DNA of 33,813 nucleotides. Origin: Moorena sp. SS36440bin_2. Lineage in GTDB: Bacteria > Cyanobacteriota > Cyanobacteriia > Cyanobacteriales > Coleofasciculaceae. Where the stretch lies: the NCBI GenBank assembly GCA_011524395.1, contig WTKN01000032.1, positions 1 to 33,813 of the forward strand, written 5' to 3'. Position numbers and translations under genes: made by a program. Positions 1 through 33,813 of this stretch are shown piece after piece. Position 1 is the stretch's first letter; every line of letters starts with the position of its first letter. A model generated the notes under the pieces. It was not told the DNA's origin. It worked only from the letters and a program-made list of their open reading frames with translations, and searched no databases.

Positions 1-326
1 GTGTGGGGTGTGGGGTGTGGGGTGTCAGATCAGCAAGGGTTCTGGTTTCGCTAATTCGCGACTGTATTAAGACTGTATCAATACCATACTAATGCTGTGA
101 GTTCTAATTACTTTTTGGGTATAATAATAAGCTATTTGTTTCTATAGTAATCAATTGCACTAAGGGTAGGCTAGCTTAGGCAAATGCGATCGCATGAGCC
201 TCAGAGACTGGTGATTGAGCCTCTGAGCCTGATCAGCCAAAGTGATCCCACTAGCTCAATGACTTGGACTTATCGGAAAATACCACTTAAACTTTCCCAT
301 AGACGCGCTATGGGAGGAGAACATTT
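1..326. other. Non-coding start of window with GTGTGGG repeats
   Basis: Bases 1-26 are a short tandem array of the heptamer GTGTGGG. The rest is AT-rich and holds a GCGATCGC (HIP1) octamer near 186. I see no convincing gene; a 60-codon open frame from 184 runs into the next gene out of frame and has no family resemblance. The promoter of the downstream toxin-antitoxin pair should lie here. A GGAGGAG ribosome-binding site at about 314-320 fixes the start at 327. Confidence 0.6.
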
Positions 327-713
327 ATGGCAAGCCTTAATCTCAAAGAAGAAGCACGTAAATTAATCGATAAATTACCAGAAGATTTTAGCTGGGCAGA
401 CCTAATACAGGAAATTCACCTCCGCCAAGATCTTAAAACTCAACCTGCTGACAGCAAAGAAGATCGAAAGATACCTGTAGTAACAGCTATCTTCGATGGT
501 GAGGTTTTACGCTTAGAGCGAACTGTTAATCTAGAACCGGGCAAGCGCTACGCGATCGCTATTGAGACAGAAGTGAAAGCAGTTACTAGCCAAAATGCCT
601 GGGATGTATTAGAAGCTTTTGCCGGAACAGTTGAAGCACCATCAGACTGGGCTATGGAACATGACCATTATTTGTATGGTACGCCTAAGTCTAATCTTGA
701 GGATGAGCTATGA
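327..713 (+). CDS. Putative antitoxin of a VapBC-like pair
   Basis: A 128-residue soluble protein. The N-terminal 35 residues (LKEEARKLIDKLPEDFSWAD) look like the short helical segment seen in cyanobacterial antitoxin-like proteins encoded next to PIN-domain toxins. The rest is acidic and I cannot place it. The start is supported by a strong GGAGGAG site about 7 bases upstream. The stop overlaps the start of the PIN gene (ATGA at 710-713), which indicates translational coupling and a two-gene operon. The antitoxin role is inferred from order, size, overlap and partner; no recognisable AbrB, RHH or HTH DNA-binding motif is visible, so autoregulation cannot be claimed. Confidence 0.6.
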   Translation: MASLNLKEEARKLIDKLPEDFSWADLIQEIHLRQDLKTQPADSKEDRKIPVVTAIFDGEVLRLERTVNLEPGKRYAIAIETEVKAVTSQNAWDVLEAFAGTVEAPSDWAMEHDHYLYGTPKSNLEDEL

Positions 714-1126
714 TTGGGGAGCGGTTGTTCTTGGACACGGCTTTTATCCAAGCTTTGTTAAATAAACGCGACCAATACCATCACAAAGCACTGAAATTAC
801 TGCCTAGACTAAAAAATGCTAAGGAGGTATGGGTTACTGAAGCTGTGCTAACAGAAGTTGGTAATGCTTTGAGTGCGGTTAATCGCGTGATAGCAGTTAA
901 GTTTATTCAACAGTGTTACGAGACAAAAAATATCTATGTTGTTAGTGTAGATACACCACTTTTACAACGTGCCTTACAACTATATTACGATCGTTCTGAT
1001 AAAACTTGGGGTCTAACTGACTGTATTTCATTTGCTGTTATGAAAGAACAAGGTTTAACAGATGCTTTAACTACGGATAAGCACTTTGTCCAAGCTGGTT
1101 ATCGAGCTTTGATGCTTGATAAGTAA
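710..1126 (+). CDS. PIN-domain ribonuclease toxin, VapC-like
   Basis: 138 residues, the usual length of a single PIN domain. The four acidic positions expected of a PIN nuclease are present in order: D9 in LFLDTAF, E49 in LTEVGN, D104 in GLTDCISF and D123 in TTDKHF. PIN toxins cut RNA, often tRNA or rRNA, using Mg2+ or Mn2+ held by these carboxylates. The gene overlaps the upstream putative antitoxin by four bases. The RNA target cannot be told from sequence. The GLTDCISFAVM segment is typical of this cyanobacterial PIN subgroup. Confidence in the fold is high; toxicity is inferred from family and context. Confidence 0.85.
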   Translation: MIGERLFLDTAFIQALLNKRDQYHHKALKLLPRLKNAKEVWVTEAVLTEVGNALSAVNRVIAVKFIQQCYETKNIYVVSVDTPLLQRALQLYYDRSDKTWGLTDCISFAVMKEQGLTDALTTDKHFVQAGYRALMLDK

Positions 1127-1261
1127 AAAACTAATTATCAGGGAACATAACCGATAGTAGGTAGTAGGTAATTTAGCAGGATAGTATTTGCTCATATCGC
1201 CAACCTCGGCCTTTCGGCTAAGCTAAGCGAACAACATTCTTAATTCTTAATTCTGCATTCT
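1127..1261. other. Short intergenic region with dispersed-repeat fragment
   Basis: The region lies between convergent genes. At about 1207-1232 is a GC-rich piece (GGCCTTTCGGCTAAGCTAAG) related to other short repeats in the window, such as those near 10054, 22686 and 30152. The end (1238-1268) has the tandem motif TTCTTAATTC/TTCATTC, into which the stop of the downstream minus-strand gene falls. Confidence 0.4.
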
Positions 1262-4200
1262 TCATTCTTCCAGCAAGCAATCACAAAACTCCTTCAGTTC
1301 AGGATTAACAGAACTATTCCTGAAATAACTACCTAGCCAAGCACAACCCCTAGCTAAGAGTCCATTTAGGGTGTCCACCCGCCACAGCTTGACGGTATCA
1401 CCGTCTATGGTAGCCAGTTGCGTCCCATCTGGGTTGAAAACCAGCCGAATCCCCTCAAATTGGCCAATTTGCCGACCCCTTAAATCCCACAAGCGCACGG
1501 TACAGTCATCTCCAGCGCTAGCCACCAATTGACCATTCGGGCTAAATTCCACCTGGTTAACGTTACCTTGATGCCCTGTAAATTGTTGGAATTCCCCAGT
1601 GTTGAGATCCCACAACCTCACGATTCCATACTCTCCAGCACTAGCGAGCAGCTGACCATCCTGGCTAAATTTTACCTGGTTAACCTTACCCTGATGCCTC
1701 TGAAATTGTTGGAATTCCCCAGTGTTGAGATCCCACAACCTCAGGATTCCGTATTCTCCAGCGCTAGCGAGTAGTTGACTATCCCGACTAAATTCCACCT
1801 GGTCAATCGAACCCTGATGCCCCTTCAAGGTTTGGAATTCCCCAGTGTTGAGATTCCACAATCTCACGATTCTGTCCTCTCCAGCGCTAGCGAGTAGCTG
1901 ACCATCCTGGCTAAATTCTAGCTGCCTTACCCAACCCCGATGCCCCTTCAATGGTTGGCATTGCCTAGTGTTGAGATACCACAACCTCACGATTCCGTCC
2001 TCTCCAGCGCTAGCGAGCAGCTGACCATCCTGGCTAAATTCCAGCTGCTCAATCCAACCGTAATGTCCCTTCAATTCCTGAACTTGCCTAGTGTTGACAT
2101 CCGATAACTTCACGATTCCGTCAATTCCAGCACTAGCGAGCACCTGACCATCCCGGCTAAATTTCACTTGCTTAACCCAACCCTGATGCCCTGTTAATTC
2201 CTGGGATTGCCCAATGTTAACATCCGACAACCTCACGATTCCGTCCTCTCCAGCGCTAGCGAGCAGCTGACCATCTCGGCTAAATTCCACCTGCCTCACC
2301 AAACCTTCATGCCCCTTAAATTCCTGGGATTGCCAAGTGTTGACATTCCACAACCTCACGATTCCATCAACTCCAGCGCTAGCGAGCAGCTGACCATCCC
2401 GGCTAAATTTCACTTGGTAAATTTTACCCTCATGCTTCCCAAGTCTAGGCTCCTGAATGTGGTCAAGAATCATTTGTAAAGCGAGTATTGGAGTAGCAGC
2501 GGGATAGTCTTTCAAGGGAGTATGTTTGGTGACCATTGCTTTCAATGCTTTCCCGGTCTCCATAGCTGCTACTAAGGCATCAAAGGGGCTATAGTTAAAT
2601 TGATTAAGATGTGTAACTCCTGCTCGTTCTAGTTTTATTTCTTCTTGTTTTAATTGCTGAAAAATCCGCTTTTTTTTATCAGAATTTAGCAAATTTATTT
2701 TTATATTATTCTTATATAATTTATCAATTATTAATGCTAAATAATTATTAATTAACTGATAGCCGTATTCCGATCCTATTTGAAGATAATATAATAAATA
2801 TGAAGCCACTAATATATCCAAAATTATCCTTATTTGATCTGGATATAAGGTTAAAGTAGTAGCTAATTCAGTCTCGGTTTTTATGGGTCTCAGTTGCTTA
2901 TCATCAGTCAATAGAAATAACAATTTCCAGGTAGTTTCTCGGTGCTGTGGTCCACAATCGGTAACCACAGCCTCCAGATAACGCTCTACTAGTTTTGCCT
3001 TATAGCCCCGTTGCTGATACCTCTCCAAGGTCACAATTCCCTCGGTTTCTAATTGCGCTCCCACCATCTGCAACTCAATCGGACGCACTTCTCCCGTTTC
3101 TGCTGCTAAATCCGCCACCAATTGATCAATTAGCTGTGGTTCTAAGGAAAACTTAGCCTGCTCCGTTAACTGTTTAATCACCGCTTTGGCCTGGGGCTGA
3201 TAAAAATTTTCTAAGTAATAGAGAACATCCTTGCTGAGAATATCATTATTGACTACATCTAAACTAATCAGCCGATCGTTACACTCTAATAAATTAGATA
3301 TATAATCTGAGCGTAATGCGAGAATCACCTTTACTGATTCCAGGGTTAGACAGTCTTTTATGAATTGATAAAAAACTCGCCGTTGCTGTGGGTTATGATA
3401 CTCAACGAAAAATTCCTCAAACTGATCAAAAATTAGAACAGTAAGTCGATTATTGTCACCATTTTCTCGCAACTGATGGAGAAGTTTTTCCAGATTTTCT
3501 TCCCTTTCTATCCTCTCTTCCCACTCTCCTTTGTTCTTTGTTTCAATTATCATTTGAGTTAACCTATATTCCCACTGGGAATAAAACTTCAGCAAAACCG
3601 GATAAACATCCCGACCTGCAACACTCTCTTGCTGTAATTTAGGAATTAAACCATACTCCAGTAGAAAACTTTTTCCTACACCGGAGGAGCCACAAATTAC
3701 CGTTAGTTTGTGATCACAGCTACCAACACGCTCAACTAAGTCATTAATCGCTTGCTCTCGACCAGAGCCAACAATTTGATCAGCCACAATTCGCTGCTTT
3801 TCTTCTGGCGTTGCCTGAGTATCCTTGATTAGTTGATTGAGGTACAATCGACTAGTACCAACAAATGCCCGAAACCGGAACTGATACTCGATTAATTGCT
3901 GGTATGCCTTAACTGAGGAGGCTCTTTGATAATCTTCTTGGTCAAAGTAGAGCTGTCGCAATTCTTTGAGAATTTGAATATATAGGTAGGGATTAAACTT
4001 AGGATTGGTTTGGTATTTGGCAAGCTCAAGATGGGCAATCCCTTCCTGGGGTTGACCGAGATGCTTGTAGGCTCTGCCTAAGGATAAGCGATACCAACCT
4101 TGATGAATTTCCCACGCCCAGTCCAACTGCTCCCAGCTCAGGTCACCAGGGAATTCAACAGAATACTGGGCATCGGTAAGGATATCCAGTGCTTTAGTGG

Positions 4201-5380
4201 CCAAGTCTTTGACCCGATGCCATTGGGAGCGAGCGATGGCTACTTCTGCCGCTAGAAAGCCGTAATCATGGGCAAGCCAGATTGGGTTGGGATATTCCTG
4301 ATGAAGGGTTAAAGCTTTTTTCCCTAACTCCTCCAACTCATCCCATCGCCCTAGTCTTTGTAGAATTTCTCCTAAGGGATTGATAAACTTAGCCACTAAG
4401 TCGGGACGCTTAGCTTGCTCAAAGGCCTTATGCGATCGCACAAAATAGTCCCTAGCCCGTAGGTAATTTTCCTTATCCTGATTCCGGTCTTGTCCGGCAT
4501 AGGTATGGTACAATTCCCCCATATAGAATAGAACACATCCGTATCGGATCAGATGTTCGGGGTCGGGAAACAGGTAAACTGGCAGGAGAGGTTTCCACAA
4601 GTCTAAACTTCTTTGGTAATGCTCCTCGGACTGGTTGAGACCATCGGGAATTCCTCGACCTAGGATAAATTCCAGACTCGCTTCTAAATCTGGCGCTAAT
4701 TCTACCTGCCGATGTTGCAACTCAAGCCAAGCTCGGCGTAAGTCAGCCAGCTGCTGGTTACTGAGATTCTGTCCATGGTCAAGACTCCCAGGGGCTCCAG
4801 CGGCTAAGACTTGAGTAAACCCAAGATCAGTAACCTGTTCGATAAATTCAATTAGGTAAGCGGTAGAGATTTCAAACTCCAGGGGTGAACCGGTTACCCA
4901 ACTTGCCAAATCCCTGGCAGAGTGCAGGAATTGGGAATAGACTTGATCATCTACCCAAAATAGGATGGGTAAATGGAACTGTTTGCGAAACTCTTCCCGG
5001 ACTTCATTGGCTAGTTTGAGCAGTTGCTCAAGATCCCTCACCACCTCAAAGCCGTAAACCATAATCCCTTGGGGCTGTTTTTCTCCCAGTTGGGTTTGAC
5101 AGCTGGTGTATAGGGTTGTGTATAGGTCGGTGATATCCGGAGTGAGCTCAATCTGGCAAATCTCTATGGAACAAACCTCTGTCAGCTGTTGAATCAAGTG
5201 GTCTCGCAACTGGGTATAATTACAATGGCCAAAAAATAAGGAAAATTCCTTGACACTGACTCCCATTTGAATTACCAAAGCCAGCTGCTCCAATAGCTGT
5301 TGGTTATAAGCCTGTTGATGATCAGCCTGTTGTTTATAAACTTGTTGATGATCAGCCTGTTTGTTAAGATTAGTCATCAA
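1262..5380 (-). CDS. STAND-family ATPase with C-terminal WD40 propeller
   Basis: 1372 residues. Order: an N-terminal region (about 1-180) I do not recognise, a helical TPR-like region (about 270-500), a P-loop ATPase, then WD40 blades. Walker A is GSSGVGKSF at about residues 560-568 and Walker B is LIFDQFEEFF at about 650, a form typical of STAND/nSTAND1 ATPases. The last 400 residues hold eight good WD40 blades and a degenerate ninth, with the recurring core DGQLLASAGEDGIVRLW. Such proteins are signalling or defence switches: ligand sensing by the repeats drives nucleotide-dependent oligomerisation. No enzymatic effector domain is recognisable, so the unassigned N-terminus may be the effector or adaptor. 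The blades are strikingly alike at DNA level. Start ATG at 5380; Gln-rich first 30 residues. Confidence 0.88.
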   Translation of the reverse strand: MMTNLNKQADHQQVYKQQADHQQAYNQQLLEQLALVIQMGVSVKEFSLFFGHCNYTQLRDHLIQQLTEVCSIEICQIELTPDITDLYTTLYTSCQTQLGEKQPQGIMVYGFEVVRDLEQLLKLANEVREEFRKQFHLPILFWVDDQVYSQFLHSARDLASWVTGSPLEFEISTAYLIEFIEQVTDLGFTQVLAAGAPGSLDHGQNLSNQQLADLRRAWLELQHRQVELAPDLEASLEFILGRGIPDGLNQSEEHYQRSLDLWKPLLPVYLFPDPEHLIRYGCVLFYMGELYHTYAGQDRNQDKENYLRARDYFVRSHKAFEQAKRPDLVAKFINPLGEILQRLGRWDELEELGKKALTLHQEYPNPIWLAHDYGFLAAEVAIARSQWHRVKDLATKALDILTDAQYSVEFPGDLSWEQLDWAWEIHQGWYRLSLGRAYKHLGQPQEGIAHLELAKYQTNPKFNPYLYIQILKELRQLYFDQEDYQRASSVKAYQQLIEYQFRFRAFVGTSRLYLNQLIKDTQATPEEKQRIVADQIVGSGREQAINDLVERVGSCDHKLTVICGSSGVGKSFLLEYGLIPKLQQESVAGRDVYPVLLKFYSQWEYRLTQMIIETKNKGEWEERIEREENLEKLLHQLRENGDNNRLTVLIFDQFEEFFVEYHNPQQRRVFYQFIKDCLTLESVKVILALRSDYISNLLECNDRLISLDVVNNDILSKDVLYYLENFYQPQAKAVIKQLTEQAKFSLEPQLIDQLVADLAAETGEVRPIELQMVGAQLETEGIVTLERYQQRGYKAKLVERYLEAVVTDCGPQHRETTWKLLFLLTDDKQLRPIKTETELATTLTLYPDQIRIILDILVASYLLYYLQIGSEYGYQLINNYLALIIDKLYKNNIKINLLNSDKKKRIFQQLKQEEIKLERAGVTHLNQFNYSPFDALVAAMETGKALKAMVTKHTPLKDYPAATPILALQMILDHIQEPRLGKHEGKIYQVKFSRDGQLLASAGVDGIVRLWNVNTWQSQEFKGHEGLVRQVEFSRDGQLLASAGEDGIVRLSDVNIGQSQELTGHQGWVKQVKFSRDGQVLASAGIDGIVKLSDVNTRQVQELKGHYGWIEQLEFSQDGQLLASAGEDGIVRLWYLNTRQCQPLKGHRGWVRQLEFSQDGQLLASAGEDRIVRLWNLNTGEFQTLKGHQGSIDQVEFSRDSQLLASAGEYGILRLWDLNTGEFQQFQRHQGKVNQVKFSQDGQLLASAGEYGIVRLWDLNTGEFQQFTGHQGNVNQVEFSPNGQLVASAGDDCTVRLWDLRGRQIGQFEGIRLVFNPDGTQLATIDGDTVKLWRVDTLNGLLARGCAWLGSYFRNSSVNPELKEFCDCLLEE
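1470..2430 (-). repeat. Array of near-identical WD40-coding repeats (period about 123 bp)
   Basis: Eight tandem copies of about 123 bp code for WD40 blades. On the plus strand, blocks such as CTCCAGCGCTAGCGAGCAGC recur almost unchanged in each unit. Nucleotide identity between units is far higher than needed to keep the WD40 fold, which suggests recent duplication or gene conversion. Variable positions cluster in the short stretches between conserved cores. Confidence 0.85.
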
Positions 5381-6551
5381 GTTATCGCAATGGGTGTAAT
5401 CGTGTTTCCAAATTCAAGGGAGGAAGCAATGCAGCGCTGACCTGAGAGTAAGCAGTGCAGTCTGGAGGCTTCCTACCGGGAGAACCCAGGTAGCAACCGA
5501 GGTGAGCCACACAGACCCACAACCATGAGCAGCTGGCGTGATTTGCCCCATGAGGAACTGCATTAATACAGAGTAAGGTGGGGACCGAGGTTACCCACAC
5601 ACAAACTAAACCACTCGTTATTGCATCAAGACAATCCAGCTAATTTGCAGCTAAAAATTATCATTTCTTAAAAGTTTTCTTTTTTCTCTCCCTCTAGGTC
5701 GTCCCATATGTGACACAGATATAAAAAACCTAACCCTGTGAGGAGGGTGGGGAGGCTGGGAGGTTATTGTAAGCTCGTTTTTTTTAAAATAAAGGGTAAT
5801 TGACAAATCACTATTAAGCCTAAAGTTCTTAATTAACGGCAATGCTACCCTATAAATCTATTATGTCTCAATGTTTTAGAATTAACTACTTCGAAGGTCA
5901 AAAAAGTACTCTTCGAAGGGATAAAAAGCCAAAATAAGCAGCAATTGGCAGTTTTCAAAAAAGTCTAGTAGCGCATTTTACATAAATCTAGGATTTTTAT
6001 TTGAGATGTAAACATGGGATTGATAGAAAAAGCGATCCAGATAGGGAAAACGGAACTTCGTATCAGTAGGAAAGAGCTCCGAAAGGTTTGTGATGTGCTG
6101 ATAAATCAGCAAGATTGTTCATTACCTACTTATAAATGCTATAGCAAGTCTTATACCCATGAGGTACAAATTTTTAGGTTTTAGGTTTTAGGTTTTAGGT
6201 TTTAGGGAGCAGGGAGCAGGGAGCAGGGAGCAGGGAGCAGGGAGCAGATAAGAGGCAAGAGGCAAGAGGTAAGAGGCAAGAGGCAAGAGGCAAGAGGCAA
6301 GAGGTAAGAGGTAAGAGGTAAAAAAATATTTGTACTTCTTAGCTATGAGAAACGCTATATATCCGATGCAAGTAACGTTGGTGAGAGAAATTTGTACAAC
6401 TACCAATTACAATTACCAAATGGTATTCCCTCTATGGCTAATGGCTAAGTGATCCAACTATCCTTGAGATTATTTATGAGTAAGGTGTAAAGTCTAAGTT
6501 AACCCAGAATCAGGGTTGGTTGGGAGCAACTTATCATAACTCATTTATCCA
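5381..6551. other. Long intergenic region with repeats; no convincing gene
   Basis: 5400-5580 holds a degenerate copy of a dispersed repeat also found at 7815-7925; both share CACACAGACCCAC, CATGAGC and ACTGCAT blocks. Around 5888-5920 TTCGAAG occurs twice about 25 bp apart, which could be a regulatory direct repeat. A small open frame at 6014-6184 (56 codons, Lys/Glu-rich) ends inside the tandem repeats and has no clear ribosome-binding site, so I do not call it. 6176-6320 is tandem heptamer repeat. The promoter of the downstream creatininase-fold gene lies in about 6400-6550. Confidence 0.5.
6174..6320. repeat. Three consecutive heptamer tandem repeats
   Basis: Three different 7-bp arrays follow one another: TTTTAGG (about four units, 6177-6205), GAGCAGG (about six units, 6207-6246) and AGAGGCA/AGAGGTA (about ten units, 6249-6319). 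These are short tandemly repeated repetitive (STRR) sequences, common between genes in filamentous cyanobacteria. The same heptamers recur elsewhere in the window. Confidence 0.85.
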
Positions 6552-7361
6552 ATGCATAATTTCATTCCTCCGGAACGATTTTTCCCTTATCTGACCTGGA
6601 CTGATATCGAACAGATGCCAGACAAAGAAAATGTTGTGATTATTCAGCCGGTCGCTTCCATTGAGCAGCATGGCCCCCATTTACCGCTGATTGTAGATGC
6701 GGCAATTGGGGTGGGAGTCTTGGGCAAAGCCTTAGGCTGCTTAGACCCAGAAATCCCTGCTTATGCTTTGCCTCCCCTTTATTACGGCAAATCCAATGAG
6801 CATTGGCATTTTCCTGGCACCATTACCCTTAGTGCTCAAACCTTGCTAGCGGTGCTGATGGAAATGGCTGATAGTATCTATCGGTGTGGGTTTCGGAAGT
6901 TAGTACTGATGAATTCCCATGGCGGACAACCCCAAGTGATGGAAATTGCTGCACGGGATATTCACCAGAAGCATGAAGATTTTATGGTATTCCCCTTGTT
7001 TACCTGGGGCGTGCCTAACATGGCCAAGGAATTAGCCACCGAGAAAGAATTAGAATTAGGGATTCATGGGGGGGATTTAGAAACTAGTCTCATGCTCTGT
7101 CTACTCCCCGGTCAAGTGAAAATGGATCGGGCAGTAAAGGAATATCCCCAAGGGTTGCCCGAGGATAGTCTATTGAGTATGGAAGGTAAATTGCCCTTTG
7201 CTTGGCTGACCAAGGGGTTGACTCAGAGTGGAGTACTCGGGGATGCCACAGCAGCAACTGAGGAAAAAGGCGATCGCTTATTAGCCTCTCTTTGTGATGG
7301 TTGGGTAAACGTGATTCGCGATATCTATCGGTTTCAGCAGCCTGATGTGAGGAAGAGGTGA
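6552..7361 (+). CDS. Creatininase-family metal-dependent amidohydrolase
   Basis: 269 residues, the standard family length. Metal-ligand motifs are intact: E38 and H40 in SIEQHGPHLPL, D49 in VDA, H123 in NSHGGQ and E177 in HGGDLETS. The family hydrolyses small cyclic or linear amides (creatinine, FAPy compounds in riboflavin/F420 pathways, mycofactocin precursor cleavage by MftE). The cyanobacterial members are mostly uncharacterised, so the substrate is unknown. No RiPP or flavin-pathway gene lies beside it to suggest one. The ATG start follows AT-rich DNA without a strong Shine-Dalgarno site; the reading frame and N-terminal homology (FFPYLTWTDIEQMP) support it. Confidence 0.88.
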   Translation: MHNFIPPERFFPYLTWTDIEQMPDKENVVIIQPVASIEQHGPHLPLIVDAAIGVGVLGKALGCLDPEIPAYALPPLYYGKSNEHWHFPGTITLSAQTLLAVLMEMADSIYRCGFRKLVLMNSHGGQPQVMEIAARDIHQKHEDFMVFPLFTWGVPNMAKELATEKELELGIHGGDLETSLMLCLLPGQVKMDRAVKEYPQGLPEDSLLSMEGKLPFAWLTKGLTQSGVLGDATAATEEKGDRLLASLCDGWVNVIRDIYRFQQPDVRKR

Positions 7362-7368
7362 TTGCTTA

Positions 7369-7540
7369 GGGAATCGGGAATCGGGAATCGGGAATCGGGA
7401 ACAGGGAACAGCGGATCTTGGCATGCTGCGCCCTTGTCCCATAGTGCGGCATCGCTTTTATGATACTGTTTTCGTCAATTTTTCTGCCCTGAGCCGAAGC
7501 TCCCTGTTGCGAAGTTGCTCACAACTTTAGGCTGAATTAA
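7369..7540. repeat. GGGAATC tandem repeat and flanking spacer
   Basis: 7372-7400 is about four units of GGGAATC followed by GGGAACAG, another STRR array directly after the creatininase-fold gene. The remaining spacer up to the tRNA has no gene that I can support. Confidence 0.7.
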
Positions 7541-7621
7541 TGCGGATGGCGAGACTCGAACTCGCATGGCTTTCGCCACACGCCCCTCAAGCGTGCGTGT
7601 CTACCATTCCACCACATCCGC
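7541..7621 (-). tRNA. tRNA-Leu (anticodon GAG)
   Basis: Read on the minus strand this is a class II tRNA. Acceptor stem GCGGATG/CATCCGC and T stem GCGAG/CTCGC (loop TTCGAGT) are perfectly paired. The anticodon stem CACGC/GCGTG is also perfect, with loop TTGAGGG placing GAG at positions 34-36. The long variable arm TGGC-GAAA-GCCA is characteristic of leucine. The discriminator is A and CCA is not encoded, as usual in cyanobacteria. Confidence 0.96.
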
Positions 7622-8193
7622 GTTTTACTAACCATTTAGTAGGATACCATACAACAGGACGAAGCTGCAAAGCGTAAATCAGAAAATGCTGTCAAAATTG
7701 AATTGACGGGTAAACCCAATTTGGGCATCATAGCACTAGGCATTAGCTATGAATACCTAAAACTTAGCATCTTATAGCATTTATCAATTGGGTGAGGTAC
7801 AATTTCTGGGTTTTAGGGAGCAGCGATGCAGCTTCGGAACAGGGGGTTTCCACGGGGCAAACAGCGGTGCGGAAACAAGTTCCGCACACAGACCCATGCG
7901 CCATGAGCGACTGCATCAAGACGGGAGTAGGCAGTAGGGAGCTTCCGAGGGAAGGGATCCCCCCTAACCCCCCTTATTAAGGGGGGGAATAGCGTCGGGA
8001 GCAGGGAGTGATAAAAAATCATCTGTACCTCACTCGTGATCAGAATTACTAGAGTTTATAAACTATGTTACTCATCTGGCTTCCGACACTTCCGACACTT
8101 CCGACACTTCCGACACTTCCCACACTTCCCACACCTCCCCATCAATTCTAGTTTTAAATCTCAACTAAAAACTCTATATAACCAACCTATTCT
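7622..8193. other. Intergenic region with palindromic repeats; accC promoter region
   Basis: 7815-7930 carries a dispersed repeat containing GCGATGCAGC and ACTGCATCAAGACGGGAG ends with inner inverted blocks (GCGGAAAC / GTTCCGC near 7866-7885). 7965-7987 is a hairpin-forming CCCCCCTTATTAAGGGGGGG. 8082-8145 is a direct-repeat array just before accC. No gene is supported. The promoter of accC should lie in 8030-8190, partly displaced by or embedded in the repeats. Confidence 0.5.
8082..8145. repeat. ACTTCCGAC tandem direct repeats upstream of accC
   Basis: About six units of the 9-mer ACTTCCGAC, decaying to ACTTCCCAC toward the gene, end about 50 bp before the accC start codon. They may be plain STRR DNA or may affect transcription; nothing in the sequence decides. 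Confidence 0.75.
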
Positions 8194-9540
8194 ATGAAAT
8201 TTTCAAAGATCTTAATTGCCAATCGTGGGGAAATTGCCTTACGGATTATCCGAACCTGTGAGGAGATGGGGATTCCCACCGTTGCCGTTCACTCGACCAT
8301 TGACCAACATGCTCTTAATGTCCAACTGGCAGATGAAGCGGTTTGTATCGGGGATCCCCCCAGCAGCAAAAGTTATTTAAATATACCTAATATTATTGCT
8401 GCAGCCCTCACTCGCAACGCCACTGCCATTCATCCAGGCTATGGTTTCCTATCAGAAAATGCCCGTTTTGCTGAAATCTGTGCTGATCATCAGATTTCTT
8501 TCATCGGTCCTACCCCAGAAGCAATCCGGGCGATGGGAGATAAATCTACAGCCAAAGAAACCATGCAACGAGCGGGTGTGCCCACAGTGCCCGGAAGTGA
8601 TGGATTAGTCAGCTCTGAGGAAGAAGCTCATGCGATCGCACGTCAAATTGGCTATCCTGTCATGATTAAAGCCACGGCTGGTGGTGGAGGAAGGGGTATG
8701 CGCCTGGTACAGGATGACAGCCAATTGATTAAACTCTTCCGAGCTGCTCAAGGGGAAGCCCAAGCTGCCTTTGGTAATGGCGGGGTATATATTGAAAAAT
8801 TTATTCAACGCCCTCGCCATATCGAGATTCAAATTTTAGCTGATAGTCACGGCAATGCAATTCACTTGGGTGAGCGAGACTGCTCGATCCAACGGCGTCA
8901 CCAAAAGCTACTGGAAGAAGCCCCTAGCCCAGTGCTTGACCCAGAATTGCGGGCAAAAATGGGTAATGCTGCGGTAATGGCCGCTAAGTCGATCAATTAC
9001 GTCGGAGTTGGCACAGTAGAGTTTCTATTAGATGCCTCTGGTGAGTTCTACTTTATGGAAATGAACACCCGAATTCAGGTAGAACACCCAGTCACCGAGA
9101 TGGTTACCGGTCTAGACTTGATCGCCGAACAAATTAAAATTGCTCAAGGGGAGAAACTAAGCCTGACCCAAGACCAAATTACTCTAAAAGGTCACGCCAT
9201 CGAATGTCGGATCAATGCTGAAGACCCTGACCACGCTTTCCGTCCCCAACCAGGACGAATTAGTGCTTACCTACCACCAGGAGGACCAGGGGTGCGCATG
9301 GATTCCCATGTTTACCCCGATTACGAAATTCCCCCCTACTACGACTCTCTGATTGGGAAATTAATCGTTTGGGGTCCCACCCGTGATGCTGCCATTCAGC
9401 GCATGAAACGAGCCTTAAGGGAGTGTGCCATTACCGGAGTCACCACCACCCTGACTTTCCATCAAAAAATCCTAGAGACACCAGCTTTTCTTGAGGGTCA
9501 GGTCTATACCAATTTTGTTGAGAAGGAAATGATGACCTGA
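8194..9540 (+). CDS. accC: Biotin carboxylase subunit of acetyl-CoA carboxylase
   Basis: 448 residues, full length for AccC. The N-terminal fold begins [20 protein letters not shown]. The glycine-rich ATP loop GGGGRGMR is in the central ATP-grasp domain, followed by the biotin carboxylase signature HIEIQILAD and the catalytic [15 protein letters not shown]. It carboxylates the biotin of BCCP using ATP and bicarbonate, the first step of fatty-acid synthesis. As in most cyanobacteria it stands alone here, not beside accB. The ATG at 8194 begins the conserved [13 protein letters not shown]; no strong Shine-Dalgarno site is visible. All catalytic motifs are intact, and the gene should be essential. 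Confidence 0.97.
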
Positions 9541-9680
9541 ACGGCAGCTCTGCTGAAGGCAGAGGGCAGAAGTAGGAACTAGGAAGAAAGACAAAAGCAA
9601 GGGGTAAGTGAATCCTTACCCCTGATCCCTAAAACCTAAAACCTAAAACCTAAAACCTAAAACCTACAACCTACAACCTT
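9541..9680. repeat. AAAACCT heptamer array between convergent genes
   Basis: 9628-9678 contains about seven units of AAAACCT/ACAACCT, the reverse complement of the TTTTAGG array at 6177. The array reaches the stop codon of the minus-strand YggT gene. No other feature is seen in this spacer. Confidence 0.75.
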
Positions 9681-9965
9681 CTAGATCATCATTCTCAGGA
9701 TTCCCTGCTGACCTAAAAGAATTTCCCGCAGCAGGCTGAAAATTCCTACCCAAATAATTGGGCTAATATCAACCCCACCAATGGGAGGCACAATTTTGCG
9801 CATTGGCACTAAAAAGGGTTCCGTTGGCCAAGCTACTAGATTAAAAGGCAAGCGATTCAGGTCTACCTGAGGATACCAGGTCAGAACAATGCGAAAGATA
9901 AACAAGAATATCATTAGTCCGAGTAACGGACCAAGAGTCCAGATAGCAATCGTAGCAGCAGTCAT
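9681..9965 (-). CDS. YggT/Ycf19 family membrane protein
   Basis: 94 residues with two predicted membrane helices (about 8-28 and 67-87). Between them lies the family motif: an LTWYPQVD segment, a WPTEPFLVPMRKIVPP segment and a conserved PIGGVDISPI. In plants, algae and cyanobacteria Ycf19/YggT proteins (CCB3-type relatives) are linked to cytochrome b6 haem attachment, nucleoid distribution or thylakoid organisation; which applies here is not determinable. Full length for the family. ATG start at 9965. Transcribed divergently from psbX. Confidence 0.9.
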   Translation of the reverse strand: MTAATIAIWTLGPLLGLMIFLFIFRIVLTWYPQVDLNRLPFNLVAWPTEPFLVPMRKIVPPIGGVDISPIIWVGIFSLLREILLGQQGILRMMI

Positions 9966-10326
9966 GACTTATTTAATCTAATCATCACAAATGTATTGCC
10001 GGTGCCACCGTCAGCCGTCAGTGGTCGGTGGTCAGTGGTCAGCCTTTAGCTGAACGCGCACGCGTGGCCACAGGCCTTTAGCTAATAGCTAACTAGCCGC
10101 CTTAGTTTGGTAGGTGGCTTACGAGTGTCCTTGTGATTGTAGTTAATTTAATGTAAAGTTTCTCAATAATAGTATCATGTTCTTAGTTCACCCCTCACCA
10201 AGCCTCACCTCTGATGCGATAGAGGAGTGGTGGTTCCATGGGGGACAGGAATTATTTCTAACACTTACCCGATCGGGAAGTGTAGGAGCATCACAAACAA
10301 AGTTTACAAATTAACTAGGAGTTTTT
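9966..10326. other. Divergent promoter region of yggT and psbX, with repeats
   Basis: 10010-10045 has CAGTGGTCAGTGGTCG-type tandem repeats. 10049-10066 has AGCTGAACGCGCACGCGT, which recurs in inverse orientation at about 11649-11666, so two inverted copies flank psbX-ycf66. AT-rich DNA around 10140-10180 probably contains the promoters. An AGGAG site at 10316-10320 serves psbX. Confidence 0.5.
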
Positions 10327-10446
10327 ATGACACCTTCATTAGCCAACTTTTTGTGGAGTTTACTTTTGGGTACTGCCATTGTGGTTATTCCTGCCACTGT
10401 GGCACTAATCATCTTTAGCCAGAGCGATAAAATCCAACGCTCATAA
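10327..10446 (+). CDS. psbX: Photosystem II protein PsbX
   Basis: A 39-residue protein starting MTPSLANFLW. One hydrophobic membrane helix (about residues 9-30) is followed by a short polar tail, FSQSDKIQRS, which matches the conserved IDKVQRS-like end of cyanobacterial PsbX. PsbX is a single-helix subunit at the edge of photosystem II near cytochrome b559 and helps plastoquinone turnover at QB. The start has a CTAGGAG site 7 bases upstream. A GC-rich hairpin terminator lies about 60 bp downstream, so the gene is probably a single-gene transcript. Confidence 0.9.
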   Translation: MTPSLANFLWSLLLGTAIVVIPATVALIIFSQSDKIQRS

Positions 10447-10503
10447 CAAAATCTCTACTATACTATGCGTTCAAGGAAATAAGGCGGAGCTTAGAGCTTC
10501 GGG

Positions 10504-10536
10504 AAATTGAGTGGGTTCACAACCCGCTCAATTTTT
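10504..10536 (+). terminator. Rho-independent terminator of psbX
   Basis: The 12-bp stem ATTGAGTGGGTT / AACCCGCTCAAT has one G-U pair and a 3-nt loop, followed by a run of T. It lies about 60 bp after the psbX stop codon. Confidence 0.85.
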
Positions 10537-10642
10537 GTATTCAGAATCTCTCCTGATCCAGGAGTAAAATTGTTGTTCTCCAGTTACAGTAGAGTGTAAG
10601 ACCAATCACTCGCTACCATAGGACTGACCATAGGAGACAGCA

Positions 10643-11599
10643 ATGGTAAATTTTGGGTTTAATTCAGCTAGCCTTTTGGGCATATTCTTGATGCTTGCCG
10701 GAGCAGGACTCTATTTCCTGCGCTCGGTCCGTCCAGAACTAGCCAGAGACCATGATATCTTTTTCACTGTGGTCGGGGTAGTTTGTGGCTTTATTCTCGT
10801 GACTCAGGGATGGCGACTCGATCCAATTTTGCAGTTGAGTCAGCTGTTGTTGAGCGGTACAGCAATATTTTTTGGTGTGGAAAGTCTGCGGTTACGGGGC
10901 GTTGCCACTAAAAAAGCTCGGGAAGATGCTGGGTTTGAAGACCGTCAGCGACCAGTTAGCCGTAACTATTACCGCGAAGAACCACAAGAGGCTAATGTTT
11001 ATGATGAATACGATGAACTAGAGCCCGTAGAAGAGCGATACTCCAACCCTCGCTTGCGGCCTACACCAGATTCCAGGGAAAGGCGCACAGAGCGTTATGA
11101 AGTAGAAACCCGCCGTTCAAGGAGTCGAGGGAGTTTAGAGGAATCGAGGCTAGAAGAGCGATCGCGTAAACGCCGCCCTCGTTCTAATGGTCAGTTTTCA
11201 GAACGACCTAGACAGACCTGGGAGGCTCAGTTAGATAGTGATTGGGAAGACAGACCATCTCGTAGTAGACGTTCTCGTCCTTCGGAACAATCTGTGGAAC
11301 GACCTGTAGAACGATCCGTAGACACTTGGGAGGCTAAGTTAGATCGGGATCTAGACAGAGATCTAGACAGGGATAGAGAAGACCGATCCGTTCGCCGTAG
11401 CCGTTCCCGTGGTGAATCTATAGAAAACTATGACTCAGAAAACTATGACTCACAGATAGCCTCAAGGGAAAGAAAGCGTCGTACCCCCCCAAGGGAGGAA
11501 ACATCCTCTAACTACTCAGACCAAAGCGATTATGTGGATTACAAACCCATCGACCTGTCTGAAGAAGAAGATGAGCCGTTAGGACCCTTTGAGTACTAA
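10643..11599 (+). CDS. Ycf66 family protein with long charged tail
   Basis: 318 residues. The N-terminal 85 residues have three hydrophobic segments (about 8-26, 38-56 and 62-80) and match the Ycf66 family of cyanobacteria and some plastids, including the LYFLRSVRPELARDHDIFF segment. The remaining 230 residues are low-complexity, rich in Arg, Glu, Ser and Asp, with internal repeats such as DRDLDRDLDRDRED, and are probably disordered. Ycf66 function is unknown; the conserved part suggests a membrane anchor with the tail in cytoplasm or stroma-like space. The start is preceded by TAGGAGACAGCA, a good ribosome-binding site. Confidence 0.87.
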   Translation: MVNFGFNSASLLGIFLMLAGAGLYFLRSVRPELARDHDIFFTVVGVVCGFILVTQGWRLDPILQLSQLLLSGTAIFFGVESLRLRGVATKKAREDAGFEDRQRPVSRNYYREEPQEANVYDEYDELEPVEERYSNPRLRPTPDSRERRTERYEVETRRSRSRGSLEESRLEERSRKRRPRSNGQFSERPRQTWEAQLDSDWEDRPSRSRRSRPSEQSVERPVERSVDTWEAKLDRDLDRDLDRDREDRSVRRSRSRGESIENYDSENYDSQIASRERKRRTPPREETSSNYSDQSDYVDYKPIDLSEEEDEPLGPFEY

Positions 11600-11603
11600 T
11601 AAA

Positions 11604-11770
11604 ACTAGCAATCAGCTATCAGCAATCAGCAATCAGCTATCAGCTTAAGGGCACGCGTGCGCGTTCAGCTATAAGTAATGAGTTATCTGCTAAAGGCTGA
11701 GGGCTGAGAGCTGACGGCTGAGGGCTAACCGCTGAGAGCTGACGGCTGACCGCTGAGAGCTGACCGCTTA
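11604..11770. repeat. Mixed tandem repeats (ATCAGCT/GCTGAGA family)
   Basis: A run of ATCAGCTATCAGCA units (11608-11645) is followed by an inverted copy of the GCACGCGTGCGCGTTCAGCT repeat (11649-11668), then GCTGAGAGCTGACGG-type units to 11768. This repeat block lies immediately to the left of the IS605 element. Confidence 0.75.
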
Positions 11771-11835
11771 ACCCCCTATCAAAACGTCCTGAAATTTGAG
11801 AACCCCGCGTCTAATGACCGGGGATGAAAAACAGA

Positions 11836-11853
11836 GACGGGGTTAACCCCGTC
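11836..11853 (-). terminator. Perfect palindrome after tnpA, probable terminator
   Basis: GACGGGGTTAACCCCGTC is a perfect 18-bp palindrome 10 bp past the tnpA stop. On the minus strand it is followed by TCTCTGTTTTTC, so it may stop tnpA transcription. It could equally be part of the left-end recognition structure. Confidence 0.55.
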
Positions 11854-11862
11854 GTATCCTGG

Positions 11863-12276
11863 CTATTTTCCTTTCTGACTCTCTATATATTTTTTGACCA
11901 CCTCCGTGCTGACTTGACCTGTTGACGCCACAAAATAGGTTGGAGTCCACAATGAAGGCAGTTTCTTGAGATTAGGAAATTCTTTCCGTAAGTGATGTGA
12001 AGCTCGACCTTTCACCCATCGAGCTATCTCAGCAGGAGATTCATGGGTCGGTGCGTTTACAAACATATGGACGTGGTCTGGCATTATTTCTAATGCAATT
12101 AGTTTCCAGCCATGTTCGGAGACTAGATCAAAGATTATTTCTTGAAGCCGTCGAGCTACGTGTTCTACTAGCACAGGCTTTCGACGTTTTGGGACAAAGA
12201 CAAAATGATAGTTTATTGAAGATACCGACCCCTCTGTACGGCGGTACTCATAATCTTTGCTAGATAATTTTGCCAT
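11863..12276 (-). CDS. tnpA: IS200/IS605 Y1 (HUH) transposase TnpA
   Basis: 137 residues from the ATG at 12276. An upstream in-frame ATG at 12315 would add 13 Lys/Gln-rich residues, but MAKLSSKDYEYRRTEGSVS matches the expected start. The HUH motif is in MPDHVHMFV and the catalytic tyrosine in VVKKYIESQ near the C-terminus. The protein cuts and rejoins single-stranded element ends through a 5'-phosphotyrosine link. It is intact and full length, so the element may still move. It is divergent from tnpB with about 70 bp between the starts. Confidence 0.92.
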   Translation of the reverse strand: MAKLSSKDYEYRRTEGSVSSINYHFVFVPKRRKPVLVEHVARRLQEIIFDLVSEHGWKLIALEIMPDHVHMFVNAPTHESPAEIARWVKGRASHHLRKEFPNLKKLPSLWTPTYFVASTGQVSTEVVKKYIESQKGK

Positions 12277-12345
12277 TTTTTTTCGGGATTTTGTTGACTG
12301 CGGCTGTAGTAGCAAGTATACTTGTAAACAATGAGGTGATGCAAC

Positions 12346-13731
12346 TTGTACAAGACGATCCCAGTTAAAGCAACGTTTTCAGACGAAGAAAGAGCATTTT
12401 GGGAATTTCTTTGCCAGCAAGCCAACAGCTTGTTTAATTGTGCGATTTATTATGCTAAACAAAAACATTACGATTGGTTGAAAGAACAAGAGGCTTACAC
12501 CACCTACTGGCGTGGAGATGAATTAAGAATTGGGTGGAAAACTTACAAATGTACCACTAAATATCCAGAGATTGACAAAGCCTTGAAGATGTCACCTCAT
12601 TACAAGGCAATGGCAGCTCAGTCCGCTCAGCAAACTCTCAAGACAGTAGGTGAAGCGATCAAAAGCTATAACCAACTGGTGGGTTTGTATTACAAAAGAG
12701 AAGTGGACAGACCAAGATTCCCTCGATACCGCAAATCAGGAGGGTTTGCTGCTGTCACATTTCCCAGACAAGCTCTCACTTACAAGCAAGGATTGTTCTA
12801 CCCTTCTGTAAGCAAAGAGAGTAAACCAGAACTTCTGACGGAAATTACGTTAAGTCCCCCAGAGTTCATAGACTCTGACTGGGTCAAAGAGGTAACAATC
12901 CGCCCCTGTTATGGTCAGTTGTGGATTGACTGGGTAATAGATGACGGAAAGTCACCAATTGAAACTAATCCCGAACTAGATTACTCTCACGCTTTGGGCA
13001 TAGATCACGGAGGCGATAACTGGTTGACTTGTGTGTCTACCCTAGGAAAAAGCTTTATTATTGATGGCAAAAAACTCAAAGCCATGAATCAGGGGTATGC
13101 CCGACTAGTTGCCAAGCATAAAACTGGTAAACCAGAAAAATACTGGGATTCTACTTTAGACCGAATTCAACTAAAACGAAACAACCAGATGCGGGATGCA
13201 GTGAATAAAGCTGCTCGTTTCATCATTAATCGCTGTTTGAAAGACGGGATTGGAAATATTGTAATAGGTTGGAACGAAGATCAAAAGAATTGTTCCAATA
13301 TGGGGAGAAAAGGGAACCAGAAGTTTGTCCCCATCCCAACCAAAAAACTTATAGAAAGACTAAAACAATTATGCCTAGAACACGGAATCAAGTTAATAGT
13401 TACCGAAGAGTCTTACACAAGTAAAGCGTCCTTCTTGGACGGGGATTCATTACCAACATATGGTGAAAAACCCAGCGGATGGATTCCATCAGGTAAACGA
13501 GTTAGACGTGGTTTGTACCAAACGGCTTCAGGAAAGTTGATCAACGCCGACTCTAACGGCGCTGCCAACATTCTAAGAAAAGTAAGCACACAGCCATTTA
13601 ATATGGCCAAGGTGTCTAGGGGATCTTTGGCAGTCCCACACCGATATGATTTATTCAGTGGTTTGTCTACATCATATCGATATAAGAGTGGAGCGGGACG
13701 GGAAAACCGCTCCCGCGTAACAACCTTATAG
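12346..13731 (+). CDS. tnpB: TnpB-like RNA-guided nuclease, variant without zinc ribbon
   Basis: 461 residues. RuvC-I is GIDHGGDN (D220) and RuvC-III is INADSNGAANIL (D about 402). The segment where the RuvC-II glutamate normally sits reads IVIGWNEDQKN, without the standard position. A conserved EESYTSKASFLDGD block (E354/E355) follows, and the usual CxxC...CxxC zinc ribbon is absent. This matches the known OrfB group whose catalytic glutamate appears relocated. TnpB proteins are guided by an RNA from the element's right end and cut DNA next to the element's target motif, which helps the element persist. The stop codon overlaps by 6 bp the stop of the convergent RRE-HDO gene. Confidence 0.88.
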   Translation: MYKTIPVKATFSDEERAFWEFLCQQANSLFNCAIYYAKQKHYDWLKEQEAYTTYWRGDELRIGWKTYKCTTKYPEIDKALKMSPHYKAMAAQSAQQTLKTVGEAIKSYNQLVGLYYKREVDRPRFPRYRKSGGFAAVTFPRQALTYKQGLFYPSVSKESKPELLTEITLSPPEFIDSDWVKEVTIRPCYGQLWIDWVIDDGKSPIETNPELDYSHALGIDHGGDNWLTCVSTLGKSFIIDGKKLKAMNQGYARLVAKHKTGKPEKYWDSTLDRIQLKRNNQMRDAVNKAARFIINRCLKDGIGNIVIGWNEDQKNCSNMGRKGNQKFVPIPTKKLIERLKQLCLEHGIKLIVTEESYTSKASFLDGDSLPTYGEKPSGWIPSGKRVRRGLYQTASGKLINADSNGAANILRKVSTQPFNMAKVSRGSLAVPHRYDLFSGLSTSYRYKSGAGRENRSRVTTL

Positions 13732-13764
13732 AATCCCCCGTGCTTTAGCCGGGGGAGATGTCAA
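13610..13764 (+). ncRNA. Probable omega-RNA region at IS605 right end
   Basis: In TnpB systems the guide scaffold covers the 3' end of tnpB and the right end. Here 13630-13764 contains paired segments (ATATCGATATAAG near 13674; GAGCGGGA/CCGCTCCCGC at 13691-13716; the terminal CCCCCG/CGGGGG hairpin). The guide would be read from 13765 onward, inside the RRE-HDO gene. Boundaries are inferred from the family, not seen. Confidence 0.5.
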
Positions 13765-14760
13765 GCTATCAAAACAGCGAGGAATTCGGTTATGTGGATT
13801 GCCATAATAATCCAACATCTCGTGAGTCCGTAACACCATAGATTCCATCAGGGCAGTCATGTTCTTCTTCACCACTAATTGGTCTTCTGGTGAAACATAA
13901 GCTACGTCTGCTAACAAAACCTCGGTAATATCCTCATGGGCTCCATCGTCATTAATTTTGGCATGGAGCAAGATTGGTTGATAAAAGTCCGAAGGCATAT
14001 CTAAATCTTGACACCGCTGTTTGAATAACTCGTGGAACTCCTCACTGTGTTCTTCAAACATTAATAATGCTGCCTTGAAGCTGAGGGGATGCTGCTTCGC
14101 AAAAACTGCCAGACTTGAACAGACCGCAAACGTCATAGGTAATGGCAGCATCCGTTGTAATTGCTGACCAGAAATTCCCACACTCTTCAAGGATTTCTCC
14201 ATCAGACGGTCATGGTGCAACTCAGACCCAAAGAAATCCCGGAGGAGTTGGCGAATCTTAGGTGATTCATAATTGGCTAAAGACGGAGCCAGCAAACTCG
14301 GACACAGATGAGTAACGTGATAGGATTCCAAACTATAGCCAATCAACTGCTCTCGAGTAATCGTCCCATCTACCATCTTTAAGCTGTAAGGAGACTCAGG
14401 AAAACGCATTTTCAGACGGTTTAGGAATCGGTATAACTCCCGATAGAATTGATGTCCAGTAACACCACCAGATGTCACTGATTTCTCCCGCTCTATTAGC
14501 ATACCACGGCGGTCTAATTCTATTAGCAAGTCAGGAATCTGTTCTCGAATTCCTGGACACTCCTGAGCCAATTCCTCTGGTGACATCCCCCCAAACTGCA
14601 ACAGCTGGAACAGTTTATAAGTCTCCTGTTGCTTTTCAGGTTCTACTGTAATCGAACAGCCTTGGTTTTGATAACGAATTTCTACCCTGGTATCACTAAA
14701 TTTTAAACATACTTGATTCTTAAATAGGGGCTGTTTCAATAAACTCTTAGTTAAGGTCAT
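13726..14760 (-). CDS. RRE/PqqD-like plus heme-oxygenase-like (HDO) protein, ligand-rich paralog
   Basis: 344 residues from the ATG at 14760; earlier in-frame codons to 14904 come from tandem-repeat DNA. Residues about 20-92 resemble a PqqD/RiPP recognition winged helix (LFQLLQFGGMSPEELAQE then LLIELDRRGMLIE). Residues about 100-320 are all-helical and resemble heme-oxygenase-like/TenA/PqqC-type oxidases. Candidate metal ligands: E145, H148, H151; E180, H182, H183; E236-H243; and H266, D271/D272 and H275 in LLHAKINDDGAHED. Predicted role: oxidative modification of the linked precursor peptides, bound through the N-terminal domain (inference). It shares layout with the 349-residue gene upstream. 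The last 12 residues (LTSPPAKARGIL) are encoded by the IS605 right end, so the native C-terminus is lost or replaced. Confidence 0.68.
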   Translation of the reverse strand: MTLTKSLLKQPLFKNQVCLKFSDTRVEIRYQNQGCSITVEPEKQQETYKLFQLLQFGGMSPEELAQECPGIREQIPDLLIELDRRGMLIEREKSVTSGGVTGHQFYRELYRFLNRLKMRFPESPYSLKMVDGTITREQLIGYSLESYHVTHLCPSLLAPSLANYESPKIRQLLRDFFGSELHHDRLMEKSLKSVGISGQQLQRMLPLPMTFAVCSSLAVFAKQHPLSFKAALLMFEEHSEEFHELFKQRCQDLDMPSDFYQPILLHAKINDDGAHEDITEVLLADVAYVSPEDQLVVKKNMTALMESMVLRTHEMLDYYGNPHNRIPRCFDSLTSPPAKARGIL

Positions 14761-14799
14761 AACTTCATTCCTAACTGAATCTAAATTGGGTGATAATGT

Positions 14800-14967
14800 C
14801 CTTTTTTTTAGGGAATCGGGAGCAGGAAAGGTGGGGAGGTGGGGAGTAGCGATCGCAAAATTTACCACACTTACCATGCTTACCACGCTTACCCCTATCG
14901 CCACCCTCCCGACACCTCAGGACTCCGGACTCCCGACTCCCGATTCCCGATTCCCTACTCCCGATTT
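14800..14967. repeat. STRR repeats between the two RRE-HDO genes
   Basis: 14812-14850 has GGGAATCGGGAGCAGG units. 14925-14965 has ACTCCCGATTCCCGATTCCC units, largely the same heptamer family in the opposite sense, so the spacer could fold into a long imperfect hairpin. The middle is TTACCACACTTACCATGC-type repeat. No gene is supported. Confidence 0.7.
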
Positions 14968-16017
14968 CTACAGAGCCGAAACTCGTCTGAGCAAATCACT
15001 AGTGGATGAATAGTAGTTCCAAATCGCCCTGTAAAAATTGTTATACATTTCAATAAACAGGTAAATTTGATCCCCTAAGCGTTGCCGAGTTTTTTGATCA
15101 ACATGGCCAATGTCTTGAAAGATGCGATGAATTAAGTTTTCTGATTCTCCAGTTATATTTCTGTTTACCAATTCTCGAATTGGGTCGATAAACCCAGACT
15201 CAAGGTTAACCCGCTCACACGCAGCAAGGTAGGATGATAAATGATGGTATGCTTGACGTTTTAACACCCCTAAGGTACTTAATAAAACCAGTGGCTCGGA
15301 GTTTGCCCAATAGGCCAAAGCATTCCCAATTGCAACAGTTTCCGGTAGTGCGATCGCATCCTTTAAATCCTCATCGCTAATACCAATCCCATTCAACGCC
15401 TTCAACCAAAGCTGATCTTCCCCATATTCTTGACCATAGAGTTGGTTAATTAATTGTTTAACCTTTGTATAATTTTGGGTTCCCAGCACTGGGAAGTCCC
15501 AATTCCACCGATGGCAAGACAAATGGTAATGCTCTATTCCAAAGCCATACAAAACAGTGATCGGTAGCTCAGATTCACTAGAAGTTATTGGTTTCCAAAA
15601 CAGGTTTCCTTCAACAGTAGTTTCGAGTAAGTCATTGGTAAAATCCTCCAATTCCAGCAGAGTATCGATACCAGAATGAACTTTAAACGGAGTAGCATCA
15701 TCCAGTAACGCCTGCTCTTCCAATCCTTTCAAAATTGATTGAATTACTTCCGGGTTATCAGGAGCAAAAAGCTCTTGAAGCTCCTCAATACTCCTAGTAC
15801 CATCCATCATTACAAACAGTGTTTGTAATGTTTCGGCTGACAAACCGCTAGTCTCGAAACCAAAATATTGACCATCCCGATAAAAAACAATCTGATCGGG
15901 ATAGATATTAATGTTACAAGCTAATTTAGGGTAATTTATTGTCAGAATTTCCTGAGATTTACCATCAACTAATGGCTGAATTTGGTCTATAGTTGAATTT
16001 GAAATTACGCTTTCCAC
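14968..16017 (-). CDS. RRE/PqqD-like plus heme-oxygenase-like protein, degenerate paralog
   Basis: 349 residues, GTG start (GTG-GAA-AGC); no good ribosome-binding site is visible. Residues about 33-107 form a clear PqqD/RRE-like unit (LFVMMDGTRSIEELQELF then LKGLEEQALLDD). Residues about 150-336 align with the helical domain of the neighbour. E162, H165 and H169 match its first ligand helix (IEHYHLSCH versus LESYHVTH), and E197 matches E180. The later ligands are gone: EYGEDQ replaces ELHHDR, LKRQAYHHL replaces FEEHSEEFH, and NRNITGESEN replaces HAKINDDGAHED. Probably a non-catalytic partner or peptide-binding subunit (inference). It lies between the precursor genes and the ligand-rich paralog on the same strand. 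Confidence 0.65.
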   Translation of the reverse strand: MESVISNSTIDQIQPLVDGKSQEILTINYPKLACNINIYPDQIVFYRDGQYFGFETSGLSAETLQTLFVMMDGTRSIEELQELFAPDNPEVIQSILKGLEEQALLDDATPFKVHSGIDTLLELEDFTNDLLETTVEGNLFWKPITSSESELPITVLYGFGIEHYHLSCHRWNWDFPVLGTQNYTKVKQLINQLYGQEYGEDQLWLKALNGIGISDEDLKDAIALPETVAIGNALAYWANSEPLVLLSTLGVLKRQAYHHLSSYLAACERVNLESGFIDPIRELVNRNITGESENLIHRIFQDIGHVDQKTRQRLGDQIYLFIEMYNNFYRAIWNYYSSTSDLLRRVSAL

Positions 16018-16120
16018 AGTTTTTTTTTACTATCAGTAATTGTATATAAGCTGGTTTATTGGATTTATGAGTTACGCTTATAAACCTCAAAGTCACCTTT
16101 GATAAGTTTTTAATTGGATG

Positions 16121-16362
16121 CTCACGGGGTGACAACAAAGCTCAAACCTAGATAGGTATTGGGTTTTAGGTTTTAGGTTTTAGGTGTTGGATAAAATGAG
16201 CGCATCGGAGTCATTTGTATTTCCCAGCAATTGAAGCAATTTTCACCATACAACGTCAATGATAGTTTTAATCAATCCACCCGCAAGGGCAATTTTACCT
16301 AACACCTAACCCCTAAAACCTAACCCCTGTAAGATTTTAAAGAGCCCTTGTCACCCCCTGAG
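16121..16362. mobile_element. MITE-like element, copy A (15-bp inverted ends)
   Basis: A 242-bp non-coding element whose ends are CTCACGGGGTGACAA and TTGTCACCCCCTGAG, inverted repeats with one mismatch. Near the ends, CAAAGCTCAAACCTAG and CTGTAAGATTTTAAAGAGC also occur at 28412-28635 in the opposite orientation. Internal TTTTAGG repeats are present. It lies between the precursor genes and the enzyme genes, in the putative peptide operon. I see no clear target duplication. Confidence 0.75.
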
Positions 16363-16367
16363 TATCT

Positions 16368-16399
16368 CCTCAATCGAGATTAGAAGACTAGATTAGAGG
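16368..16399 (-). terminator. Hairpin spanning the stop of precursor 4
   Basis: CCTCAATCGAG / CTAGATTAGAGG forms a stem of about 10 bp with a 9-nt loop and covers the stop codon at 16393-16395. The same structure is found at 17019-17050 behind precursor 3. There is no T-run, so it may be a processing or stability hairpin, not a classic terminator. Confidence 0.5.
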
Positions 16400-16698
16400 G
16401 GTATAGCGCAAAAAGGAGGGTGTCCAGGGAGACACTTTTGAAAGGGATAACAGCCGTAGATCGGACGAGGTAGGGGAAAACCCTTGATAGGCTCGGAAAA
16501 AGTGATAGGCTCGGGAAGAGGCTTGAACTCAAGCTTTTCCTCAGGCATGGATTGATAGCTAATCCTTATATCTTCGATTGCTGTGATTTCTACGGTGTTT
16601 TTGATTTCAATGGGATTTGCGAATAGAGAACCCCCTTGGAGTGAGGACAACTCTTCAGTGTTGATTTCCTGGAGATTTTCCAGGTTCTCAATTTTCAT
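16393..16698 (-). CDS. RiPP-like precursor peptide 4 (Gly-Gly leader)
   Basis: 101 residues. Leader 1-23 is MKIENLENLQEINTEELSSL followed by Q-G-G, almost identical to three upstream genes and ending in the double glycine that C39-type peptidases usually cut. The 78-residue core is variable and ends Pro-rich with C83, C89 and C97 (YGCYPFQKCLPGHPPFCAIPL is the end, here 21 residues read as YGCYPFQKC plus LPGHPPFCAIPL). The core-to-leader contrast is what one expects of a natural-product precursor. Ribosome site AAGGAG about 12 bases upstream. It has its own conserved promoter module. The product class is unknown; a secreted or modified Cys/Pro peptide is inferred. Confidence 0.7.
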   Translation of the reverse strand: MKIENLENLQEINTEELSSLQGGSLFANPIEIKNTVEITAIEDIRISYQSMPEEKLEFKPLPEPITFSEPIKGFPLPRPIYGCYPFQKCLPGHPPFCAIPL

Positions 16699-16747
16699 GG
16701 ATTTTGTCTCCTTCTTGAGATAGTCTATGAATAGATGATATTTCGAG

Positions 16748-16814
16748 ATTTCTCATCTTGGTATGCTATGCCTAGTTTATGGGATTGGCTTAGATTGTTG
16801 TCGCCAAGTTGGCT
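16748..16814 (-). promoter_or_regulatory. Promoter module of precursor 4 with operator-like palindrome
   Basis: On the minus strand the inverted repeat GCCAACTTGGC (16803-16813) overlaps a -35-like GCGACA (16799-16804). After exactly 17 bases comes the -10-like CATAAA (16776-16781). Downstream is the conserved leader motif GCATACCAAGATGAGA (16751-16766). The same layout occurs before all four precursor genes. Confidence 0.6.
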
Positions 16815-17043
16815 TTTTTTTATAAATAAAAATAGTCGCTTTTTGCTAAGATAAACTAATTACAATTCTTAACAATATCAGCGACTATATAATATAACCC
16901 CATGGATTTTATGGATAAATTTTATTGATCCACAAACCCTTAGCTTTCTACTCAGAGGCTGTTTTAAAAATATTGGATACTACTCCATAATCCTCTAATC
17001 ACAAAAGCTAAGGTATCTCCTCAATCGAGATTAAAAGACTCGA
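16815..17043. other. Spacer between precursors 3 and 4
   Basis: AT-rich, non-coding. 16820-16990 has no recognisable feature. 17010-17050 holds the stop-codon hairpin of precursor 3. The spacer is part of a tandem unit of roughly 625 bp containing promoter, leader, core and 3' hairpin. Confidence 0.5.
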
Positions 17044-17050
17044 TTAGAGG
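17019..17050 (-). terminator. Hairpin spanning the stop of precursor 3
   Basis: CCTCAATCGAG / CTCGATTAGAGG pairs over about 11 bp with one bulge and a 9-nt loop, and overlaps the stop codon at 17044-17046. It differs from the copy at 16368-16399 by only two positions, one of which improves pairing here. Confidence 0.5.
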
Positions 17051-17325
17051 ATTGCATAGCAATAGGGGGGGTGTATAGTACCACATTTTGGTGGCAAGGG
17101 ATAATAACAGGGGTTGGGACGAGGTAGGGGAAAAGGCTTGCCAATAATAGGAGGGTTGGGCTGAGGCTCAGGCTCAGGCATAGGCCGATGGATATCAATC
17201 TTTATATCTTCGATATCTTTGATGTCTATGATGTCCACCGGATGTGCGATCATCCGACCACCTTCGAGTGAGGATAACTCCTCAGTGTTTATTTCCTGAA
17301 GATTTTCCAGGTTCTCAATTTTCAT
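17044..17325 (-). CDS. RiPP-like precursor peptide 3 (Gly-Gly leader)
   Basis: 93 residues from the ATG at 17325; an in-frame ATG at 17373 would add 16 residues but would skip the conserved AAGGAG site and break the shared leader start. The leader is MKIENLENLQEINTEELSSL then E-G-G. The core has an acidic Ile/Asp stretch (about 31-46), a Pro-rich stretch (PMPEPEPQPNPP) and a Cys/Pro end with C73, C81 and C89, finishing PPYCYAIL. Closest to precursor 4 in leader and layout. Function as a modified, exported peptide is inferred from the leader and neighbouring RRE proteins. Confidence 0.7.
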   Translation of the reverse strand: MKIENLENLQEINTEELSSLEGGRMIAHPVDIIDIKDIEDIKIDIHRPMPEPEPQPNPPIIGKPFPLPRPNPCYYPLPPKCGTIHPPYCYAIL

Positions 17326-17377
17326 GGATTTTTTCTCCTTCTTGATATAGTTGATGAATAGATGAGATTTCAAGCTT

Positions 17378-17441
17378 TCTCATCTTGGTATGCTATAATT
17401 AGTTTATGCAATTGGTTTAGAGTGTTGTCGCCAAGTTGGCT
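17378..17441 (-). promoter_or_regulatory. Promoter module of precursor 3 with operator-like palindrome
   Basis: Inverted repeat GCCAACTTGGC (17430-17440) overlaps -35-like GCGACA (17426-17431). A 17-base spacer and -10-like CATAAA (17403-17408) follow on the minus strand, then the conserved GCATACCAAGATGAGA. It is almost identical to the module of precursor 4. Confidence 0.6.
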
Positions 17442-17726
17442 TTTTATTAACAATAAAAGCGTTTATTGAGACTATGAAATTATTACAATTCTTAACAATA
17501 TCATGGAAGTCGTTACTCTATAAAATTCCTGCAGGGGGCAACAAGCACCGAAAACTACTTACCAATTCTAGGGTTAATTTAACTAGGCTCCAAAACTCTA
17601 CTTAGATAGTCATGAGCCTAGTTTCAATTACTGACAACTCAATCCCTAATTATTACGTCCAAAGTGCATTGGCTAAATCCAGACTAGATCAGGATTATAG
17701 TTGAATTGTTACCCCAAGAGGTAAAA
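17442..17726. other. Spacer between precursors 2 and 3, conserved with the next spacer
   Basis: 17530-17730 is homologous to 18215-18450: both carry AAGCACCGAAAACTA, AGTCATGAG..TAGTTTCAATTAC and TCCAGACTAG blocks in the same order. Non-coding, it represents the 3' untranslated and spacer part of a duplicated cassette. TCCAGACTAGATCAGGATTA (17679-17698) is a degenerate form of the hairpin seen at 18399-18415. Confidence 0.55.
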
Positions 17727-18005
17727 TTATAGAATCGAAACCACATAACAGGTGCCATAAGAGTTACTTAATGGAATTACCTTTTCCCGTTTATTAGCCA
17801 AAGTTAAATCACTAGGACATCTTGGTGGTAGTGTCTTGGCTATGGTAATTTTATTAAAAACTGAATTAATATAAGATAAATTGTTATCTATATCATCTAT
17901 ATGTCTGTCAATTATGAAGTCTTTGAACGATATCATGCCACCTTCAACAGAAGATAATTTATCTATCGTTATCTCCTGTAAATTTTCCAGGTTTTCAATT
18001 TTCAT
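17727..18005 (-). CDS. RiPP-like precursor peptide 2 (Gly-Gly leader)
   Basis: 92 residues. The leader is MKIENLENLQEITIDKLSSV then E-G-G, matching precursor 1 more than 3 or 4. The core is less proline-rich than its siblings, with C63 and C86 and the end SYGTCYVVSIL. All four precursors end with a Cys three to seven residues from a terminal Leu, usually -IL. Ribosome site AAGGAG lies about 13 bases upstream of the ATG. Its low proline content suggests core diversification after duplication. Role inferred from leader conservation. Confidence 0.68.
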   Translation of the reverse strand: MKIENLENLQEITIDKLSSVEGGMISFKDFIIDRHIDDIDNNLSYINSVFNKITIAKTLPPRCPSDLTLANKREKVIPLSNSYGTCYVVSIL

Positions 18006-18057
18006 TGATTTTGTCTCCTTCTTGAGATAGTCTAAGAATAGATTATAGTTAAGGCAA

Positions 18058-18122
18058 TACCCATCTTGGTATGCCAGGCTTATTTTATTAAATTGGCTTA
18101 ACTACTTGTCGCCATATTGGCT
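18058..18122 (-). promoter_or_regulatory. Promoter module of precursor 2 with operator-like palindrome
   Basis: Inverted repeat GCCAATATGGC (18111-18121) overlaps -35-like GCGACA (18107-18112). After 17 bases comes -10-like AATAAA (18084-18089), then GCATACCAAGATGGG. The spacing is identical to the other copies although the surrounding sequence has drifted. Confidence 0.58.
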
Positions 18123-18447
18123 TTTTTTAACAAAAAAAATTCGCCCCCTGCTAAGGCGACTTACTTTAAATACTTAGCAAGGAAAGCGAATTAGTTAATA
18201 GTTGAAAATCCCTGTATTGGGCGGAAAGCACCGAAAACTAACTGATGATTAGCAACGTTAAGGTTAAGGTCACTATGCTATGAAACTATAGATATATAGT
18301 CATGAGTATAGTTTCAATTACTGATAACTTAATCCCTGATTATTCCATCTAAGCGCCCGAAAAATCTAGTTGATTAGTTCAGTAAATGAATTCGCTTAAT
18401 CCAGACTAGGTCTGGATTATAGCTGACCTTTTCCCCAAAATCTAAAA
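18123..18447. other. Spacer between precursors 1 and 2 with 3' hairpin
   Basis: Homologous to 17530-17730. On the minus strand TCCAGAC-CTA-GTCTGGA (18399-18415) forms a 7-bp stem just after the stop region of precursor 1. The CTTTTTTTAACAAAAAAAA stretch near 18121-18139 lies upstream of the promoter palindrome. No gene is seen. Confidence 0.5.
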
Positions 18448-18714
18448 TTATAGAATAACAGGACAACTTCTTAACGGAATTACTGTGATATCTTTAGAAG
18501 GTAAAGGTCCGGGATAACCGGGATAACAGGGTAGAGGTGGTGGTGGTGGACAATAGGGACGAATGGGAAGTTGGTAATCTGGATTAATACGAATATCGCC
18601 TATATGTATTTTATCTGCGATCGGTTTATCTGCGATCGCTATCAAGCCACCTTCCACAGAAGATAATTTGTATATAGTTATCTCCTGTAGATTTTCTAAG
18701 TCTCCAATTTGCAT
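18448..18714 (-). CDS. RiPP-like precursor peptide 1 (Gly-Gly leader)
   Basis: 88 residues. The leader is MQIGDLENLQEITIYKLSSV then E-G-G, the most diverged of the four. The core has a strong polyproline stretch PYCPPPPPLPCYPGYPGP (about 53-70) with C55 and C63, and ends LRSCPVIL with C84. It is the first gene of the precursor series in the direction of transcription. Ribosome site GAAGGAGAATTTTCC precedes the ATG. The 5' leader also contains a TTGATG hexamer array, absent from the other three. Same inferred role as its siblings. Confidence 0.68.
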   Translation of the reverse strand: MQIGDLENLQEITIYKLSSVEGGLIAIADKPIADKIHIGDIRINPDYQLPIRPYCPPPPPLPCYPGYPGPLPSKDITVIPLRSCPVIL

Positions 18715-18739
18715 GGAAAATTCTCCTTCTTCAGCTCAA

Positions 18740-18778
18740 CAGTTGTTGATGTTGATGTTGATGTTGATGTCGATGTCT
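18740..18778. repeat. TTGATG hexamer repeat in the 5' leader of precursor 1
   Basis: About five TTGATG/TCGATG units lie between the predicted promoter and the ribosome-binding site. In the transcript they read CAACAT repeats, unstructured and A/C-rich. The array is specific to this copy and may change expression by slippage. Confidence 0.7.
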
Positions 18779-18811
18779 GGGTGAAACATGTAATTGCTTC
18801 ATTTGATTATT

Positions 18812-18851
18812 ATTGTCCGATGTTATCTTCTCTATGTCTTGCCAATTTGGC
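18812..18851 (-). promoter_or_regulatory. Promoter module of precursor 1 with operator-like palindrome
   Basis: Inverted repeat GCCAAATTGGC (18841-18851) sits directly before -35-like AAGACA (18835-18840). A 17-base spacer and -10-like GACAAT (18812-18817) follow. This copy is the most diverged but keeps palindrome and spacing. Confidence 0.5.
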
Positions 18852-19093
18852 TCGAATAAGTTAATAATTTTAGGGAAAAGGGAACAGGGAATAGGGAACA
18901 GGAAAGAGGGAATAGACGTAGGGTGAGTTAGGGGCGGACTTGCCTTTACTTTCCGCCTCAAGCACCAGCCTGGGGATAGTCCGCCCCGTAACGCACCAGC
19001 CAAGCGCTCTGTAACTGGTGCGATTGACCTGCATGTCACGCTACGCGATCGCATTCAACACAAACTATACTCAGATCTCTTTCCTACTACTCC
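18852..19093. other. Intergenic region with STRR and dispersed repeat
   Basis: 18870-18905 has GGGAACAGGGAATAGGGAA repeats. 18935-19050 is GC-richer, with GGGGCGGACTTGCC, CAGCCAAGCGCTCTG and CACGCTACGCGATCGC blocks. It codes for nothing I recognise. 19085-19125 is a CTACTCC array that overlaps the 3' end of the NACHT gene. Confidence 0.5.
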
Positions 19094-22000
19094 CTACTCC
19101 CTACTCCCTACTCCCTGTTCCCGTCCTACCACCAAATCCCACAAGGCATCAATACCACTCCCCACATACTCTGAATCCTGGTGTTGTTCAATCCATTCAA
19201 TTACAGTAGGAAGAACATGATTAGATGTTTTGCCCAATTGGCCCAAGGCATAGGCTGCCCTCCCACGCACATAATAATCATCATCCTTAAGCCTTGCTAG
19301 CAGGGCCTTGACTACAGTTTCTGAGCTGTTGCCCAATTTGCCCAAGGCTTCCGCTGCACTCACACGCACAATATAATCATCATCCTTAAGCCCTTCTAGT
19401 AGGGTCTTCACTACGTCTTCTGAGCTGTTGCCCAATTGAACCAAGGCATGGGCTGCCCACCCACGCACATAAGATTTATCATCTTGAACTCGTTTTCTGA
19501 GGGGTTCCACTACAGTTTCTGAGCTGTTGCCCAATTTGCCCAAGCCTCTGGCTGCCTGCCCACGCACAAAAGAATCATCATCCTTAAGCCTTGCTAGCAG
19601 GGCCTTGACTACAGTTTCTGAGCTATTGCCTAATTCGCCCAAGGCATAGGCTACCCTCATACGCACATTAGACTTATCATCCTTTAGTCGTGCTAGGAGG
19701 GGGTTAACAACAGTTTCTGAACTGTTGCCCAATTTGCCCAAGGCATGGGCTGCCCTCTCACGCACACAAAGATCGGGATCCTCAAGCTGTGTCAGGAAGG
19801 CGTTGATTACAGTTTCTGAGCTGTGGCCCAATCTGCCCAAGGCATTGGCTGCATTCTCACGCACAAAAGGCTCATCATTCTGAAGCAGTGCTCGTAGAGC
19901 GCTGACTACGTCTTCTGAGTTGTTGCCCACATTGCCCAAGGTTTTGGCTGCCCTCCTACGCACATTAGACTTATCATCCTTTAGTCGTGTCAACAATATT
20001 GTAATGACTTGATATTTTTCCCCTAACTCGTGTCGATAGTTCAGCAATCGTATGTCATCAATTCGATGGGATTCCTGCTTCAACAATTCCAATACCCGTT
20101 TATCAAAATCCGTTTCATACAAACTACAAATTATCTGAAAAACCTGCTCGCGAATCTTATTACCAACGCGCTCTTTAATCTCAAACTCAACCAACCGCTC
20201 CAAAATATCTTCCACTAAACCACTATCAGTACTCCGTAAATTTTTCGGGTCTTCTGCCAAACAACTACCAGCAAACAACAAATCCCGATGTAACCACTGC
20301 TCATAGTTACTCTTATTCGTTAAAACTGCCCGAATTGCCTTCGCTGCATTTTTCGGTTTTTGTTGTGCTATCAGCAATAGTAACACTTCGTGCCAGTGAG
20401 AGTCATGTAAATGGTCCTGAATATGATTCAAAATAATTCCAAAATCATATTCATTCTCGGCTTGATAGTTAATCTCTTGAGCACACAAATATTCTTGAAA
20501 CGTCTTATGAACAAAACCATAACAATCTTGCCCTTGCTCATTCAACAAACCAGTGCGCTTGCGAATCAACTCCACAAACCGTTTTGCCTCTTGCTTGGCT
20601 TTATACAAATCTACCTGCTTCAAGGTTTTAATCTGCTCAGCCAATTGCTGAATCAAATCATCTTGATCAATCAGCGTGCCACTATCGCTATCTTCAGCAT
20701 TTCCCTGAGTATGAATCCAATAGGCCAACCATTCCATCAATCGGCGTAAATCATCCAAACTCAAATAGGTCAACCACTTATCACTACTTAACTCTTTATT
20801 AGCATCCCAAGAGGTTAACAAGGTTTCCACTGCTTTGTCATAAAGCTTATAGCGTTCCTTTGGCAATACAACTTGATACCGATGAATCAATGCAATAATT
20901 GTCAACAATAACGGATTTCGTGCCAATAGCTTAATCCGGTCATTATCATCCAGCGCCTTTCGTAAACTTTCCTTGCGCCTTGCGGCTTCTGCTTGGTCTT
21001 GAAAGCGACTGTTATACCAGTTATCAATAAAAGCGGAAATCTTGCTATCATCAAAGGGTTCAATTTGATAGTGGGGAAAGTCCTCAGTGCGGAAAAAGTC
21101 GCGCCGATAACCAGCCGGTCGAGAGGTAATAATAGCGCGATTTCTGTCAAACTGTCCCAAAAAATTCTCGATGCGCCTGACTACATCATTGCGTTTAGCC
21201 TCATCTGCTACTTCATCCAAACCATCCAGCAATATCAAGGCTCTACCATCAGACAACCAATGCTCAAAAAATCCCACTGGTAACCGTTGCACTGACATGG
21301 TGTTTTCGGCAAACCCACGGGCATAGTCGATCAGATTTTTATCGAGATTTATCCCAAAATCTCGCATCCTGATTAAAATCGGTAACCAATCCGTATCACC
21401 ATCTAATCCCAACACCTCAGCCTTGCTCTCAGCCAACATTACTGCAAAATAACTCATCAACGTGGTTTTTCCCGAGCCAGGCGCACCCAATATCACCACT
21501 CGTCTCGACTGACTTTGGCTCAATAGCTGCTGAGCCAAGAATTTCCTACCAGTCGTCTTTTCCAACAGTGCTCTTTCCAGTTTTTCCCGACTTTCTCCTA
21601 CTAACAGCTCCCTCTCCCAAGCGCCAGCAGTTGATACCTCTTCCACCACATCGGGCATTACAAAAATTTGGGCTAACTTCTCCGATTTTTCTACCTCTTG
21701 CCCAGGCACAGCAATGCCAGCAAACTTGACATCATCAAACCAGTTAGCTAACTGATAACAATAATCCTGTTTAGCTACCTGAAATTTTATATAAGTAACC
21801 GTCTGCTCAAAATAAGCATTAATAAATGTTTCTATCCAAGGCTTGAGACTGTCTTGATTTAGTTGAATGTTATTCGTTTCTGCTTCTTGTATAAATACCC
21901 TGATTAAAATCTCCAGATCAGGCTTACCATGATTAATCAAAGGTTTCTGTAATTCCGCTAAAACTGCTGCATTAGTAAAATAGCCCCCCAAAAAGCGATT

Positions 22001-22228
22001 AACTCCATTCAATCCATCCGGCGGAGCATGAAAAAATAATAGTTGGCTCGGTTCCAGTTGTTTTTCCCATTCCTTAACTGCGTCTTCACCAGCTTTGATT
22101 GCCTTCTCTACATCGCTTTTTTTCAGAGATTTAATGATACGCTTACCTGCTTCTCCCGCAACAGTACCTAACAACGGTGATGCTATTTTCGATAGTTCCA
22201 AACCAGCCAAGAAGGAGAATGGTTCCAT
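19094..22228 (-). CDS. NACHT-family STAND ATPase with C-terminal HEAT repeats
   Basis: 1044 residues. An N-terminal helical region (1-200) of unknown type is followed by the NACHT ATPase. Walker A is GAPGSGKTTLMSY (about 245-257), Walker B ALILLDGLDEVAD (about 330-342), and AIITSRPAGYR is the sensor-like segment. After the winged-helix-like part, residues about 740-1010 form at least eight HEAT units of 33 residues with core VRGRAAYALGQLGNSSETVV. Bacterial NACHT proteins are known anti-phage sensors, so immunity is a reasonable inference. Several HEAT units are almost identical, indicating recent amplification. The last ten residues (GREQGVGSRE) are encoded by a GGGAGTA tandem repeat, so the natural C-terminus has been replaced or extended. 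No separate effector domain is recognisable. Confidence 0.88.
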   Translation of the reverse strand: MEPFSFLAGLELSKIASPLLGTVAGEAGKRIIKSLKKSDVEKAIKAGEDAVKEWEKQLEPSQLLFFHAPPDGLNGVNRFLGGYFTNAAVLAELQKPLINHGKPDLEILIRVFIQEAETNNIQLNQDSLKPWIETFINAYFEQTVTYIKFQVAKQDYCYQLANWFDDVKFAGIAVPGQEVEKSEKLAQIFVMPDVVEEVSTAGAWERELLVGESREKLERALLEKTTGRKFLAQQLLSQSQSRRVVILGAPGSGKTTLMSYFAVMLAESKAEVLGLDGDTDWLPILIRMRDFGINLDKNLIDYARGFAENTMSVQRLPVGFFEHWLSDGRALILLDGLDEVADEAKRNDVVRRIENFLGQFDRNRAIITSRPAGYRRDFFRTEDFPHYQIEPFDDSKISAFIDNWYNSRFQDQAEAARRKESLRKALDDNDRIKLLARNPLLLTIIALIHRYQVVLPKERYKLYDKAVETLLTSWDANKELSSDKWLTYLSLDDLRRLMEWLAYWIHTQGNAEDSDSGTLIDQDDLIQQLAEQIKTLKQVDLYKAKQEAKRFVELIRKRTGLLNEQGQDCYGFVHKTFQEYLCAQEINYQAENEYDFGIILNHIQDHLHDSHWHEVLLLLIAQQKPKNAAKAIRAVLTNKSNYEQWLHRDLLFAGSCLAEDPKNLRSTDSGLVEDILERLVEFEIKERVGNKIREQVFQIICSLYETDFDKRVLELLKQESHRIDDIRLLNYRHELGEKYQVITILLTRLKDDKSNVRRRAAKTLGNVGNNSEDVVSALRALLQNDEPFVRENAANALGRLGHSSETVINAFLTQLEDPDLCVRERAAHALGKLGNSSETVVNPLLARLKDDKSNVRMRVAYALGELGNSSETVVKALLARLKDDDSFVRGQAARGLGKLGNSSETVVEPLRKRVQDDKSYVRGWAAHALVQLGNSSEDVVKTLLEGLKDDDYIVRVSAAEALGKLGNSSETVVKALLARLKDDDYYVRGRAAYALGQLGKTSNHVLPTVIEWIEQHQDSEYVGSGIDALWDLVVGREQGVGSRE
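19200..20000 (-). repeat. Near-identical HEAT-coding repeats (period 99 bp)
   Basis: Eight tandem 99-bp units. Plus-strand blocks such as CAGTTTCTGAGCTGTTGCCC and ACGCACATAAGA recur with few changes. Two units encode the identical segment GNSSETVVKALLARLKDDD. The variable residues fall between SFVRG/SNVRM-type positions on what would be one face of the solenoid. Confidence 0.85.
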
Positions 22229-22552
22229 AATTTATAGGTAATTATGTCCGATGCTATTAATTATAGCAATTTAGGGAGCAAGGAGCAGGGAGCAGGGAGT
22301 AGGGAGTAGGGAGTAGGGAGTAGGGAATCGGGAATGGGGAATCGGGAAAAAATCCTGTGCAGCTCACTACTATTATGATAAACGATAGAATTTAGAATTT
22401 AGAATTTAGAATTTAGAATTTAGAATTTAGAATTTATTAAAAAATGCGATGCTATAGCGTTTATAGGACTCATGAGGTACAGTATTCTTTGACGTTGATT
22501 CCCTGTTGTAATGCAGGCTATCCCTATTCCTTCTTATGTCTTCCCTGTTCCC
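22229..22552. repeat. Intergenic STRR arrays (GGGAGTA and TTTAGAA)
   Basis: 22273-22350 is a run of GGGAGCA/GGGAGTA/GGGAATC units. 22388-22437 is about seven units of TTTAGAA. Between and after them I see no gene. The promoter of the NACHT gene must be close to 22229-22270. Confidence 0.8.
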
Positions 22553-22616
22553 GTCTTGATGCAAAGCGCGAGTGGGGGTTTCCCCCAAGACCGCGCTGCA
22601 TCGCTGTTCCCTGTTC
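22553..22616. repeat. Long palindromic dispersed repeat
   Basis: GATGCAAAGCGCG pairs with CGCGCTGCATC, and the centre GGGGGTTTCCCCC pairs with itself. The whole unit can fold into one long hairpin bounded by CCCGTCTT and GCTGTTCCC. A second copy, split by another element, is at 23588-23797. It lies 3' of STRR DNA and codes for nothing. Confidence 0.8.
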
Positions 22617-22879
22617 CCTAAAATCCCGACATTGTGTACCTCATAAGTCGTAGAATTGCTATATGAAATAGGCGCTATGGAATTTTACTTAGGCTACGCT
22701 ACGAGATGATCGGCAGGATCCGCTACGCGATCGCTAATACAAAATTAAGAAACAAAATCATAGTTTTTATATATACCACAAAAATAAAAACTATTAAAAC
22801 TTTTATTGAAAAAGACTTGACAAAATAAATAATTATTTATTACCATAAAAATGTCACTAAGACAACAACAAAAAACATT
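22617..22879 (+). promoter_or_regulatory. Upstream region of small gene; promoter with spacer palindrome
   Basis: TTGACA at 22817-22822 and TACCAT at 22841-22846 are separated by 18 bases. The spacer holds a perfect 18-bp palindrome AATAAATAATTATTTATT (22824-22841), well placed for a repressor. 22680-22735 contains GC-rich dispersed repeat fragments including CTACGCGATCGC. Confidence 0.5.
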
Positions 22880-23137
22880 ATGGACATCGAAAACTTTCTT
22901 CCAAATTTTGAATATAATCCCAACAATCCTAATCTCCCGGAATTATCTAGCAAACCCCAGCCAGGACGGGAGCAAATCAAACATATATTGATCGGTTCTC
23001 CCAAAACCCTGCGGGTCACAATCTATAATCTTTATAGCCGTGGCTACGCCCAAGTTCATGAGTGGAGCACTCCTCAACCTGTCGGAAATTCTGGTGAGGT
23101 GATCAGTATATTGATTCGACATTTATTGGCAGATTAA
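22880..23137 (+). CDS. Conserved-looking small hypothetical protein
   Basis: 85 residues, soluble, no signal peptide. I do not recognise a domain. The N-terminal 30 residues are Asn/Pro-rich (NFEYNPNNPNLPELSSKP), then a compact mixed segment follows (HILIGSPKTLRVTIYNLYSRGYAQVHEWS), here read as two parts around TLRVTIYNLYSRGY. The coding style and a good promoter with a palindrome upstream support a real gene, and two hairpins downstream close the unit. Start ATG at 22880; upstream AACAACAAAAAACATT lacks a strong Shine-Dalgarno site. Confidence 0.7.
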   Translation: MDIENFLPNFEYNPNNPNLPELSSKPQPGREQIKHILIGSPKTLRVTIYNLYSRGYAQVHEWSTPQPVGNSGEVISILIRHLLAD

Positions 23138-23147
23138 GATAGCAAGT

Positions 23148-23172
23148 TGCCAGGGATTGGGCTCCCTGGCCA
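23148..23172 (+). terminator. Hairpin after small hypothetical gene
   Basis: GCCAGGGA-TTGGGC-TCCCTGGC is a perfect 8-bp stem 12-15 bases after the stop codon. It lacks a following T-run, so it is either a weak terminator or a 3' stability hairpin. Confidence 0.6.
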
Positions 23173-23243
23173 CTAATCAAAATTCAGGAGAAAGTACGAC
23201 GTCTAAAACCTAAGTTAGTATGTTGTTGATTTGGTGAACACAT

Positions 23244-23330
23244 AGTCAAGAATCCTAGGGCTCTTGACTATTACAAGAAATAATTCGGTCAAGGATTGGA
23301 ATTAACCAGAACTTGACCGAATTTTTTTTG
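23244..23330 (+). terminator. Twin hairpins ending in a T-run (strong terminator)
   Basis: The first hairpin is AGTCAAG/CTTGACT (23244-23269). The second has a 12-bp perfect stem AATTCGGTCAAG/CTTGACCGAATT (23282-23323), an 18-nt loop and T8. Both stems share TCAAG/CTTGA, so alternative pairing between hairpins is possible. Confidence 0.75.
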
Positions 23331-23638
23331 TTGAGGGAACAGCGGATCTGGGAACAGGGAACAGCGGATCTGGGAGTAGGGAGTAGGGAGTAGGGAAGAA
23401 AAGTTAGATGTACCTTATTACTAGAAAACTCAACAGCACTAATCAAGACTCAAGACTAACTTGCGACAATGCAATAGTTTTTTTTAACCCCACTCCCCAC
23501 CCCTCCCACACTTCCTACCTCTTGCATCTTTTAGACCTCTTGCAAAAGTATTTTTCTGATCATGTTTACGTCAATTCTTGTCCACTGTTCCCGTCTTGAT
23601 GCAAAGCGCGAGTGGGGGAAACCACGGCAGTTGCTCAT
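23331..23638. other. Repeat-rich spacer
   Basis: 23335-23395 alternates GGGAACAGCGGATCT and GGGAGTA units. 23490-23600 is C/T-rich and non-coding. From 23588 begins the left half of a palindromic repeat (CCCGTCTTGATGCAAAGCGC) that matches 22553-22580. Confidence 0.6.
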
Positions 23639-23744
23639 GGTTAGAAGTTACCGTAAGACAGGCTCGCCTTAATCAATAAGTTTTACCCCTTTTTTGCATA
23701 GCCTACCAACCATAAAGGCTCAACGTAATCAGGTTTCGTCTCCG
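23639..23744. mobile_element. ~106-bp dispersed element, copy 1
   Basis: It begins GGTTAGAAGTTACCG and ends AGGTTTCGTCTCCG. The same ends bound copy 2 at 30010-30118 (GGAACGAAGTTACCG, AGGTTTCATCTCCG). The interior contains GCATAGCCTACCAAC, the reverse complement of the interior block of copy 2. This copy sits inside a palindromic repeat whose right half resumes at 23745. Confidence 0.65.
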
Positions 23745-23897
23745 GGGGAACCCCCAAGACCGCACTGCCTCCCCAAGACCGCGCTGCATCGCTGTTCCCA
23801 GATCCGCTGTTCCCAGATCCGCTGTTCCCGACAACTGCCACAAAGTCTAATAATTGTGTTAATATAACAATATCGTTAAAGCAATGGTTTTACTGCC
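23745..23897. other. Right half of split palindromic repeat and HTH-gene promoter region
   Basis: CCCAAGACCGCGCTGCATCG (23773-23792) matches the right arm of 22553-22616; a degenerate extra copy (CCCAAGACCGCACTGCC) precedes it at 23753. GCTGTTCCCAGATCC repeats follow. 23840-23880 is AT-rich and includes TTAATATAACAATATCGTTA, the likely promoter/operator zone of the next gene. Confidence 0.55.
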
Positions 23898-24314
23898 ATG
23901 ATGATTTCTACCGCACAAGCCGCTGAATTACTTGGTATCTCTGCCACTCGCGTCCGTTTCCTGTTGAGCAAGGGCAGAGTCAAAGGTGCTTATAAGGTCG
24001 GTAGAACTTGGGTAATTCCTTTATTTGATGGCATGCCAGTGGTCACCCCTGGTACTCGCGGACCAAAGCGGAATTGGTCAAAGCGCACAAATTACACTAA
24101 AGCTGTGATCCACGTTAATCAAAAAGTTATTCGCCAAAATCACAAAACTGGCGAACGCAACCCCGTGATTACCGTAAAACGCGGGTCTAAAAACACTTAC
24201 GGTCATACGGTCGAAGTCAATGGCCCCTGTCGGGTGATGTATCGCCCAGATGAACCCCTACACTGTGGAGCACGGGTATGGATTGAGACAATTTCTGACT
24301 TTAAGGTGAGCTGA
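23898..24314 (+). CDS. Excisionase-type helix-turn-helix DNA-binding protein
   Basis: 138 residues. Residues about 3-45 form an excisionase/MerR-like winged HTH (STAQAAELLGISATRVRFLL then GRVKGAYKVGRTWVIPLFDG), as in the HTH_17 family. The remaining part is basic, rich in Lys, Arg and Asn, and ends with a small beta-rich segment that I cannot name. It probably binds DNA; whether it regulates the host or a mobile element is not clear. Start ATG at 23898 or the next codon, 23901; no strong ribosome site. It stands alone, followed by a tRNA gene. Confidence 0.8.
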   Translation: MMISTAQAAELLGISATRVRFLLSKGRVKGAYKVGRTWVIPLFDGMPVVTPGTRGPKRNWSKRTNYTKAVIHVNQKVIRQNHKTGERNPVITVKRGSKNTYGHTVEVNGPCRVMYRPDEPLHCGARVWIETISDFKVS

Positions 24315-24377
24315 GGTCTAACAGATCAAGTGATGGTAATTTATAGTACACTAGGAAGCTAGTGACTATAAAACTAT

Positions 24378-24449
24378 GGGCGATTAGCACAGTGGTAGCG
24401 CGCTTCCTTCACAGGTCAGAGGTCACTGGTTCGAACCCAGTATCGCCCA
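24378..24449 (+). tRNA. tRNA-Val (anticodon CAC), anticodon stem imperfect
   Basis: Acceptor stem GGGCGAT/ATCGCCC and T arm ACTGG-TTCGAAC-CCAGT are perfect and total length is 72. The anticodon loop TTCACAG places CAC at 34-36. However, the anticodon stem CTTCC/GTCAG has two internal mismatches (29-41 and 30-40), where a normal stem would read GGAAG on the 3' side, and the D stem has an A-C mismatch (12-23). It could be a decayed copy or a functioning but atypical tRNA. CCA is not encoded. Confidence 0.75.
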
Positions 24450-24469
24450 CTCTATTTTGGTCTAGGCAC

Positions 24470-25372
24470 TCAAACAGCCAACCAAACCGAAAGGTCTCGT
24501 TGAATCAAATCTTGGAGTTTCAGGATATCATCACGATAAAATTCCAGCAACTCTTGCCGTTCTTCTTTAGAAAGAGCAGCTTTTTTATTATCAGTTGAGT
24601 TCATGTTGATTAGGGCTGAACGAACAGTTTGCCTCACTTCCACTGGCAGAATGTACTTTAGTCCAGAAGCCACCATAGTTCTGAAGGGATTTTGTTTCCG
24701 CAACAGATCATTAACCAATTTTACTTTAGGAACTTGAGCCACTTGAGCTTTTTTCGATACATCCGGGATAAACGTTTCATCTACTCCAATGAATCGATAC
24801 ATATCCTGGATCAAAGCCACGGGAGTTTTACATAAATCATCGTACAGATAAACTTTAATTTTATCTGGATTAAACGTTTCTAAAAAATGCGTCAATTGAT
24901 CAGTATACAGTCCTTTTTTTAGGGTAAACGACCCCTGAGAGCGAAACTTAATCTGTTCCGATAAGGGTTGAACCTTACCCGCTACATCCGTCGCTTCCCG
25001 AACGTGCATTAAATAATCCGAATAAGCTCGGTCTACGGGATTTCGGAGAATAGCAATCAGTTTAACATCGGGCAAATAACGCAATATTAGCTCAGACGAT
25101 GATTTATAATGAAACAAATAGTTAGGCGATGCTTCTCCAATCGCTATTTCATCCTTAACATCTTGGAAAAGTTTACAATATTTTTCCAAGGTATCAATTC
25201 GATTTTCGTTAGGAGTTACTAGGTCTGGCGATAACGTTTCCCAATCTTTCTCTAAAAAATTGGTTTCCTTAACCGGACTCATATAAACTTGAGGGTGTTG
25301 CGTTAAGTAGTTATAAATAGAAGTTGTTCCTGCCTTCTGCACACCTATAATTAAAAAAGTCGGTAATTTCAT
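24470..25372 (-). CDS. PAPS-dependent sulfotransferase
   Basis: 300 residues from the ATG at 25372; a longer frame to 25450 starts inside repeat DNA. The 5'-phosphosulfate loop is IGVQKAGTTSIYNYL (residues 9-23, K12) and the 3'-phosphate-binding segment is LRNPVDRAYSDYL. The C-terminal end QRDLSVWL matches the family. The reaction moves a sulfuryl group from PAPS to a hydroxyl or amine; the relatives are carbohydrate or glycolipid sulfotransferases of the bacterial Sulfotransfer_1/3 group. The acceptor is unknown; no glycosyltransferase cluster adjoins it. Convergent with the tRNA. Confidence 0.9.
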   Translation of the reverse strand: MKLPTFLIIGVQKAGTTSIYNYLTQHPQVYMSPVKETNFLEKDWETLSPDLVTPNENRIDTLEKYCKLFQDVKDEIAIGEASPNYLFHYKSSSELILRYLPDVKLIAILRNPVDRAYSDYLMHVREATDVAGKVQPLSEQIKFRSQGSFTLKKGLYTDQLTHFLETFNPDKIKVYLYDDLCKTPVALIQDMYRFIGVDETFIPDVSKKAQVAQVPKVKLVNDLLRKQNPFRTMVASGLKYILPVEVRQTVRSALINMNSTDNKKAALSKEERQELLEFYRDDILKLQDLIQRDLSVWLAV

Positions 25373-25752
25373 TTGATTTCTAGGGAGAATAGACAACAAA
25401 CAAGAGGCAATAGGCAATAGGCAAGCTAGCAATAGGGGGGAGCATGTCAATTTTATTAATCCCTGATTCAGATCCCTTAATAAGGGGGGATTTTTAATCT
25501 AATTCCCCCCTTTTCTAAGGGGGGCTAGGGGGGATCTATTTACCTAATTAAAAATTACAAAGGTGACATGCTCCCGGGGGAGTGTGGGGAGATAGGGAAG
25601 TAGCGGTAAATCCACCTTCTTCAAATTTCGCCCCTGACTAGTGACTAGTGTAATTAGCTGATGTGGCCGCTATTAGTTTCTACTCAAATAATACCCACCT
25701 TGAAAGTGGATATCACCAAATATCACCAAGAAACGACTATACACTTCCCTAA
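25373..25752. other. Intergenic region with STRR and MITE-like element
   Basis: 25395-25432 has GGCAATA-type repeats. 25438-25575 is a terminal-inverted-repeat element (listed separately). 25690-25712 has a weak hairpin (CCACCTTGAAAGTGG) that may end glgP transcription. No gene is seen. Confidence 0.5.
25438..25575. mobile_element. 138-bp MITE-like element with GGGAGCATGTCA ends
   Basis: Twelve-base inverted ends GGGAGCATGTCA / TGACATGCTCCC enclose a non-coding interior. That interior has a G/C-block hairpin (AAGGGGGGA...TTCCCCCCTT, then CTAAGGGGGGCTAGGGGGGA). It lies directly upstream of the sulfotransferase start. The interior G/C blocks resemble the palindrome at 7965-7987 and those inside 32479-32576. 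Confidence 0.65.
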
Positions 25753-28311
25753 TTAAGGTAGTTCACTGAGTCGCTTCAACCCAGCAGAGTTCTGGTCGTA
25801 CTCGTCTAGGTCAACGGAAATCGGCTCAACATTCCAAATTTCCTGACAATACTCCCGAATCGTGCGGTCTGAAGAGAATTTGCCCATATTCGCTGCATTA
25901 AGAATCGAAATGCGAGTCCAGTGATCCTGATCCCGATAGGCTTGGCTTACTTGCTTCTGGGTATTGACATAGGACTGGTAGTCTGCCAAAAGCAGGTACT
26001 CATCGCCGTAGAGTAGGGAATCCACCAGTGGCTTAAACAGGTTAGGATTGCGGGGATAGAAGTACCTAGAGCCAATTTGATCCACTACCTGCTTGAGCTC
26101 TTTATTGTTGTAGTAGTAATCCTGTGGGTTATATCCCCCAGCTTTGAGAGCGTATACTTCCTCAGTAGTTAAACCAAACAGGAAAAAGTTGTCTGCTCCT
26201 GCTTCTTCTCGGATTTCAATATTAGCACCATCCAAGGTACCAATGGTTAACGCTCCATTCATGGCAAATTTCATATTGCCAGTTCCAGAGGCTTCCTTGC
26301 CAGCAGTGGAAATTTGCTCTGAAAGGTCGGCTGCTGGGTAAACCTGCTCTCCGAGGGAAACCGAGAAGCCTTCTAAGAAAACTACTTTTATGCGATCGCT
26401 TACATCAGGGTCATCATTAATAATCTCTGCTACTGAGTTGATCAACTTAATCACCAGTTTAGCCATGTAGTAACCTGGTGCTGCTTTGCCAGCGAAAATA
26501 AAGGTTCGGGGCAAGATATCGATCGAGGGATTCTCCTTGATCTGGTTGTAGAGAGTAATGATATGGAGTACATTCAACAACTGACGCTTGTACTCGTGAA
26601 TCCGCTTGACTTGAACATCAAACAGGGAATTAGGATCAACGTTAATATTGTTGTGCAGCAGAATATAATCCGCCAGGTTTTGCTTGTGAAGCTGCTTAAT
26701 CTTGCGCCAGCGATCGCAAAACTCAGCATCAGTAACAAACTGCTCTAACTGTTTGAGCTGGTCTAGATCAGTAACCCAACCCTCCCCAATTTTCTCAATC
26801 ATCAGTTCCGACAATTGAGGATTACTCAGCAATAGCCACCGACGGGGTGTAACCCCATTGGTCATATTAATAAATTTATTTGGCCACAATTCATAGAAAT
26901 CTCGGAGCACATCCTTCTTCAGCAATTCCGTATGCAGTTCGGCCACCCCATTAATAGCATGGCTACCTACGCAGGCTAAATGAGCCATGCGCACAGACTT
27001 GTCAGGTCCTTCTTCAATCAAGGACATTCGTCTAAGCCGGTCATTATCACCTGGATACTTGACACGCAAATCATCCAAGAAGCGACGGTTGATTTCATAG
27101 ATAATCTCTAAGTGCCTCGGTAAGAGTCTCTCAAATAGGCTAACGGGCCAGCGTTCCAAAGCCTCTGCTAGCAAAGTATGATTAGTATAACCAAAAGTAT
27201 TCTTAGTAATATACCAAGCTCGATTCCAGCTCAATTTGTACTTATCCAAGAACAACCGCATCAGCTCCGCCACCCCAATCGATGGGTGAGTATCATTCAG
27301 CTGAATCGCAATTTTTTCATGGAACAGGTCAAAATTACTATTAGTTCGTCGATAATTATTAATAATATCCTGAAGAGAACAGCTAACAAAGAAATACTGC
27401 TGCTCCAGCCGTAGTTGCTTCCCTTGGGAAGTATTATCATTGGGATAAAGAACTTTCGAGATATTCTCAGAATAGATCTTTTCAGTAACAGAACCGGTAT
27501 AGTCGCCACTGTCGAATACCTGAAAATCAAATTCTTCACTGGCACCAGCACGCCACAAACGCAGGGTATTGACCGTATTTTTCTTGTAACCAGGCACTGG
27601 TATATCGTAGGGAGTACCCAAAACCTGCCACTCCGGAACCCAACGTACCCGATACCGCCCTTCCTCATCTTTGTAGGATTCTGTGTTACCCCCGAAATTC
27701 ACCTCAACCGTTAATTCTGGGCGTCGGATTTCCCAAGGGTTGCCGAACCGTAGCCACTTGTCAGGACGTTCAACTTGAGCACCGTCAATGATCCGCTGGT
27801 CAAAGATGCCGAATTCATAACGGATGCCATACCCAACAGCAGGAATTTCTAAGGTTGCCAGGGAGTCCAGGAAACAAGCAGCCAAGCGTCCTAAACCGCC
27901 ATTCCCTAAACCAGGCTCAGCTTCCAGGATTTTCAGGTCATCTAGCTCCAGACCAGATTCGTGGAGAGCTTGGCTGAGCCGATCATATATTCCCAAGTTC
28001 AGCAAATTGTTAGTAAGCTGGCGACCCATCAAAAACTCTGCTGACAGGTAATATACCGTCTTAGTATTTTTTCGAGTATAGGTTTCTAAGGTTTGAATCC
28101 ACCGCTGAAGTAGCCGGTCTCTTACCGTATAAGCCAGAGCCATATAGTAATCGTAGGGTGTAGCCAAAAACTGATTTTTGCCCTGGATATAATAAAGATT
28201 ATCAGCAAAGGCTCGCTTAAGGGTTTCCACCGACATACCTGTGCGGTCATCTTCTACCTTAACCTTGATTTGTTGTGTGAGGTTGGTAGGTTCCTTCATA
28301 GTGTGGCTCAT
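25753..28311 (-). CDS. glgP: Glycogen phosphorylase
   Basis: 852 residues from the ATG at 28311 (a TTG at 28320 and an ATG at 28299 are alternatives; TGGTCAGG precedes 28311). Full family length. The pyridoxal-phosphate lysine is in EASGTGNMKFAMNGALTIGT near residue 680, and the ADSE/GNGGLGRLAACFLDSLA region near residue 130 is intact. It releases glucose-1-phosphate from storage glycogen, mainly in the dark. It stands alone, not with other glg genes. Upstream lies repeat DNA including MITE copy B, about 100 bp from the start codon. Confidence 0.97.
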   Translation of the reverse strand: MSHTMKEPTNLTQQIKVKVEDDRTGMSVETLKRAFADNLYYIQGKNQFLATPYDYYMALAYTVRDRLLQRWIQTLETYTRKNTKTVYYLSAEFLMGRQLTNNLLNLGIYDRLSQALHESGLELDDLKILEAEPGLGNGGLGRLAACFLDSLATLEIPAVGYGIRYEFGIFDQRIIDGAQVERPDKWLRFGNPWEIRRPELTVEVNFGGNTESYKDEEGRYRVRWVPEWQVLGTPYDIPVPGYKKNTVNTLRLWRAGASEEFDFQVFDSGDYTGSVTEKIYSENISKVLYPNDNTSQGKQLRLEQQYFFVSCSLQDIINNYRRTNSNFDLFHEKIAIQLNDTHPSIGVAELMRLFLDKYKLSWNRAWYITKNTFGYTNHTLLAEALERWPVSLFERLLPRHLEIIYEINRRFLDDLRVKYPGDNDRLRRMSLIEEGPDKSVRMAHLACVGSHAINGVAELHTELLKKDVLRDFYELWPNKFINMTNGVTPRRWLLLSNPQLSELMIEKIGEGWVTDLDQLKQLEQFVTDAEFCDRWRKIKQLHKQNLADYILLHNNINVDPNSLFDVQVKRIHEYKRQLLNVLHIITLYNQIKENPSIDILPRTFIFAGKAAPGYYMAKLVIKLINSVAEIINDDPDVSDRIKVVFLEGFSVSLGEQVYPAADLSEQISTAGKEASGTGNMKFAMNGALTIGTLDGANIEIREEAGADNFFLFGLTTEEVYALKAGGYNPQDYYYNNKELKQVVDQIGSRYFYPRNPNLFKPLVDSLLYGDEYLLLADYQSYVNTQKQVSQAYRDQDHWTRISILNAANMGKFSSDRTIREYCQEIWNVEPISVDLDEYDQNSAGLKRLSELP

Positions 28312-28411
28312 CCTGACCAAAAACTTGTCATTCCATTATGAATTCTCTTTTGTCGGAGAGTAACCATGGTCAGTGACTACTCCCATTAACCCCAAGGGCT
28401 TAAGATTTGAC
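28312..28411. other. Upstream region of glgP and start of duplicated segment
   Basis: From about 28375 (CTACTCCCATTAACCCCAAG) the sequence matches 31278 onward, the upstream region of the intact caspase-STAND gene. The match is interrupted by the MITE at 28412-28635 and resumes at about 28636. The glgP promoter lies in 28312-28375. Confidence 0.6.
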
Positions 28412-28635
28412 CTCAGGGGGTGACAAGCGCTCTTTAAAATCTTACAGGGGTGTTTGTTAATGGGGTTAGGTTTTAGGTAAGATTGCCCAAGCGGGATGGA
28501 TTGATTAAAACTATCTATGCAGTTGGATTGGTTAAAATTGCTTCAACTGCTGGAAAATACAACAACACGAGTCGCGCTCATTAAACCTAAAACCTAGAAC
28601 CTGCCTAGGTTTGAGCTTTGTTGTCACCCCTTGAG
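28412..28635. mobile_element. MITE-like element, copy B (inverse of copy A)
   Basis: A 224-bp non-coding element with ends CTCAGGGGGTGACAA and TTGTCACCCCTTGAG. Subterminal blocks (CTCTTTAAAATCTTACAGGG; CTAGGTTTGAGCTTTG) match the opposite ends of copy A at 16121-16362, so the two lie in inverse orientation. It interrupts the duplicated caspase upstream region: in the intact copy only CCAATTGACAA lies between the same flanks (TTTGAC and CTGCTATAG). Confidence 0.78.
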
Positions 28636-28682
28636 CTGCTATAGCTATGTTACCCTAATGAAAATCTCACAACCTCTCTCCA

Positions 28683-29027
28683 ATGACACCGGAATGGGAA
28701 GCCCTAATCGTTGGCATTAACCGTTATCCAGAATACACTAACTTTAACGACCTGACCGTTGCTGGATTAGACGGTAAAAATGTCGCTCAACGATTAGACC
28801 AGTATGGCTATCAACCGTTTCGGATTCAGGACTTACCCCTTGGGTTGACCCAAAAAGGGGCAGGAGGAGTACCGAACAGAGGAATAGTAAAATTAGAGGA
28901 ATTAAGGTCAGTACAACACAGGCCTAAAAAACCGAGGAAGTTTGACCTTCACCGATTGATGAGGAGGTACTTGAGGGATGGTGGAATCCGCAAAAGACAG
29001 GGAAACGAGGCAGATCACCCCAATTAG
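28683..29027 (+). pseudogene. 5' fragment of a caspase-STAND gene
   Basis: The first 77 codons are almost identical to the intact gene at 31374, including upstream DNA. After LEELRS at about 28915 the match stops, before the catalytic His and Cys. The open frame runs on for 37 unrelated codons (VQHRPKKPRKFDLHRLMRRY onward) that I cannot place. It therefore lacks any catalytic residue and the whole ATPase. A duplication followed by deletion or IS-linked loss explains it; a short expressed product is possible but unlikely to be active. Confidence 0.85.
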
Positions 29028-29232
29028 CGTGACATAGCGATCGCGTTCCATGAGTACGATCAGTTCATTGCTGAATTTACCAGGAGCATTTTGACCGAAA
29101 ATCCTGAGGGCGCAAGCCCCTAAATTCCATTTATGGGGTTAGCCCGAACAGGAATTTATTCCCTAACTGTCCATGGGACTTTTGATTACTTAATTCGACT
29201 ATAATAGTAAGTAAAGCCAGCAAACTAAGGAG
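29028..29232. other. Junction DNA and left end of tnpB element
   Basis: 29034-29045 includes GCGATCGCG. 29105-29155 has hairpin-forming GGGCGCAAGCCC and AATTCC...GGAATT blocks typical of an IS605 left end; the exact boundary is unclear. GGAGGTGATAG at 29228 precedes the tnpB start. Confidence 0.5.
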
Positions 29233-30569
29233 GTGATAGTGGTGCTTGTAATGGAGTTCAAAGCAGTTCTTAATAAATCTCAAGAAATCGCGATAATTGA
29301 GGCGATCAGGACAGCCCGGTTTGTCCGAAATAAAGTACTTCGGTATTGGATGGACAATCGTGGGGTGGGCAAAAAAGAATTGTACCGTTACAACACCCAA
29401 ATACGCGAAGATTTCAAGTTTGTCAAAGACCTTAATAGTCATGCTTGCCAAGCTTCAGTAGAGAACGTAGAACGGGCGATAAAAAGGTTTTACGATAATT
29501 GTAAGAAAAAGACCCCTGGCAAGAAAGGCTATCCCCGTTTCAAAAAACATTCTCGGTCAGTTGAGTATAAGCAATCGGGTTGGAAATTGTCGCCCGACAA
29601 AAAATTCATTAAGTTTACCGACAAGAAAGGTATTGGGAAGGTTAAACTCAAAGGCACTTGGGACTTATGGCGTTTCGACCAAAAACTGATCAAGCGGGTC
29701 AGAATAATCCAAAGGGCGGATGGTTATTACGTTCAATTCTGTATCAAATTAGACAATCACGAACAACTAGAAGCTACCGGCTTTACTGTTGGTTTGGACG
29801 TAGGGCTGAAAGAATTTTATACGGACTCAGACGGGTATTCAGAACCAAATCCAAGGTTCTATCGCAAAAGCGAAAGACGTCTGAAATTTTATCAGCGTCG
29901 GGTTTCCCGGAAAAAGAAAGGCTCTGCTAACCTAAGACGCGCAATTAATAAGCTAGGCAGGACACACCTCAAAATAAGTAGGCAGCGTAGTGAACATGCC
30001 AAGAGACTGGGAACGAAGTTACCGCAAGAAGAGTGCAGCCAAAGCAAGTTGGTAGGCTATGCATCTGCATGTGACAGATTTTGTTGTAAGGCTGCACTCT
30101 TCTAAGGTTTCATCTCCGGCGCGTTGCGTAATCCGGTCTAACGACCTGGTCGCTTACGTTCGCGTAGCGTGCCGTAAGGCAAGATTTGAGAGTTAGAAAC
30201 CTGGTAAAGAATCATTGTATTGCCAAGTCTATTAATGATGCTGGTTGGTATCAGTTTAGAGAATGGTTGGAGTATTTTGGTCAAAAGTTTGGTCGGATAA
30301 CTATTGCAGTTAATCCTGCTTATACAAGTCAAAATTGCTCCAGTTGTGGTGAAGTTGTGAAAAAGTCACTATCAACTAGGACTCATGCCTGCAAGTGTGG
30401 TTGCCAGCTAGACAGGGATCACAACGCCGCCAGAAATATCTTAACGAGAGCCTTAAGTACGGTGGGACACACCGGAACTTTAAGCAACGCTTGGGGAGAG
30501 GATGCCTCTACTTTTCTTGGTTCCGGCCTGGAAAAGCAAGTAACCTCGTTGAACCAAGAATCCCCCTGA
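29233..30569 (+). pseudogene. tnpB: Broken tnpB, canonical zinc-ribbon type
   Basis: The N-terminal part (29233-30009) has RuvC-I GLDVGLKEF and runs to SEHAKRL. The C-terminal part (from about 30176) has LRVRNLVKNH, the zinc ribbon CSSCGEV...CKCGC and RuvC-III LDRDHNAARNIL. Between them two insertions break the frame: a 109-bp element at 30010-30118, and about 22-25 bp between codons for LVAY and DLRV (30150-30174). Removing both restores ARCVIRSNDLVAY-[E]-DLRVRN. The start is taken at 29233; the ATG at 29251 (MEFKAVLNK) is the better match to TnpB. Not functional as one protein. Confidence 0.88.
30010..30118. mobile_element. ~109-bp dispersed element, copy 2, inside tnpB
   Basis: It is bounded by GGAACGAAGTTACCG and AAGGTTTCATCTCCG. 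Perfect 14-bp inner inverted repeats AGAAGAGTGCAGCC / GGCTGCACTCTTCT lie at 30027-30040 and 30090-30103. The interior GTTGGTAGGCTATGCA is inverted relative to copy 1 (23639-23744). Its excision would restore the tnpB sequence exactly, which fixes both boundaries to within one base. Confidence 0.78.
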
Positions 30570-30591
30570 TTCTATCAGTGGGGAGTGTCAA

Positions 30592-30671
30592 CCTTAATCA
30601 TTCATGGAACAAAGCCATTCTCAATTATTATTCTCTTAGCAGAATAATCAACATAATACTGAGGTCAAATA
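30592..30671. other. Short spacer upstream of secreted-protein gene
   Basis: AT-rich, with a possible ribosome site TGAGGTCAAATA just before 30672. No other feature is seen. Confidence 0.4.
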
Positions 30672-31172
30672 ATGAACACAGTAAGTCGTTATCAATCTTT
30701 TTATCAATGTTTGAGGTTGCTGTTCCTCGCCACACTCGTAGCCATCCTCGTGCTCGGAGGTTTTCAGACCAGGGGTCTTAATGCTAGTGCGGACAATGTT
30801 TGCATCGATGGAATCAAAATCAATGGTGATTACGAATGTAACGGAGGATGCGTCCTCAAAACAGCAACTGGAGATCTGGAATTCAAGGAGGTATCTGACG
30901 AGATAGATATCGTGAGAAACTTTGAGGAACAGGAAAATTTTTATGAGGTTGTCATCCTCGGCAAAAATGGATTTTTCGAGGTTGAAATCGGCCCGCTTGT
31001 TGGACATACCCTGCGGACATCGACAGCGATGGTATCGGACAACATTTTCCCAGTCCTTGAAGATTATGTCTTCGAGACCGATGGCTGTGATGCAAAGAGT
31101 TTCAAGAAGAGCGTCCGCAACCCCAGCCAGGAAAACTTCAAGAGCTGTATGGTGTCTTGCGAAAAAAAGTAG
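30672..31172 (+). CDS. Secreted cysteine-containing hypothetical protein
   Basis: 166 residues. Residues 1-41 look like a signal peptide: a polar N-region, a hydrophobic stretch (LLFLATLVAILVLGGF), then a likely cleavage after LNASA. The mature part has six cysteines, two close together near the start (YECNGGC) and two near the end (KSCMVSC), suggesting disulfides outside the cytoplasm. I recognise no family. It lies between the tnpB element and the intact caspase-STAND gene. A frame on the opposite strand (30648-31319) is as long but has no signal or family features and is rejected. Confidence 0.65.
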   Translation: MNTVSRYQSFYQCLRLLFLATLVAILVLGGFQTRGLNASADNVCIDGIKINGDYECNGGCVLKTATGDLEFKEVSDEIDIVRNFEEQENFYEVVILGKNGFFEVEIGPLVGHTLRTSTAMVSDNIFPVLEDYVFETDGCDAKSFKKSVRNPSQENFKSCMVSCEKK

Positions 31173-31373
31173 CGGAATAAACTGAGATCTTGCACCATTG
31201 TCATTAATCCTAGGGTGGGCAGTGCCTACCAACGCTGCCCCACCCAGGTAGGAAAAGGAGTACCTGCTTGTGTCACCGACTGCTCCCATTAACCCCAAGG
31301 GTTTAAGTATTTGACCCAATTGACAACTGCTATAGCTATGTTACCCTAATGAAAATGTCACAACCTCTCTCCA
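31173..31373 (+). promoter_or_regulatory. Upstream region of the caspase-STAND gene (duplicated upstream)
   Basis: 31205-31245 has a hairpin (GGTGGGCAGTGCC...GGCAGC region, CCTAGGGTGGGCAGTGC / GCTGCCCCACCCAGG) that may end the upstream gene. From about 31278 the sequence is shared with 28375-28682 and so was part of the duplicated unit. CTATAGCTATGTTACCCTAA probably contains the promoter. Confidence 0.5.
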
Positions 31374-33794
31374 ATGACACCGGAATGGGAAGCCCTAATC
31401 GTTGGCATTAACCGTTATCCAGAATACACTAACTTTAACGACCTGACCGTTGCTGGATTAGACGGTAAAAATGTCGCTCAACGATTAGAGCAGTATGGCT
31501 ATGAACCCTTTCGGATTCAGGACTTACCGATGGGGTTGACCCAAAAAGGAGCAGGAGGAGTACCGAACAGAGGAATCGTCAAATTAGAGGAATTAAGGTC
31601 AGCAGTCGCTAATCTGTTTAATCCTCCATCTCTCAACCAACCCCCAGAAACCGGCCTATTCTTCTTTTCAGGCCATGGCTGTAGACAAGAGGTGGATGGT
31701 ATTGAGGACGTTTTCTTAGTCACTAGTGATGCCTTTCCTGATGTGGGAATTTATGGCTATCCTCTGCGGGAGTTGGGTGAGCAAATCGCAACTAGCCCAG
31801 TCAAACAGGTAGTGATTTGGTTAGATTGTTGCTACAGTGGCGAGTTACTAAGCTTGCTCCCATTTATCCCAACTGATAAAGCTTACTGCTTGATTACTGC
31901 TACTCGTTCCTTTGAACCGGGAGTAGAGATTAGCCATGAACAAGGAGTATTTACCAGGGAGTTACTGGCAGGATTGAATCCGGAAAATCATCCGGATGGT
32001 ATTGTGAATAGTCATAATTTGGCGGAGTTTATTGAGCAGCGGATGTCAAGGACTGGACAACGTCCTTTAATCGCTAACTCAAACCAAGCCATTCTACTGA
32101 CTACCCAGTTTCCGAAACTGAGCTTTCAGGATAAGTGCCCCTACCGGTCTCTGTCATATTTTACGGCTAAACCAGAGGATGCTCTGGTGTTTCACGGTCG
32201 TTCTCAGTTGACCCAGCAGTTAATTGAGCGAGTTAGAAATAAAGACCGTCTGCTAGTAGTGTTAGGGGCTTCCGGTAGTGGCAAGTCTTCCTTACTCAGG
32301 GCGGGATTATTGTATCAGCTGAAGTTAGGTCAGGCAATTGTTGGAAGCGATCGCTGGCATTATCTGGAACCTTTTACTCCTCAAAAAACACCAAAGCAAA
32401 GGTTACAGGAGGTGCTGGAGAAGGGGAAGCTTTTAGAGAAAAACGAAGAGGGTGTGGCTGATTATGGTGATGATTCTGCCCCCCTAGCCCCCCAGCGAGC
32501 AATCCCTCGCTGGGGGGAACAAAACTTTCAAAGTCCCCCAGCGAGCAATCCCTCGCTGGGGGATTTAGGGGGCTTTCCCCTCAGCAACGCCCAGCCAGAG
32601 AATTCTAGTAAAACTCCGGTGGTCATGATTATTGACCAGTTTGAAGAGTGCTTCACTATGAGTCAAGCTGACCAACGGCTGGAATTCTTTAACAGTTTAA
32701 TTGAATTATTAGAGCAGAAAGACAATCTAATTGTGTTAATCGCCATGCGCTCTGACTTTCGGGGGCGGTTGCGAGACTATCCTCAATTAGTGGAAAAGAT
32801 CAATAGACCATACATCAATGTTGACCAGTTGAACCGTCAGGAAATTGAAGAAGCGATCGCACTACCGGCGGAATTAGTAGGATTAGGAATTGAGGGCAGA
32901 TTAAAACAGCAACTGATTAACGATGTAGAAGATTATCCAGGCAGCCTGCCCCTGCTCCAATATACTCTGACCGAATTATGGAAACAGTCAAGACAGCAGA
33001 AGTTTTTATACTTAAAGACTTATCAACAGTTAGGGGGAATTGAGGGAACTCTGGAAAAGAGAGCCAATCAGGTATTTGATAGTCTCTCAGCGGAAGAACA
33101 AAGTGTGGCTAGGCGTTTGTTCTTGGAATTAACTCAAGTGGGAGATACTCTCGATACCCGTAGACGAGTACGCCTGGGGGAATTAGTCAATTCTCACCAC
33201 AGTTTAGAACTGCTCGATGGTGTTAGCCAGACCTTAGCCAGTTCAGAGAACCGCTTGATTACCAGAAGTCATCAAGAAAATTCCCAGGATGTGGTTTTGG
33301 ATGTAGTTCATGAAGCTTTGATTCGCCACTGGGGAAAGTTGCTGGAGTGGAAGCAGACTTACACAGAAGCAATGGTGATCGAACGCAAGCTGGAAGCGGC
33401 GGCAGAAGAATGGCAGCAGAAGGGAAAGAGACGTGATGATGCCGGTGTACTCTTGCAAGGGGGGAGGTTAGTAGAAGCCCAGGAGTATTTAAACGAGCAT
33501 GGCAAGTTGGGCATGTTGAATGGGCTGGCCGAGGAGTATATTGAGGCTAGCATTAAAAATCAGCAAATCACTCGTAACCGGTCTTTAATGCAGGTAGCGT
33601 TTACTGGTGGGTGGGTATTGGCGGCAGTTGTTTCAACGGTTTTTGTGTTCGAGTTTCGTAAACAGTTGAGAAAGGCAGCAGAAAGTGAAATCAAACTTCA
33701 TACTATACTTTCGGAAAATTTTAAGCTTTCAAACCGACCCTTTGATGCTCTAAAAGAGACAGGACTTACGCAACTGGCACAGTGGATAGCTTAA
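31374..33794 (+). CDS. Caspase-like (C14) protease fused to STAND ATPase
   Basis: 806 residues. Residues 5-235 are a caspase-like domain with catalytic H101 in FFSGHGCRQ and C153 in IWLDCCYSGELL. The nSTAND1-type ATPase follows: Walker A LGASGSGKSSLL (about 297-308), Walker B MIIDQFEEC (about 418-426), then the conserved LPLLQYTLTELW helical part. A single membrane helix (about 743-762) lies near the end. Relatives usually continue with WD40 or other repeats; this one stops soon after the helix, so it is short or truncated. Likely a regulated protease of a cell-death or immune kind (inference). Between the Walker motifs is an in-frame insert encoded by two palindromic repeats. The start matches the duplicated fragment. 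Confidence 0.9.
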   Translation: MTPEWEALIVGINRYPEYTNFNDLTVAGLDGKNVAQRLEQYGYEPFRIQDLPMGLTQKGAGGVPNRGIVKLEELRSAVANLFNPPSLNQPPETGLFFFSGHGCRQEVDGIEDVFLVTSDAFPDVGIYGYPLRELGEQIATSPVKQVVIWLDCCYSGELLSLLPFIPTDKAYCLITATRSFEPGVEISHEQGVFTRELLAGLNPENHPDGIVNSHNLAEFIEQRMSRTGQRPLIANSNQAILLTTQFPKLSFQDKCPYRSLSYFTAKPEDALVFHGRSQLTQQLIERVRNKDRLLVVLGASGSGKSSLLRAGLLYQLKLGQAIVGSDRWHYLEPFTPQKTPKQRLQEVLEKGKLLEKNEEGVADYGDDSAPLAPQRAIPRWGEQNFQSPPASNPSLGDLGGFPLSNAQPENSSKTPVVMIIDQFEECFTMSQADQRLEFFNSLIELLEQKDNLIVLIAMRSDFRGRLRDYPQLVEKINRPYINVDQLNRQEIEEAIALPAELVGLGIEGRLKQQLINDVEDYPGSLPLLQYTLTELWKQSRQQKFLYLKTYQQLGGIEGTLEKRANQVFDSLSAEEQSVARRLFLELTQVGDTLDTRRRVRLGELVNSHHSLELLDGVSQTLASSENRLITRSHQENSQDVVLDVVHEALIRHWGKLLEWKQTYTEAMVIERKLEAAAEEWQQKGKRRDDAGVLLQGGRLVEAQEYLNEHGKLGMLNGLAEEYIEASIKNQQITRNRSLMQVAFTGGWVLAAVVSTVFVFEFRKQLRKAAESEIKLHTILSENFKLSNRPFDALKETGLTQLAQWIA
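32479..32576. repeat. Double palindromic repeat inserted in frame in the caspase-STAND gene
   Basis: Two hairpins with the same core, CCCAGCGAG-CAATCC-CTCGCTGGG, lie at 32488-32517 (12-bp stem) and 32535-32562. They are flanked by CCCCCCTAGCC and GGATTTAGGGGGC. They encode about 32 residues (PLAPQRAIPRWGEQ, then SPPASNPSLGDLGG) with no counterpart in STAND domains. The insert keeps the frame and contains no stop. Confidence 0.85.
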
Positions 33795-33795
33795 T

Positions 33796-33813
33796 ATAGT
33801 ACTAAAGTACTAT
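33796..33813. repeat. Inverted repeat right after the caspase-STAND stop
   Basis: ATAGTACT-AA-AGTACTAT is a perfect 8-bp stem with a 2-nt loop starting one base after the stop codon. The window ends here, so it may be a terminator stem or the end of an inserted element that shortened the gene. Confidence 0.5.

Follow-up and report, generated by a model that had tools for sequence, protein, structure and literature searches.

A paired RRE-HDO protein family encoded beside RiPP precursors and proposed to act on their conserved C-terminal tail

Introduction

Heme-oxygenase-like proteins have been found in a RiPP cluster before. VarO is such a protein of the thiovarsolin cluster, and its deletion mutant makes only forms 2 Da heavier, from which the authors infer a VarO-made double bond in an Arg side chain (PMC6511847, in the text available). 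VarO contradicts the idea that HDO chemistry would be unprecedented on a RiPP. VarO is like the HDO pair reported here in being a heme-oxygenase-like protein within a RiPP cluster; thiovarsolin clusters, compared by description only, carry YcaO-TfuA and repeat cores, and neither a paired RRE-HDO nor a -VxL tail is described for them in that text. MboA, the acetylenase of mangotoxin, oxidises a tripeptide at its C-terminal Arg, whose carboxylate is bound to Fe1 while C-beta lies close to the cluster, and its ligands are spaced H-x3-D-x4-H, as in HDO2 (see below) except that HDO2 has Asn for Asp; in contrast with the pair, MboA has a tripeptide substrate and is a single HDO with a redox partner, MboB, no leader or RRE being mentioned in the available text (PMC13185094). 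UndA, BesC, PolF and FlcE/FlcD, of the same superfamily as HDO1 and HDO2, take carboxylate-bound substrates and catalyse decarboxylation and aliphatic desaturation (PolF on isoleucine), but are small-molecule enzymes, a leader-binding domain not being mentioned in the part of the review available (PMC13108848). Class V lanthipeptides (LanK, LanY; cacaoidin, lexapeptide; PMC9486802, available part) resemble 10 of 21 HDO loci, which have kinase and/or lyase genes nearby; the comparison is by LanK/LanY genes, and these are absent from the stretch read at the window locus and ten further loci of the 21. The RREs of PbtF, ThcOx, TbiB1 and McbBCD have, by Foldseek, a fold like that of both N-domains described here, where it is fused to an HDO domain. 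Searches of open-licence PMC papers brought up none on the RRE-HDO pair; subscription papers or preprints may describe it.

Results and discussion

The window locus

The window is the whole stretch of DNA that was analysed, 33,813 nucleotides of contig WTKN01000032.1 from the marine cyanobacterium Moorena sp. SS36440bin_2. As the earlier note had described, and with the leader given there, it carries four small tandem ORFs with a Gly-Gly leader, directly 5' of two RRE-HDO fusion genes, all on the minus strand:

18448..18714, minus strand: precursor 1, leader MQIGDLENLQEITIYKLSSVEGG, core end -SCPVIL; relatives at L016 8111 and L017 1698
17727..18005, minus strand: precursor 2, leader MKIENLENLQEITIDKLSSVEGG, core end -CYVVSIL
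17044..17325, minus strand, ATG at 17325: precursor 3, leader MKIENLENLQEINTEELSSLEGG, Pro-rich core, end -YCYAIL
16393..16698, minus strand: precursor 4, leader MKIENLENLQEINTEELSSLQGG, Pro-rich core, end -FCAIPL
18448..18465, minus strand: tail codons of precursor 1 (-CPVIL and stop), proposed modification site
17727-17744, 17044-17061 and 16393-16410, minus strand: equivalent tails of precursors 2, 3 and 4, proposed modification sites
14968..16017, minus strand: HDO1, RRE-type N-domain and HDO domain without metal-ligand positions, likely a pseudoenzyme and leader-binding partner
13726..14760, minus strand, ATG at 14760: HDO2, RRE-type N-domain and HDO domain, likely the catalytic subunit

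The precursor genes are tandem duplicates with a copy spacing of 627, 680 and 709 nt. A longer HDO2 ORF begins with GTG at 14904, but translation probably starts at the ATG, since this MSLTK/MTLTK position is where most relatives begin. The last 13 residues of HDO2 are unlike those of its relatives and were apparently supplied by an inserted IS200/IS605 element.

At the gene level the locus has the make-up of a RiPP system: encoded precursors with a conserved leader and a variable core, and modifying enzymes alongside. A Pfam scan covering two shorter precursors and 24 of 27 ORFs with at least 100 aa, 26 window proteins in all, yielded no exporter or Gly-Gly peptidase, in agreement with the earlier note, and no match to the YcaO and TfuA of thiovarsolin-type clusters. 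The LanK (APH-like) and LanY (HopA1-like) proteins of class V were not found among the window proteins, nor was the LanM of class II lanthipeptides found in the window.

Domains of HDO1 and HDO2

AlphaFold models of the two proteins, with only seven sequences per alignment, had a mean pLDDT of 46 and 44, and their HDO domains were unusable. The N-domains were modelled at a pLDDT of about 60-80, and the leading Foldseek matches of both were RRE-bearing proteins (PbtF 8t19, ThcOx 5lq4, TbiB1 5v1u/5v1v, McbBCD 6gri), with probabilities of 0.77-1.00, yet E-values of 0.06-0.4. In these models the N-domains are three-stranded, three-helix winged helices of the RRE (PqqD-like) type. The HDO fold is assigned from sequence profiles and not from a confident model. 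PF14518 matches the two window proteins below the Pfam cut-off (E=8e-6 and 1.7e-5). Within the HDO2 family, at E<=0.001, it matches 17/17 sequences (best 1.1e-7) and PF03070 matches 14/17 (best 4.8e-9), and the Tistrella fusion protein exceeds the PF14518 cut-off (E=7.6e-18), which gives HDO2 a heme-oxygenase-like fold by profile. The HDO1 family is weaker (PF14518 4/16 and PF03070 6/16, at E<=0.01). A PDB sequence search returned weak HO-fold matches only (3dde, E=0.08-0.13; 8va9 and 1rcw, E=0.65-0.84), and in phmmer MboA was a non-significant match of HDO1 (E=0.74).

Distribution of the pair

Twenty-three of the 28 cyanobacterial loci read (designated by L numbers) are intact, with HDO1 and HDO2 adjacent or fused in all 23, and at every one of them one or more precursors end in Leu. 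No precursor was found at the five broken pairs, in which HDO2 has a stop (L020) or is in fragments (L114, L115), or HDO1 is shortened (L065, L113); L020 and L065 are the two of 21 loci that yielded no precursor. L021, L023, L031 and L035 were left uncounted because they repeat L016, L018, L020 and L026. Linkage of the leaders to RRE-HDO genes in other genomes had been set beforehand as the test of the proposal, and 11 of the 12 matches to the window precursors lie in HDO-pair loci, the twelfth being a weak match. A RiPP system built on RRE-HDO fusions, as first proposed, is well supported. Comparison of their sequences identifies HDO1 and HDO2 as ancient paralogues, sometimes fused.

Putative precursors with unrelated leaders are, the comparison shows, encoded beside the pair. 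The leader types differ wholly: two short Gly-Gly types, a long NHLP type, and tiny peptides without Gly-Gly. The NHLP leader, unrelated to the short leaders, occurs in two precursors of later-found loci (TIGR03793, E=5e-31 and 7e-30); the two precursors of L112 were chosen from an ORF list, and NCBIfam afterwards identified both as NHLP-leader precursors.

Homologous HDO1-HDO2 pairs are present on plasmids of Robbsia, Tistrella and Rhodococcus. A plasmid DNA search with the whole locus as query returned short pieces only, at 1% coverage.

Metal-ligand positions

In HDO2 numbering, E145, H183, E236, H266, N270 and H275 are invariant in HDO2, with the spacing H-x3-N-x4-H. Compared with the 3-His/3-carboxylate set, three His and two Glu are invariant and Asn270 replaces the usual Asp. 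The five ligand positions E145, H183, E236, H266 and H275 are kept in 17/17 cyanobacterial and 3/3 other HDO2 proteins, which suggests that the site is in use; two of the three non-cyanobacterial ones lack H148 of the E-x2-H motif, and this loss and Asn270 weigh against oxidation by the pair. Cyanobacterial HDO1 (17 sequences) lacks the 3-His/3-carboxylate set: it has Gln, Glu, Lys or Leu at His183 and Leu or Gly at His266, never Glu at 236 and never His at 275. Because four of the six ligand positions (H183, E236, H266, H275) are gone in 17/17, it looks like a pseudoenzyme partner, and the expectation that both HDO proteins are catalytic finds no support. Non-cyanobacterial HDO1 keeps all four positions in 3/3, one protein carrying Gln at 145. 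FlcE and FlcD belong to one shared pathway; a mononuclear iron like that of FlcD seems unlikely for HDO1, since 2/17 cyanobacterial HDO1 proteins have lost H148 as well.

HDO1 and HDO2 might instead be a leader-binding scaffold or chaperone, the tail or its DNA serving export, cleavage or expression. Such a role would fit an HDO1 without a metal site and an HDO2 with Asn where Asp is usual, and some HO-fold relatives are metal-free, PQQ and thiazole synthesis being named in the available part of PMC13108848. The invariance of the five HDO2 ligand positions speaks against it, and we consider it hardly probable at all.

The C-terminal tail

The precursors encoded in the operons share their end. 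Leu is terminal in 36 of 42 operon precursors (22 of them -VIL); among the other Gly-Gly peptides at these loci the figure is 7/25 (Fisher p=3e-6). The motif [CSTE][PYAI][VAIL][IQPTVMH]L fits 34/42 versus 2/25 (p=3e-9). Control set and motif were chosen after inspection of the data, and the rows are interrelated. The two fitting control peptides lie behind HDO2 in L027 and L062. The count leaves out one masked row (L018 19099); L005 15590, which lies 6.2 kb upstream, was assigned to the control after looking, and counting it as an operon precursor gives 36/43. The six operon precursors without terminal Leu, which count against action on the tail, are four in L064 ending in His, L062 7537 (-RRW) and L033 3061 (-IIW). 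In 35 cores thinned to <70% identity, entropy is lowest at position -1 (0.82 bits), versus 1.6-1.8 at -2/-3 and 3.1-3.7 from -8 to -15. In loci found after the rule was set, 5/5 precursors end in Leu (-AVVL, -AVIL, -PVIL, -MMIL, -IGL), the -AVIL precursor being truncated at a contig end, with its leader outside the contig.

Peptides with a similar end lie upstream of the three non-cyanobacterial pairs (Robbsia ...RPVLIPVHL, Tistrella ...KPVLIAVHL, Rhodococcus ...RTIVAVAVHL). The Robbsia and Rhodococcus peptides were first spotted by eye in the ORF list, and the Tistrella peptide came from a pattern scan run afterwards; over both strands of the three loci, 15 ORFs end in [VIA]xL, three of these in V[HI]L. 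When the upstream 2.2 kb, a width picked after the Tistrella peptide had been seen, was dinucleotide-shuffled, [PA]V[HI]L-stop arose in 0.2%, 0% and 0.4% of shuffles (Robbsia, Tistrella, Rhodococcus), and V[HI]L-stop, a looser pattern, in 2.7%, 0.1% and 1.8%. By sequence comparison, a -V-x-L-like tail of the putative precursors accompanies the pair in three phyla.

Kinase and lyase genes offer another context for these peptides. An APH-like kinase (NCBIfam LxmK, 109 bits with E=2.9e-31, short of the 315-bit cut-off) and/or a HopA1-like lyase (PF17914, E=2e-63), of the L019 type, are encoded in 10/21 loci, and LanM, among the 21, only behind HDO2 in L018, L019 and L022. The system could be a class V lanthipeptide pathway with HDO tailoring, the window locus being an orphan arm that relies on a kinase and lyase encoded outside it; the genome has five HopA1-domain matches, and there is earlier mention of cyanobacterial 'type-B' precursors of class V (PMC9486802, available part). 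However, 11/21 loci, the window included, have neither gene in the stretch read, the annotation of the Robbsia and Rhodococcus stretches shows neither, and some cores are poor in Ser/Thr (precursor 3 of the window has one Thr and no Ser). Peptides beside the kinase/lyase genes but not upstream of an HDO pair (L005 15590, L024 11558, L062 14243 and 15075) are without the tail, which led us to reject a link of the tail to the kinase/lyase instead of the HDO pair. We give the class V reading little credence.

The tail codons vary in their third bases (Leu: CTC 16, CTG 15, CTA 4, CTT 1; Ile: ATT 14, ATC 11, ATA 4). The terminal Leu is CTN, never TTA or TTG, in 36/36 operon, 5/5 later and 3/3 non-cyanobacterial precursors (44/44). 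CTN accounts for 57% of the remaining Leu codons of these precursors, for 43% of those in HDO genes and for 15/29 terminal Leu codons of long ORFs at the same loci. Although the rows are related, a DNA- or RNA-level constraint at the tail is possible, given this bias. The bias is a further point for the scaffold reading, against which the codons at -2 and -3 vary freely. A hairpin overlaps the end of window precursors 3 and 4. We reject the view that a terminator hairpin spanning the stop codon accounts by itself for the shared -IL end, because folding is weak at many other loci and codons -2 and -3 vary.

Proposed action of the pair

We think it reasonably probable, judging from the sequences, that the RRE-HDO proteins form a two-subunit oxidase acting on the C-terminal tail of the RiPP precursors. 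The RRE domains of HDO1, HDO2 or both would hold the leader and present the tail to HDO2. By analogy with MboA, the most likely target would be the terminal Leu with its carboxylate held on iron: the free carboxylate would ligate Fe1, as in MboA and UndA, and O2 activation would lead to loss of a C-beta hydrogen from this residue. The outcome would be a C-terminal enamide formed by oxidative decarboxylation, as with UndA, or a desaturated Leu, as with MboA and VarO; that one of these is the particular reaction is rather doubtful. The Gly-Gly leader might be cleaved and the peptide exported by C39 transporters encoded elsewhere, and where class V kinase/lyase genes lie beside the pair, Ser/Thr dehydration may be added on the same core.

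The earlier note had named Cys, Pro or the C-terminal end as the oxidised site. The C-terminus is the one singled out; Pro is not conserved, and a Cys near the end (about -5) is invariant only in ENLENLQEI-type precursors (17/17), where it could be the target. The conserved tail could also be a recognition element only, a follower that docks the substrate for oxidation elsewhere (the Cys about -5, or Pro/Tyr) and is perhaps trimmed later. The tail is bulky and hydrophobic, as a docking element would be, several cores are Pro- and Tyr-rich, and besides the invariant Cys, position -5 is C, T or S in 28 of the 35 thinned cores. Over the whole set, however, -5 varies (it is Glu in -YEPVIL and Ile or Val in peptides ending -VHL) and -1 is the most conserved position; moreover MboA, as characterised in the available text of PMC13185094, holds its substrate's C-terminal carboxylate on iron, and no second site is needed. 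Docking with oxidation elsewhere seems to us unlikely, if far from negligible.

Oxidation of the terminal Leu by the pair may be part of a wider picture, which we put forward tentatively and short of an even chance: an ancient, horizontally spread heterodimeric RRE-HDO enzyme would edit C-termini via a -V-x-L-COOH tag behind at least four leader types, the product being an enamide (decarboxylated Leu) or an unsaturated Leu, and one cyanobacterial subunit would now be a leader-binding pseudo-oxidase. If true, this would be a new RiPP class-defining enzyme, an O2-dependent oxidase aimed at the open C-terminus of a genetically encoded peptide, with which peptide C-termini could be altered by portable means, and a clean example of an enzyme pair with one half turned pseudoenzyme. 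It would also supply a simple search rule, HDO1-HDO2 with a small upstream ORF ending V-x-L, which has already located small peptides missing from the plasmid gene tables of Robbsia and Rhodococcus.

The precursor and HDO locus

The window carries a real, conserved RiPP system, in which tandem precursor genes precede genes for two fusion proteins, HDO1 and HDO2, each joining an RRE-type N-terminal domain to a heme-oxygenase-like (HDO) C-terminal domain. The ORFs confirm what the earlier note had read here, four tandem Gly-Gly precursors and then two RRE-HDO genes on the same strand:

18714 down to 16393, minus strand: the precursors, four ORFs in tandem, each with a Gly-Gly leader
16017-14968, minus strand: HDO1, larger ORF downstream of the precursors
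14760-13726, minus strand: HDO2, larger ORF downstream of HDO1

The tandem copies are spaced by 627, 680 and 709 nt, and the four precursors originated by duplication. Their leader is MKIENLENLQEI..(E/D)(E/K)LSS(L/V)(Q/E)GG, with the variant MQIGDLENLQEI, and among 17 precursors of this short type (ENLENLQEI type) invariance is limited to leader residues including the GG, one Pro, a Cys close to the C-terminus and the terminal Leu. The same locus is present in two other Moorena genomes. Pfam scans of 26 window proteins detected no exporter, C39 peptidase, lanthipeptide enzyme or YcaO, in agreement with the earlier remark that the window holds neither exporter nor peptidase; 10 C39 peptidase matches lie elsewhere in the genome, on other contigs.

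With HDO1 as query, the HDO pair was found in 4 of 97 relatives, the window's own genome counted. It occurs in 2 of 386 genomes sampled across the phylum, in 13 of 217 genomes of one family (one being a weak broken match) and in 13 of 388 genomes sampled across the order (fragments counted), and a named scan yielded 13 loci, in 12 cyanobacteria. A plasmid protein search found HDO2 homologues with 95-99% coverage in Robbsia andropogonis, Rhodococcus gordoniae and Tistrella mobilis, together with a distant one in Enterobacter. The earlier note named a lack of linkage between these leaders and RRE-HDO genes in other genomes as a refutation, and the linkage is there: the ENLENLQEI precursor profile matched in 4 of the 97 relatives, and 11 of the 12 matches lie within HDO-pair loci, the twelfth being weak (E=3e-4, within a frame of 317 aa in G003). 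In another family, 3 of 217 genomes were matched; of the eight matches there, HDO-pair contigs account for five, a small contig of the same genome for two, and the last is weak and contains stops.

A conserved C-terminal tail

The precursors typically end in a -V-x-L-like tail, which we counted in 21 loci, classing every Gly-Gly peptide of two short leader types either as an operon precursor (upstream of HDO1 on the same strand, 42 peptides) or in a comparison group made of the 25 others from the same loci. The last residue is Leu in 36/42 operon precursors versus 7/25 others, the ending is Ile-Leu in 29/42 versus 1/25 and Val-Ile-Leu in 22/42 versus 1/25, and the pattern [CSTE][PYAI][VAIL][IQPTVMH]L fits 34/42 versus 2/25, the two comparison peptides that fit both lying behind HDO2. 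When 35 cores of less than 70% identity are compared, no other position comes near the last one in constancy. Six operon precursors do not end in Leu: one ends -RRW (L062), one -IIW (L033), and four, at a single locus (L064, 6056-8479), end -VNH, -VGH, -VFH and -SAH next to a fifth that ends -CPVHL. A changed specificity for the terminal residue is possible at this locus, whose genome falls in the genus group of Rivularia sp. MS3.

Loci found after the tail rule was set added four more intact pairs, in which 5/5 precursors end in Leu (at one of the loci, L110, the contig begins inside a precursor). At L112 long NHLP leaders (TIGR03793) replace the short ones and the precursors end -MMIL and -PIGL. 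The three non-cyanobacterial pairs each have one short upstream ORF on the same strand, ending -VHL and with a ribosome site that looks plausible by eye:

Robbsia: 27 aa, ends RPVLIPVHL; the first possible HDO1 start follows 68 nt later, same strand
Rhodococcus: probably 17 aa from MTITKKK, ends RTIVAVAVHL, upstream of the pair, same strand
Tistrella: ends KPVLIAVHL, separated from the downstream fused gene by about 1.9 kb that includes a thiamine-diphosphate enzyme, same strand

A chance origin of these -VHL endings is unlikely from shuffles, for which motif and width were set after the peptides had been seen. Since short-leader, NHLP and non-cyanobacterial precursors all keep the tail, four kinds of leader share one kind of tail.

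The terminal Leu is encoded by CTN, never by TTA or TTG, in 44/44 precursors (36 operon, 5 later and 3 non-cyanobacterial), a figure inflated by related rows. CTN makes up 57% of the other Leu codons of the precursors, 43% in the HDO genes of eight loci, and 15/29 at the terminal Leu of long ORFs of the same loci. This bias sits uneasily with the other results, and it may mean that the DNA or RNA of the gene end is under constraint as well. The third bases of the -2 and -3 codons vary, and position -2 is not fixed even as an amino acid (Ile, His, Pro, Gln and others); for this reason conservation of the tail as protein is our first choice.

HDO1 and HDO2

In AlphaFold models, the N-terminal domains of both proteins are predicted with fair confidence as three strands and three helices, and their best structural matches in Foldseek are RRE-bearing (PbtF, ThcOx, TbiB1, McbBCD), which upholds the RRE part of the fold assigned by the earlier note. 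The match of the C-terminal domains to HDO/TenA profiles is weak in the window sequences and clearer in the family as a whole: PF14518 is matched by 17/17 HDO2 and 4/16 HDO1 members, and by the Tistrella fusion with E=7.6e-18. Homology between HDO1 and HDO2 spans 305 columns (hhalign probability 99.4). In the tree, which has several flagged long branches, they form separate, fully supported clades, and because each holds non-cyanobacterial members the spread of the pair is younger than the HDO1/HDO2 duplication. The partnership is tight: the two genes adjoin in every intact locus read, and are a single fused gene in L032 and Tistrella.

The two proteins were taken in the earlier note to be a pair of oxidases, and in cyanobacteria this probably holds for HDO2 only. 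HDO2 residues E145, H183, E236, H266, N270 and H275 (numbered from the Met at window 14760) are kept in 17/17 cyanobacterial and 3/3 other sequences. Cyanobacterial HDO1 has, in 17/17, lost His at 183, Glu at 236, His at 266 and His at 275; HDO1 of Robbsia, Tistrella and Rhodococcus retains all four, and one of these three has Gln at 145. As HDO1 lost ligand positions that HDO2 kept, the cyanobacterial pair is probably one oxidase with one inactive partner.

Proposed mechanism and relation to known systems

The substrate ligates Fe1 in five HDOs with substrate-bound structures (PMC13108848), and in MboA the ligand is the carboxylate of the C-terminal residue and C-beta is attacked (PMC13185094). 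By analogy, we propose that the HDO would attack the terminal Leu, the likeliest results being decarboxylation or desaturation of that residue. If an HDO needs a free alpha-carboxylate, the C-terminus is the one place where a peptide would offer it, in keeping with the conserved tail.

An APH-like kinase and/or a HopA1-like lyase of class V type is present at 10/21 loci, and a LanM lies behind HDO2 at 3/21, so that some products may carry dehydro residues or thioether rings. No class V kinase or lyase was found in the stretch read at the window locus and ten others of the 21; lanthipeptide enzymes are therefore an addition to the system, not its definition. RiPPs, RREs and HDOs are each known already, and the new part is the paired RRE-HDO proteins together with the C-terminal tag. 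We found no description of this RiPP system, nor of paired RRE-HDO proteins in any RiPP class, in searches of open-licence literature, and to that extent the novelty claimed earlier holds. HDO chemistry on a RiPP has a precedent in VarO (PMC6511847), a heme-oxygenase-like protein acting on a RiPP.

Other genes around the pairs

An IS200/IS605 element (window 11863-13731; Y1 transposase PF01797 and OrfB_IS605 PF01385) appears to have inserted within the last HDO2 codons, HDO2 ending -RCFDSLTSPPAKARGIL in the window versus -RCFDTIGG or -RCFT in relatives; a GC-rich hairpin was read by eye at about 13735-13755. The precursors are immediately preceded, on their own strand, by a NACHT-type NTPase with HEAT repeats (19094-22228), and proteins of similar appearance also adjoin the locus in two other Moorena genomes (L016, L017). 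Further out lie a sulfotransferase gene (24470-25450) and a gene for a fusion of caspase-like peptidase and nSTAND NTPase (31374-33794), neither of which anything ties to the peptide system. At L017 an MsbA-like ABC transporter without C39 peptidase domain (4878-6698), neighboured by what looks like a transposase, lies between precursors and HDO1.

A second HDO locus within its genome (L005, 11846-15790) sits beside a class V-like set of APH-like kinase, HopA1-like lyase, luciferase-like (LLM) oxidoreductase and a Gly-Gly precursor of its own that lacks the tail. Two Calothrix loci (L025 11200-13600, L028 3317-5700) have arrays of Nif11-leader-type precursors after HDO2 (one scanned: TIGR03798/PF07862). 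Some of these precursors are separated by remnants of the HDO2 3' end, about 30 codons long, as though that end had been copied along in each precursor duplication. Such arrays are followed by a radical SAM maturase of the nif11 class (TIGR04103 in the scans of L025 and L033). A third, larger protein stands behind the pair in Robbsia (L090, 10020-11510; weak PF14518 match) and Tistrella (L092, 10005-11603; no Pfam match). Genes for a class III aminotransferase, an EamA transporter and a GNAT acetyltransferase are also present at the Robbsia locus, as are those for an MFS transporter and a GNAT at the Rhodococcus one; these neighbours might mean that a small product is exported and that the host protects itself from it.
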